Shown here one piece after another: positions 1 to 64,000 of a DNA stretch of 64,000 bases (positions are counted from its first letter, which is position 1; each line of letters opens with the position of its first letter). The stretch is from Artemia franciscana (taxonomy: Eukaryota > Arthropoda > Branchiopoda > Anostraca > Artemiidae). The notes under the pieces are model-generated. The model ran no database searches. It was not told where the DNA came from and saw only the letters and a list, made by a program, of their open reading frames with translations. Made by a program: the position numbers and the translations under genes. The DNA is taken from NCBI RefSeq assembly GCF_032884065.1, contig NW_027066312.1:310001-374000 (forward strand), given 5' to 3'.

Positions 1-1420
1 AATGAAATTCTTAACCAATATTTTCTAGATGGTAATAGTCCAGTGTGTTTTTTTTTTAACGAGCTATTATATCACTTAAACCGAAAAATAAGACCTCAAA
101 AGTTCCCTCTGACTTAAGACCAATATCGAAAACCTCTATTTGCTCTAAAGTTATCCCAAGTTTTATTTACAATTTTCTCTTTGACGATATTCAAGATAAG
201 ATCAACCAAAATTAGTTTGACTATACGCCGAATCATAGCACAACACACTGTTTAATTTATATACTTGACACTGTTTTCAAACATCTTGAGTTAAATAGTT
301 CCTTGAGGCTGTTCTGGCTGATATTAGCAAAGCCTTTGACAGCATGGATTATCAGACAGTTAATGATAATGGAAGAGCTTTGGGTGCCAGAGATTTTGTT
401 TTACATATGGTAGCTAGTTTTTGTCTGGTCGTGAGCAATGTGTAGTCCTTCCTATCAGATATTCATCAGGGTTCACCTCGATTTCCTGTGGAGAACCTCA
501 ATGGACTAAATTAGGTCTTGTCGCATTTTGATCAAGTTTTGACAACGATTTTAAATTTTTGGATGATTTGACATTACTTTACCTTTGTCAATCCCCTAAT
601 ACTTCACACAGTAAACTTGACTGACTCATTAACAACTTAAAGAATGATCTTGACCATGTTAAACTCAACCTAAGCATACCCAAAATCAGTTTAATGCTAT
701 TCTCCTTTAAAAAAATACTCCCTATCAATAACTACCTTTGCATACCAAATTTTAATACGGTTAAATTGCTAGGTGTACAGTTGGATAATGACCTTAAATG
801 GAAGCCCCACACTTCTCACTTATTTAAATCTGGTAATTTTCTCCCTTCTCAAATGGTTCTCCATATCCATATAATCCAGAACCTTAAAATTATTTATTGT
901 ACTTATGCAAGGCCCTGTCTTAAATATTCTTACCCTGTCTGGCACCCTGGGATGACCAAAGGCTACTGTTTTAAAATGGGAAGCATTTAAAAAGGAGCAA
1001 TAAAAATTATACTGGAGACGTCCTATAGTACATACGTTGAAGGTTTGGTTAGACCTGAACTTACTTTATTGGAATCACGACGTCCCATCCTTGCCATGAA
1101 CTTTCGTCACAAGTGCTTTAGTTCTGACTATTATGGACGTCTTCCCCCCCCCTTTCAAATAAAGTCCCTCAATCATTCCTATTAGAAGACTTAATACCTG
1201 TAGAGCTCCAAATACCAAACTTGACTTGTGTCCCCAAATGTTGACCATGAGGTACAAAAACTCTTTTTTCCCTATTTTGTTTCGCATTTTAATAATTGAT
1301 TTAACTTTTTGTTTCAAGTTTATCCCCTAACATCTGTTTTATCATTGTAACTGTTCTGACGTACTTATGCTAGCTTGTATGCTATTTTAGCCAATAAATC
1401 ATATTCTATTCTATGAATGC
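1..1420 (+). pseudogene. Decayed non-LTR retrotransposon (LINE) reverse transcriptase, 3' part
   Basis: Broken coding remnant of a Jockey/CR1-type LINE pol. Near 305-360 the translation reads ADISKAFDSMDY, which is the RT motif A region. Near 550-590 it reads FLDDLTLL, a degenerate form of the catalytic FADD box. The 694-990 frame reads VKLLGVQLDNDLKWKPHTSH followed by ARPCLKYSYPVWHPG, the conserved block after the RT palm in this clade. The frame then shifts near 1000 and continues with ESRRPILAMNFRHKC. Several frameshifts and stops make it non-functional. It ends at 1400-1420 with AATAAATCATATTCTATTCT, resembling the short 3' repeats of CR1-like LINEs. The 5' part lies outside the window or is lost. 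The LINE assignment is firm, the clade less so. Confidence 0.75.
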
Positions 1421-1496
1421 TTTAGAAGGGTATTATAAACCCAGGCAAAACGATTTTTTACTTCTCTGCGATACGATCGTAGAATTTCGGTCGCTC

Positions 1497-1632
1497 CTTC
1501 TTAGAGAATTTTTAGAATTGTTTTCTTAGAGAATTAAGTAAACTTGCTAAGTACATAGGAACATTGTGCTTCTTAGAGAATGTTTAGAGATGTTTTCTTA
1601 GAGAATGATCTAAGTTTGCTCAAAACATAAGA
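1497..1632. repeat. Two-copy tandem duplication of about 66 bp
   Basis: Two diverged units, 1497-1562 and 1569-1632. Each begins CTTCTTAGAGAAT, repeats TTTTCTTAGAGAAT internally, and ends in an A-rich ACATA(A/G)GA tail. No coding potential is seen. Confidence 0.7.
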
Positions 1633-1689
1633 AAATGGGGAGCACGAGACATTTGACTCAATTCTATATTTCGTTCTTTTTTTCTTGGT

Positions 1690-2310
1690 ATTATTTTCTT
1701 TCAGTTCACAGCCTGTGGCACTGAATAGCTAGCATTTGGCACCGTCTTGCAGGCATTATCACACTCATGGCACTTTTTGGGCATTTTCATGCAACAATAT
1801 TCATTTACACCAGAATCGATCGTTTAAACCTTTTTCTCTCAAAATATATCAACTAAACAATAACCATTGTTTTTCTTTGACCAGCGGAAACATGCCATTT
1901 CATTGTTAGATTGTAATATTTCGGGGTGATTCCCACCGTGTGATACTGAATGGCTGACACAAGGCACCCTCAATTAGGTATTATCGCACACATTGCATTT
2001 TTGAATATTTTCCTTAAAAAAATTTATTTTCACTTGAATCTATTGTTTAAACTTAATAAAAAAATCTCCATTAGTGTTTCTTCTGACTACTCATAGCATT
2101 TGAGGCCGGCGTGGTAAAATAAACCATTCCCAAAGACACCATCAGAGGGGCACATTATCGCACCTAAGAGTTTTTCAACCTTTTTCTCTCAAAAATAAAT
2201 TTATAGAATAAAGGACCATCGTTTTTATTTGAACAGCGGAAACCTGCTATTTCATTGTTAGATTACGATGTTTCTTGCCAATTCCCATCCTGTGAAACTC
2301 AAAAGCTGAC
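1690..2310. repeat. Diverged tandem repeat, unit roughly 200-350 bp
   Basis: Recurring blocks are CCTTTTTCTCTCAAAA (near 1828 and 2180), CAGCGGAAAC followed by ATTTCATTGTTAGATT (near 1883 and 2233), and CTGTG(G/A)CACTGAATAGCT-like words (near 1712, 1938 and 2290). Unit boundaries are blurred by divergence. No ORF of note. Confidence 0.6.
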
Positions 2311-2486
2311 TCACCCCTCAAGTAAGCAATTCCAATGGAGATCCTAGCAATCAATTCCAGAAGAGGGAGTTGTTATTAGAGATAAATGTTAACCAAATCA
2401 AGAGTTATTTCTGAGAGGTTTTAATGAAAATGCCAAGTTTCTTTGTGTCATTGCTATGCATATTCACTCCACTCTGACAATATGTG
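2311..2486. repeat. Satellite array, left part (split by a LINE fragment)
   Basis: Contains CAATTCCAATGGAG and GTTATTAGAGATAAATG, then a TTTCTGAGAGGTTTTAATGA block and GCTATGCATATTCA. The same order of words recurs several times at 3214-4000, so this is one array interrupted by the LINE piece at 2487-3213. Confidence 0.6.
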
Positions 2487-2904
2487 CATTAAACTACTTG
2501 GAGTGACAATCACTGCTGACTTGAAGTTGGATGCCCATGTTCAAAATATCCTAAAACAATCTTCCCCTTTGGTCTTAATTTTATAACTTTGTTGAGATTT
2601 ATTTGTCCCCGAAAGAATTATCTCCAATTTTATTGCTCTTTTATTCGGTCTATACTGGAATTTGCACGTCAAGTATGGCATTTCAGCCTTTCTTCAGTGG
2701 ATATTTACAAGATAGAAAATGTCCAAAATTGAGCACTTTGAATTATGAGTGGTAAATTTCTAACTGTTTAACTAAGTTTTGACTCTTCATATTTTTCTTG
2801 TATTTTTATTGGTTTTATTGTTGTCTGTTTATTTTTTATTTTTGACTTTTTAACTAAGTATTAACTGTTTTATCTGTTTTGTCGTGAACATCAAGCTCTT
2901 TAGA

Positions 2905-2996
<92 letters not shown>

Positions 2997-3080
2997 TATA
3001 TATATATATATATATGTCTCTCTTTTTTTTTTCTTTTTTTTTTTGTGTTTGTGCTGTTCCATTGCTGATTTCTCTTTTCA

Positions 3081-3135
<55 letters not shown>

Positions 3136-3213
3136 CTAGTGCTTGTTTGACGTAGTATAATTCAAATTCAGCTACCATGTGGTGATATAAATTTTTAAAA
3201 TTATATTCTATTC
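2487..3213 (+). pseudogene. LINE 3' fragment with AT microsatellites
   Basis: The translation from 2488 reads IKLLGVTITADLKLDAHVQN, the same post-RT block as in the first LINE. After a frameshift it reads RSILEFARQVWHFSLSSVD near 2645-2700 (the LEFA-VWHP-like block of CR1/Jockey elements) and then KIENVQ. Stops and frameshifts kill it. It ends at 3197-3213 with the same ATTCTATTCTAT 3' tail as the element at 1-1420, so the two are probably related insertions. It interrupts a satellite array. No clear target-site duplication was found. Confidence 0.65.
2907..3132. repeat. (AT)n microsatellites
   Basis: Pure alternating AT at 2907-2992, 2997-3015 and 3083-3132, separated by T-rich unique sequence. 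Open frames here translating as poly-Tyr-Ile are artefacts. Confidence 0.97.
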
Positions 3214-4000
3214 TATCTGGCTGACCTTACCCCTAGCGAGCAATTCCAGTGAGTCATCCTAACATCGAATTCCACCGGAGGCCTAGAAAGCAATTCCAAT
3301 GGAACCCTAGAAAGCAATTCCAATGGAACTCCTAACATCCATTTCATCGAGAGCCCCTATCAACCAATTCCAAAAGGGGAGCTTTGTTATTATAGATAAA
3401 TTGAAACCAAATTAAAACTTTTTTCTGAGAGGTTTTAATGGAAATACTACTTTTTTTAGCCATGGGTATGCATATTCATATCACTGCGAATATATGTCGC
3501 TGAACCACCCCCGAGCGAGCAATTCTTGTGAGGCCCCCGAACTTCGAATCCCACAAGAGACCTAGAATTCCAATGGGACCCTTAAAAGCAAATCCAGTGG
3601 GGTCCCTAAAATCAAATTCCACTGGGGGCCCCCTAGCAACATTTTCAAAGGGGGGTTGAGTATTTGTTTCTTAGGGATAAGTTAAAAGGAATTAATTTTT
3701 TTTTCAAAGAGATTTTAATCGAAATATTAGGTTTCTTTGAGCCATGGCTGTGGGGGGTATTGGGGGTATTGTTATTAGACATTAATTGAAACAAAATTAA
3801 GCGTTATTTATGAAAGGTTGTAATGGAAATGCTACGTTTCTTTGACCTGTGGCTATACATATTAATGCCACCTTGGCAATATGTGATTAGCCCGCTCTAG
3901 CGAGTAATTCCAGAGTGGGAGGGTTGTTATTAGAGAAAAATTTTAACCATATTAAGAGTTATTTCTGAGATATCTTAATGAAAATGCCACATTATTTGAT
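3214..4000. repeat. Satellite array, right part, unit about 140-290 bp
   Basis: At least four diverged units. Each has AGCGAGCAATTCC or a variant, short AATTCCAATGG words, GTTATTAGAGATAAATTG, TTTCTGAGAGGTTTTAATGG, and TGGCTATGCATATTCAT. Units start near 3230, 3515, 3755 and 3895. Later units are shortened. Confidence 0.65.
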
Positions 4001-4769
4001 TGGGAAATATATTTTAGCCTCCGCCACCACTAAAAAATTCTTTCCACACCTCCTACCGTAACTTTTAGTTGTAGAACAAGTTAGTCAATCAGTTAATATC
4101 ACCGGGTCACACTATGGATGGCACAATACATCCTCCCCCACCCTTCAAATCGAGGGAATACATTGCGATTCCCGTCACCCTAGCAATATATGCTTACAGC
4201 CCGTTGATTTGTATTTTTTAAAGACACCTCTCAATGTGACGCCCTCCATGGCAATTTATGCAACCGTGCCACACTATTACTGCCCTTTTGGCACCCCATG
4301 TCTCTCTTAAGACATTTTCCAGATATTTTTTTTTAAATATCATGCATTAAGTCTATTGGTTTGTGTGTTTTTGCAAACCAACCCTCCGTGATACACCAGG
4401 TCATTTTAAGCCACCTTGCCACACCATGACTGGCCCTTTGGCATTCCATCATCATTCCTAAGACTTTTTTCAATTGTTTTTTATTAAAGTGAACCAATTA
4501 CGCTTCCCCAACTTCTGATCCCTGGTTACAATAGTTCCAGCTTCGATTCTGCTAGTTACCATCCCGGTTCAACCAATTGCAGTTACCACTTTGCCCGCTC
4601 CGTCCGCAATTCACAATTCAGACTCCGCTAATTCCACTCAAAGCTCCTTAAATTCTAAAATTTCTTATGTAGCTGCATCCGTCGTAATTTATGGCTGGCC
4701 ATTGACAATAGCATGTCTATTATACGTTTTTGATCAGTATAATTTATAAATTAGAAGCATAAACATTCA
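4001..4769. other. Unclassified non-coding stretch
   Basis: No gene recognised. A weak internal duplication is visible: GCCACACTATTACTGCCCTTTTGGCA near 4267 resembles GCCACACCATGACTGGCCCTTT near 4417, about 150 bp apart. Confidence 0.4.
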
Positions 4770-5040
4770 CATTGAACTTGTTGTGTGCATCCTTTTTGTT
4801 TGGGGAACTTGCTGCTTGCTAATTTTTTGTTCGTGAAACTTGCTGCATGTCGATTTTTTTCTTCGTGAAACTTACTCATTGATTTTTTACCTCGTGAGAC
4901 TGTTTTTTGTTCGTTGAACTTTTTGCATTCCGATTTTTGTTCGTAAAAACTTGTAGCATGTTGTTTTTCCTCTTCATGAAACTTGTACATTATTTTTTTG
5001 AATCGCGAAATTGATTTTCTTCACGGAACTTGATGTGCTC
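4770..5040. repeat. Minisatellite, unit about 35-40 bp
   Basis: About seven diverged units of the type GAACTTGCTGCATG followed by T-CGATTTTTT-GTTCGT. The repeated open frame on the - strand (4751-4990) is rich in Lys, Glu and Gln. It is more simply explained by the repeat than by a gene. Confidence 0.7.
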
Positions 5041-6370
5041 CCCTGTAGTCCCCGTGGGAGGGGTTTGCAAGTTACAAACTTTGACCTGTGTTTACATATA
5101 GTAATGGTTACTGGGAAGTGCACGGACTTTTTCAGAGGGATTTTTTTTTGGTTTGGGAGGGACAGTTGAGGTAGGGGGGGGGTACTTTGGGAGGATTTTT
5201 CCATGGAAAAACTTCTCATGGGGAAACAGACTTTCAATGAAGGGGGCGCAGGATTTTTTAGCATTATTTAAAAAAAACAATGAAAAAATAAATATGAAAA
5301 GTTTTTTTCTACTGAAAGTGAAGAGCAGCATTAAAACTTAAAATGAGCAGATATTGTTTCGAACATGAGGGGTTTACCTGCTCGTAATACCTCGCTATTT
5401 ACGCTATAGTATTTTTAGTAATTTCAACTATTAATTCTACGGCCTTTGTGATTCAAGGGTTATTCTTAAGAAATTGGGACAAAATTTAAGCTTTAGTGTA
5501 GAGAGCGAGCTAATGACGAGGGGTGAACTCCCTCGTATACGCAATAAAAACATACGAATATAGAAGTTCGTTGCGTAAGTTAATTCGTAAATTACTTATA
5601 TTTTTTACTAATGAAAAATGTTCGTAAAAAAATTAAAAGTTCTAGTTGCCTTTTTAAGTAATCAAAAAATTGGAGGGCAACTAGGCTTCCTCCTTCTCTC
5701 CTTTTTCTCAAAATCTTCCGATTAAAACTCTGAGAAAGCCATTTAGCCAAAAAAAAATTAATATGCAAATTTCGTTTTAATTATTTATGTGCGGAGAGCC
5801 AAGATCAAAACATGCATTAATTAAAAAACGTCCAGAAATTAAATAAAAAAATAAGTTTTTTTAAATGAAAGTAATGAGCAACATTAAAAATTAAAACGAA
5901 CAGAAATTACTCCGTATATGAAAGGGGCTTTTCCTCCTCAACGCCCCGCTCTTTACGATAAAGTTTTTTACTGTTTTAGGAAGTAGAGTTAAGAGAAAGA
6001 GTTAAATTTTAGCGTAAAGAGCGAGGCGTTGAGGACGAAAAGCCCATTTAATTATACGGAGTAATTTTTGTTCGTTTTGAGTTTTAATGTCGCTCCTTAC
6101 TTTCATTTTAAAAAAAAACTTGTTTTTTTTCTATTTAATTGTATAAAGGAGCTTGAAACTTCAACAGCAGAGTTCTCGGATGTGCTGAATCTGATGATGT
6201 GATTTTCAAAAAAGATTTCTTGAACTTTAGAGGGGTGGGCCCTATTTAAAAATCAGGTAAATTTTCTCCGGCTCGTATTTTTGATGGGTAGCGCTAAACT
6301 TGATTAATCTTAATGACTAATGAGCCGAATCGCTCCTTACTTACAGTTTGTTACCACGTACTGTTTAATA
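5041..6370. repeat. Family P copy (composite, both orientations)
   Basis: Begins with the - orientation of the conserved block containing CCCGTGGGAGGGG and ends at 6344-6363 with a decayed version of the family terminus (CAGTTCGTTACCACGAACTG). It contains two internal hairpin regions. One at 5853-6122 has arms built on CCGCTCTTTACG(C/A)TAAAG and its complement, flanked by GAACAGAAATTACTCCGTAT. The other, weaker one is near 5345-5550. Non-coding throughout. Confidence 0.75.
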
Positions 6371-7276
6371 CATCAACACAAACTGAACGGTTGTTAAAAA
6401 AATAATTTGTATTAATATTAAGGTTCATGAGAGCAACCTTTTTCTTGTTTCAGACAACCCTTAGTATAATAATTTAAATGGACAGAAAAAAATATTTTTC
6501 TAAGTTTGACTTGCTCTAGGGACGCCCACTTTTAAATTTATAGTTTTTTGTTAAAAAAAAAAAAACCTGCCGACTTTCTTTGCTGGTCAGTCGTGCCATT
6601 GAAATGTTATGGTTCTTTCTTCCGGGTTATTATCATACGTGTTGTTAAAAAAAATCCTTTTGTGTTTATTTAATAAGATAAATGGTGCCACCCATTGAAA
6701 AAAGCAAAAAAAAAAGTTGGGCGGACAGCAAGGTATCTTCCCATAATACTATAGTTTGGGAGATAGAAAAACCCAACTATACAACACTACTGACAAAAAT
6801 AAAGGACATCAAAACGTGACCAAAGTTTCACAATTATCTACTTATCACAGGTTTATGGTCATTTTTACTTAATAGCGTAAAATAAGCTTGTAGTGACCAT
6901 GAACCTGAAATGGGTTTTTATACATTGTTTGTAAACTAGTGATTAGACACGATACAATACGACTTTAATTCAAAGTTGCCAAATAGGACACATTTGCAGT
7001 GTTTAAGCACTTTCTTTTTGGGAGTGGGAAGACATGCCTGTGGACTTTATTGAGTTTTACTGAATTTAATTCCGATGTCTTACTAAAAGAATCGTTTCTA
7101 TCATCTCTAAGAGAATCTGGCATGTGAAAAAGTCACGTTTATTCTTTCTGCCTATATTAATGGGATCAGAATAAAACAATTACGCTGAACGACACTAATG
7201 TTTTATAATTATGCAGTGTACTAAAGTGTTCTTTTGCGTGTAGTGTTATTTTTCCTGTCACTCTGTATAGAGGTAT

Positions 7277-7279
<3 letters not shown>
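6371..7279. other. No recognised feature
   Basis: AT-rich sequence. No gene, RNA or repeat recognised by eye apart from short homopolymers. Confidence 0.4.

Positions 7280-7331
<52 letters not shown>
7280..7331. repeat. Poly(A) tract, 52 nt
   Basis: Uninterrupted run of 52 A. It could be the tail of an old retroposed copy or a slippage product. No TSD was recognised. Confidence 0.95.
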
Positions 7332-7333
<2 letters not shown>

Positions 7334-7384
7334 ATTTACACTGTCAATTTTAATATACATATGCTGGCATTTCTCTTTTGAAAT

Positions 7385-8270
7385 GTTAACAATATTTGAT
7401 CTATTAAAGTTATAAAAGGGAAAACAATCTAAATTTGCTTTTTTTAATAAAGTGCAAATTATGTTTTGGCCTTGGGAAGGTATAGGGGGTTTTCAGCCCT
7501 ACTAATGATAATTTCTGCTCGTTTTGAGTTTGCCTTGGTTATTTATTTTAAATTCTATTCGATTTAGGTTTCATTTATTAATCCATGTTGACTTGTGATA
7601 ATTTTACGCTTGGTAGATTATTTGATTTTATTTTTGTTCATTTTTGGTTTCTTGAAGTTCTTTACTTTTCTTTAAAAAACTTATTTTATGGGAAAGTTTT
7701 TTAATTTATTTCAAGTCGTTTTGTATTGACATGGTCTTTTCAAGGAAAAAGAAAAAAATGGTTTAAATCTTTTTGGTTTTTCTTTGAGAATTTATACTTT
7801 GGCCTGCTATTTGTATGCTGGAGAAACATTTTTTACAATTCTTAAAAACATACACCCTTTTAAAAATCTTTACACAAATAGTAGGGTTTAAGTTGGTTTT
7901 TTACCTCCTTTAGTTGACCTGAAATAGGAAACTTGATATCATTCACAACAAATCTATTTATGCTTTTTGACAGCTTGGATACACTTTATCTCTTTTTATT
8001 TAGTTAAATTTTAAAAGCAGAAGTATTAATAGAAATAGTCCCGAAAATCTGAGCATAATACCCTCTGTCGTTCTTGGGCTACTGCTGAGATGCCTTAATG
8101 CAAATTAGCATTAACTCAGTGCCTTTTTATTTAATTCTTAGGTAGTATTTAGTTTTTAAACATATTGAGCAAATTGTATAACTCTCGGGGGTTAACCTAC
8201 GCAATAGCCCAAGAGATACAGTTACAAAATTCTTCAGCTATACTGAACAAAATATGAGTTAAAGAAGGAA
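7385..8270. repeat. Dispersed repeat family B, copy 1
   Basis: Aligns by eye over about 850 bp with 18225-19080. Shared landmarks in order are AATAAAGTGCAAATTATGTT, a TATAGGGG(G)TT-TCAGCCCTAC block, TTTTACGCTTG-TAGATTATTTGA, TATGTCGGAGAAA-like words, CTTTTTGACA-CTTGGATACACTT, and AGCAGAAGTATTAATA. No intact ORF. The family is not named here. Confidence 0.65.
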
Positions 8271-8559
8271 AAATTGTATTGGAAAATTATGAGCTAAGGA
8301 GGAAAACTGATTGCCCTCCAATCACTTTTGACTCTTGAACAGGTTACTAGAACTTTGTATTTCTAGCCAAATTAGCTCCTCTAAAATGTCAATGATATTA
8401 CCTGCTATGATAGAGCAGCGCTCCCTTTGATATTGCTTGTATGACCTTTTAATACTTGCGTGTGTATTGTTTTTTCGTTTAATTGAAACAACCCCTAATC
8501 GTTCCAGTTTAATGCGCTTATATATTCCTTGGAAACTTCACCTTACTACCCTTACCTTG

Positions 8560-9600
8560 TGTATTAGCAATAGTTGTAGTAGCGGTAGCAGCATTAGTAG
8601 CAACATCCCTTTCAACACACGATGAAATTGACAACCTATGCGGGCATAGTGTGTTTCAATTTATTTCAATACCATTACAATTTCGTCAAAAATTTTTGCC
8701 TTTATACCCTTAGGTTTATAGTAGTATTAGTAGCAACAGTAGTTATAGTAGTAGCAGTAGTAGTAGAGTTAACAGCAATAGCCTTAGGCTTAGTGGCAGT
8801 AGTAGTAGTAGCCATAATAATAGCAGTAGTAGTTGTTGTTGTTGTAAGAGCAGTATTATGATGCAAATATTGTCTTTTGATTAGTTAAACAACCCCCACA
8901 ACAAGCGTTGTAAGTTTTAATTTCACACACGAAACGGTACCTAAGATATTGGTAATATGCCTTTTTGACAACCTGTTTACGGATGGAAGGTTGTCATACG
9001 CACAAAATAAGTTTTCAGAAATATTTCTGAAGATTTCACCTTCAAATCCTTAGGCCTAGTTGCATTAGTAGTCACAGCTGTAATATAACTACTACTGCAA
9101 TGATTATCTTAGTCATTGCTATGATAATGTCGATTGGCTCTTTTGGTAACCGGAACTTCATATACTTTTTGAAAATATCTTCTCAATATCCTTAATTTTA
9201 CAAGTAGTTGCGATATAAGTAGTTGTTGGAGCAAAAGTAATTGTAGTAGTAGAACTAGTAAATATCGCAGTAGGGGTAGTATTATTAGTAGTGTGCACAT
9301 ATTGCCTTTTGGTCAATGGATTTTCCCCTTAAGCATTCTCTGAGAGTTCCAACGCACCAATCAATTCTTAAGATACGCCATTTTGACAATCTAAATGCAC
9401 AAGGTCTGTTTTGCTAGTTCGAATTCGCCATCAATATTATCTCAAATTTTACCTTCATAGAATTAGCCTTAATTTACTATTATCACAGTAGTTTTGGTGG
9501 TAGTAAAAGTAATTGCAGTATTAGTGCCACATTAGTAGTAGCAGTAGCAGTAGTAGTAGCAGTGTTAGCAGTATTAGCGGTAGCAGCATATGGTTATTGC
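8560..9600. repeat. Tandem repeat with imperfect (TAG)n blocks
   Basis: Monomers of roughly 350-430 bp, each with a trinucleotide-rich part (TAGTAGTAGCAG-like; blocks near 8566-8602, 8717-8855, 9225-9295 and 9475-9590). These are followed by a linker with GCCTTTTGAT, an AAGATATTGGTAATATGCC-like block and TTTTTGACAACCT, then a TTTCACCTTCA-A-CCTTAGGC block. The linker resembles the repeats at 14560-15380. The hydrophobic open frames here come from translating trinucleotide repeats. Confidence 0.65.
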
Positions 9601-9699
9601 CATATGCTTGTCAGTTGAACATCGCTTTCATGATGCCCCAGAAATTTCACCTTGAGAAGTTAAACCGTTTCAAAATATTTTTGATGTGCACTTCGTACA

Positions 9700-10240
9700 C
9701 CCTTTTGACAGAACATTTTCTACCCCTGGAAAATTAAACCCTTGAAAAATCCTCCCCACAGCAAATTCCCCTCCCCCTGAAAAATATTCCTATATTTCCC
9801 AAGAACATATATTATGAGAAGTAATGGGTAAAATCCATAGCTTACTACCCTTCCACCGCTCTGAGGGAAGAAAATTTTCCCTGGAAAATCCCCAGAAACT
9901 TCCTTCCTTGCGGGAAATTCTTTTAGTGGAAAATTCCACCCTAAGAAAAATCCATTCTTTTTGGTCACTTAAAAAGAGCACTAGAACTTTTAATGTCCGT
10001 CAAATGAACCGGCTTCCAACTTTCTGGTACTGTTGGTTAAATAAGATCACCCTTGGAAAAAAAGAATAAATGAAATATAAAATTAATCGTGCATCCGAAA
10101 TCTTTCTTTTGGCAAAAATACAAAATTCCACATTTATGTAGATAAGACCTTGAAACCTCTACAGCAGGGTTCTCATTTATGCTTAATCTTTTGGAGTATT
10201 TTCATTAAGATCACTTGGCGATTTGGGAGTATTAAATAAA
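9700..10240 (+). repeat. Family P fragment, diverged
   Basis: Contains the family landmarks TTTTTGGTCACTTAAAAAG-GCACTAGAACTTTTAAT, AAGATCACCC-TGG, ACAAAATTCCACATTT and AGGGTTCTC. Several bases differ from the better copies. The part at 9720-9960 includes clustered GGAAAATTCC palindromes. Confidence 0.6.
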
Positions 10241-11084
10241 AAAAACAAGTTTTTTTCAATGAAAGTAAGGAGCAACATTAAAACTTAAAACAAACAGAAA
10301 TTACTCCGTATATGAAAGGGGCTTTTCCTCCTCAACGCCCTGCTCTTTACGCTAAAGTTTGACTCTTTCTCTTAACTCTATTTTTAAAACAGTAAGAAAC
10401 ATTAGCGTAAAGTAACCATTATTATATGTAAACACAGGTCAAAGTTTGTAACTTGCAGCCCCTCCCACGGGGACTGTGGGGGAGTACGTCGTCCCTAAAG
10501 ACATAGTTATTATTTTTTTCGACTATGGTGAATAAAATGGCTGTCTCAGAATTTTAATCCAATGACTTTGGGGAAAAAATGAGCGTGGGAGGGGGCCTAG
10601 GGGCCCTCCAATTTTTTTGGTCACTTAAAAAGGGCACTAGAACTTTTAATTCCTGTTATAATGAGCCATCTTGCAACATTCTAGGACTACTGAGTCGATA
10701 AGATCACCCCTGAGGAAAAAAGAAAAAAAAAATCAAACAGATCCGTGTCTTTTGGCAAAAAATGCGAAATTCCACATTTTTTTAGATAGGAGCTTGAAAC
10801 TTCTATAATAAGGTTCTCTGATACGCTGAATTGGACGATGTGGTTTTCGTTAAGATTGTATGAATTTTAGAGGGTGTTTCCCCCTATTTTCTAAAATGAA
10901 GCAAATTTTCTCAGGCTCGTAACTATTGATGGGTACAACTGATCTTGATGAAACTTATATATTTAAAAACAGCATTAAAATGCAATTCTTTTGCTGTAAC
11001 CATTGGTATCAAAATCCCATTTTCTAGAGTTTTGGTTACTATTGAGCCGGGTCGCTCCTTACTACAGTTCGTTACCACCAACTG
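10241..11084 (+). repeat. Family P copy
   Basis: Starts with one hairpin arm (GAAAGTAAGGAGCAACATTA). It jumps near 10410 to the ACCATTATTATATGTAAACA block and runs through to the terminus at 11065-11084, which matches the consensus hairpin CAGTTCGT-tetranucleotide-ACGAACTG with one mismatch. The arm-to-block jump is an internal deletion relative to 11570-13326. Confidence 0.75.
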
Positions 11085-11089
11085 CTTGA

Positions 11090-11310
11090 TTAAATAAAAA
11101 AATAAAACTAGTTTTTTAACTGAAATTAGGGAGCGACATTAAAACTTAAAACGAACAGAAATTACTCAGTGTATGAAAGGGGCTGTTCCCTTCTCAACGC
11201 CCCGCTCTTTACGCTATCTCTTTCTCTCAATTCTGCTTTATTAAACAGTAAAAAACTTTAGTGTAAAGAGCGGGGCGTTGAACAGGGAACAGCCCCTTTC
11301 ATAAGAAGGG
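11090..11310. repeat. Family P hairpin unit
   Basis: An inverted repeat with arms of roughly 80-90 nt. The left arm has GAACAGAAATTACTCAGTGT and CCCCGCTCTTTACGCTA. The right arm has TAGTGTAAAGAGCGGGGCGT and CAGCCCCTTTCATA. It adjoins the terminus of the preceding copy. Confidence 0.75.
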
Positions 11311-11569
11311 AAGCTTAACTGAAGCTTTTCATATACCCATCTTGTTGTCTTTCTTCATAGTGCCCTTAGCAAGCGGAAAAAACATGGTTTCAAATAAAAC
11401 TACCTAATGAAAAAATTCCCTTAGATTTGACTTTGGAATAGCAACTGTTGTCCATGATTGTCCTAATAGCAAAAGGCAATTACAAAAACATTTTTTCTTC
11501 TTTTACAAAAAAAAATGTTTAAGCTTTGTGCTTGAAACACAAATGTGTCTTGACAACGATTAAATAAAG

Positions 11570-13326
11570 ACAACATTTTTTTTTAACTGAAAGTAAGAAG
11601 CAACATTGAAACTGAAAACTAACAGAAATTACTCCGTGCATTAAAGGGGCTGTTCCCTCCTCAACGCCCCGCTCTTATTGCTAAAGTTTGACTCTTTCTC
11701 TCAACTCTACTTTTTAAAACAGTAAAAAACTTTAGCGCAAAGAGCGGGGCGCTGAGGAGGAAACAGCAACTTTCTTATACGGAGTAATTTCTGTTAGTTT
11801 TAAGTTTTAATTTTGCTCCTTACTTTCAGTTTGAAAAATATGTTTTTGGTTTAATTTCTGAACGTTTTTGAATTAATGCGTGTTTTGATTTTGGCTCTCC
11901 CTACATGAATACTTAAAACGAAATTTGCATATGAATTTATGTTTTGTCTAAATGGCTTTCTCACAGTTTTGATCGGACGATTTTGAGAAAAACAGGAGCG
12001 GGGGAGGAGGCCTAGTTACCCTCCAATCCTTTGGTTACTTAAAAAGGCAACTAAAACTTTAATTTTTTACGAACGTTTTTATTAGTAAAAATATACGTAA
12101 CTTACGAATAAACTTGCGTAGTGAACTTCTATATTCGTATATTTATATTACGTATATGAGAGGGCTCCCCCCTTCATCGATACCTCGCTCTATACGTTAA
12201 AGCTTAAATGTTGTCCCAATTTCTTAAGAATGACAACTGAATCACAAAGGCCGTAGAATTAATAGTTGAAATTACTAAAAATACTTTAGCGTAAAGAGCG
12301 AGGTATTCGGAGGAGGTGAACTCTTCATTTGCGTTATGATTTCAGTTCGTTTTAGGTTCAAATGCTGTTCCTTGCTTCCACCGGAAAAAAACTTTTTTTT
12401 AGTTATTTTCTCATTGTTTTTTTTAAACAATGCTAGAAAATCCTGCAGCCCCTTCATGGAAATTTTCTTCCCTCATGATAAATTCCTCCATGGAAAGATC
12501 TTTCCACGTAACCCTCTCCTGGCGACCCCCTTTGACGTGAAAAAGTCCCCCTGAAAATGTCTGTACACGTCCCAATAACCATTACTATATGTAAAACATG
12601 GTCAAAGTTTGTAACTTGCAGCCCCTCCCCAGGGGACTGTGGGGGATAGAGGCGTCCTGAAAGACATAATTATTAGGTTTTTCGACTATGTTGAACAAAA
12701 TGGCTATCTCAGAATTTTTATCCAGTAACTTTGAGAAAAAATGAGCGTGGGGGGGCCTAGGTGCCCTCCATTATTTTTGATCACTTAAAAAGGAACTAGA
12801 ACTCTTAAATTCCATTAGAATGAGCCCTCTCGCTACACTTTAGGGCCACTGGGTCAATACGATCACCCCTGGAAAAGAAATAAATAAGTAAAATAAACAC
12901 GCACCCGTGATCTGTATTCTGGGAAAAAATACAAAATTCCACATTTTTGTAGATAGGAGCTTGAAACTTCTACAGTTGGGTTCTCTGAAACGCTGAATCT
13001 TATGGTGTGATTTTCACTAAGATTCTTTTACTTTTAGGGGTGTTTCGCCCTATTTTCTAAGATAAGGCAAATTTTCTCGGCTCGTAACTTTTGATGGGTG
13101 AAATTTAAACTTGGTGAAATTTATACATTTAGAATCAGCGTAAAAGTGCGATTGTAACTGCAATGTAACTACTGGTATCAAAATTCCATTTTTTAGAGTT
13201 TCGGTTACTATTGAGCCAGATCGCTCATTACTACTTGTTGTTTGTTGTTGGTGTAATTGAATGGAGCTTCTAGGATTTCTTCGCTATGCTCCATTGCTCA
13301 TTACTACAGTTCGTTACCACGAACTG
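11570..13326 (+). repeat. Family P, long copy
   Basis: One of the most complete copies. It holds an internal hairpin at about 11580-11850, a central block with TTTGCATATGAATTTATG and GGAGGCCTAGTTACCCTCCA, a second hairpin at about 12165-12420 (CCTCGCTCTATACGTTAAAG against CTTTAGCGTAAAGAGCGAGG), the block with GTAACTTGCAGCCCCTCCCC, and the terminus at 13307-13326. A 60-bp local duplication (GCTCATTACTAC) lies just before the terminus. There is no coding capacity, so it is presumably mobilised in trans or is the remnant of a larger element. Confidence 0.8.
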
Positions 13327-13339
13327 TTTGATAATCAAT

Positions 13340-14555
13340 TTATCTGGACAACACCATCATGAGGCGGCAGGTGGCAAAGTAGGACTTTCTATGTTATCAT
13401 CGGGTTGGAAAAGTAACCAGGAGACCATTGAAATATACATGACAAACTATCTTCAAATGGCTGCTTTAATTTTCACTTCTTGAATGCTACCCCTCCTGGT
13501 ACTATTTGTAACTTCAAATTTAAAACCAAATTTTGAAAAAAAGTCACTTTTGAAATTATTTTTCGTTCAAATTAAAACTTCGTTTAACAAATGATGATAA
13601 ACACTATTTATCTTTATCTGAACAGTAAAAGCCAATTATGAAATAGCCTTATAGAAAATTTCGAAGAAAAGGTAGGAACCTTAATGTGTCTTTTATTTTC
13701 CTTCTTTTTTTCCATCGCCATTGAGAGCATTGAGACATATTTGCTGTGTTGAATTGCGTAAACAAGCAATGTTTTCACAAATTCACTTCTCCCACCGGAC
13801 CAAGATAGGCATAAATGGGCTACTAGTTCTGAGTTCAGACAAGGGCCAGTCATTTGGAAGCAAGGGGAAGGCACTGCCCTCTTTTTCAAGTTATTATCTT
13901 GGACTCTTTACAATAATTAACTAAAATAAAAATTCCGAATAAGCAGTTTTTGGAAGAAAAGAAAAGACCCATATGGAACTTAAGATCAGCAGAAATTTTT
14001 TCCTGTAATAATTCAAAGTCAACACAACCAAGAATAATTATTAAAAAAAGTGAAATCCAAAATGAACAGAAATTAAAATAAATGATAAAAAAAAAAAACA
14101 TTTCAAGATAGCAGGCAAAAACGGGTGCCAATAAAAAAAAATTTCAAACCAGACAGAATTAAACTGAATTTCCAATTTAAACTTAAAACAAACAAAAATT
14201 ACTACAAACAGAAGAGCGAATTATCCCCCCCCCCTCAACTGACTATAAAATTCTAGATCTCATTGCATCATTTGCGTTTCGTTAAAACTATATGTATCTT
14301 GTACAGTGTTCTTTTGTTTTCCACAACAATGACAAAAAATAAAGCAATTTAATAATCAAGATTTAATGGAAAGAAACAATTAAAATAAACTGAATATTTT
14401 ATATATAATGATATGAATTCCTAGAATCACTGCAATTCAAGATTTTATTTTACTGTAATTTTTATTCTAGTTTTTCAATGTTACAAATATAAAGAAAAGC
14501 ATTTACAACGTTATTTGTTTTTAGTAAACTTAATACCCTCAGCCATTCCTGATAT
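13340..14555. other. Unclassified stretch
   Basis: No gene recognised. The open frames at 13614-14131 overlap on both strands and show no family motif. AT-rich, with several A and T homopolymers and a C-run at 14225-14234. Confidence 0.4.
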
Positions 14556-14559
14556 GTTT

Positions 14560-15380
14560 TAGATTTGCCTTTTTGATAAACTGGGCACACGTATTATCTT
14601 TTGATTAATTTCAAAATGCCCATAACATTCCCATAGTCTCACCTTAATACCCTCGGCCTCTTCATAAACACCCAAAATCAAATGTTCCCCCTTTTCCTGA
14701 TGATAAATCATGCGTTTAATGAACGGCAAATTGAATAATTTCCAACCCTTAGTATGGGTGGCTGTGGGGAGTACTGCATATCTGAAGGCATAGTTACTAG
14801 AAATTTGACTATTTTGAACCAAATCTCAGTCTTTAAGAGAGCTAAAAAAAAGGCGAGGGGGACTGGCTGCCCTCAAATCAACAGTTCAACAGTTTAATAT
14901 CTACTTAGCTTACCCTGAAAGTATCAACTTACTACCCTCTGCCGTGCATTAGATATTGATGATATACCTTTTTGACAACCAGCATGTACACTGTGATTAC
15001 GTTTTGCAATCCTCTAAAAAAAAACTTGGAAGGGGGATTAAGTCATCCCTATAGGCATAGTTATTTGACATTTAGAACATTTTGAACAAGACGGTTATTT
15101 CAAAATTGTGGTTGAATGTTCTTAGAGGGAGGGTAGCTAAAAAAGACATAAGAGGGAACTGGCAGTCCTCTTAAAACTTTTTAACTTCTCCCTCAATTTG
15201 TACTACAAATTTTAACTTAGTAGCCTCGGCCGTTCTAAATATATTGCAGACCCTCCTTTTTCATAAACTGGTTGCCCAAAGTGCCTTTTGATTCACTTTA
15301 ACATGTCCCTCGACAACATCCAAAGTTTCACCTTAATACCCTTAGCCTTTTCATATACACCCAGAATCAGAAATTTACCA
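14560..15380. repeat. Tandem repeat family C (TTTTTGACAACC units)
   Basis: Three diverged units of about 320-370 bp starting near 14555, 14935 and 15225. Each has TAGATATTG-like plus CCTTTTTGACAACC-like words, CCTTTTGATT, and TTTCACCTTAATACCCTCGGCC. The same words occur in the 8.5-9.6 kb array and in family B, so these repeats are related. Confidence 0.6.
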
Positions 15381-15406
15381 ATTTACAATCTTCGGCTTGA
15401 AGCTGT

Positions 15407-16401
15407 CGGAAAAAAGAAGTCGGAAGCACTAAAAATTAAAATAATCTCTCATTTATTAAATTGAAATAAGAAGGAAAAGTACTATTTCAGCACAAAATTA
15501 AATAAAAAAAAACAAGTTGATAACTTCTAAGACCACACTGCCTTTCCATGACGAAAGTAAAACAGTTCAAAATAGGGATGAAGCTTTCTTTTTTTTTTTT
15601 TAGTTAACATCTTTTATTAGGATGGGTTTCTATGTAAAGATGTTTCTATTGAAGAAATAATTTCTTCTACTGGGACTTTATTAGTTTTAAAGCAAAATTT
15701 TTGACCTTTTTCTAATACGGACTTTTCTTGTAACGTTAAGGTCCTTGATGAAAAGTTAATTACACCTGGTCAAAGAGTTGACGAAGGTATTACGGCTTTA
15801 TTTTCAGATAATTTTGAAAACTTTTTAAGTAATCTTTCTCTGGAAAGGTGAAAGTCATGATTGAAATGATTTCTTGATGTTTGTTGAATAAAACAAAAAT
15901 CACTTGCACTCACCTTTTTTGATATAATATTTTCCAGGAAAAGTCAATTAAAAGAAAAAGTCAATTCTGTTCACTGTCAATTAAAAGGTTCCATCCCTAT
16001 TTTGAACTGTTTTACTTTCGAAAAAAAAAGTTTTTTTTAACTTCAAGTAAGGAGCGACATTAAAGCTTAAAATGAACAAAAACCATTCCATATATGAAAG
16101 GGTTTATCCCCTCTTCAACACCTTGCTCTTTACGCTAAAAGTTTGTTTTATTGTTTTAAAAAGTAGAATTGTGATAAAGAGTCAAACTTTAGCGTAAAGA
16201 GCGGGTTTTGAGGAGGGGATAGCCCCTTTCGTATACGGAATATTTTTTTTTCGTTTTAAGTTTTAATGTCGCTCCTTACTTGTGGTTAAAAAACCTTGTT
16301 TTTTTATTTAATTTTGTGCTGAGATAGCGCTTTTCCGTCTTATTTCAATTTAATAAATGTGAGATTATTTTAATTTTTAGTGCTTCCGACTTCTTTTTTA
16401 A
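15407..16401. mobile_element. Foldback element enclosing PLE end fragments and a family P hairpin
   Basis: Outer inverted repeat of about 95-100 bp: left arm 15407-15512, right arm 16305-16401 (AAAAGAAGTCGGAAGCACTA and its complement, ending at CAGCACAAAATTAAAT). Inside the left arm at about 15511-15575 is the complement of a PLE start (ATGGAAAGGCAGTGTGGTCT, encoding MERQCGL) with the AAAACAGTTCAAAATAGGGA leader. At 15985-16018 is the inverted partner of that leader. A family P hairpin fills 16020-16300. This looks like successive insertions, with family P landing in or joining a PLE-derived palindrome. Confidence 0.6.
15600..15850 (+). pseudogene. Possible coding remnant of unknown origin
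   Basis: Between the PLE-like ends, one + frame reads DGFLCKDVSIEEIISSTGTL. A second, about 100 bp on, reads ITPGQRVDEGITALFSDNF. Both look protein-like (acidic and hydrophobic alternation, no low complexity) but are separated by a stop and a frameshift. I do not recognise the family. It may be cargo or the interior of the PLE-related element. Confidence 0.25.
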
Positions 16402-17535
16402 TAGTTTTAGAAATTAAATTGCATAAAATATGGATGAATTGGAATTTAATTGTGTCTAAAGTCCAAAATCACTGGTGAAATAATGTTTTAGCCTCCTGTG
16501 TGGCCGTGGAAAAGCTTGTGTAGCATTGACAGCTTAATGTTGAAAATCCAAAACTTGAATTTTTATTTATAATCAAGTATAATGAAAAGTCTTTGAAGAA
16601 GCACTAAATAGATCATATCTAAAAATAATAGGAAACACCATCAGCATTTTTAACATACCATGTGCCAAAATTTTCCAAAAACTTTTTTCTATTTGGCTTC
16701 GAACTTTCAAGCATCGTTCTACGAGCTAAGAGAACAGAAAATTCTGAAGGAAAAAGAAGACTGTTCAGGCGTCCAGAAATGGGCCAAAAAGCTTGATGAT
16801 CCTGATCAAAGTTGAAAATTACAACAGTAGATTCCTACGATAAGGAGAATATAGTGTGAAAAATAGTCTATGGATTTTGGGCCACGCCTCACGTAGGCAT
16901 TTCTAATTTCCAGATGGTCCTCTTGTGATATCTAAAGTTTGTTATTCCAAATCTTAGGCTACGTGTATTCACCTGAAGAAAGATTGAAAAATATTTAGTG
17001 TGGTATCTCTTTATAGGTCATCGTCTAGGCATATTTTGTACCAATGAAAAATATTGTCTGAATGCAATATCTTTCATAAAATTTTTGACGTCATTGCAAT
17101 ACTATCATGTTATTCTTATTTTACTTTATTTTTTTATTGGATGCTAGTCACCAACGGCCTGTGTGCCTCTGGAGGCACTGGAGAACAAAAGTCAAAGGTA
17201 AGGTTAACTCATGGCCCAAGAGGACTCCAATGCACAAAGAAAAAAAATAAGTTCTCCGAAAAAAATCAAATGGTCCAATGTTACTTGTTTTTTAAATACG
17301 TCATAGATCAGGGTACTTGTATGATATAGCCCAGACCTAATATTCTTCATCAAAGTATAACCTAAGTAAAGCCGTTTTTTTTTGTCCATGTATGAAATTC
17401 CTTTAGTTTGTGAATAGCAAACTGCATTGAAAGATAAAGGACGCTAAAATGAAGATTGGGAATTTGCCTAAGATTGAAAAAGAGGCAATTAGGCTTTTTC
17501 AGGGTAAGGGGTAGTTGCCCAAAACAGAACAGTGC
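16402..17535. other. No recognised feature
   Basis: AT-rich sequence. Short overlapping open frames at 17054-17389 on both strands have no recognisable motif. Confidence 0.4.
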
Positions 17536-18170
17536 ATAAATGGACACAACAGGACTTAAGAGCGACCTGCCTCGATAGTAACCGAAACTCTAAAAATGGA
17601 ATTTCGATACCAATAGACACATAAAAAGAATTGGATTTTATGCTTATTTTAAATATATAAGTTTCATCAAGTTTAATCCTACCCAAAAAAAGTTACGAGT
17701 CTGAATTTGCCTGAAAATTTGCCTTTTTTCGAAAAAAGGGAGAAACATCCCCTAAAAGGCATAAAATCTTAATGAAAATCATACCATGAGATTCAGAGTA
17801 TCAAAGAACCCCTACAGTTGAAGTTTCAAGCTCCTATTTGCATAAATGTGGAATTTTGTACTTTTCGCCAGATTCGTGTGCCAGATGCCTTTCACAGAAG
17901 CGCTTTTATTTGTTTTTTTGTTGATTTTTTCAAGGGGTGATCATATCGACCCAGCGGTCCTAGAATTTTGCAGGAGGGCTCATTCGAATGGAAGCTAAAT
18001 GTTCTAGCGTCTCTTTTTAAGTGACCAAAAATTGAAAAGGAACTAGGCCCCCTCCCACGCTCATTTATTCCCAAAGTCAATGGTATCAAAAATTTGAGAT
18101 TGCTACTTCGTTCAGCATAGTCGAAATATCTAATAACTAGGTCTTCGAGGACTGAAAAAAAATTGCAGTG
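17536..18170 (-). repeat. Family P fragment
   Basis: Matches the terminal 630 bp of family P in - orientation, from GGAGCGACC-like words (GAGCGACCTGCCTCGATAGT) through ACAAAATTCCACATTT (complement), GGGTGATCATATCGACCCAG and AAAGTCAATGG. The hairpin terminus itself is missing. Confidence 0.75.
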
Positions 18171-18224
18171 AATTGTCATTTAAATTGACATATACTGACA
18201 TTTCTTCGTTAAGCTTTTGATAAT

Positions 18225-19080
18225 TTTCTATTTATGAAAGTAAGAAAGGTGAAAACATTTCAAGCATATTTATTTTCAGTAAAGCGCAAATTGTGTTCTG
18301 GTTTTGAGGAGGAATAGGGGTTATCAGCCCTACCCATTTTAGTTTTTGCTAGTCTAGAGTTTGGCTCAGCTATTTATTGTAATTTTTGATCCTTTTTAGC
18401 TTCATTTATTTATTGATGGTGATTTGTAGTAGTTTTACGCTTGAAAGATTATTTGACTTTATTTTTCTTCATTCTTGGGATCTTGGCTTTATGGAGCTCT
18501 TTACGTTTCTTTGAAAAAGATTTCTAGTGGAAAAGTTTTTTTAAATTAATTTCTGTTCCTTTCTTACTGACATATTCTCTTCCATTGAAAAAAAAATATT
18601 GTATATCTTTTCAGTTTTCCTCCTCAAGACTCCATAGTATGGGTTGCCATTTGTATGTCGGAGAAATTTTTTCAACAATTTTTAATCCCGACACAATTAG
18701 TTTTTTTAATATAATTTTATAGCTCCTGAAGTTGACCTGAAAAATAAAACTTAACATCATTGCCAAAAGACTATATCTACGCTCTTTGACAACCTGGACA
18801 CACTTACATTCTTTTAATTTATTTAAATTGTAAGAACAGAAGTAGGAATATTAGTATCCCCAAAAGTTTCAACTGAATACCCCAAGTAGTTTTCAATACA
18901 TTTCTGAGGTGTCTTGTTGGCAACCATTTAATACAATGCCTTCTGATTTATTTTTAAAGCGGCATTTAGCTTTAAAGTATAATAGGCCAATTGCATAATT
19001 TTGGGGGTAGACATGCCTAATAAGATATAGTTACTGGACTGTTCTACTATGCCAAAGAAAATTCCCCCTTGATTTATCTA
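18225..19080. repeat. Dispersed repeat family B, copy 2
   Basis: Co-linear with 7385-8270. Shared blocks include CAGTAAAGCGCAAATTGTGT, GGGGTTATCAGCCCTACCCA, AGTTTTACGCTTGAAAGATT, CTCTTTGACAACCTGGACAC and AACAGAAGTAGGAATATTAG. Confidence 0.65.
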
Positions 19081-19245
19081 GTAAAAACATTCAAAAATCA
19101 AACTTAAAACCTTTCACATATATTTTGTTTCCAGTAAAGTGAAAATTATGTTCTGATTATGAGAAAGCATTGGGGTTGTCAGCCCTACCCATGTTGATTT
19201 TTGCTCGTTTTGAGTTTGTCTCGGTTATTTATTGTATGCTTTAAA
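19081..19245. repeat. Dispersed repeat family B, copy 3 (5' end only)
   Basis: Repeats the first ~110 bp of family B (CCAGTAAAGTGAAAATTATG, GTTGTCAGCCCTACCCATGT, TCGTTTTGAGTTTGTCTCGG) and then stops. It is arranged head-to-tail directly after copy 2. Confidence 0.6.
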
Positions 19246-19299
19246 TTAGGGGTTATCCAGCCACTGATCACTCAGAATCTTAAACAAGAAACTAAAACT

Positions 19300-20760
19300 T
19301 CTGATTACCAATGCAACAAGCCCCCTCCGAAGTTTATACGATCTCCTTTTCTATATATACCTTATATGCCCCCAGGGCATACCTTACCTTGCCCTGAGGG
19401 TTTTTTTTTTGGGGGGGGGGGTAATCCTCAAAGGCACAATTTCCGGTCCTTCAGTTACGTTGAACAGAATAGATATCTCAAAATTTTGATTGGGTGTGTT
19501 TGGGGAAATGGTGGGCGAAGGAAGGGGGTTAGTTGCCCTCCAATCACTTTCGACTATTAAAATCGGCACTGCCCCTTTCAATTTCTAATTGAATGAGCTG
19601 TATTCGAAGTTTCTACGACAAAAAATGACCATCTAAAAATTTCTATCAGATGTATTTCGATAAAATACAACGTGTAGTGGTGGGTATCCACCCTCCGATC
19701 ACTCTGAGTCTTGAAAAGAACTAGGACTTCTTATTTCGAATCCAATGAGCCCCCTCCTCCAAAGTTTATACGATCACCCTTTCTATATATACTTTATACG
19801 CCCCCAGCTCATAACGTATAAATCTTGCCCTGAGGGCAATGGGAGGTGGGGGGGGGCCTTCCTCAAAGACATAATTTCTGGATCTTTCAATTACATTGAA
19901 CAAAATGGCTATCTAACACTTTAGATTAGAGGGTTTTCGGGAAATGATGGGTGTGGGAAGGGGTGTTAGTTGCCCTCCAATCACTTTCGACTATTAGATA
20001 GGGCACTAACCCTTTCAATTTCCCGTCAAACAAGCCCTTTTTGAAGTTTCTAAGACAACATATGGCCATCAATAAAATTTCTATCAGATACACTTCGGGA
20101 AAACATGAGGTGTGGGAGGTACACCCTCCGATAACTCTGAAAATTAAAAAGGGCAATGGCTCTTTCAATTTCCAATCGAATGAGCTCCTTTTTGAAGTTT
20201 CTAAGACAACAAATGGCCATCTCAAAATTTGTATCCGATGTTTTTCGAAAAAATACGTTGGTGTGCTGGAGAGGGGGAGGGCATCCACCGTTCAATCACT
20301 CTGAATCTTAAAGAGGGCACTAGAAATTTGATAACTTATCCAGTGAGACTCCTCCAAAGTTTATAAGATCAGCCTTTCTATATAAACCTTAAATACCCAG
20401 GGTATTAACTTACAACCCTTGCCCTGAGGGCTGTGGGGGGTGGGGGGTTTCATCCTCAAAGACATAGTTTCCGGATCTTTCAACTATGTTGAACAAAATG
20501 GCAATCTCAAAATTTTTATTCTATGTGTTTCGGCAAATGGTGTGCGTGGGAGGGGAGTTTCATCCTCAAAGGCATAATTTCTGGTCCTTTCAATTACATT
20601 GAACAAAATAGTTGTCTCAAAAATTTGATTGGATGTGCTTGGAGAAATGGCGAGCGTGGGAGGGGAGTTAGTTGCTATTCAACCGTTTTCAACTATTAAA
20701 AAGGACCTTTCAATTTCTAATAGAATGAGACCTTTTCAAAGTTTCTGCAACACCTCCTTC
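19300..20760. repeat. Tandem repeat, unit about 430-590 bp
   Basis: The block AAGTTTATACGATC followed by CTTTCTATATATAC recurs near 19334, 19762 and 20354. Other repeated words are CTTGCCCTGAGGGC, a G-run, CCTCAAAGACATAATTTC, TTACATTGAACAAAATGGCT and GTTGCCCTCCAATCACTTTC. A shorter ~150-bp sub-duplication (GAAGTTTCTAAGACAACA) lies near 20045 and 20195. The layout (ATTGAACAAAATGGCTATCT, CTCCAATCACTTT, GGGCACTA) resembles part of family P, suggesting distant common ancestry. Confidence 0.65.
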
Positions 20761-21577
20761 GATACGAAGTGCCCTGGTCTAAACAAAAATAATAAATAAT
20801 TCATTGTGTTCATATCGCTCTATATATAGGCAGTATGACTCTAAACTCCTTTTCAAAAAAAGTTGGTTTAAATTAATTACGACAAGGTTTCTTGCGTAGA
20901 TTTTCTTTTCAAGCTTAACTCATAGGGGTTTTTATTTCCGTTTTTCAACAAAGAAAACTACTCTAGGTCCTGTCGAGAAAAATATCAAATAACTTCTTTT
21001 AAAAGAAAACAATAATTGGTCAAGATATTTTGTAATGCACTGTTCTTGTTATGATTACATGATCTCTTAGTTTTCCGTAACTGTCATGAAAAAGTAATTA
21101 AACAGTTAGCAATCTGTGACTAATATCTTGTGCCAAATTTAGTTTAAAGTCTGGAACCTTGCCCACCGATCCGCAATCAACGGTTAAAACATTTTGACGA
21201 CCCAAAAATTCCTTAGATATTACTTTTCCTGTGCTCAAAATTTGTTTTGCTTTTTCTATTGCTTGGGGGAAATTTAAATGAAGCCGGATTCGGGCTTTGG
21301 TACTGGAAGGTTGTTCAAAAATCAAGCCTACTGACCAGTATCAAAACGATTAAAAAAGCTCGTCACAACTTTTATGATAGTGGGTGGAAACGTCAGTGCG
21401 ACTCCCATTTGCTCGCCCCCATTTCCGTAGAATAACGGTCATGGATATTTGTTTATCCTTTTCAGACCTGAACCAAGAAGGAGTTGCGCAAAAATTCTGA
21501 AAAATAGCAGAGAGTGATCCTGGAGGCTCAACTAGAACAGGTTTTTTTTATTTCATTCCATATCCAAAATGTGAATT
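20761..21577. other. Unclassified stretch with one open frame (-)
   Basis: Mostly featureless. The - frame 21098-21325 encodes about 75 residues (ARIRLHLNFPQAIEKAKQIL, then FLGRQNVLTVDCGSVGK). It reads like real protein but matches nothing I recognise, and no splice signals or neighbours support it. Confidence 0.3.
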
Positions 21578-21599
21578 GTTACCATATTGTCACGTCAGG
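21578..21599 (+). repeat. Inverted repeat, left (piggyBac element)
   Basis: Reads GTTACCATATTG then TCACGTCAGG inwards. Pairs with 23914-23935. Confidence 0.65.
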
Positions 21600-21611
21600 T
21601 ATATACAGATA

Positions 21612-23584
21612 CTATTTTAGGTGAAAACTTGTAAAACAGTTGTGATCTGAGTTCAAACACAGTCGAACTTTGCACTTCGAACACAGAATTTGACTGGTTC
21701 CACCTATAATGCACTTCTCATAGCAACACCTTCCCTTTTCAGTTATATCCGGAAAATGCGAGGTCTGGTCAAACCTCACTGATTCCGAAGGCATCCCGTC
21801 TCACGAGGTAGTCGTATTGCGCTTGGTCACTGATAAGGATGGTCTTCCAACTTGAGGACTTTGAGATATGCCAGCAAGAACCAACCCACGAGCAATGTCC
21901 ATTTTGAACTACAGCAGAGACATGTGATGAACATTGATCTGCTTACACTGTCGGCGGTGTATTATCCAGGCGTTGTTCACAGCCATGTCAAAGAAGTAGT
22001 ACACAATCATCATATACCATTTCTTAGATCGAATGTCAGTCCGGTAAAGCTCCAGGAACATGTCAGCAAGATCTACGCCCCCCATTGAATTGTTGTAGTC
22101 ACGGACGATTCGGGGGCGATCAACTTTGACGTATTTCCCTGTTGTGCCATCCCATCTCTGAAGAAGCCAAATGGACTGGTTTGTTGTCATACCATTTTAC
22201 TACCGATACATCTGAATGTCTTTCAAAACGGAAGTCCACCGACCCTCGTCCATTCTTCTTTACGTTGGCGTCGGTATCTAGAACAGCGCCCCTCATTCTG
22301 TTGCTGCGTATCGTACCACATGACTAGATGCCATATTCAACCCAGAGCTTGTGAATGAGATGGATGCCAGTATATAAGTTACCAAAGAACAACTTGAAGT
22401 TCATGAGCCTTGGCAGATTTTCTTCAAGCCGAAGGACAAAGTCAGTACCTTGGCCAAGCTCAGAAATTTCAACAGCTCCTTTTGTTGTATATATGTCTAT
22501 GTCACAAACTATTCCGCTGATGCCGGCTCTCGTGAAAACCTTTACACCCCACGAGTGGGACTTGTCCTTCAAGTACTGTCGAAATCCAATTCTTCCTTTG
22601 AATGGGATCATCTGTTCGTCAACACTTCGGATCTCGTAAGGGTCTTTTTTTCAGATTCTTCCTGAATGCATCGTATAGTCTTCTGATCTTGAACTGTTTA
22701 TCATGACCAACCCAACCTTTCGGTATCATTGAAGTTTCATCGCAAATGTGGAAAAAAGACCTCAAGCTGATAAACCTATTTCAGCTCATGGTATCAGCCA
22801 CCGGGGAATATCGTATTCCATTCTCCGGGTACATTCTAATAGCCGGAGTTTGAGAATGCTCATAAGCATTTGAACTCCAAGAAATCTGCGCAGCTCTTCA
22901 AGGGAAAGTTCCAGAGCAAGATTCTTCTTTCTCGTGGCATTCAGATTCGTTTGGTCTACAATCTTGGAAAAAATGTCTTCTGTGATAAACATTCGGAAGA
23001 GATCAAGTGGCGTTTGTACCTCGTCATAGTGTGGCATAGAACCCTTCCATGTAATATCTCCAGGTTCGGGCTCTGTTTTTATCCACTTGTATTGCTTTGC
23101 CTCCTTCGCTACCTTCTTTTTTGCTTCTGGTTTTCCCGTGACCTGAGGAGCATCAGTTGGAGTTACTAGACCGGCCACTACTTGGGAAGGAGCCTTTTTT
23201 GAGCTCTTGTAAAGACAAAGGGTTCAGCAGGTGCGGTAACTGCTGCTGACTGTATTGAAGAAGAAGCTCACACTGGTGCTGATGATGTGTGTTTGACGTT
23301 ATTGCATCATTCAAGCCCGGGAGAGGCAAATCGAATTAATCCGTGTCATTGCCATTGTCTAACTCGAACCTTCGAAGTATTGCTAAAGGGATGTCATCTG
23401 TGTGTTCGATATCCTCTTCATCTCTTCCGTCTTCATTGCCATAACAGTTGAAAGAACGTAAAGGCTGAAATTCTTGATCTGGATTGTCTGGTGCCCAGTT
23501 TGGGTCGTCGTCGTCGGAAGAGATATCGAGATCTGAATCACAATCGGGTATAAATAAAAGCTTTGCTGCTTCTTCTGAAGTCAT
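21612..23584 (-). pseudogene. piggyBac transposase pseudogene (DDE_Tnp_1_7)
   Basis: Cut-and-paste DDE transposase, broken into several frames. In coding order: an acidic N-terminus with KLLFIPDCDSDLDISSDDDD (23584-23336); the N-terminal domain with PLDLFRMFITEDIF and LSLEELRRFLGVQMLMSILK (23178-22786); a piece with MIPKGWVGHDKQFKIRRLYD; SVDEQMIPFKGR with the first catalytic Asp (near 22600-22640); KSHSWGVKVFTRAGISGIV; and FKLFFGNLYTGI, where the second catalytic Asp is Gly (22381-22383). Next come GRGSVDFRFERHSDVSVVKW (near 22230), VRDYNNSMGGVDLADMF with the third Asp (near 22090), KKWYMMIVYYFFDMAVNNAW, and a Cys-rich C-terminus with CCYEKC, CSKCKVRLC and CFTSFH (21794-21612). At least four frameshifts or stops are present, one in an A-run near 22650. 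Confidence 0.85.
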
Positions 23585-23913
23585 TTTCTTGGTAACTCTT
23601 CTACTTCATTCCTTGATCAGTCTCTCTTCGAAGGGCTTACGACCATGACCTCTCATGGAGTCAGAGCTCCTGCTTGGAATAGCTGAAAAGAAATTTAAGG
23701 TAAGTGCATCACTTAATAATAACAACAATATATTGTAATAGAATAGGCCATTGGCCGCAACACTTGCCTGATGTATCCCACAAAATAGCTTTTTTACCCT
23801 TGTTTCAGTAAAAAGGAGGGACAGAAAGAAAATGTGCCTATTCCCGATCATAAAAAGGACTTGCTCCCTCGGTTGCTGTACAAATCTGCCTAGGTATGAT
23901 TCGGCACTGAATG

Positions 23914-23935
23914 CCTGACGTGACCATTTGGCAAC
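23914..23935 (-). repeat. Inverted repeat, right (piggyBac element)
   Basis: Complement reads GTTGCCAAATGG then TCACGTCAGG inwards, mirroring 21578-21599 with three mismatches. Confidence 0.65.
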
Positions 23936-26900
23936 CGATCGTTAGCAACATTGTTTGCGGCTAATCTACAGCTCAGAATTAGATTAGCGATATCTCATTC
24001 GAAAGAATGCATTCTTAGCTACAAAATAAGATCATAATCAGGCTCTGAACTTACCAGAACGTCCAGGTCATCGAGGTCGAAATCTGCACCTTTCCTCTTT
24101 TTCGAAATTTGATCTTTTGTCTAAACTTGGACGCTCGCTCGGCTGCTCGGGTAAAGCCTTGAGGGACAATAAATTCAAACATGATAGAGTCAAGCAAGCG
24201 CTATCTAGAGGAAAAGAAATCATAGTTGTGACTTTGGCGAGTCGAAAGAAAAAAATAGGAGGCGAGTGGTATCCGTCTGGTTACCAAAGGCATGAAAGGG
24301 TTATTCGATTTTTCTCCTCAGGGGTAATTGTGTCGAACCACCAATCCTACAGTCATCGGAGAGGGCTCATTTGCACTGATTATTAAAGTTCTAGTCTCTT
24401 TCTTTTAAATGAGCAAAAGAGACTGCAATGTGGTAACTTTGTGTTTTCTTCTAATTTTCTAGCACAAGATGATAATCTTGGTCAAAAATGGGCGAATTAT
24501 TATTAAGCAAAATATTTGAAATAGCCAATCACCTTAGAAATATTGAAGATATATACATTTAGCTTCTCATGATCAGAGCCCATGACATTGCGTGGTGGTA
24601 CTATCGTTTTTAAGATTCCTACCGTTTATACTAAATAAATTATTATTCCATATTATTATTTAATTTTCCTAACACTATTATTTTTTATCTTTCATAGCCC
24701 CCTCCCTCCAAAGACGGAATATTTGAACTGGTACACATTTACACGGATAATTGTCATTCGCAAAGTAGTGTTATATGAATACTAAGTTTGAATGCATAAA
24801 ATAGGGGTTGAATGAAGATTTAATATCCTCTTTAGAATTTCAGAGGTCCTTGGGTCAAACAGTCCACAACAAAAAGCAATCATTAAAGAGCTATCCTTTT
24901 ATAGAAATCAAAACTCCAAGACAAATTTTTTACTAAAGCGAATGCAAAAGCAAAATCTAAGAAATATACTTATACAAAATAAAAGAATTTTGTAATCTAA
25001 AACCTGCCCATCAAAATTATTAGCAAGTGAAAATTTTTATAATCTTAGAGGTAAGGATTATATTTCGCCAAAAAAGGGTTGCAATCTCAAGAAGAAAAGT
25101 GATTAAGCATGCATGTTTTCCCAAAGGTTGATCATATGCAATCAGAAATAAAAGACTATTCAGAGAGGGTTTGTTCGAATAAAATTTAAAGCTCTAGTGG
25201 TGTTTAAAGTAGGAAAAGAGGTCGCACCACAAGAGAATCATAGAAATTCTTCAATTTTGGTTTGAAAAACAGTAATATTGGCCCGAACACTACCAAAATC
25301 TTATCGAGCAAAAATTCCGACAATTATTAAAAGGGTCTTAGTCTCACTTTCAGTAACCATAATGGAGTCTGGTCTGACATTTTGTTCTTAAACATAAATG
25401 CAGCCTAAAAGAGATAGCTCTTTATTGTAGAACATTTATCCAATAACACTAACGGCTATAGTGCCTGGCATTGTTGCAAATCATCTGTTAGAGTCTTGGC
25501 CAACCATTTCTTTTATAAGGAATTGGTTATATAGAACCTCAAAACTTTTTTCGGACGAATTTTCAAACTTCCAATGAGTTACCTCAGATGGATCGAAACA
25601 ATTATTCAGATGTTTACAAATTTGGCCTCTGACCTCTATTCGTTAGAAATATCGTTTCATAACAGAAAATAGGTTAAAGTGTGCAGTCAAAACTAATTAT
25701 TTGTTCAAATGAAAGTAGAGAACAATATTTGAACTGAAATTGACAAGGAATTATTTCTTACGTGAGAAAAGCCTCCTCCTCTTCAATTCTCCACTCTTTG
25801 AAATAAAGTTTTATAGTACTTCATTGTAAACATTTATAAGTACCAGAAACTTAGTTAATGGCTAATTGCATATGTATATTTACAGATTGCATTATATAGT
25901 GTATGCACAGAAAAATTATTTTTAAAGCAAATGTGCAACAATGAGATCTCTCATTCTTCAAGCGTTTTGAAATATAGTTTTATCCTAATCCAATTGCCCC
26001 TCCGGTTTAAAAAGAGTTCTTAAACCGATGTGAGTAAAAAACTTAAATTTAGCATTAAGAGCAGAGGGTAGAAAATTGGGAGCCGACACTATATAATTTC
26101 TTTTAGCTTAAGTTTTATTGTCACTCTTTACTTTTGTCAAATAAACCCTTGGATAAAAATTTCCAATTAGAAATTGGAACTCATTGGAAGGTTTATTAAC
26201 TCGAATTTCATGAAGTCCATCGTACTTCGCGAAATGCCATCTATTTGTTCATGTGTGCTATTCCGCATGCGCGAGTGTCAGAGCTAACTTTTGGAATTAC
26301 AGGAATCCTTTGAAAAAGACTACTATAGGTCTAATAGTGTACAAAGTTGAGAATGTAAGTCTTATTGCACTTTCTACTTAATTTTTGAAACCAGATAGTA
26401 CTTTCAAACCTTATTTCAGACGGATATATTATAAAATCTAATATAAAGTTGGATTCAGGGGTAGCCTATGTTAGGCTGGCTAGGGTAGAAATCCCCCAAT
26501 TTTCCTCAGAAATAGAGGAATTTATAAATAGATTCCCAATATATTCTTCTGTTTTTAGAAAAACAGAGTAAGCCATATGTTTGAGTTATCACTAAAATCT
26601 TGAAAAATACATCATCAAAACCATAAGTGGGTAAGTCCAATAGCCTATACCTTTGCAAAATAGAAAAAAACAAAATAAAGATAAGACTTTGGATTCTATG
26701 GCAAGAAAGCCATAGGCCGAGATATTATAATCTCATATGCCTTTCATATTACAAAATAACTGTTACAACAACAAAATCTAATTTGCAGTGAACTGAAAGG
26801 ACAATAAATGAGAATTGGTCATTGAGTATTGATTAGCACCATAAATTATAAACTCTACTGGCCTATCCCATTACAGAAACCAATAAATACTTCACAATGT
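23936..26900. other. No recognised feature
   Basis: About 3 kb of AT-rich sequence. The 24117-24386 frame (89 codons) is rich in Lys and Arg without a family motif. A diverged family P-like echo (AAATGAAAGTAGAGAACAAT, GGAATTATTTCTTACGTGAG, TTCTCCACTCTTTGAAATAAAG) is visible near 25705-25810, with a partner arm near 26035-26130 (TTAGCATTAAGAGCAGAG, TAATTTCTTTTAGCTTAAGTTTTATTGTCACTC). This suggests a very old hairpin copy. Confidence 0.35.
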
Positions 26901-26904
26901 GCAA

Positions 26905-27535
26905 GAAAACCAATGGTAAAATTTTAGTTAATTGACTTCTTGCTATCTCAGAAAGGGTTTAGGAAAATGAAACTTTCAGGGGTGAATCTACAGACTAAAG
27001 TATGTCCCGGGAAGGATATTTTGAAGCAACTACCTCCACTCCTCCCTCTAGAGGGCTCTGACCTTTGGTGACCTTTAAAAATATGCTTGTTATAAAAGTG
27101 AAACCTTGCAAATTAGATAGTCTGCTTAATTGAAGTACAAAAAAATTGTTTTCAGCTTCATAACTTTGCTCAATTCCATTTTATAAGGTTTTAAAGACAT
27201 GCAAATACATTTCCTAAATTTTGAAAAAAAGCATTGATATGGCTAAAATTATACTCAAATAACAGAAATTGCATTCTCAGAACTAAAGGCAGAGCAAAAG
27301 CAACTAGTAACTGAAATTTAAGTTAAAATGTTGTTTTGTCAAAATTTCAATAGGTATAGACCTGTCATGTAGGCAAATTTCAGAGCCCTCTAGAGGGAGA
27401 AGGAGTGGAGGTGGGCACTTTAAAATACCTTCCTGGGACATACTTTAGCCTGTAGACCCATCCCTGAAACTTCCATTTTCTTAACCTAAACCCTTTCCAA
27501 GATAGCAAGAAGTCAATTAACTAGAATTTTACCAA
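26905..27535. mobile_element. Foldback element 1
   Basis: Inverted repeat with arms of about 160 bp. The left arm 26905-27070 (GGTAAAATTTTAGTTAATTG, AAAGTATGTCCCGGGAAGG, CCCTCTAGAGGGCTCTGACC) is mirrored by 27374-27535 (CAGAGCCCTCTAGAGGGAGA, CCTTCCTGGGACATACTTTA, GTCAATTAACTAGAATTTTA). The ~300-bp spacer is non-coding. Arms differ at scattered positions, so the element is moderately old. No TSD recognised. Confidence 0.75.
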
Positions 27536-27559
27536 ACCAATTCATGTTGCTCCCTTAGG

Positions 27560-28200
27560 AAACAGGGTAAAACTGGTGCAAACATTATTACTGGCTTTCA
27601 TGTAAAGTGAATATACCACTTGATGCCTTTTTTATGCTCTTTACAGATATAATAATTGCTTCTACCACAAATTCACATTTAAGCACTTTTTGACCTCTTA
27701 AAAATGACCTATATATGGGGTCATTACAAATCTGTAATAGTTTAGAAACAAATTTGGGCTATATATTTACACATCAGGGGGGTGGGGGTAAAGCATAGCA
27801 TATATTACATATGTAAACTAACCATTGCTGTTTTTTTTTTAATGTGTTTGTGTACATTGAATTTTAATGAGAAGAGAAATCACCAGTGCAACAGCACAAA
27901 CACATTAAAAAAATACAGCAATGGTTAGTTTACATATTTAATATATGCTTTGCTTTACCCCCACCCTCCTGATGTGCAAATATATAGTCCAAGTTTGTTT
28001 CTAAACTATTACAGATTTGTAATGACCCCATGTATAGGCCAAGGTCATTTTTAAGAGGTCAAAAAGTGCTTAAATCTGAATTTTTGCAGTAGAAGCAATT
28101 ATTATATTTGTAAACCACATTAAAAAAGGCATCGAGTGGTATATTCACTTTATATGAAAGCCAGTAATAGTGTTTGCACCAGTTTTACCGGAAACAGACA
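27560..28200. mobile_element. Foldback element 2 (long palindrome)
   Basis: Inverted repeat with arms of about 290-300 bp (27563-27852 and 27893-28195) around a ~40-bp spacer. The outer ends are GGGTAAAACTGGTGCAAACA and TGTTTGCACCAGTTTTACC. Matching inner blocks include AGTGCTTAAATCTGAATTTT with its partner, CAAATCTGTAATAGTTTAG with CTAAACTATTACAGATTTG, and GGGGTAAAGCATAGCATATA with its partner. Decayed relatives of the arm lie near 28440-28720 and 30305-30360 (AAAAAAGGCATTGAGTGGTA). Predicted to fold into a ~300-bp hairpin RNA if transcribed. Confidence 0.85.
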
Positions 28201-28745
28201 TTCCCCTTGAACAATCTAAGTTGTCCACTTGCCTGCAAGTCCTGTGGACATGGTTTCTCATAAGTATTTGAATCATTATTTGTCTCCAATTGCCTTTAAA
28301 TGGCTCTCAGAACTGATGGACTACTTGAATTACCCTTAATCTATTTGTATCTACCTTATTTTTCCACCAGGAAGGATGATAGCCTAGATATAATCTCTGA
28401 CAAGTGAAATTGAATCATTGTTATATAATTGGCTTACTATAAAAATGAAAACACCACTGGATGTCATTTTTATGTTCTTTATAATTATAATAATTGCTTC
28501 TACTGCAAATTTTTGAACTTAAACTTTTTTAGTCTAAAGGCTATAAATGACAAATTTTCAGTTGAAGTATGAGTTATCAGTTGTTTTGACAAGATAATAC
28601 TACGTTTTCTCAGTGCTGATTTATAAACTATTATAATAAAGTTAGGTAAGGTTAAGTCAAAAAGTGCTTAAATTGAAACTTGTGAAAGAAGCAATTATTA
28701 CCTTAAATTGCATTGTCCAGTGAAATAAGGATTAAATCCTGTAGA
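28201..28745. repeat. Decayed partial copies of foldback element 2
   Basis: Blocks such as ATAATAATTGCTTCTACTGC (near 28486) and GTCAAAAAGTGCTTAAATTG (near 28650) followed by GAAGCAATTATTA repeat arm sequences of 27560-28200. The remainder is unassigned. Confidence 0.5.
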
Positions 28746-28749
28746 ATTG

Positions 28750-30300
28750 CTGGTTAGTGATGATGATGGTTGGACATCTCAATGGCATCCCACTCAGTTC
28801 ACCATAGCTTTGATGACCATTCTCCATCAATGGCTCTTTTGAAGGCAGCAGTACTGGGGGTAGTGACTGCTTCTTTGGTGAGCAAATTCCATGAACTCAC
28901 TATTCTGTTAGTGAAGAAGTTATTGTGTAGTCTAGTGGCAGCTTTCTTTTGATATAGTTTTCCAACTATGCCCCCTAGTTCTGGCAGATCAGTCAAGTTG
29001 AAATGGCCTATTTAATAGAGAGTTAGAATTCAGGAGCTTTTGCATCATAATAATATCACACCTTTTATGTCTGTAGACAAGAGTGGGGAGTTTCAGCTTC
29101 TTCAGACAGGATGAGTAGTTTAAGTATTTGCATCCTTCAATTGCTTTTGTAGCCTGTCTCTGAGTTGCTTCTAACTTCTGCTGGTCACCTTTGTTGAGGG
29201 GGCTAGCAACACACATGCCAAACTCCAAATTAGGCCTGACCAATGCCTTATATAATTTAGTCGTCACCATAGGTGACCTACTAGTGATTGTTCTTTTTAT
29301 TGCCAAGGGTTTGGAGTACTTTGGCTATAGCTGTCTGTGTGTGCATAGTGAATCTTAATTCTTTATTGACTATGACCCCCAAGTCTCTCTCCACTTCAGA
29401 TGAGATAATAGTCTGTTTCATTCCATCCTACCCTAGCATATGATAAGGGCATTTCTCATTTTTCTTTCCAAAGTGGATTGTTCAACATTTATTTACATTA
29501 AATTCAAGCCTCCACAAAGTCACCCACTGGGAAAGTACCCATAGGTCATTCTACATAGAGGCTCTCTTATTAGGTTTATTGACAGGTCTAATGAGTTTGG
29601 GGTCATCAGCATAAAGACTTATTTAATTTTTGACTGTGGTTGGTGCATCATTAATATAAATTTTGAATAAAGTTGGTCCCAAGATGGGTCCCTGGGGTAC
29701 TCCACTTAATACTTCCACTTCTTCTGAAAAGAATACCTCTCCATTTTTTCCAAATATTTTAACCTTTTGCTTTCTCCTAGAAAGAAACCAAAGCACCCAC
29801 TCTACAATTTCATTATGTATTTCAATCACAAATAAGTTGGTCCCTAGTTGACAGTGACATACTTTATCAAAGGCTTTTGCAAAAACCAATAGAACCAAGT
29901 CAACAGGGATTACTTGATCTAGATGCTCAGTAACATAATCATACACATCAATCAAATCAGTCTCAACCAACCATCCATGTCTGAGGCCATGCTGACAATC
30001 ACTGAGCAGCTCATTGGTGGTCAGGTGTTTGACAATGTGAGTATTCACAATTCCTTCTAAGATTTTACCAACTACAGATGTAAGACTAATGGGTCAATAA
30101 TTGGAAATGCTGTTACAGCTACCCCCTTTTGTGTAGAGGTGTAATGCTAGCATTCTGCCAGTCTTAAGGAATTTTCTTAGTATCAAGAGACTTTTGAAAC
30201 ATGTTTGTAAGGGGAAGGGCTATTTCCACATGAGCTTCTTTCAATACTCGTGGGTGAACTTCATCAGGGCCAACTGATTTGTTAGGATTAAGCATTCATA
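28750..30300 (-). pseudogene. CR1/Jockey-like LINE reverse transcriptase
   Basis: Fragmented pol ORF2 on the - strand. In coding order: a block near 30280-30120 with EVHPRVLKEAHVEIALPL-like words and DWQNASITPLHKRG; an open frame 30048-29623 with LLVFAKAFDKVCHCQLG (motif A) and EVLSGVPQGPILGPTLFKIY (motif B), then YINDAP; SLYADDPKLI (motif C, near 29610, Ala-Asp-Asp retained); EVERDLGVIVNKELRF; 29306-28989 with LYKALVRPNLEFGMCVASPL and LEATQRQATKAIEGCKY; and 28996-28799 with FFTNRIVSSWNLLTKEAVTT. In-frame stops separate the pieces, so it is inactive, although the RT core is well preserved. It was probably inserted as a 5'-truncated copy. Confidence 0.85.
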
Positions 30301-30990
30301 TATTATATTCATAAAGAGCATAAAAAAGGCATTGAGTGGTATTTTCACTTCATTGGTAAGTCAATTATATGAACTGTCATAAATTTACCAAAAGCAATGC
30401 CAGTTTTACCTATCACAGAGACTAGCCATCTTGTTAGCCATGGCTTCATTGACTCTGTTACAATAAGCAAACCAATTTGTTTATCTGCAATATGCTTACA
30501 ATAATTAAAGTATACCCTACTAAAAACCATAAGTATTAGCTATGGTTCTATATACTGCCTTTAAAAAGAGGTTCAAACCAAAGCCTTAATATTATTTATC
30601 AAAACAACACACCCAGGCAATATGTTCTATGATTCAAATATCAGTGGAGTAGTTTCATCAAAATCCTGAAGGAAGGGGCAAAGTTGAAGCTAATTTTCCC
30701 AAATCAAGTGAAATGGCAGTAGAAACTAAAAAATAAGCCATTTGGTACCATAAAGGTACTGGGTAGTATTATAAAATTGATATAAAGGTACTTCGTAGTA
30801 CTGTAATTTTGTAGTACTGTAGTACTGTACAAATTTGACAGGATTTTAAAAGAAACTAAGTATCAGCTGGGGGGGCAAACCAAGGTCTGGGAAGGGCAGT
30901 TGTTCCCCTGTATGTCTGTATGTGTTATCTGTATCCTTTACTTTACAGTCTAAATTAAAAGTAAAGTTGCAAAAATTTACTACAACTATT
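30301..30990. other. Unclassified stretch
   Basis: Contains a decayed arm of foldback element 2 at about 30305-30360 and a small (GTACTGTA)-type local repeat near 30770-30835. No gene recognised. Confidence 0.4.
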
Positions 30991-31640
30991 TATTAGTTGC
31001 ATTAGTTAGTTAATTGTTAGATAGTCATGCTAGGTTTTCGTAGGGGACAACAGATAGGGGAATGCCCTACAGATATGTAGAGTACCTCCATAGGAGGCAC
31101 ATACCAAGAAGGACCTTGTCCATAGGGGTCCATCATAGAAACTAAGGCACCCTCTTCTGGGGCCATAAATACAGGTGGAGGAGGAAGAAGGCCCCTCAAG
31201 TGTAGGCTACACTCAACAGGGCCCACTGGCATGTCCACACATCCCATGAGTTACAAACCTTCTTGCAGTAATGGTTTAAATTGTATGGTGATGCAGAACA
31301 CCATTGTGGGAGGATCCTCTATAGGAGGACAACTGCAGCAGGGCATAAGATCCAGGTCTATGGACAACGGCCTCTGTAAAGGGCTGCCTTGACCCTTTCC
31401 AGGTACCTGCAAGACCTGGAAACTTGCAGTCAACTTTTCCCACTTGAGGAGTGTCACCCCTTGAGGAAATTATAGCCTAGTAAACAACAAAGCACTCGCA
31501 CAGGATTCTAATTATTGGATATTTTTCTGGGCTTTGTTTGTTTTGATGGGCATTCTTGGGTTGAAAAACCTCTTCCTAGCTACTTTATCTACTATGGGTT
31601 GCCTCCCCATAGCAGCATAATATTTGTTGGAATATATAAT
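30991..31640. other. Possible 5' region of the RTE-like LINE, unassigned
   Basis: GC-richer than its surroundings. Open frames on the - strand (31017-31247, 31251-31457) are proline-rich (LPPPPVFMAPEEGALVSMMD) but carry no recognised domain. It could be the untranslated leader of the LINE that follows or an unrelated repeat. Confidence 0.3.
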
Positions 31641-34430
31641 GAGTCAGAGGTAAGAGGCTTGGGACTGTCTGTGCAGGATTTCAACTGTTGTTGGTAAAAG
31701 AGCATCACCAAGTGTTGAAAACCATGCTGTGAACAAGATGGGCCCAGGATTGCACAAAGCCTCCAACTTACTGGATGTCCCAGAGACTTCTTGCTGTCTG
31801 GTCCTAAGCCGGCTTAAGCACTTCAGTGTAGACTTGAGAAGATATGTTGATCCCTGTCCTGCACTGGTATCTGGGATCATTGCTTTTCCTGAGGCCAAAA
31901 TAATTTCAAAGATTTAAAAATAACGAAAATTGGAATGTTATGATGTTAAAAAATGACTATCACATTGACATTTTGACTAACAAATTCAGATGGTTTGAAC
32001 TGGATTTCTTAGGAGTTTCAGAAACTCATATCCCAGGGATAGGAAGCATGAAATTAGGTGACATAGAATTTGTTTACTCAGGCAGGAAGGATGGGGTACA
32101 TAGACAGGGAGTAGGGCTCATGATGAATAAGGAAGCTGCTAAGTCTTGTTTAGGCTGGGAAGGTATTAATAATAGAATACTTTTTGCTCATTTTTTGACT
32201 AAGAAGTTCAGTATATCAGTTATAGTAGTATATGCCCCGTGTTGAACCAACTGACAGAGAAATAGGGATAGATGGTATCCTATTCTAGGTAAATTTGGTG
32301 TAGGAAAAGAAAACAGTAATGACTATAGATTTTTGCAGTTTTGTAGATATAATAACCTAGTTATAACCAATACAGTGTTTGGTCACAAAATGGCCTGTAA
32401 GTTGACATGGTATTCACGTGGTTGTACGACAGCAAATCTTATTGATTATGTTATTGTAAACCAAAGACTAGCAGGATCAATACAAGATACTAGGGTGTAT
32501 AGGAGTACTGTTTTTGCTGTTAAAAGTAAAGATCACCATCTAGTAGTGTCTAAGGTTAATTTAAAGCTGAAATTTCAGAAGGGTAACTACCTTTCAGAAA
32601 GTTATGATGTTGGTAGACTCCAGGATGAAAATTTGAGAAAAACCTTCCAGGAACAGTTGAATACTAAACTTGAGAGTTTGAAATTTGACAATGTGGAAGA
32701 TGGATGGAATAATTTTAGAAAAACAATTTGCGAAGTTGCTGATGGTGTTTTAGGGAAGAGTGCTAAGACTGCAACTAGGAATATTAGTGAAAAGGAAAAA
32801 GTTAAAGAAAGATGGGCAGAACATTTTGAGAATGTGTTATGTCAAGATACAGTTGCAGGAAAAGATATAGATGAAAATGAAAAACTTTGTGAAATACCTT
32901 GGATATGAAGGAAGATTTGTTTTGTGAGGAAGAATTAGCAACAGTACTAAAAGGATTAAAAAATAATAAGGCTCCAGGTGCTGATAGTGTGATAATGAGT
33001 TTCTTAAATATGGTGGCTCTGAGGTTATGAATAAGCTACTGAAGATTATGAATATGATTTTTGAAAAAAGAGGAAGTACCTAATGATTTTAGGAAAACCT
33101 TAATTAAACCACTGCATAAGAAAGTTGAAAAGAGTGAGTGTCGTAATTATTGCGGCATTAGTTTGGTCTCTGTAGGTAGTAAATTACTTAGTAATATAAT
33201 ACTTTTTAGACTGAGAGATGCTGTAGACAAAGTTTTAAGGGAAGAACAGTGCAGTTTTAGAAAAGGTAGAGGATGTGTCGACCAAGTTTTCATTCTAAAG
33301 TTAATAATTGAGAAGTCCTTTGTTGTCAAACACCTTTGGTCCTCAGTTTTATCAATTATGAGCAAGCTTTCGATTCTGTTGATAGAAGAGCATTAGCAAA
33401 CGTCTTATCCTAATATGGTATAGCATAAAAATACATTAAAGTGATTTGTGCTATGTACGAGATTAATACTGCTGCAGTTAAGGTGGGAAATGAGGTTAGC
33501 AACTGGTTTTGTACTAAAGCAGTGTTGTGTTCTATCCCCCTATATATGGATCATTTTGATGGACTTCATCTTAAGGAGCACTGGAAAGGCAATTTGAGAC
33601 CATGGAATCAAATGGGGAGGAAAAACTCTCCTGGACTTGTGTGAGCAAAATTAATGAATTTTTAGAGGTTTTTCAAGTTCAGGGTGCTAGAATAGGCTTG
33701 AAAATTAATGTTAGGAAGACTAAGTCACTAATGCTAGGAATAAGTGAAGATGAAAAGGTGATGTTGGGTAACGAAAAGGTGATGTTGGGTAACGAAAAGA
33801 TTGATCAGGTTGGCAGCTTCACCTACCTTGGTAGTATTATTAGTAAAGACGGTGGGAGCAGGGAAGATGTTAAAAGTGGAATAGCTAAGGTTCAGGGTAT
33901 TTTTCACAGTAAAAAAAGTTTGGAAGAATAAAAAGATTAGTCTGCAAACCAAGATTAGAATATTGGAACCTACAGTGATGACAGTGGTCAAATATGGCTC
34001 TGAAGCACGGGCGCTCTAAAAAGCAGATGAAAATTTACTAGATGTTTTCCAGAGAAATTGCCTACAGACCGTTCTGGGTACCCGGCTGACTGATCGTATT
34101 TCAAACAGTAGGTTGTACAAAAACTGTGGTTCAATCCCGCTTTCTAGGGCTATAATGAAAGAAAGGTTGAGATGGCTAGGCCACGTTATGCAGATGAGGG
34201 ATGACAGATTGCCTAAGATTGTCCTTTTTGGCCAACTGTCTGGGGTTACACGGAAAGCAGGTCGTCCTTGTCTGGTTTAGGAGGATATCATAAATAAAGA
34301 CTTAAAGGAAATGGGAACTTCCTGGGATGCCTTGAATAGATTGGGTTGGAGGAGGAGCGTACATAGCTGTGTTCGCCTCAGGCGGCTTAGTGCTGCTGTG
34401 AGTTATTATTATTAGTAGTAGTAGTAGTTG
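31641..34430 (+). pseudogene. RTE/BovB-like LINE, endonuclease plus reverse transcriptase, decayed
   Basis: Pol remnant of an RTE-clade LINE. The 31940-32245 frame holds the apurinic-type endonuclease start (DFLGVSETHIPGIGSMKLGD, then GVGLMMNKEAAKSCLGWEGI and ISVIVVYAPC). Part of the endonuclease is then missing. The 32333-32908 frame continues with LTWYSRGCTTANLIDYVIVN and a linker with KERWAEHFENVL. Next come LKNNKAPGADSV (near 32960), DFRKTLIKPLHKK and ECRNYCGISLVSVGSKLLSN (33061 on), and FRKGRGCVDQVFILKLIIEK. The block GLKINVRKTKSLMLG, then SFTYLGSIISKDGG, lies at 33602-33931. RLRWLGHVMQMRDDRLPKI lies near 34165-34220. The element ends in a trinucleotide tail (TTATTATTATTAGTAGTAG) at 34400-34428. 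Multiple frameshifts and stops are present. Confidence 0.85.
33758..33799 (+). repeat. 21-bp in-frame tandem duplication inside the LINE ORF
   Basis: Two identical 21-bp units, 33758-33778 and 33779-33799, add a second VMLGNEK heptapeptide upstream of the SFTYLGSI block. Confidence 0.9.
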
Positions 34431-35430
34431 CCCCCTGCCCCATAACCAATTATGCCCCTGGATTTCTTGGACTGTTTTACAAAAGAACCTGCCAAACCTT
34501 TCTTAAAACTCTTCTGGTACAATTCTAATTAATTCTGCCTTGTTTGAATAATGGCTAAACTGAAGGAGGTCAATAAAAAAAATAAATTAGTAACATATTT
34601 AAACACATCTTGGAATGAAATTCAGCAAAATAAAGTAATCGATCCATCTGACATTTCTTTTTGAAAAATGTTCTTATTTGGTAGAAAGAAAAGGAGTATT
34701 CTTTAATATGCTCACCCCTCTCTATTGTGGAAAGTCTACTGATGTAGTAATTCAAAAATCGTTATATAACACTTTCGAAAAAGATGAATTGACATCTTAG
34801 CCCTGTAGAATATTCTTCCAAGTATTAAACAAGTAAAGATCACCAAGCATTAAGCATCTATTGTGACCCAAGCACCTGCAAAATCAATATAATGCAAGCA
34901 ACATAATAAATAAAGAACATATAGTAAACATTTTAACTAGAGAACTCTACATCTTTCTTCTTTTGACCTTCTTGTTCTTCAAATAATCAGAAGGGATGGT
35001 CCAGGCTATAGATTTAATCTAGTTGGTAACTGTAAGCTCTTCCCTGATCTAGTTGTTTTTATGGATTTATGTGGTGGGAACACTGTTGTTTTGGCTTTGG
35101 AATAAAATGGTATGTTCTGAATCTCCTGATCTATTGGTTGATGTCTCAAAAGGTTCTCCCACCAGGCTACAATTTCGATTGGTATTGCTGGATGGGTAAG
35201 CTTTTTCTGGCAACTCTCCAGAAGGTTCACATACTTCTGGCACCCCCACATTTGTCAATGATGACATGTAGTTTGACTGGTAGATGCACCCATTAATGCT
35301 ATATCTGGGGTGTATAAACTACCTATTGTTTTGGTATACCACTCCATCTTCTGTCTCTCTAGTCACTGAATGGTTACTTAACTCATTATATATACAGATT
35401 ACTGTGGCCTTGGTCAATCTTTTATAATTA
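34431..35430. other. Unclassified stretch
   Basis: No gene recognised. Overlapping frames at 35006-35296 on both strands show no family motif. Confidence 0.4.
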
Positions 35431-35740
35431 AAAAAAAAGTTTTTTCAACTGAAAGTAAGGAGCAGCATTAATATTTAAAATGAACAGAAATCATTACGTA
35501 TATGAGGGGGTTTGTCCCCTAGTCAATACTTTGCTCTTAATGCTAAAGTTTGAATTTTGTTCCAATTCTTTAACATGACCCCTTAATCACAAAGGCCATT
35601 TAATTAGAATAGATAGCTCTTTTGAAAGTACTAAAAAACTTTAGGATAAAGAGCAAGGTATTGCTCTACAAGGGGTTGAACCTCCTCATACACGTAATAA
35701 TTTCTGTTCATTTTTAGTTTTATGTTTAAATATTTTACAT
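35431..35740. repeat. Family P hairpin unit
   Basis: Inverted arms based on GAAAGTAAGGAGCAGCATTA, ATGAACAGAAATCATTACGT and TTTGCTCTTAATGCTAAAG. The right arm has CTTTAGGATAAAGAGCAAGG and TAATTTCTGTTCATTTTTAG. Diverged from the better copies. Confidence 0.7.
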
Positions 35741-37800
35741 TTAAGTTTTATAGTGTCTTGGATGCATATCAAAATCTTCCTTTTTTAAGGAACTGCTTAT
35801 TATTAGCAGTAGAAAGAATTAACAGAAACTAAGTCTAATCAATCCTGAATTGGAGAGATGGTAGGTTAAAACACCTTAGCCTCTGCTCATAAGATAAGTA
35901 TTTCAATTAAGGAACACATTTAGGTGCATCTCTTTGTATTTTTTTAGGAGGTGTGAGATGTTGGATTACTTATGGCAAATCATGTATTAATTTACAAAAT
36001 AAAACTGGTCCCAAATCAACTACCCTGATAGAATATTTTCCCACCAAAGACTTTCCAAGCTGTAGTGGCTGTTTAGTTTTGAAGTAAATATTCTAAACAG
36101 TTAAAAGTTGTAGACCTAGGCTGCCGTTAGATTCTTTATCTTGTGTTCCTTATTTTGTTTTTCGTTTATTGAATGCAAGGCTAGAAATTTACTATGTATT
36201 TTGAAACAATACTAAATGGAGATGGTATCTTTGTTTCTTATCTGATTTCTGTCCTATGATACAATGATTTGGAGGCAATAAGAAGAGCGCAATTTTTGTT
36301 GTGAATAGCAATAAGCTGATACAAATCTAATAATAAGGTTTGTTATGAATAACTATAAGATGCCATGTTTGATTTTTTTTAAACATTATTTTTGTTAAAA
36401 TGAGTAGCTTATATGAAATTCTATTCAAATAACTTATGGGCTTCAAACGTGCTTGGTATACAAAGGGTTTTGAAAGCATGGCTAGATGCCCTCTAGTTAA
36501 TTTTGGCACTTTAAAATGCCAATTTATGTTAGAATTTGTAATAAAAGTAATCTTTATGTTTCTACAATCATCCATTCAATGTGATGAGACCAAAATAATA
36601 TGTGGATGAAATATAGGTGTTTATGAAGTCTCTTCTGATGTGTGGATCATAATATACAATTGCTCAAAAAAGTACCCGAATCTACCCTTAGACTATTTTT
36701 CTTGTAAACATTGAGAACTTTCTCAGTTTTAGTGCTATCCTTCTAGACTCTCAAAATATTCATTTATCAAAATACTCTTAAAGATACTTGAACCATTTGC
36801 AAAATTTAGGTCCCTGAGAAATCTAGTTTCCTTTGGGATACTGTGTTGTTTCACATGATTAATTGTGTCCCAAGAAATAGGAGTAGATGTAAATGACCAG
36901 AATTTGTAAAACTATATCTGACAGTCTCTATCATTAATAAATTAATTTCCCAGGAATATTTCTAATATCTAAATTAATAATTGTGTATTAATGACTTTTC
37001 AACCATGAGAAATTTGAGGTACTAGGCTACTTGGAAAAAAAATCCTGTAACAAAAAAAAAAAAAAAAAAAAAAAACTTTACTGGCTTAAAATTTCATAAG
37101 AAAACTAATCTGGCAGATTTCAACTTTTTATTCTTTTTTCTTGCTTAAAATTTTACACAGGACCAAATGAGAATTAATCAAATTTTCAAGCCAGGGCAAT
37201 TTTGTTTCTATTTATGACAGTTGCTTAAGGGATAATGTGATTTCCTTTACAAAAGTATGGTATGGGTGTAAACTAATAATATATAAAATACTGAAAAAAT
37301 ACTTATGTATTTTCTAAAAATACAGAACACTGAAAAATACTGATGTAATTAAAGGAAAGTGATATAGAAGGTGCTTTTTTTTTTTGGAAAACTGGGAATG
37401 GTTTGAGAAATGAGGGTAAATAAAATTCACATTTCCAGGCTTGTGAAAAGTTTTCTTTTGATCAGAAAAAAGTCAAAATCCCTTTGATGCTCCATGAAAG
37501 TTTTTTTTTTATCATGTGTGCAATTTTTGAAGTTTTTCTGCTTTATAAAAAAAAGAAAACTTTCACAAGGTTTGGCTTTGCAGGAGCTGTTTTTCATTTG
37601 TAAATTGTAGTGAAATATTGAATTTGATTCCTTGCAGCATTTAACTTGCAAATCGAGTTTTCCAATATTTTCAATGTTTGTATATTCTTATGAATATTAT
37701 TATTAATAACAAAAGTATTGACAAAACTCATTTCTTCATTGTTATTTAGAGTAAATGAATAAGTTTGACAGATTTTTATGTAGAATATGATTCTAAGTTT
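35741..37800. other. No recognised gene; includes a 24-nt poly(A) at 37052-37075
   Basis: AT-rich sequence upstream of the family P composite. Short open frames (36327-36575, 37427-37651) carry no motif. If the host gene has an upstream untranslated exon it could lie here or further left, but I cannot identify one. Confidence 0.4.
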
Positions 37801-40458
37801 CAAACAGTTCGTGGTAACGAACTGTAGAAAGGAGCGACCCGGCTCAATAGTAACCAAAACTCTAAAAAATGGAATTTTGGTACCAATAGCTACATCAAAA
37901 GAATCACATTTTAATGCTGATTTTAAATATATAAGTTTCATCAAGTTTAGTCTTACCCATCAACAGTTACGAGCCTGAGAAAATTTGCGTTATTTTAGAA
38001 AATAGGGGGAAACACCCCCTAAAAGTCATAGAATCTTAACGAAAATCACATCATCAGATTCAGCGTATCAGAGAACCCTACTGTAGAAGTTTCAAGCTTC
38101 TATCTACAAAAATGTGGAATTTTATATTTTTTGCTAGAAGGCAGGTCACGGATGCGTGTTTATTTATTTTTTTTTCCAGGGGTGATCGTATCGACCCAAT
38201 TGTCCTAGAACGTTGCGAGAGGGCTCATTCTAACAGAAATGAAAAGTTCTACTGCCTTTTTTAAGTGACCAAAAAATTAGAGGGCACCTAGGCCTCCTCC
38301 CACACTAAATATTTTCTCAAAGTCAGTGGATCAAAATTCTGAGATAGCCATTTTATCAGTGTAGTCAAAAAACCTTATAACTATGTCTTTGGGGACGACT
38401 TACTCCCCCACAGTCCCCGTGGGAGGGGTTACAAGTTCAAAACTTTGACCAATGCTTACATTTAGTAATGGTTATTGGGAAGTGTACAGGCGTTTTCAGG
38501 AGGATTTTTTGGTTGGTGGCAGGGGTTGAGAAGAGGGGGATATGCTGGGGAAACTTTCCGTCGTGGAATTTGTCATGGGGGAAGAAAATTTCCATGAAGG
38601 GAGCGCAGGATTTACTAGCATTACTTAAAAAAAACAATGAAAAAATAAATATGAAAAAGTTTTTTCTTAGCTGGAAGTAAGCAACAGCATTAAAACTTAA
38701 AACGAACAGAAATTATTACCCATATTAGGGGCTCACCTCCTCCTAATACCTCGCTCTTTACGCTAAAGTGTTTTTAGTAATTTCAACTATTTATTCTGCG
38801 GTTTTTGTGATTCAGGGGTCATTCTTAATGAATTGGGACAAAATTTAAGCTTTAGTGTAAAGAGCGAGGTACTGTTGAGGGGGCGAACCCCCTCATATAT
38901 GTAATAAAAACATGAGAATACAAAAGTTCTTTACGTAAGCTAATTTATAAGTTACGTATATCTTTTACTTATAAAAAGATTCGTAAAAAATTAAAAGTTC
39001 TAGTTGCCTTTTTAATTAACCGAAATTCGGAGGGCAACTAGGCTTCCTTCCCCGCTCTTTTTTTTCTCAAAATCGTTCGATTAAAATTATGAGAAAGCCA
39101 TTTAGCCAAAAAAATAAATATACAAATTTCGTTTTAATTATATTAATTATAAACAAGTTTTTTAAATGAAAGTAAGCAGCGACATTAAAACTTAAAACGA
39201 ACAGAAATTACTCCGTATATGAAAGGGGCTTTTCCTTCTCAACGCCCCGCTCTTTACGCTAAAGTTTTTTACTGTTTTAAAACGTAGAGTTAAGGGAAAG
39301 AGTCAAACTTTAGCTTAAGAGCGAGGCGTTGAGAAGGAAAAGCCCCTTTCATATACGGAGTAATTTCTGTTCGTTTTAAGTTTTAATGTCGCTCCTTACT
39401 TTCATTTAAAAAAAATTGATTTTTCTGTTTAATTTCTTGACGTTTTTGAATTATTGCATGTTTTGATCTTGGCTCTCCGCACATAAATTATTAAAACGAA
39501 ATTTGCATATTAATTTTTTTTTGGGAAAATGGCTTTCTCATTTTTTTAATCGGAAGATTTTGAGAAAAAGGAGCCAGGGAGGAGGCCTAGTTGCCCTCCA
39601 ATTTTTTGATTACTTAAAAAGGCGACTATAATTTTAATTTTTTGCGAACGTTTTCATAAGTTAAAAAAATATACGTAACTTACGAATTGACTTACGTTGC
39701 GAACTTCTATATTCGTATGCTTTTATTGTGTATATGAGCCCCCCCCCTCGTCGATACCTCGCTCTTTACACTATGGCTTAAATTTTGTCCCAATTCCTTA
39801 AGATGACCGCTGAATCACAAAGGCCGTAGAATAAATTGCTGAAACTACTAAAAATACTTTTATTGTAAATAGCGATGTATTACGAGGAGGTAAACCCCTC
39901 ATATGTGTAATAATTTCTGTTCGTTTTATGTTTTAATGCTGCTCCTCACTTTTAGTATAAAATATTTTCATATTTATTTTTTCATTGTTTTTTAAATAAT
40001 GCTTGAAAATCCTGCGCCCCCTTCATTGAAAGTCTCGTCCCCAACGAGGAGTTCCTCCATGGAAAAATCCCCCCACATACCCCCCCCCCCCCTCAACTCT
40101 TCCCTCTCTAAACCAAAAAAAATCCCCCCTGAGAATGTCTGTACACTTCCCAGTAACCATTACTATATGTAAACACAGGTCAAAGTTTGTAACTTGCAGC
40201 CCCTCCCACGGGGACTGCGGGGGCGTAAGTCGCCCCCAAAGACACAGTTATTAAGTTTTCCGACTATGGTGAATAAAATGGCTATCTCAGAATTTTGATC
40301 CGGTGAATTTGGGGGGAAAACGAGCGGGATGAGGCCTAGGTACTCTCCAATTTTTTTGGTCGCTTAAAAGGGCACTAGAACTTTTAATTTCCGTTAGAAT
40401 AAGCCTTTTTGCGACATTCTAGGACCACGGAGTTGATACGATCACCCTGGGGAAAAAA
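37801..40458. repeat. Family P composite: inverted pair of long copies
   Basis: Begins with a perfect terminus hairpin at 37805-37824 (CAGTTCGT-GGTA-ACGAACTG) and runs in - orientation through the CCCGTGGGAGGGG block (38415) and a hairpin (38660-38910) to about 39150. A hairpin at 39155-39420 forms the turn. The same blocks then follow in + orientation: a second hairpin at 39700-39960, the GTAACTTGCAGCCCCTCCCA block near 40190, and CGATCACCCTGGGG near 40440. The whole is therefore a near-palindrome of two family members back to back, with internal hairpins nested inside. Non-coding. Confidence 0.8.
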
Positions 40459-40532
40459 CGAAAGTAAAATAGTTCAAAATAGGGATGAAACCTTTTTATT
40501 GACAGTGAATATATATAAAATTTAACTGGATA

Positions 40533-40563
40533 TTTCGAAAACATATACAGTGTTCATTATCAG
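40533..40563 (-). ncRNA. Hammerhead-ribozyme-like core (degenerate)
   Basis: On the - strand: CTGATAA, a stem region (GAACA with TGTTTTC), then GAAA followed by TATCC. G8 of the CUGANGA box is A here. Helices I and III are not evident. Confidence 0.35.
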
Positions 40564-40604
40564 CAGTAAAAGTTTTACTGCAGTAATCAGCAGTAGTTTT
40601 ACTG

Positions 40605-40636
40605 CTGATGATGAACACTGTATTTGTGTTCGGAAT
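40605..40636 (+). ncRNA. Hammerhead-ribozyme-like core (degenerate)
   Basis: On the + strand: an intact CTGATGA box, one unpaired base, a perfect 6-bp helix (GAACAC with GTGTTC), then GGAA in place of GAAA. The opposite arm keeps GAAA but has lost CTGATGA, so each arm carries a different core mutation. Confidence 0.4.
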
Positions 40637-40739
40637 ATCCAGTTAAATCTTATATCTATTCACTGTCAATAAAAAGGTTTCATCCCTGTTTTGAACTGTT
40701 TTACTTTCGTCATGGAAAGGTCTTCGAAGTTATCTATGA

Positions 40740-40980
40740 AAAAACAACAACAAAAATGACAAAAAGAAATAAATACACATCTGTGATTTGTCCTCTGGCA
40801 AAAAATGCGAAATTCCACATTTTTGCAGGTAGGAGCTTGAAACTTCTACAATAAGGTTCTCTGATACGCTGAGTCCGATGGGGCGATTTTGTTAAGATCG
40901 TGTGACTTTTAGGGGGCGTTTACCCCTATTTTCGCTCCTTACTTTCATTTAAAAAACTTGTTTTTTTTTATTTAATTCCC
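40740..40980 (+). repeat. Family P tail, continuation
   Basis: Continues the copy interrupted at 40458: GCGAAATTCCACATTTTTGC, AACTTCTACAATAAGGTTCT, then a jump to CGCTCCTTACTTTCATTT. The terminus is missing. Confidence 0.7.
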
Positions 40981-41154
40981 CAAAGAATCATCATTGTACT
41001 TTTACTCTTTCGCCACTTATAAATTATATCTTCGAAGTTTCATTGTTGGGCCTTTGCTCTTAGAAAAAGTACTCATCTAGGCTGTAAGGCATTGTGAAAG
41101 AGTTAATATTTTTGTAAAATTACCGATTTTCTACCATTGGGGCTCAGGTTCGCC

Positions 41155-41156
<2 letters not shown>

Positions 41157-41248
<92 letters not shown>
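41157..41248. repeat. (TA)n microsatellite, about 92 bp
   Basis: Uninterrupted alternating TA, 240 bp upstream of the first coding exon of the HERC4-like gene. Confidence 0.97.
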
Positions 41249-41250
<2 letters not shown>

Positions 41251-41485
41251 CTGCAAGATAGAAAGAAAAGAAAAATTACAATTTGCTCTAATTTTAAAAT
41301 ACAAATGAACTCAAATCATCCAAATTGCAGTATTCAAACTAAATTCAGTTTATGTTCAAGTTATTGAAGCATTCAATATTAAGTAAGATATTAGTGGCAC
41401 ATAGAGGAAGAAATAGTAAAGATTTTTCAAGACAGATGCCTTTTTTTCCCTATCTTAATCCTTCACTCTTTTTCTTTTGTTTCAG

Positions 41486-41618
41486 ACATGATTGTTGACT
41501 ACAATGCTCTGTTGGGGTAATACGGTGAATGGTGAGCTGGGACTTGGTGGCATTGAAGATGAACGTCTTTTTCAGCCACATGAACTAAAGTTTGATCAAG
41601 TATGGCAAGTAAAAGATG
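41486..41618 (+). CDS. Herc4: HERC4-like E3 ubiquitin ligase, first coding exon
   Basis: The acceptor is a T-rich tract ending TTTCAG at 41485. The coding start is ATG at 41504 and the donor is GATG/GTAAGC after 41618. The 38 codons begin MLCWGNTVNGELGLGGIEDE and end in KFDQVWQVKD with one base left over (phase 1). This is the opening blade of an RCC1-type beta-propeller (the W-G-x(5)-G-x-L-G-L-G pattern) and matches the N-terminus typical of HERC4-class small HERC proteins. In those the propeller precedes a C-terminal HECT ubiquitin ligase domain, which lies beyond this window. Because an acceptor precedes the ATG, an untranslated upstream exon must exist. HERC3 or another RCC1 protein is less likely because of the GxLGLGG opening. 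Confidence 0.85.
41488..41520 (+). promoter_or_regulatory. Upstream ORF overlapping the HERC4 start
   Basis: ATG at 41488, 16 nt before the main ATG and in another frame, encodes ten residues (MIVDYNALLG). It stops with TAA at 41518-41520, so it overlaps the main start codon. Scanning ribosomes that initiate here would pass the main start. The effect is inferred, not shown. Confidence 0.5.
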
Positions 41619-41734
41619 GTAAGCACCATAGCTCCGGACTTAGGAGGGAAATGGGGTAATTTTCCACCCTTACAAGTGTTATAATAACATGTTACTTTTT
41701 AACTAACACTAACTTAGTCAGATCTTTTCATATT

Positions 41735-43480
41735 AAATAAAAAAAAACTAATTTTTTTTAGCTGAAAGTAAGGAGCGACATTAAAACTTAAAACGAACAG
41801 AAATTACTCCGTATATGAAATGGGTTGACCCCTCCGCAATCCCTCGCTCTTTACGTTAAAGTTTTTAATTGTTTTAAAAAGTAGAATTGTGGCAAAGAGT
41901 CAAACTTTAGGGTAAAGAGCGAGGGATTGCGGAGGGGACAACCCATTTCATATACGGAGTAATTTCTGTTCGTTTTAAGTTTTAATGTCGTTCCTTACTT
42001 TCAGCTAAAAAAATTAGTTTTTTTTATGTAATTTCTGAACGTTTTTGAATTAATGCATGTTTGGTTTTGGCTCTCCGTACATAAATTATCAAAATGAAAT
42101 TTGTATATTAATTCTTTTTTTGGCTAAATGGCTTTCTCTTGGTTTTGATCGGACGATTTTGAGAAATAAGGGGTGGAGAAGGAGGCCTAGTTGCCCTCCA
42201 ATTTTTCGGTTACTTAAAAAGGCAACTAGAACTTTTAATTTTTAACGAACGTTTTTATTAGTAAAAAATATACGTAACTTAAGAATTAACTTACGTAACA
42301 AACTTTCATAATCTTATATTTTTATTATGTATACGAGGGGGTTTGTACCCTCGTTAATATCTCGCTTTTTACACTAAATCGTAAGTTTTGTCCCAATTCT
42401 TTAAGAATGACCCCTGAATCAGAAAGACCGTCGAATAAATAGTTGAAATTACTAAAAATACTTTTGCATAAAGAGCGAGGAATATATCTCCTCCTAAATA
42501 CCTCGCTCTTTATGCTAAAGTATTTTTAGAATCCCTCATATGCGTATTAATCTCTGTTCGTTTTAAGTTTAAATGCTACTCCTTCCTTTCATTTGAAAAA
42601 ACGTTTTCATGTTTATTTTTCATTGTTTTCTTGTAGTAATGCTAGAAAATCCTACGCACTTTTCATTGAATTTTTCTTCCCCCATGACAGATTCCTCCAA
42701 GGAAAGATGCTCCAACATAGCCCCCTCTCCTAAGCCCCACCCCCCAAACAAAATAAAATCCCCCTGAAAATGTCTGTACACTTCCCAATAACCATTACTA
42801 TATGTAAGCACTGGTGAAAGTTTGTAACTTGCAGCCCCTCCCCCAGGGATTGTGGGGGAGTAAGTCATCCCCAAAGATATAGTTATTATGGTTTTCGACT
42901 ATGTTGAACAAAATGGCTATCTCAAAATTTTGATCCGTTGACTTTGGGAAAAAAATGAGCGTGGGAGGGGGCCTAGATGCCCTCCATTTTTTTGGTCACT
43001 TAAAAAGGGCACTAGAAGTTTTCATTTCCTTTAGAATGAGCCCTCTTGCGACATTCTAGGACCACTTGGTCGATACGATGACCCCTGGTAAAAAAAAAAC
43101 AACAAAAAAACAAACAAATAAACACGCGCCCGTGATTTGTCTTCTGGCAAAAAATACAAAATTCCACATTTTTGTAGATGGGAGCTTGAAACTTCTACGG
43201 TAGGGTTCTCTAACACGCTGAATCTGATGGTGTCATTTTCGTTAAGATTCTACGACTTTTAGGGGGTGTTTCCCCCTATTTTCTTAAATAAGGCAAATTT
43301 TCTCAGGCTCGTAACTTTTGATGGGTAAGGCTAAACTTGATTAAATTTATATATTTAAAATCATCATTAAAATGTGATTATTTTGATGTAGCTATTGATA
43401 TCAAAATTTAATTTTTTAGAGTTTTGGTTACTATTGAGCCGGGTCGCTCCTTAGTACAGTTCGTTACCACGAACTGTTTG
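41735..43480 (+). repeat. Family P, long copy in intron 1
   Basis: Starts with a near-perfect hairpin (41755-42005: GACATTAAAACTTAAAACGA, CAATCCCTCGCTCTTTACGT, and complements GAGCGAGGGATTGCGGAGG). It continues through the CTAGTTGCCCTCCAATTTTT block, a second hairpin region (42320-42600), the GTAACTTGCAGCCCCTCCCC block, and a perfect terminus at 43457-43476. Confidence 0.8.
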
Positions 43481-43484
43481 ATAT

Positions 43485-45318
43485 CATTGCCATGAATCCC
43501 TTTTGTGCTGCCTTAATTTGAATTGCCAGCAAGATACGGTAGAATGGCCCCTTAAAGACATATTGCTCCTGATGTAGCTTTACTATATTCTAGGTATTTT
43601 TGTCGACCTTTCATTACATACAAATAACAAATTGGCTGATGACGGTTGCTGTATATGTGATTGAACTATTCAGAGCCTTTTGTCATTGCAGGTTGACTGT
43701 GTGGATAGCAAGGAGGTTTTATTGTTACTTCCTCCAATACCGGGAGAGATTCAGCTTTAAATGTTGGCTCCTTGCATTGGCTGGCCAAAGGAGGGGGAAG
43801 ACGACAGTCATTTTTTTGTTTCATGCTTTTATCCCGATTTTCTTCCTGTATAGGAGAGTTTGCAACTTTAGAATTTTAACCAGTCTTCATATAATTTTTT
43901 TATATTCACAATTAAACTAATGCATTTCTACTATTAAATTTGCATTTCTTATCTAATTTTACTGGCGTTCTAGATGGTAAAAGACTGTTTATCAGCCTAG
44001 AACATTTTTTACTTGATGTCTAAGCTAAGTTAAGAAAAACATAGGTACTTAATCTTCTGATTTGTTTGTCTTCCTCGTCAGTCATTGTGACCTTAATGTT
44101 TACTAGTGTTAAATTATAATTCATTTTGTCAACCTAGAGTATATAAAGCAATAAATTTTGCCAATTCTTTTTAATATTCACCTTACTCAGGTGCGACATA
44201 AGAGCTAGTGGGCCTCCAGGCTGTAAGCTCCTCCCATCTCCCTAAAATCTCAAGCTTTTCAAATGATCTATATAGTTCCTTATATTTTCATATAATTAAT
44301 CTATTTTTGTCACTTTTACATTTCCCCCCCTCTCCTACGCATTGACCTCTTGGCTAATTACTAGGCCTTACTTTCTGATGAAAGTGGAAATATGAAAGCA
44401 TTATTAGTATCATTAATGCTAGCCTTAGTTATTGTCGTCCTTAGGTTCAGTTGTTTGAGAAGGCTGTAAGCCTTGTATTCTAATGGGATAGAAGTATGTT
44501 TATTTGTTGGGCCAGAGCTGACTTGTCGAATAATTGATCTTTTCTATAAGTATTTGCTGTTACCGAATCATTTATCAATTTCTTTTCTGGCAATGAAAAA
44601 TAATATTGATGTCATTTATTAATTGAACGATGAGTTTCAAATATTTTCAGTTGTATGTTGAATTAATTGTCTTTTTTATAGATGGGTTTAATGAAATTCT
44701 CAATCTTATTGATTATTATTTTTTTTTGTAATTTATCAAAACTGTTCCTGTGCGGTAGCAATTTTTATTAATAGAGTTTAGGCTACAGGGAACACAGTTG
44801 CAAAGAAATAGATGAGATCATGAAATAGAGAAAAAATTTAGATTCATTCCAAATGGAATTACAGCTTAAAATATAGATTTGACACAAATGATGAACATAC
44901 TCATTTTTGTACAGGTGGGGGGGAATATTTAGTGTTATAAATCGCCCCTCTCCGAAATCCCTGATTCTCCCTCCTTATCAGTGCCAAAAGAGGAAAAAGA
45001 TACATAGGCTTTCTTGGTAACCTTAGCCCCGCGAAGATGTTCATGTAGAAACTGCATTTGTATGGTACTCCAATTTATTGGCCAAGTTTGATAATTTCAG
45101 TTACCATAAAAAATACTGTAGTTGATAAAAAATAAAAATAAAGCTATTGTGGGGTAATTATGGAAATCTCTCATGATTTTTTCTAAGAGTAATAACAGGA
45201 GTCATGGAATATACAGCTGTTGATTAAAGCAATGGAAGTACACAATTTTGAACGATGTAAAATTCAATGTGAACCTAACTACAAATGAAATTGCTAATTT
45301 GGACCATGTGCAAATATA
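43485..45318. other. Intronic stretch without recognised feature
   Basis: AT-rich intron sequence. A splice-acceptor-like TTTTGTCATTGCAG near 43692 is followed by a short open frame with VDCVDSKEVLLLLPPIPGEI. It stops soon after and has no donor in register, so I do not call an exon. Confidence 0.4.
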
Positions 45319-45895
45319 GCAAGTTTCATCAAGTTTAGTCTTGATGAAACCCATCAAAAGTTACGAGCCTGAGAAAATTTGCCTTATTTTTAGAAAATAG
45401 GGGGAAACACCCCCTAAAAGTCATAGAATCTTAACGATTCAGCGTATCAGAGAACCGTACTGTAGAAGTTTCAAGCTCCTATCTAAAAAATGTGGAATTT
45501 TGTATTTTTTGCCATATGGTAAATCACGGATGCGTGTTTATTTGTTGTTTTTTTTTTGTTTCTTTTCCAGGGGTGATCGTATCGACCCAGTGGTCCTAGA
45601 ATGTCACGAGAGGGCTCATTCTAACTGAAATTAAAAGTTTTAGTGCCCTTTTTAAGTGACCAAAAAAATGAAGGACACCTAGACCCCCTCCCACGCTCAT
45701 TTTCCCCTAAAGCCATCGGATCAAAATTTTGGATTTTAAAAAGTAGAACTGTGACAAAGACTCAAACTTTAGCATAAAGAGCAAGGCGTTGAGGAGGGGA
45801 CAACCTTTTTCATATGTGGAACAATTTCTGTTCGTTTTAAGTTTTAATGTCGCTCCTTACCTGCAGTTAAAAAAAACATGTATTTTTAATTTAAT
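45319..45895 (-). repeat. Family P fragment in intron 1
   Basis: - orientation blocks CAAGTTTAGTCTTGATGAAA, GGGGGAAACACCCCCTAAAA, ATGTGGAATTTTGTATTTT and GGGTGATCGTATCGACCCAG run to about 45730. A single hairpin arm in the opposite sense follows (CTTTAGCATAAAGAGCAAGG, TAATGTCGCTCCTTAC). Confidence 0.75.
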
Positions 45896-46327
45896 AGAAA
45901 AGAAAGAGAGAAGGAGAATTCGAGGTATCAGAAGCTTTTTCAAAATTGTGTTAAAAAATATTTCAACTTCTTTGAAAATTTGATTAGACCAACTTCTTTG
46001 GTCTAATTTAAGTGAATTCCAGTTGTTAGTAAGAGTATATCAAATTGAGAAGCCTACTCTTATAGTTGGACAGAAACCATCTATGAAATGTTCCTTTTTA
46101 TAAATAGAGATAGGATAATGGTGGTAAAGTATGAATAAATTAATAAAATTGTAGAACAAATCTGGCAATTTACTATTTAAAAAAAGGATGCTCTCACAGA
46201 ATATTCTGTGTGGAGTATTTTTTGGATTCCATTCTGTAGAATCTGTAAGAGTTCAAATGCTATGTAGAAAACATTAATTATATACATGCACTTGGTAAAT
46301 TGCTCTAAAGATTTAATTTTGTTCTAG

Positions 46328-46438
46328 TCGTCTGTGGCGAAAATCATACACTTATGGTGTTATCGGATGGTCAGATCTGGTCATGTGGGTCTAACGATTA
46401 TGGTCAGCTTGGTCAAAACAAGGCAAGAAAGAGACCAG
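46328..46438 (+). CDS. Herc4: HERC4-like gene, exon 2
   Basis: The acceptor TTCTAG ends at 46327 and the donor AG/GTGATG starts at 46439. The 111-nt phase 1-1 exon encodes VCGENHTLMVLSDGQIWSCG followed by SNDYGQLGQNKARKRP. This is a complete RCC1 strand set, with the conserved C-G-x-x-H-T-L, the D-G-x-(I/V)-W-x-x-G turn and the G-Q-L-G motif. The frame joins exon 1 (GAT G + TC) exactly. The last ~15 nt are duplicated 2.4 kb downstream without a working donor. Confidence 0.85.
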
Positions 46439-46635
46439 GTGATGTAACTTGGCTAGTTTACCTTGGATTACTCCAAGTTTTGATTTGTTTAATTTATTTA
46501 AGCTAAAATTTATAAAGACTTCCTGCTGGTAAGGAACTTCCCCGAAACCAAAAGCTATTGAGCAATAAAGGAAAAACAAGAAAAGTATTAGAATGGTACC
46601 TGAAGATTGTGTCAGAGACAGGCATAAAATAAAAA
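46424..46635 (+). repeat. Intronic segmental duplication, left copy
   Basis: About 210 bp from the last bases of exon 2 into intron 2 (AGAAAGAGACCAG, CTTGGCTAGTTTACCTTGGA, GAGCAATAAAGGAAAAACAA). Reappears at 48798-48879 plus 49897-50035. Confidence 0.8.
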
Positions 46636-46639
46636 CTTT

Positions 46640-48500
46640 GTAGCAAATTTTTCTCGTCTGTTTTTTTATGACACTTGGTATCTACCAAGTGACATAGCGA
46701 TCGCAAATTCTGTCGGTCTGTTTGTCCCGGTTTTGCTACTAAAGGCACTTCCAGGTAAGCTAGTTCGATGAAAGTTGGCCGGCTTATCAGGAACCAGACC
46801 AGATTAAATTTGAAATTGTCTTTTCCCCGACTCGACAATCTGGCGTGGAAGTGGGGGGACGGTTAAATCGGGAAAATTAGAAAAAATGAGGTATTTTTAA
46901 CTTACGAACGGGTGGTCGGATCATAATGAAATTTAATCTTTGGAAGTGTATCGTGTCTCAGAGCTCATATTTTAAATCCCAACTGGATCCGGTGACATTA
47001 CGGGGAGTTGGGGGGGGGAGACCTAAAATCTTGGAAAACGCTTTGAGTGGAGGGATCGGGATGAAACTTAGTGGGAAAAATAATCACAAGTCCTAGATAC
47101 ATGATTGATATAACAGGACGGATCCGCTCTCTTTGGCGGAGTTGGGGTGGGTGAGGGTTAATTCTGAAAAATGAGGTATTTTTAACTTACGAAGGAGTGA
47201 TCGGATCTTAATGAAATTTGCTGTTTGGAAGGATATCGTGTCTCAGAGCTCTTTTTCAAATCCTGACCGGATTCGGTAACATTGGGGGGGGGGGACCTAA
47301 AATCTTGGAAAACGCTTAGAGTGTAGGGATCGGGATTAAACTTGGTGGGAAAAATAAGCACAAGTCCTAGATACGTGATTGACATAACCCGAATGGATCT
47401 GATCTCTTTGGGGGAGTTGGGGGGGGGGTTAATTCTTAAAAATTGGAAAAAAATGAGGTATTTTTAATTTACGAAGGAGTGATCGTTCTTTAGAAATTTC
47501 ATATTCAGAAGGACCTTGTAACTCAAATCTCTTATTTCAAATCCCGACCGGATCCAGTTTCATTGGGGGGGGGACCGGAAATCAGGGAAAATGCTTAAAG
47601 TGGAGAGATCAGGATGAAACTTGGTGGGAAGAATAAGCACAAGTCCAAGATATGTGACGGAAATAACTGGATCAGATCCAATGTCTTCTGCGGAGTTGGG
47701 GGGGGGGGGGTAATTCGGAAAAATTAGAAACAATGATGGATCTGTAACTTACAAATGGCTGATCAGATCGTAATGAAATTTGATCTTTAGAAGGATCTTG
47801 TGCTTTAGAACTCTTATTTTAAATCCCAACCAGATCCGGTGACATTGGGGGGGGAGCTGGAGGGGGAAACCGGAAATCTTGGAAAACGCTTAGAGTGGAG
47901 AGATCGGGATGAAACTTGATGGGAAGAATAAGCACAAGTTATTGATACGTGATTGACATAATTGGAACGGATCCGTTCTCTTTAGGGGAGCTGGGGGTTG
48001 TTAATTTGGAAAAATTAGAAAAATTGAGGTATTTTAACTTAAGAACGGGTGACCGGACCTTAATGAAATTTGATATTTAGAAGGAACTCATGTCTCAGAG
48101 CTCTTATTTCAAATCCCTACCAGATCTGTTGACATTGGAGGGAGTTGGAGTGGGAAACTGGAAATCTCGGAAAACGCTTATAAGTATCGTAGATACGTGA
48201 TTGACGTAACCAGAATGGATCCGCTCTCTCTGGGAGAGTTAAGGGGTGGGGTCAGTGCTTTGATAAGTTTGGTGCTTCCGGACGTGCTAGGGTGATGAAG
48301 ATTAGCAGGCTTGTCAGGGAGCTGCACAAATTGACTTGATTAAGTCGTTTTCCCCGATTTGACCATCTGGGGGGGGGCTGAAGGGAGAAGAAAAATTAAG
48401 GCATTTTTAACTTTCGAGTGGGTGTTCGGATCTTAATGAATTTTGATATTTAGACGGACCTGGTGACTCAGAGCTCTTATTTAAATCCCGACCGGCATTA
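46640..48500. repeat. G-rich tandem array, unit about 275-295 bp
   Basis: The word GATCGGGATGAAACTT, or a near match, occurs at about 47054, 47328, 47607 and 47902, giving periods of 274, 279 and 295. Other unit landmarks are TGAGGTATTTTTAACTTACG, GGATCTTAATGAAATTTG, CTCAGAGCTCTTATTTCAAA, CCGACCGGATCCGGTGACAT, and G-runs of 7-12 nt at two fixed places per unit. Outer edges near 46690-46845 and 48255-48375 share a separate flank (GGCTTGTCAGG-like, CGTTTTCCCCGA). Confidence 0.8.
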
Positions 48501-48871
48501 AGCCTCTGATTTTCCTTTTAAAGCAATCTATTGATTCTTAGAATTTTGCCAGAGCTCATACCATATGAGCTCTTGGCTCTTCCGACCTTGTCACAAGTGC
48601 CTTATGAGCTCTTAGCTCTTTTCTTTCTTTTTTTTTAATTACATTTTGCATTAAACCCTGTTGTGGACTTTTCAAAATTTGGTTTAAAGTTCAACGCATA
48701 TTACCTATGATTAAAAGAAAAAAACTGGTGTTCAAGTTTATGTCGTTCTGTTTTTGGAAACGCAAAACAAACTGACGCTTGAGATTATTTTTTCTTCGAA
48801 GAAAGAGACCAGATGATGCTTCTTGGCTAGTTTACCTTGGATTACTCCAACTTTTGATCTTTGTTTAGTTT

Positions 48872-48879
48872 ATTTAAAC
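48872..48879 (+). repeat. hAT target-site duplication, left
   Basis: ATTTAAAC, identical to 49889-49896. Eight bp is the length expected for hAT elements. Confidence 0.9.
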
Positions 48880-49019
48880 CAGTGGTTCTCAACCGGGGTC
48901 CACATGGACCCTAGGGGTCCATGTAATATTTTCGGGAGTCCACAGGCAAAATACAACAAATTGGGGGCCCACAATGATATGTTGGGGGTCCATGAAGAAA
49001 ACCAACTCAGAATGCTCTT

Positions 49020-49463
49020 TATTTTTAAGAATTCAATTTCTACTGTAATTTACATTATTTTGAATCAGTTTAGTGACCTACTCGGAATGGATATACCGAT
49101 TTGGGTTTCAATTCCTTTCGAAGTTAATGTTGCCCAATAGAATTATCTATGCAAGAGCCCCTCATCGAATTACAAAGTGATGAAATAATATGTACAAAAT
49201 TCAAAGATGGAAAGTACAATATATGGAAAACAAATGATGTTGCTACAAAGTACCCTTTGCTCTGGGATAAAACATAGTTCTACGTGATTGCTTTTCCTAC
49301 ATCTTATCTTGTTGAAGCGGGATTTAGTCGTGTTTCTCAAATTTTATCAATAGCTTGCAATAGACTTGACATTGTGAAAAGGGGTGATAAACTATCATTA
49401 ACATCAATAGAACCAAATATAAACAAACTTGTCGAGAAGCATCAACCACAGGGATCTCATTGA
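49020..49463 (+). pseudogene. hAT transposase C-terminus (ZBED5/SCAND3-like)
   Basis: The frame at 49149-49463 reads MQEPLIELQSDEIICTKF, then KYPLLWDK, a stop codon (TAG near 49278), then VIAFPTSYLVEAGFSRVSQI and GDKLSLTSIEPNINKLV, ending HQPQGSH before TGA. This is the hAT dimerisation region of the ZBED5/FAM200-type domesticated and mobile transposases. A preceding piece in another frame (MDIPIWVSIPFEVNVAQ, to 49140) is the upstream part. The in-frame stop, the frameshift and the missing catalytic region make it inactive. Confidence 0.8.
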
Positions 49464-49659
49464 ATAAACATGCCTTTTCCTTTTTTTTAAATCATACACT
49501 TAATTTCAACTGCTTTTTTTTTTATCCAATTTACGTAAATAATGTTGGAGTGAATTAAACTTCCTGATGAGCTCTAATCTCCATGAGCTTTAGTTGCTTA
49601 CCAATCAAAGAAACTTGTAGAAACTTGTAATATTGTGGTTATTATCACAATAATAGTAA

Positions 49660-49690
49660 TAATAATAATAATAATTATTATTATATTAGA
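49660..49690. repeat. Short (AAT)n/(ATT)n palindromic microsatellite
   Basis: AATAATAATAATAATAATTA-type sequence inside the hAT element. Confidence 0.7.
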
Positions 49691-49888
49691 ATGTTTTATT
49701 TGTATTAAGCTAGTTTTCATTTAAAAATAAAGCTTAATCATATGCAATTTGTTTGATAATTAAAACCTTAAAATTTATATTAGTGAAGAATATACAATTG
49801 TTCTTATGTCCAATAGCTATGAAGGGGTCCACCAAGATAAAAAGAGGGGAAAAGGGGTCCATGGGGAAAAAAAGGTTGAGAACCACTG

Positions 49889-49896
49889 ATTTAAAC
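49889..49896 (+). repeat. hAT target-site duplication, right
   Basis: ATTTAAAC, matching 48872-48879. Confidence 0.9.
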
Positions 49897-51085
49897 TAAA
49901 ATCTGTAAAGCTTTCATGCTGACATTAGAAACTCCGCCAAAACTAGAAGCTTTCGAGCAATAAAGGAAAAACAAGAAAAAGTGTTAGAATGTTACATGAA
50001 GAGCGTTTTGGAGACGCATAAAAAAAAAAAAATATTTTCCAGCCTTACGGTTTCAATGTTTTATCCAACGCAAGACGATAGTTTTCCTTATCATCCAGTA
50101 GCTGAGATTCAACTTTATTCCCATCGTTTAGAGATTCAGGTTTATCGATCCAGAAAATTTATTCAGAAAATTTGCTCTGCATTTGATTTTGTTTTTCAAA
50201 CTTCGTTTTTTAACATGAACCAAACATGAGACATCCAGAACATTTTCCTACATTTTTATGCAAGTTCAGATTGTTCTCTAAGATAAATGCTAATGAACGT
50301 CACAATTATGGCTTGGTGAAAGGATTGATCTGTAATAAATTATTCTAATGATATAAGTATCATTAGATACGTATGTTCGCCTGTTTTACCTATTTCGCCT
50401 GTGATACTTATGTTAGCTGTAGGCTTGTCGCAAAATCATCTGTTTTACCCGAATCCTTTAACATCAGTTATGCCCTGAGGCCCCGTTTTGCATCAGAAAA
50501 TAAAATGTAAAATGCGAGCTGCAGTATTTTATGTTGAACTACTCCAAGACAAAGTTTTGAAGTTTGATGTATTCAAATTTACAGGATGAATAACAAATTT
50601 GGGTCTCTTGCTTTCTGTTTCATTATTTTTTTTTTAATTATGTTTACTTATTAATGTTTGTTTTAAATACGTTAAAATAAAACTTTTATTACTACCGAAT
50701 CAAATTAGGTTCGTAAGCGATCAATTATTGCATTCTTTTTGCAAAAAGAAACCTTTCGTCCCAAATATGGACTCAAGTATCTTTTATATGACCACTATTG
50801 ACCCAAAAATAAGGAAACAATGTTTATAAACTAGTAATGAGTATTTGTTTTTGTGACAGTTGCTAGGTAACATTTTATTTTTTTTTTTTGCAATTGAGAT
50901 ATTCTTGAAATAAGACCTTCCCCTAATTAATGATTCTATTAGCATATATCGACGCTTCGCTAATAGTTATTTTAATCAATTGCCAAAAGGCTATCTTTCA
51001 GTTTGAAAAAATATTGCAACTTTCTACATTTTTTTTTGTTTTTCTTTCGTGTTTCTGCTTCATAAGAATTCAGTATTTATTCCAG

Positions 51086-51208
51086 AGCCTGTTGACAACT
51101 TGCACCACCAAAAGATTGTCAAAGCTGCAGCTGGCTTTGCCCATTCTTTAGCTCTCGGTGAGTGGGGACAAATTTTCAGCTGGGGATGGGATGCCTCCGG
51201 ACAACTAG
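51086..51208 (+). CDS. Herc4: HERC4-like gene, exon 3
   Basis: The acceptor TATTCCAG ends at 51085 and the donor TAG/GTAAGT starts at 51209. The 123-nt phase 1-1 exon encodes EPVDNLHHQKIVKAAAGFAH followed by SLALGEWGQIFSWGWDASGQ and LG. This is the next RCC1 repeat (G-x-x-H-S-L-A-L, then G-x-(I/V)-(F/Y)-x-W-G, and G-Q-L-G). The split codon CCA-G/AG-CCT gives P-E-P across the exon 2-3 join, as expected for this family. Confidence 0.85.
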
Positions 51209-51331
51209 GTAAGTTGCAAGCATGCTTTTTCGAGTTATAATTTGTATTTCAACTCACTTGCTTGGATTTCGATCTTTATAATTATGTTCTGTTGAGGAAC
51301 TTAAATGAGCTGTAAAGTAAATTATGTCGTA

Positions 51332-51345
51332 TTTACACCTGGGTA
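51332..51345 (+). repeat. PLE array target-site duplication, left
   Basis: TTTACACCTGGGTA, identical to 62264-62277. The leading TTT could also be element sequence at the right end, so the true duplication is 11-14 bp. Confidence 0.85.
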
Positions 51346-51448
51346 AAAATAGCGACGAAGACCACACTGCCTTTCCATAACAAACAAATACAACGTAGAA
51401 ACAATAGGGAAAGTTTTTTCAAGACAATGGAAATTATTTATGTAGATA

Positions 51449-51479
51449 TTTCGGCCCTATGTCCAAGGGCCGTATTCAG
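51449..51479 (-). ncRNA. Hammerhead-like core, unit 1 (core mutated)
   Basis: Same hairpin as the other units, but the box reads CTGAATA instead of CTGAAGA because of a change at 51474 (A on the + strand, C in the other - strand copies). This alters G8, a residue essential for hammerhead cleavage. Confidence 0.45.
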
Positions 51480-51681
51480 CACAATACAATACTATATATA
51501 TATATAAAAGAACTTACATCAAATTGTGAGAATTAAAACTGAATATAAAAACACTTATTAAAACAATTTTTTTTTAAAAATATAGCCCTAGCATCCTTAC
51601 TTCAGCGAAGTTCAACCAGGACTGGCGAAAAGAATGAAATGAAGAAATATAAACTCATTCAAACTAAAGAGAATAAAATGA

Positions 51682-54294
51682 TTAGATGCAATTTCTTAAA
51701 GCTAATCTTGCTTGTTTAGCAGCCTGTCTCAAAGGCCTTTTCGTAGTTGGTTCAGTACTATTATAAATTGGTTTAGTAAAATATTTTGTTAGATCATTTT
51801 TAATTAAATTTGAGTATAAAGAATTTAGTGAGTATTCCCCCAAGTCCCTGTTCAAAGAAATATTTTTATTGATTTTGAGATTAATTTCAATTGATTCTCG
51901 AACCACCTGTTTTATTCCCAAATCATTACTAATGAGTGAAGAGTTTTCAAAAAGTATCATGTGGGACGGATTATTAAAAATATGCCAACCTAGAGCAGAA
52001 TCAAAGGAATTGTTGGAACCATTTGAAATTAAGGCCTTGTCTATGTCATTTTTATGCTGATGTAACCTTTTGTCTAGATTCTGATGGGTCCTGCCGACAT
52101 AGTATTTTCCGCAATCACAGGGTATTTGATAGACCCCTCTTTGGCGAGTAACTGGGGTCTTATCTTTACCCGAATTTAAGAAATTGATGATTTTAAAATT
52201 ATTAGTAAAAACTACGTACAGATTATTTTTTGTGCAAATATTTTTTAATTTTGTTGTAATCTTTGGGATATACGGAAGATAGACAATATTTGAGGGCTTA
52301 TCAATAGCCTCACATTGTGAAGTATCTTCTTCGATTTTACAAGAATGTCTTTTTATTCTACGGCTAATTATTTTATTTACAAAAGGAATGGGGTATCCAT
52401 TACCAAAAAGAATATCTCTGATAAAATTTATTTCTGCATTTATATATGAATGGGAGCAAATATTTAGGGCACGATCAATGAGGGAAATTACAACTGCTCT
52501 TTTAACTTGTGGGGGGTGATTTGAATTAAAGTGAAGATATCTATTGTTTTGTGTTGGCTTTCGATATATAGTAAAATCCAGTTCATCAGCTTTACGAATA
52601 ATTAATACATCTAAAAACGGTAGTTTATTTTCAATTTCAACTTCAAGGGTGAACTGCAAATTTCGGTCATAAGTGTTAAGATGATCTAAGAAGCCCCGAA
52701 GTTCAGCTTCCCCATAATTCCAAAGTGAAATTACGTCATCCATATAACGACCCCAATAGACATGTTTTAGAAAATAAGAATTCAATGCCCAATTCTCAAG
52801 ATTCTCGACGTAAATATTTGCTAGTAGCCCGGATAAAGGTGCCCCCATGGGTAATCCATTTTTTTGTTGATAAAAAGAATCGCGAAATTGAAAATACATA
52901 GAAAACTTATTACAAATTTTAACAAGAGTCATTAAAACTTCACAATCAATTCCTGTCGCTGAAGTCTCGATCAAGTGGTAATTTTCTTCTATTTTGTTTT
53001 TTAATAATTCCTCTGAAATAGTTACATCTATATTTGTGTACATGGAAACAATGTCGAAACTACTAACTATTGTGTTTTCTGAAATACTTGTGTTGCTAAG
53101 TTTTTTAATCAAATCTGCCGAGTTATGAATATAGGAATTTTGAGAATACAATAAAGGTTTGAAAGCTGCACAAAGCCATTTTCCAATATTGGCAGCGGGA
53201 GCTTTAGTACAAGCCACAATAGGTCTTAAGGGAATACCCTGTTTATGTATTTTTGGTAAACCGTAGAGTTTAGGACAGAAACTACCACGGGGAAAAAATT
53301 TATTGTATAGTTGTGGGGTGATTTTACCATTTTGTTTTAGCTGCTTTAATTCATTTATAATATTATTAGTGAACTGATCAGTAGGATCATGAGTTATTGT
53401 TTGATATGTAATTGTGTCATTTAAATGCGAGAAAATTTTGTTGTCATAGTCTGTTGTATTCATGACAACAAGTGAATTGCTTTTGTCTGCTTTAGTTATT
53501 ATAATAGAAGGATCTTTTCGGAGATTAGATAGTATTTTTATGTCATGCAGATTTTCCGGTGTGGAATTAGTAGGAGGCTTAAACTTTTTTTGGCTATTAT
53601 AGAGGATATTTATTAGACCTGATCTAACTTCATCCGGGTTAGAGACAGAAGGATAGTGTTTATGCAAAGCGGACTCTAGAGAGGAAACTATATCTGCCAC
53701 AGGAACCTGTTTCGGTAGAAAAGAAAATTTTGGACCCTTTTCTAGTGTTTCGATTTCCTGGGGTTCCAATGTTTTAGAAGAGAGGTTAACGATAGCAGGC
53801 CCAGGAGTGAATCTTGGAGAATAAATACGGTTTCTCATCGAAGATTCATTTCGTAAGCCCTCTAATTTTTTATAGAGGCGTTCCTTGGACAAGCGAAAAT
53901 CGTGGCTAAACAAATTCCTTTCTAATCTAACAACTTGAGCAAAATCAACGGTGGACAGGTTTTCCAGCAAAAAAGTTTCCAACGATTTTCTCTCTGAAGA
54001 AATAATATGTCGTTTCTGTTTTTTGTCCTTAATAATATGGACTAGGGTTTTTAACTGTAGTGTATGGGCAAATTGCGCTTCTTTTCGGGTATTTAAATGT
54101 AATTTATATCTTAAAGACTTGGGAATAAGGTTTTCCTTTCTACAGGATTCTAAAAATTTTTGTTGATTGATAATATTAGCATGTTTTTTACCTAGACTAA
54201 TAAAATAAAAGATATCATAGGTCAACTGCTCCCCATAAGCTAGACGAAAATAGCGACGAAGACCACACTGCCTTTCCATAACAAACAAATACAA
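51682..54294 (-). CDS. Penelope-like reverse transcriptase/GIY-YIG endonuclease, copy 1
   Basis: Intact 870-residue ORF starting MYLFVMERQCGLRRYF. It may start in practice at the internal Met of MERQCGL, which is also conserved at PLE remnants elsewhere in the window. The RT domain spans roughly residues 240-640: SSFDIVSMYTNI (motif A, Asp414), NGLPMGAPLSGLLANIY (motif B, 479 on), YMDD (517-520), and LPFLDVLIIRK. The GIY-YIG endonuclease is near 718-830: GVYQIPCDCGKYYVGRT (720-736) with a C-x-C pair (726, 728), Arg743, His747 and a conserved Glu at 800 or 803. The protein copies element RNA at the nick its endonuclease makes. The ORF lies antisense to HERC4. It is identical in protein sequence to copies 2 and 5, so likely functional or very recently so. 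Confidence 0.95.
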   Translation of the reverse strand: MYLFVMERQCGLRRYFRLAYGEQLTYDIFYFISLGKKHANIINQQKFLESCRKENLIPKSLRYKLHLNTRKEAQFAHTLQLKTLVHIIKDKKQKRHIISSERKSLETFLLENLSTVDFAQVVRLERNLFSHDFRLSKERLYKKLEGLRNESSMRNRIYSPRFTPGPAIVNLSSKTLEPQEIETLEKGPKFSFLPKQVPVADIVSSLESALHKHYPSVSNPDEVRSGLINILYNSQKKFKPPTNSTPENLHDIKILSNLRKDPSIIITKADKSNSLVVMNTTDYDNKIFSHLNDTITYQTITHDPTDQFTNNIINELKQLKQNGKITPQLYNKFFPRGSFCPKLYGLPKIHKQGIPLRPIVACTKAPAANIGKWLCAAFKPLLYSQNSYIHNSADLIKKLSNTSISENTIVSSFDIVSMYTNIDVTISEELLKNKIEENYHLIETSATGIDCEVLMTLVKICNKFSMYFQFRDSFYQQKNGLPMGAPLSGLLANIYVENLENWALNSYFLKHVYWGRYMDDVISLWNYGEAELRGFLDHLNTYDRNLQFTLEVEIENKLPFLDVLIIRKADELDFTIYRKPTQNNRYLHFNSNHPPQVKRAVVISLIDRALNICSHSYINAEINFIRDILFGNGYPIPFVNKIISRRIKRHSCKIEEDTSQCEAIDKPSNIVYLPYIPKITTKLKNICTKNNLYVVFTNNFKIINFLNSGKDKTPVTRQRGVYQIPCDCGKYYVGRTHQNLDKRLHQHKNDIDKALISNGSNNSFDSALGWHIFNNPSHMILFENSSLISNDLGIKQVVRESIEINLKINKNISLNRDLGEYSLNSLYSNLIKNDLTKYFTKPIYNSTEPTTKRPLRQAAKQARLALRNCI

Positions 54295-54582
54295 CGTAGA
54301 AACAATAGGGAAAGTTTTTTCAAGACAATGGAAATTATTTATGTAGATATTTCGGCCCTATGTCCAAGGGCCGTCTTCAGCACAATACAATACTATATAT
54401 ATATATAAAAGAACTTACATCAAATTGTGAGAATTAAAACTGAATATAAAAACACTTATTAAAACAATTTTTTTTTAAAAATATAGCCCTAGCATCCTTA
54501 CTTCAGCGAAGTTCAACCAGGACTGGCGAAAAGAATGAAATGAAGAAATATAAACTCATTCAAACTAAAGAGAATAAAATGA
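54295..54582 (-). repeat. Inter-ORF (pLTR-like) segment, units 1/2
   Basis: 288 bp between consecutive ORFs, reading on the - strand from the stop of unit 2 to the start of unit 1. It has a 3' UTR with TTTTAATAAGTGTTTTTATA, a TATATATATATA run, the hammerhead-like hairpin and a leader with GTTTCTACGTTGTATTTG. It serves as both the end of one unit and the start of the next, as pLTRs do in Penelope elements. Confidence 0.8.
54350..54380 (-). ncRNA. Hammerhead-like core, unit 2
   Basis: Complement reads CTGAAGA (matches CUGANGA), one extra C, a 6-bp helix II (GGCCCT with AGGGCC) around a UGGACAU loop, then GAAA. PLEs are known to carry hammerhead ribozymes in their pLTRs. I could not draw a convincing helix I, and helix III would be only 2 bp, so activity is uncertain. 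Confidence 0.5.
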
Positions 54583-57195
54583 TTAGATGCAATTTCTTAA
54601 AGCTAATCTTGCTTGTTTAGCAGCCTGTCTCAAAGGCCTTTTCGTAGTTGGTTCAGTACTATTATAAATTGGTTTAGTAAAATATTTTGTTAGATCATTT
54701 TTAATTAAATTTGAGTATAAAGAATTTAGTGAGTATTCCCCCAAGTCCCTGTTCAAAGAAATATTTTTATTGATTTTGAGATTAATTTCAATTGATTCTC
54801 GAACCACCTGTTTTATTCCCAAATCATTACTAATGAGTGAAGAGTTTTCAAAAAGTATCATGTGGGACGGATTATTAAAAATATGCCAACCTAGAGCAGA
54901 ATCAAAGGAATTGTTGGAACCATTTGAAATTAAGGCCTTGTCTATGTCATTTTTATGCTGATGTAACCTTTTGTCTAGATTCTGATGGGTCCTGCCGACA
55001 TAGTATTTTCCGCAATCACAGGGTATTTGATAGACCCCTCTTTGGCGAGTAACTGGGGTCTTATCTTTACCCGAATTTAAGAAATTGATGATTTTAAAAT
55101 TATTAGTAAAAACTACGTACAGATTATTTTTTGTGCAAATATTTTTTAATTTTGTTGTAATCTTTGGGATATACGGAAGATAGACAATATTTGAGGGCTT
55201 ATCAATAGCCTCACATTGTGAAGTATCTTCTTCGATTTTACAAGAATGTCTTTTTATTCTACGGCTAATTATTTTATTTACAAAAGGAATGGGGTATCCA
55301 TTACCAAAAAGAATATCTCTGATAAAATTTATTTCTGCATTTATATATGAATGGGAGCAAATATTTAGGGCACGATCAATGAGGGAAATTACAACTGCTC
55401 TTTTAACTTGTGGGGGGTGATTTGAATTAAAGTGAAGATATCTATTGTTTTGTGTTGGCTTTCGATATATAGTAAAATCCAGTTCATCAGCTTTACGAAT
55501 AATTAATACATCTAAAAACGGTAGTTTATTTTCAATTTCAACTTCAAGGGTGAACTGCAAATTTCGGTCATAAGTGTTAAGATGATCTAAGAAGCCCCGA
55601 AGTTCAGCTTCCCCATAATTCCAAAGTGAAATTACGTCATCCATATAACGACCCCAATAGACATGTTTTAGAAAATAAGAATTCAATGCCCAATTCTCAA
55701 GATTCTCGACGTAAATATTTGCTAGTAGCCCGGATAAAGGTGCCCCCATGGGTAATCCATTTTTTTGTTGATAAAAAGAATCGCGAAATTGAAAATACAT
55801 AGAAAACTTATTACAAATTTTAACAAGAGTCATTAAAACTTCACAATCAATTCCTGTCGCTGAAGTCTCGATCAAGTGGTAATTTTCTTCTATTTTGTTT
55901 TTTAATAATTCCTCTGAAATAGTTACATCTATATTTGTGTACATGGAAACAATGTCGAAACTACTAACTATTGTGTTTTCTGAAATACTTGTGTTGCTAA
56001 GTTTTTTAATCAAATCTGCCGAGTTATGAATATAGGAATTTTGAGAATACAATAAAGGTTTGAAAGCTGCACAAAGCCATTTTCCAATATTGGCAGCGGG
56101 AGCTTTAGTACAAGCCACAATAGGTCTTAAGGGAATACCCTGTTTATGTATTTTTGGTAAACCGTAGAGTTTAGGACAGAAACTGCCACGGGGAAAAAAT
56201 TTATTGTATAGTTGTGGGGTGATTTTACCATTTTGTTTTAGCTGCTTTAATTCATTTATAATATTATTAGTGAACTGATCAGTAGGATCATGAGTTATTG
56301 TTTGATATGTAATTGTGTCATTTAAATGCGAGAAAATTTTGTTGTCATAGTCTGTTGTATTCATGACAACAAGTGAATTGCTTTTGTCTGCTTTAGTTAT
56401 TATAATAGAAGGATCTTTTCGGAGATTAGATAGTATTTTTATGTCATGCAGATTTTCCGGTGTGGAATTAGTAGGAGGCTTAAACTTTTTTTGGCTATTA
56501 TAGAGGATATTTATTAGACCTGATCTAACTTCATCCGGGTTAGAGACAGAAGGATAGTGTTTATGCAAAGCGGACTCTAGAGAGGAAACTATATCTGCCA
56601 CAGGAACCTGTTTCGGTAGAAAAGAAAATTTTGGACCCTTTTCTAGTGTTTCGATTTCCTGGGGTTCCAATGTTTTAGAAGAGAGGTTAACGATAGCAGG
56701 CCCAGGAGTGAATCTTGGAGAATAAATACGGTTTCTCATCGAAGATTCATTTCGTAAGCCCTCTAATTTTTTATAGAGGCGTTCCTTGGACAAGCGAAAA
56801 TCGTGGCTAAACAAATTCCTTTCTAATCTAACAACTTGAGCAAAATCAACGGTGGACAGGTTTTCCAGCAAAAAAGTTTCCAACGATTTTCTCTCTGAAG
56901 AAATAATATGTCGTTTCTGTTTTTTGTCCTTAATAATATGGACTAGGGTTTTTAACTGTAGTGTATGGGCAAATTGCGCTTCTTTTCGGGTATTTAAATG
57001 TAATTTATATCTTAAAGACTTGGGAATAAGGTTTTCCTTTCTACAGGATTCTAAAAATTTTTGTTGATTGATAATATTAGCATGTTTTTTACCTAGACTA
57101 ATAAAATAAAAGATATCATAGGTCAACTGCTCCCCATAAGCTAGACGAAAATAGCGACGAAGACCACACTGCCTTTCCATAACAAACAAATACAA
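54583..57195 (-). CDS. Penelope-like reverse transcriptase/GIY-YIG endonuclease, copy 2
   Basis: Same 870-residue protein as copy 1, 2901 bp further on and head-to-tail with it. Motifs and catalytic residues are identical (YMDD at 517-520, GVY at 720-722, YVG at 732-734). The only coding difference noticed is a silent base at 56185. Its ORF start overlaps the beginning of the partial third unit, so its leader is supplied by that unit. Confidence 0.95.
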   Translation of the reverse strand: MYLFVMERQCGLRRYFRLAYGEQLTYDIFYFISLGKKHANIINQQKFLESCRKENLIPKSLRYKLHLNTRKEAQFAHTLQLKTLVHIIKDKKQKRHIISSERKSLETFLLENLSTVDFAQVVRLERNLFSHDFRLSKERLYKKLEGLRNESSMRNRIYSPRFTPGPAIVNLSSKTLEPQEIETLEKGPKFSFLPKQVPVADIVSSLESALHKHYPSVSNPDEVRSGLINILYNSQKKFKPPTNSTPENLHDIKILSNLRKDPSIIITKADKSNSLVVMNTTDYDNKIFSHLNDTITYQTITHDPTDQFTNNIINELKQLKQNGKITPQLYNKFFPRGSFCPKLYGLPKIHKQGIPLRPIVACTKAPAANIGKWLCAAFKPLLYSQNSYIHNSADLIKKLSNTSISENTIVSSFDIVSMYTNIDVTISEELLKNKIEENYHLIETSATGIDCEVLMTLVKICNKFSMYFQFRDSFYQQKNGLPMGAPLSGLLANIYVENLENWALNSYFLKHVYWGRYMDDVISLWNYGEAELRGFLDHLNTYDRNLQFTLEVEIENKLPFLDVLIIRKADELDFTIYRKPTQNNRYLHFNSNHPPQVKRAVVISLIDRALNICSHSYINAEINFIRDILFGNGYPIPFVNKIISRRIKRHSCKIEEDTSQCEAIDKPSNIVYLPYIPKITTKLKNICTKNNLYVVFTNNFKIINFLNSGKDKTPVTRQRGVYQIPCDCGKYYVGRTHQNLDKRLHQHKNDIDKALISNGSNNSFDSALGWHIFNNPSHMILFENSSLISNDLGIKQVVRESIEINLKINKNISLNRDLGEYSLNSLYSNLIKNDLTKYFTKPIYNSTEPTTKRPLRQAAKQARLALRNCI

Positions 57196-57250
57196 CGTAG
57201 AAACAATAGGGAAAGTTTTTTCAAGACAATGGAAATTATTTATGTAGATA

Positions 57251-57281
57251 TTTCGGCCCTATGTCCAAGGGCCGTCTTCAG
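57251..57281 (-). ncRNA. Hammerhead-like core, unit 3
   Basis: Identical to the core at 54350-54380 and positioned 2901 bp from it. It lies just upstream of the copy 2 ORF. Confidence 0.5.
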
Positions 57282-57483
57282 CACAATACAATACTATATA
57301 TATATATAAAAGAACTTACATCAAATTGTGAGAATTAAAACTGAATATAAAAACACTTATTAAAACAATTTTTTTTTAAAAATATAGCCCTAGCATCCTT
57401 ACTTCAGCGAAGTTCAACCAGGACTGGCGAAAAGAATGAAATGAAGAAATATAAACTCATTCAAACTAAAGAGAATAAAATGA

Positions 57484-57742
57484 TTAGATGCAATTTCTTA
57501 AAGCTAATCTTGCTTGTTTAGCAGCCTGTCTCAAAGGCCTTTTCGTAGTTGGTTCAGTACTATTATAAATTGGTTTAGTAAAATATTTTGTTAGATCATT
57601 TTTAATTAAATTTGAGTATAAAGAATTTAGTGAGTATTCCCCCAAGTCCCTGTTCAAAGAAATATTTTTATTGATTTTGAGATTAATTTCAATTGATTCT
57701 CGAACCACCTGTTTTATTCCCAAATCATTACTAATGAGTGAA
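57484..57742 (-). pseudogene. PLE ORF 3' fragment, unit 3
   Basis: Codes for the last 86 residues of the PLE protein (SSLISNDLGIKQVVRESIEI to the stop), cut off at the inversion point. It contains the endonuclease C-terminus only. Confidence 0.9.
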
Positions 57743-57747
57743 GAAGA
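57740..57747. other. Inversion junction of the PLE array
   Basis: - strand unit sequence GTGAAGA joins, through an AG of unclear origin, to AAAACAAAATAG of the + strand unit. There is little or no homology, suggesting end joining or template switching rather than homologous recombination. Confidence 0.85.
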
Positions 57748-59065
57748 AAACAAAATAGAAGAAAATTACCACTTGATCGAGACTTCAGCGACAGGAATTG
57801 ATTGTGAAGTTTTAATGACTCTTGTTAAAATTTGTAATAAGTTTTCTATGTATTTTCAATTTCGCGATTCTTTTTATCAACAAAAAAATGGATTACCCAT
57901 GGGGGCACCTTTATCCGGGCTACTAGCAAATATTTACGTCGAGAATCTTGAGAATTGGGCATTGAATTCTTATTTTCTAAAACATGTCTATTGGGGTCGT
58001 TATATGGATGACGTAATTTCACTTTGGAATTATGGGGAAGCTGAACTTCGGGGCTTCTTAGATCATCTTAACACTTATGACCGAAATTTGCAGTTCACCC
58101 TTGAAGTTGAAATTGAAAATAAACTACCGTTTTTAGATGTATTAATTATTCGTAAAGCTGATGAACTGGATTTTACTATATATCGAAAGCCAACACAAAA
58201 CAATAGATATCTTCACTTTAATTCAAATCACCCCCCACAAGTTAAAAGAGCAGTTGTAATTTCCCTCATTGATCGTGCCCTAAATATTTGCTCCCATTCA
58301 TATATAAATGCAGAAATAAATTTTATCAGAGATATTCTTTTTGGTAATGGATACCCCATTCCTTTTGTAAATAAAATAATTAGCCGTAGAATAAAAAGAC
58401 ATTCTTGTAAAATCGAAGAAGATACTTCACAATGTGAGGCTATTGATAAGCCCTCAAATATTGTCTATCTTCCGTATATCCCAAAGATTACAACAAAATT
58501 AAAAAATATTTGCACAAAAAATAATCTGTACGTAGTTTTTACTAATAATTTTAAAATCATCAATTTCTTAAATTCGGGTAAAGATAAGACCCCAGTTACT
58601 CGCCAAAGAGGGGTCTATCAAATACCCTGTGATTGCGGAAAATACTATGTCGGCAGGACCCATCAGAATCTAGACAAAAGGTTACATCAGCATAAAAATG
58701 ACATAGACAAGGCCTTAATTTCAAATGGTTCCAACAATTCCTTTGATTCTGCTCTAGGTTGGCATATTTTTAATAATCCGTCCCACATGATACTTTTTGA
58801 AAACTCTTCACTCATTAGTAATGATTTGGGAATAAAACAGGTGGTTCGAGAATCAATTGAAATTAATCTCAAAATCAATAAAAATATTTCTTTGAACAGG
58901 GACTTGGGGGAATACTCACTAAATTCTTTATACTCAAATTTAATTAAAAATGATCTAACAAAATATTTTACTAAACCAATTTATAATAGTACTGAACCAA
59001 CTACGAAAAGGCCTTTGAGACAGGCTGCTAAACAAGCAAGATTAGCTTTAAGAAATTGCATCTAA
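57745..59065 (+). pseudogene. 5'-truncated PLE ORF, unit 4
   Basis: Encodes PLE residues from about 434 to 870 (NKIEENYHLIETSATG to the stop). It keeps motif B, YMDD and the full GIY-YIG domain but lacks the N-terminus and motif A. An ATG at 57671 upstream is in frame by chance and adds 25 antisense-derived residues. That chimera is not a natural gene start. Confidence 0.9.
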
Positions 59066-59267
59066 TCATTTTATTCTCTTTAGTTTGAATGAGTTTATAT
59101 TTCTTCATTTCATTCTTTTCGCCAGTCCTGGTTGAACTTCGCTGAAGTAAGGATGCTAGGGCTATATTTTAAAAAAAAAATTGTTTTAATAAGTGTTTTT
59201 ATATTCAGTTTTAATTCTCACAATTTGATGTAAGTTCTTTTATATATATATATAGTATTGTATTGTG

Positions 59268-59298
59268 CTGAAGACGGCCCTTGGACATAGGGCCGAAA
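59268..59298 (+). ncRNA. Hammerhead-like core, unit 4
   Basis: + strand CTGAAGA, extra C, GGCCCT helix, GAAA. Lies in the 288-bp segment between the truncated ORF and the full + strand ORF. Confidence 0.5.
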
Positions 59299-59353
59299 TA
59301 TCTACATAAATAATTTCCATTGTCTTGAAAAAACTTTCCCTATTGTTTCTACG

Positions 59354-61966
59354 TTGTATTTGTTTGTTATGGAAAGGCAGTGTGGTCTTCGTCGCTATTT
59401 TCGTCTAGCTTATGGGGAGCAGTTGACCTATGATATCTTTTATTTTATTAGTCTAGGTAAAAAACATGCTAATATTATCAATCAACAAAAATTTTTAGAA
59501 TCCTGTAGAAAGGAAAACCTTATTCCCAAGTCTTTAAGATATAAATTACATTTAAATACCCGAAAAGAAGCGCAATTTGCCCATACACTACAGTTAAAAA
59601 CCCTAGTCCATATTATTAAGGACAAAAAACAGAAACGACATATTATTTCTTCAGAGAGAAAATCGTTGGAAACTTTTTTGCTGGAAAACCTGTCCACCGT
59701 TGATTTTGCTCAAGTTGTTAGATTAGAAAGGAATTTGTTTAGCCACGATTTTCGCTTGTCCAAGGAACGCCTCTATAAAAAATTAGAGGGCTTACGAAAT
59801 GAATCTTCGATGAGAAACCGTATTTATTCTCCAAGATTCACTCCTGGGCCTGCTATCGTTAACCTCTCTTCTAAAACATTGGAACCCCAGGAAATCGAAA
59901 CACTAGAAAAGGGTCCAAAATTTTCTTTTCTACCGAAACAGGTTCCTGTGGCAGATATAGTTTCCTCTCTAGAGTCCGCTTTGCATAAACACTATCCTTC
60001 TGTCTCTAACCCGGATGAAGTTAGATCAGGTCTAATAAATATCCTCTATAATAGCCAAAAAAAGTTTAAGCCTCCTACTAATTCCACACCGGAAAATCTG
60101 CATGACATAAAAATACTATCTAATCTCCGAAAAGATCCTTCTATTATAATAACTAAAGCAGACAAAAGCAATTCACTTGTTGTCATGAATACAACAGACT
60201 ATGACAACAAAATTTTCTCGCATTTAAATGACACAATTACATATCAAACAATAACTCATGATCCTACTGATCAGTTCACTAATAATATTATAAATGAATT
60301 AAAGCAGCTAAAACAAAATGGTAAAATCACCCCACAACTATACAATAAATTTTTTCCCCGTGGTAGTTTCTGTCCTAAACTCTACGGTTTACCAAAAATA
60401 CATAAACAGGGTATTCCCTTAAGACCTATTGTGGCTTGTACTAAAGCTCCCGCTGCCAATATTGGAAAATGGCTTTGTGCAGCTTTCAAACCTTTATTGT
60501 ATTCTCAAAATTCCTATATTCATAACTCGGCAGATTTGATTAAAAAACTTAGCAACACAAGTATTTCAGAAAACACAATAGTTAGTAGTTTCGACATTGT
60601 TTCCATGTACACAAATATAGATGTAACTATTTCAGAGGAATTATTAAAAAACAAAATAGAAGAAAATTACCACTTGATCGAGACTTCAGCGACAGGAATT
60701 GATTGTGAAGTTTTAATGACTCTTGTTAAAATTTGTAATAAGTTTTCTATGTATTTTCAATTTCGCGATTCTTTTTATCAACAAAAAAATGGATTACCCA
60801 TGGGGGCACCTTTATCCGGGCTACTAGCAAATATTTACGTCGAGAATCTTGAGAATTGGGCATTGAATTCTTATTTTCTAAAACATGTCTATTGGGGTCG
60901 TTATATGGATGACGTAATTTCACTTTGGAATTATGGGGAAGCTGAACTTCGGGGCTTCTTAGATCATCTTAACACTTATGACCGAAATTTGCAGTTCACC
61001 CTTGAAGTTGAAATTGAAAATAAACTACCGTTTTTAGATGTATTAATTATTCGTAAAGCTGATGAACTGGATTTTACTATATATCGAAAGCCAACACAAA
61101 ACAATAGATATCTTCACTTTAATTCAAATCACCCCCCACAAGTTAAAAGAGCAGTTGTAATTTCCCTCATTGATCGTGCCCTAAATATTTGCTCCCATTC
61201 ATATATAAATGCAGAAATAAATTTTATCAGAGATATTCTTTTTGGTAATGGATACCCCATTCCTTTTGTAAATAAAATAATTAGCCGTAGAATAAAAAGA
61301 CATTCTTGTAAAATCGAAGAAGATACTTCACAATGTGAGGCTATTGATAAGCCCTCAAATATTGTCTATCTTCCGTATATCCCAAAGATTACAACAAAAT
61401 TAAAAAATATTTGCACAAAAAATAATCTGTACGTAGTTTTTACTAATAATTTTAAAATCATCAATTTCTTAAATTCGGGTAAAGATAAGACCCCAGTTAC
61501 TCGCCAAAGAGGGGTCTATCAAATACCCTGTGATTGCGGAAAATACTATGTCGGCAGGACCCATCAGAATCTAGACAAAAGGTTACATCAGCATAAAAAT
61601 GACATAGACAAGGCCTTAATTTCAAATGGTTCCAACAATTCCTTTGATTCTGCTCTAGGTTGGCATATTTTTAATAATCCGTCCCACATGATACTTTTTG
61701 AAAACTCTTCACTCATTAGTAATGATTTGGGAATAAAACAGGTGGTTCGAGAATCAATTGAAATTAATCTCAAAATCAATAAAAATATTTCTTTGAACAG
61801 GGACTTGGGGGAATACTCACTAAATTCTTTATACTCAAATTTAATTAAAAATGATCTAACAAAATATTTTACTAAACCAATTTATAATAGTACTGAACCA
61901 ACTACGAAAAGGCCTTTGAGACAGGCTGCTAAACAAGCAAGATTAGCTTTAAGAAATTGCATCTAA
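59354..61966 (+). CDS. Penelope-like reverse transcriptase/GIY-YIG endonuclease, copy 5
   Basis: Third intact 870-residue ORF, sense with respect to HERC4. Protein identical to copies 1 and 2. Codon positions used for motif numbering: Asp414 of motif A at 60593, YMDD from 60902, GVY from 61511, Glu800 near 61751. It is preceded by a complete inter-ORF segment from unit 4. Being in the sense orientation inside an intron, it could be present in HERC4 pre-mRNA. Confidence 0.95.
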   Translation: MYLFVMERQCGLRRYFRLAYGEQLTYDIFYFISLGKKHANIINQQKFLESCRKENLIPKSLRYKLHLNTRKEAQFAHTLQLKTLVHIIKDKKQKRHIISSERKSLETFLLENLSTVDFAQVVRLERNLFSHDFRLSKERLYKKLEGLRNESSMRNRIYSPRFTPGPAIVNLSSKTLEPQEIETLEKGPKFSFLPKQVPVADIVSSLESALHKHYPSVSNPDEVRSGLINILYNSQKKFKPPTNSTPENLHDIKILSNLRKDPSIIITKADKSNSLVVMNTTDYDNKIFSHLNDTITYQTITHDPTDQFTNNIINELKQLKQNGKITPQLYNKFFPRGSFCPKLYGLPKIHKQGIPLRPIVACTKAPAANIGKWLCAAFKPLLYSQNSYIHNSADLIKKLSNTSISENTIVSSFDIVSMYTNIDVTISEELLKNKIEENYHLIETSATGIDCEVLMTLVKICNKFSMYFQFRDSFYQQKNGLPMGAPLSGLLANIYVENLENWALNSYFLKHVYWGRYMDDVISLWNYGEAELRGFLDHLNTYDRNLQFTLEVEIENKLPFLDVLIIRKADELDFTIYRKPTQNNRYLHFNSNHPPQVKRAVVISLIDRALNICSHSYINAEINFIRDILFGNGYPIPFVNKIISRRIKRHSCKIEEDTSQCEAIDKPSNIVYLPYIPKITTKLKNICTKNNLYVVFTNNFKIINFLNSGKDKTPVTRQRGVYQIPCDCGKYYVGRTHQNLDKRLHQHKNDIDKALISNGSNNSFDSALGWHIFNNPSHMILFENSSLISNDLGIKQVVRESIEINLKINKNISLNRDLGEYSLNSLYSNLIKNDLTKYFTKPIYNSTEPTTKRPLRQAAKQARLALRNCI

Positions 61967-62168
61967 TCATTTTATTCTCTTTAGTTTGAATGAGTTTATA
62001 TTTCTTCATTTCATTCTTTTCGCCAGTCCTGGTTGAACTTCGCTGAAGTAAGGATGCTAGGGCTATATTTAAAAAAAAAAATTGTTTTAATAAGTGTTTT
62101 TATATTCAGTTTTAATTCTCACAATTTGATGTAAGTTCTTTTATATATATATATAGTATTGTATTGTG

Positions 62169-62199
62169 CTGAAGACGGCCCTTGGACATAGGGCCGAAA
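62169..62199 (+). ncRNA. Hammerhead-like core, unit 5
   Basis: Same intact core as units 2-4, 65 bp from the right end of the array. Confidence 0.5.
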
Positions 62200-62263
62200 T
62201 ATCTACATAAATAATTTCCATTGTCTTGAAAAAACTTTCCCTATTGTTTCTACGTTGTATTTG

Positions 62264-62277
62264 TTTACACCTGGGTA
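62264..62277 (+). repeat. PLE array target-site duplication, right
   Basis: TTTACACCTGGGTA, matching 51332-51345. Confidence 0.85.
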
Positions 62278-62418
62278 CTACAATGTGTAGAAGAAAACTG
62301 CGTGCAAAAGGTTTTTGGAGCAACAGCTTAGTTTTGTCTCTCCACCATTGATTAAACCTTTTTGTTTTTCACCCTTCATAACTTTAAAGTGGTGTGTCCC
62401 AAGAAGAATCTTTCTCTC

Positions 62419-62421
<3 letters not shown>

Positions 62422-62494
<73 letters not shown>
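62422..62494. repeat. Poly(A) tract, 73 nt
   Basis: Uninterrupted A-run following CTTTCTCTCTCT, giving a pyrimidine tract then A-run on the + strand. Could be a retroposon tail or slippage. Confidence 0.95.
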
Positions 62495-62496
<2 letters not shown>

Positions 62497-63996
62497 ATCA
62501 GCCGCTCATTAAAGACGGCCCTGAAATAGAAATTTAAGTTGCCTCTGTTTAAAACTTTATTTTAGTTTCCCTGAATTCCGTTCACTGTTGTTACTTTTGA
62601 AAATGCACCATGTATACAAATACTGCCATTTTACATTACGCCAAAAGATAGTAAATAATCCACTCCACATTCGTGGTTAAAAAGTGCAAGTTAAGGCTGC
62701 ATTGCTTTGTCCCAATATATAACGCTTATTTTCTGATTCTGATTTAGAAAAATCTAATCTTGTGTCCATCACTACGTTTACCCCTGAAATAATAATTGTG
62801 AAAAATGTTAACATCGGTAAAACTATCTTATATCATTTAATTCGCTCTGATAGCGACTGCCTATTCTATGGAACTTTGAAGTCTTTAAGTACATCAATCA
62901 TAAAGATTCAACGATTGAAATTTTTTAAGCGAAGTCTCCTTTTCTGTAGACACCTGGTTATAGAATTTCCAGCAATCTGGACACTGATTTGAGAGGATGT
63001 ATTTTCAAAGGCTGAATGCGTTCTCGTCTAAGAATCAGTCCCCTTCGCCTCAGAAAATTAGACCCATAAGTTCGTGGCGGATCTGAGGCTTTCGATATAA
63101 AAGAATTGCGTCTATGAAAATCGTCGTTCTTGTGTCTTATTAGCCCGATAGGTGTTTGACCCAATATTTCAAACCGATTAGTGAAAAATACTTGTCTACT
63201 TTTCTGCTAAAAACTTTATAGTGGAGAGCGGCACTGGAGAGGCCAGGTGTCGCAGGAACTAGAAATTTTTGTTTGAGTAAAATTAAAAAAATACATACCA
63301 CACTCCTTTCTTTCTATTAAAAAGTTTGGGTTATTTAATTTTCATCAAATAACAAATCTTTAACTTCATAATTTATGTTGTGAGAGTTTTGCGATTTCTG
63401 TGTCCGTGTTACTCGTTGCATAGATCTATTTAGAAAGGCTTCACTAGGTCTAAAATAAATCACCGGCATGTAGACAAAAATCACTGAAAGAGCGATAAAA
63501 CTGTAAATTTGCCTCCTTTCTTTCTTTAACTGGTAGAAAGGTTATAGTTTTTGATTATATAGGCTTTTAGAACAAGCCTGAAAAGTTTTTCCTAAGGATA
63601 TAGGAGGGATATGTGCTTCCTTCCTGAAGAGGCTTATTCCTATATGGGAAAATAAAATTGCTATCAACTTAGGACTTAACACATGTACAGATCCCAGCAT
63701 CTGCGTCAGGCTCTGCTGGTGACAGACGAACTCTATGGTCCAGATCGAGATCCCTTAGATCTGATAGATCAAGTTAGGCATTATACGGTGCCCTAAGCGT
63801 AATATTATCTTCTGTAGCGATGTATGCCTGTTTTCGTGCACGGCCTCTCCAGGACTAAAACACCATCACTAATTCAATTCTAACTTTTATGTGCCATTTT
63901 TTTTTTGAATTTTAGCACTAGTTCTTGATCATAAGCAGCACAATAGCACTGCCTAAGTAAAGAGCAGTTTGGATTCACTGTATTCTTTTTTTTCCT
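62495..63996. other. Intronic stretch without recognised feature
   Basis: Remainder of intron 3. Short frames at 62762-63164 have no motif. The block CGGCACTGGAGAGGCC near 63230 and GCACGGCCTCTCCAGGAC near 63838 form a weak inverted pair about 600 bp apart. Confidence 0.4.
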
Positions 63997-63998
63997 AG

Positions 63999-64000
63999 GG
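63999..64000 (+). CDS. Herc4: HERC4-like gene, probable start of exon 4
   Basis: The window ends just after a strong acceptor (TATTCTTTTTTTTCCTAG, AG at 63997-63998). The next bases, GG, complete the split codon G/GG (Gly) left open by exon 3, restoring the expected Q-L-G. Only two bases are visible. Confidence 0.55.

Follow-up and report, generated by a model that had tools for sequence, protein, structure and literature searches.

The Poseidon element PAc of Anolis carolinensis is a Penelope-like element (PLE) that, like the element described here, encodes RT and GIY-YIG in one ORF, forms tandem units with pLTRs and carries a hammerhead near the ORF start (here the motif only). Its enzyme cuts and extends both target strands, and two adjacent RT start sites mark the limits of a 30-40-nt 'tail' (PMC11167929). 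In PAc the start region lies within the ORF, 111-118 bp in, at an AC-rich stem loop, unlike that of our element, whose two start sites, separated by approximately 36 nt, are located at the beginning of the ORF and immediately before it; the available part of the PAc report describes neither a start-site difference between strands nor an analysis of end pairing in genomic copies. In Penelope families of Adineta vaga (Pen2a and others), inverted pLTRs are mostly head-to-head, as here, TSDs measure 8-10 bp and a 31-bp tail is optional on one inverted pLTR; Pen3 and Pen4 form long tandem and inverted structures, again as here, whereas the inverted part of Pen2a is a short pLTR and the arms of our family reach thousands of bases (PMC3846280). 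Head-to-head copies, tails and both-strand extension were already known. As to how PLEs integrate, the 2013 proposal was self-priming (PMC3846280), and the 2024 biochemistry calls the later steps 'yet to be validated' (PMC11167929).

The stretch of Artemia franciscana DNA analysed here (the window; 64,000 nt) contains a PLE array with a period of 2901 nt and two arms joined head-to-head (Table 1). The array is not due to chance, because its repeats span thousands of bases; its exact unit number depends on one assembly. A sequence-only reading had described more than two minus-strand units joined to about one and a half plus-strand units, and measurement of the arms bears this out. The units are nearly identical, as had been claimed, but not fully so, with five base changes over approximately 10.9 kb (51474, 56185, 59171, 62071 and 62072), and the three complete ORFs, previously called identical, are so in their amino acids (865 aa from the ATG) but differ by one silent change. 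The switch of orientation, formerly placed at 57742, had to be moved to 57744/57747. The duplication bounding the array, given as 14 bp, is indeed a single TSD pair, TTTACACCTGGGTA, present at both borders and absent elsewhere in the window, but its length is 11-14 bp, since the TTT at its start matches the element as well. Both outer ends are element 3' ends, though not the same one: left (u336) and right (u300, or u297 if TTT is counted in the TSD) differ by 36-39 nt, and this 36-nt offset proved more informative than any other feature of the array.

Table 1. Features of the PLE array in the window (u, unit position within the 2901-nt period).
Feature	Position	Strand	Remarks
Left arm	51346-57744	-	6399 nt, 2.2 tandem units; outer end at long start site, u336
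Right arm	57747-62266	+	4520 nt, 1.56 tandem units; outer end at short start site, u300
Head-to-head junction	57745-57746		2-nt filler AG; left arm stops at u2641, right arm at u1583
TSD, left copy	51332-51345		TTTACACCTGGGTA
TSD, right copy	62264-62277		TTTACACCTGGGTA; 62264-62266 (TTT) matches element too
Outer pLTR with tail	51346-51681	-	33-nt ORF-start 'tail' at 51346-51378
Internal pLTR	54280-54582	-	
Internal pLTR	57181-57483	-	
Internal pLTR	59066-59368	+	
Outer pLTR without tail	61967-62266	+	
Hammerhead-like motif	51445-51479	-	CTGANGA...GAAA; core change G8 to U at 51474
Hammerhead-like motif	54346-54380	-	core intact
Hammerhead-like motif	57247-57281	-	core intact
Hammerhead-like motif	59268-59302	+	core intact
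Hammerhead-like motif	62169-62203	+	core intact
Complete ORF, copy 1	51682-54279	-	RT + GIY-YIG; domains detected on identical copy 3
Complete ORF, copy 2	54583-57180	-	single silent difference at 56185
Complete ORF, copy 3	59369-61966	+	Pfam domains detected directly
5'-truncated ORF fragment at junction, left arm	57484-57744	-	u2641-2901
5'-truncated ORF fragment at junction, right arm	57747-59065	+	u1583-2901

The window array is a young, endonuclease-bearing PLE. As expected of this class, a single 865-aa ORF combines RT with a GIY-YIG endonuclease (Pfam on copy 3: RVT_1, E = 1.8e-11; GIY-YIG, E = 6.4e-7; both above cut-off), tandem and partial-tandem units create pLTRs (five copies), and one outer pLTR bears at its 3' end the optional tail of 30-40 nt (here 36-39 nt). 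LTR retrotransposons are marked by GAG/integrase, direct LTRs and a 4-6-bp TSD; in the window array Pfam detected RVT_1 and GIY-YIG only, the TSD is 11-14 bp long and the outer repeats are inverted. A PDB search returned only weak RT matches (E = 8e-4 and 0.03), and no relative was found in IMG/VR. A second PLE family, as a replicate of the end pairing described below, was looked for in the genome with the GIY-YIG model, which gave 150 scored matches taken together.

An uninterrupted paralogous target (84%) carries TTTACACCTGGGTA once, with one mismatch, and the insertion site looks like a gene intron. Among 23 insertions of the family, TSDs measured 10-15 bp (mode 12) with a G+C content of 30%, and no clear target motif beyond A+T richness was evident at either cut in the 23 sites. 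Long near-identical repeats assemble poorly and the contig carrying the window, at 583 kb, is not among the large ones, so that a false inversion or a wrong unit count had to be considered. Such an artefact is exceedingly improbable: both outer 3' ends adjoin one TSD, which requires an internal switch of orientation, and the junction at C1:56.69 Mb is found again on another contig (C5949), with identical element coordinates. A false head-to-head arrangement in the window is unlikely because its flanks are unique and different, a TSD and a paralogous empty site exist, and 33 loci elsewhere also have two outward 3' ends.

These loci come from a survey of further element copies in the window's own 1.27-Gb genome, in which sampling favoured long, young copies and head-to-head was defined as two canonical 3' outer ends. 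The sequence-only reading had called for such a search. The array proved to be no rarity: head-to-head is the commonest form among the surveyed copies, and is described in other PLEs. With the window, 34 insertions have two canonical outer ends, and 33 of them combine a long ('tail') end, beginning approximately 36 nt further into the element, with a short one; the remaining insertion is short/short. Under independent choice of ends at most half would be mixed, and at this most favourable value of 0.5 the pairing has P = 2.0e-9. Among those insertions whose TSD measures 10-15 bp, 28/29 are long/short, the 29 including an old copy (C2:65066627; 81-86%) with 6 extra letters at its short end. Also among the 34 are four insertions in AT repeats with unresolvable TSD (C1b, C1d, C1e and C21), of which C1b, whose junction holds 233 nt of other DNA, may be the product of two events, and C3:811613, with no clean TSD and an interior that was not fetched. 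Near-obligate long/short pairing was not reported in the literature that we searched, and what is new here is that genomic copies pair each outer end with one of the start sites.

Two pairs that looked short/short in the pattern matches (C3:811645 and C20:15690205) proved to be long/short once their sequence was fetched. A long-end pattern matched the genome 358 times; among the first 100 matches listed, within a distance of 15 kb, 11 paired head-to-head with a pattern-matched short end and none with a long end. Ten loci drawn from this list added two to the 34. The other end was unreached at C1:165400, C1:52451300 and C2:51625630, and a second canonical end was unrecognised in 5/10: C1:34272500 is head-to-head, but a TA repeat holds its other end; a single arm is all that is apparent at C2:8193050 and C2:27919800; and C3:10272400 and C4:2621420 are too divergent. 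Outside the 34 we kept C110 (lacking a TSD and with its right end truncated at u215), copies at contig ends (C1514, C5949, C5307), copies with one end unreached (C3a, C7b, C1:35.56 Mb), C4973 and C5290. Ten further insertions look single-armed, five with a single arm (C2b, C244, C16b, C17f, C1125) and five with one end unreached or not canonical (C18:17.43 Mb, C2:23.88 Mb, C8:22.72 Mb, C19:20.86 Mb, C7:3.47 Mb). A palindrome found at two places (C10 and C19), likewise kept apart, is long/long with inverted flanks, and would change the tally to 33/35 if taken as such.

In three other excluded insertions (C8:46.89 Mb, C1c and C4802) the second arm is only 27-48 nt long and starts from an internal, non-canonical point, as would result from L1-type twin priming, where synthesis from the second nick begins at any position inside the same RNA. 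L1 twin-priming insertions resemble ours in their head-to-head arms from two primed ends within one TSD, their truncations and their short fillers, and twin priming is possible for these three exceptions. As a general account we consider it very unlikely, given that the second arm begins at a canonical 3' site in all 34 two-ended insertions, including the window, where it starts at the short 3' site. L1 twin priming leaves the element 3' end at only one outer end, unlike here, where both are 3' ends.

At 14 shared polymorphic sites, the arms of the same young insertion agreed in 180/180 comparisons (22 informative young insertions), while different insertions disagreed in 29% at the same sites. 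With private differences included, many insertions still had arms that resembled each other more than they did most other copies, but C1e, C2a, C5, C16, C17b, C17c and C20a did not. A history of several events, in which a first insertion was followed by a second one or by recombination (inversion, unequal exchange) between pLTRs, would fit the varying unit numbers of the arms between insertions, and later exchange between near-identical units is plausible. We nevertheless give such a history very little credence, as arm haplotypes agree, the same long/short pairing recurs at 33/34 loci, and in the window the single TSD lies at the outer borders and the inner junction contains neither TSD nor target sequence. 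That the array was inserted as a single unit and synthesised from both sides of the cut, as the sequence-only reading proposed, is supported by the TSD, the empty-site paralogue, the position of the outer ends at two fixed start sites and the common haplotype of both arms.

A different route to an inverted arm is self-priming fold-back, proposed for Adineta vaga, there on an antisense template (PMC3846280), in which a cDNA turns back at its 3' end and serves as its own template. Palindromes at inverted junctions were read in this way in A. vaga (PMC3846280), whereas 19/29 inner junctions of our family are not mirror-symmetric (coordinates more than 75 nt apart) and the window arms stop 1058 nt apart in element coordinates. 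The simple form of fold-back moreover predicts identical outer ends on both sides, in contrast to the long/short pairing, which persists in all seven near-mirror insertions for which both ends are known (C1a, C1b, C2a, C3b, C7a, C11b and C20a). On the other side, near-mirror junctions, whose coordinates lie no more than 75 nt apart, number 10/29 against a permutation mean of 2.3, arms are nearly equal in length (within 40 nt) in 4/26 insertions, and the C10/C19 palindrome with its inverted flanks resembles such a product. The near-mirror number exceeds the expectation from two independent cDNAs, and those junctions require a fold-back or coupled step; as an explanation of the arrays fold-back is unlikely. 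Fillers or overlaps were short and variable at 28/29 junctions.

The reading that we favour, with a probability of about 0.7, is that the window array arose in one integration event from two target-primed syntheses, one per cut strand, which started at two fixed adjacent sites and were then end-joined. It builds on the anatomy, the TSD, the empty paralogue, the 33/34 pairing and the arm haplotype identity, all observed directly, and PAc biochemistry, with cutting and extension of both strands and two adjacent RT starts, speaks for it (PMC11167929). Against it count the near-mirror junctions, the copies with a single arm or with a second arm from an internal point, the long/long palindrome, and those insertions whose arms do not group together once private differences are included. 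The enzyme would cut both target strands 10-15 bp apart, as the TSDs suggest, and each freed 3' end would prime reverse transcription of element RNA, one downstream, at approximately u336, inside the ORF start, and the other approximately 36 nt upstream, at approximately u297-305. Both cDNAs would extend toward the RNA 5' end, here through more than a single unit of an RNA that was multimeric or circular, and terminate at positions that are mostly unrelated; joining of their distal ends with little or no overlap would leave a head-to-head array within one TSD. The template was presumably one RNA, or two RNAs from one source locus, a paired (dimeric) RT complex could assign one start site to each end, and the cDNA ends were probably joined by a repair-type reaction; template switching, the other route named in the sequence-only reading, may also have joined them. 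The long-end arm is the longer in just 13/26 insertions, and the order of priming is therefore unreadable.

It is conceivable, at slightly less than even odds, that PLE integration is normally two-primer, with a paired RT complex on one RNA placing one cut end at each fixed start site and copies being born head-to-head and long/short. If so, inverted pLTRs and 'optional tails' would be two halves of one obligatory step and not oddities of single copies. The family is young and abundant, its insertions keep readable scars (TSD, two start sites, junction, haplotypes), and the near-obligate pairing and shared arm haplotype constrain the PLE integration mechanism directly. Both lend themselves to testing in the published in vitro system and in any genome that carries young PLEs.

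Finally, the pLTRs contain a CTGANGA...GAAA motif that resembles a hammerhead core, and its positions (G8) are numbered accordingly. Rfam gave nothing at gathering level and, at a relaxed level, only matches far below gathering scores; folding showed no clear advantage over shuffles (z -1.0). The G8 to U change in the outer-long pLTR of the window, which should abolish cleavage ahead of the start site, raised the idea of selection on the hammerhead there, but the counts do not support a trend: core changes numbered 2/29 in outer-long, 0/38 in outer-short and 0/24 in inner pLTRs, classes assigned by script in which a piece cut at a fetch border may count as outer. The core is intact in 89/91 pLTR copies.

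The Penelope-like element (PLE) array is built of units of 2901 nt, numbered here from the base following the stop codon (u1; the A of the ATG is u304). Re-mapping of the repeats, with a period of 2901, reproduced the arrangement of two opposed arms that a sequence-only reading had described for 51346 to 62263, and likewise recovered the single 14-bp target site duplication (TSD) proposed to bound the whole array: TTTACACCTGGGTA is found at both outer borders and nowhere else in the window. The three complete ORFs, which had been called identical, encode the same protein, but one silent change separates them at the DNA level. The array copies are separated by 5 base changes in total, and from these few differences the insertion is therefore young. 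Since the RVT_1 (E 1.8e-11) and GIY-YIG (E 6.4e-7) matches of the ORF both pass the Pfam cut-offs, the element is assigned by its domains to the endonuclease-bearing PLEs. Every pLTR (the repeat formed by tandem or partial-tandem units) carries at u203-237 a CTGANGA...GAAA core that we take to be hammerhead-like. Rfam gives no report of this core, and its fold had no clear advantage over shuffles (z -1.0). The sole core change in the array affects what is presumably the catalytic G8 position; the other pLTR copies revealed no trend in core changes.

Features of the PLE array and its surroundings in the window
Feature	Position	Strand	Remarks
Left arm	57744 (u2641, junction) to 51346 (u336, outer end)	-	2.2 units
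Right arm	57747 (u1583) to 62266 (u300)	+	1.56 units
Junction filler	between 57744 and 57747		2 letters, AG
TSD TTTACACCTGGGTA	51332-51345 and 62264-62277		14-mer, flanks whole array
Array difference	51474		G to T on element strand; outermost left pLTR, hammerhead-like core
Array difference	56185		C/T
Array differences, right arm	59171; 62071-62072		homopolymer T/A boundary moved by one and two bases
Exon matching RCC1 repeats	about 51088-51208	+	Pfam RCC1_2, RCC1; ends in GTAAG, splice-donor-like
Run of 73 A's	62422-62494		just beyond right flank
Degraded related PLE fragment	15439-15937	-	43% identity with ORF residues 100-207; also 21 identical bases at PLE ORF start
ORF fragments	22786-23178, 29623-30048, 32333-32908		resemblance by eye to piggyBac transposase, LINE reverse transcriptase/endonuclease

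The insertion lies approximately 125 bases downstream of the splice-donor-like end of the RCC1-type exon, in intron-like sequence. Searching the same genome assembly (G000) with both flanks joined as the query revealed an uninterrupted copy of the target on another contig (C5:33820274-33820527), 84% identical to the joined flanks over 481 aligned bases, which reads straight across the site and contains the 14-mer once, with one mismatch. This site is a paralogue and not an empty allele of the window locus; even so, it shows the two flanking sequences to be parts of one target in which the 14-mer became duplicated.

To describe outer 3′ ends we distinguish long ends, which carry a ‘tail’ and lie about 36 nt further into the element, from short ends without it. 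G000 (1.27 Gb, 6468 contigs) was surveyed at loci drawn from a pLTR search and from an ORF search, the latter detecting at least 52 near-complete ORF copies of 97-100% identity (the window's three counted in). Added to these were 10 loci from a list of long-end pattern matches (every fifth or tenth in its first half) and two pattern pairs of short/short appearance; ends and junctions were retrieved piecewise. With head-to-head defined as two canonical 3′ outer ends, 34 insertions were obtained from all sources, and 33 of these, in one genome and one PLE family and mostly picked for length and youth, paired a long end (u332-342) with a short end (u297-310), extra letters at some ends being TSD letters that match the element by chance. 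The tally had stood at 31/32 before two further end pairs were mapped. The sole short/short insertion was C17:23276954-23287677, with TSD TATTCTATTGAT. When a TSD of 10-15 bp was required, 28/29 insertions were long/short. Independent site choice at each end would yield mixed pairs in at most one half of cases, giving P = 2.0e-9 for 33 or more of 34. The pLTR query carried the tail and thus favours long ends, so that the lack of long/long pairs is conservative, while short/short pairs may be under-sampled.

Classable loci from the ORF and pLTR searches comprised 30 two-ended insertions (about two thirds), 5 single-armed and 5 probably single-armed copies, 3 with a second arm of 27-48 nt from an internal point, and one palindrome. 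The latter, a 3203-bp head-to-head PLE palindrome, is present with the same ends and flanks at C10:22377434-22380636 and C19:676659-679861; both its ends are long and its flanks are themselves inverted, and it is possibly a fold-back product or an artefact. Another copy, C1:165476-167700, displays a long end and, where the retrieved piece stops, a probable short end; its interior has no similarity, and it is a possible non-autonomous derivative.

The long-end pattern (exactly u336) had 358 matches in G000 versus 0 for a reversed control. Among the first 100 matches listed, at least 11 paired head-to-head with a pattern-matched short end within 15 kb, a lower bound given that the short patterns detect only part of the short ends, and none with a second long end within 15 kb. 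Three of the 11 pairs, with lengths of 3234-3236 bp, may be duplicates of a single insertion. The two pairs that appeared short/short by pattern, one in this part of the list and one elsewhere in it, proved to be long/short once their sequence was retrieved. The 10 sampled long-end loci included 2 long/short insertions, 1 head-to-head copy whose other end falls within a TA repeat, 2 that look single-armed, 3 with the other end not reached and 2 too divergent to class.

Arm haplotypes were compared in 27 insertions classed young (6 more divergent ones excluded) at 14 polymorphic sites where each of the two alleles occurred in two or more insertions, after prior masking of simple repeats and of the end region; arm interiors were retrieved in part. 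Left and right arms of one insertion agreed in 180/180 comparisons, drawn from 117 insertion-site combinations in 22 informative insertions, and tandem copies within an arm in 106/106, while different young insertions disagreed in 2441/8368 (29%). For all 33 insertions, disagreement was 3/750 between arms and 3/406 between tandem copies, versus 16% between insertions. Unmasking the end region gave 2/207 disagreements, both at u305. When private differences were counted, arms differed at 0.36% of positions versus 1.0% between insertions; in some insertions the two arms resembled other copies at least as closely as they resembled each other, as expected where post-insertion changes weigh in this count. 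The haplotype agreement makes it probable that both arms go back to a single RNA or to RNAs made at the same source locus.

Head-to-head PLE copies are of a known kind, and the present analysis contributes the end-pairing rule and the haplotype test. Inverted pLTRs, most often head-to-head and with TSDs of 8-10 bp, have been described, one of which can carry an ‘optionally present’ tail of 31 bp (PMC3846280), and a curation guide mentions inverted pLTRs and 3′ extensions among the peculiarities of individual copies (PMC8969392). End pairing is not treated in the available portions of PMC12910113 and PMC7229834. Long/short pairing is stated in no title or abstract start found in the literature searches, though it may have been mentioned before, for example in early Penelope work.

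The purified PAc protein of the anole cuts and extends both strands, is a predicted dimer, and starts reverse transcription at two adjacent internal sites, the stretch between them being the genomic ‘tail’ (PMC11167929). Taken together with the products, TSDs, end pairing and haplotype identity observed in the survey, this biochemistry is most simply read as follows: each cut strand would prime its own target-primed synthesis, the two syntheses would use the two start sites once each, and the far ends of both cDNAs would be joined afterwards. The templates must have been longer than a single unit; either a multimeric read-through RNA or a circular RNA would fit. We further infer simultaneity, a dimer, a single RNA and the enzyme of the join.

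Inner junctions were analyzed for 29 insertions, including three (C110, C1514, C3a) from outside the 34. In 28/29 the gap or overlap ranged from -13 to +27 nt, the exception (C1b) containing 233 nt made up of an AT repeat plus other DNA. The fillers in C20b, C13a and C3e look like copies of adjoining letters, and copying of neighbouring letters into fillers is a trait of polymerase-theta-type joining. Neither arm was systematically longer (13/26). Inner ends lay within 75 nt of each other in element coordinates in 10/29 junctions versus 2.3 expected by permutation (10 reached in 0 of 20,000 permutations); thus about one third of junctions are near-mirror and the remainder, including that of the window (1058 nt apart), are not. 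Palindromic junctions have led to a self-priming proposal (PMC3846280). Simple fold-back does not predict long/short pairing, yet all 7 near-mirror copies with both outer ends known show it. Such copies would fit either a fold-back after which synthesis initiates internally at the short site or a coupled pair of syntheses halting together. The junction u255/u2582 of the insertion at 56.69 Mb on C1 is repeated on a small contig (C5949:1-3258), which is perhaps the other haplotype.
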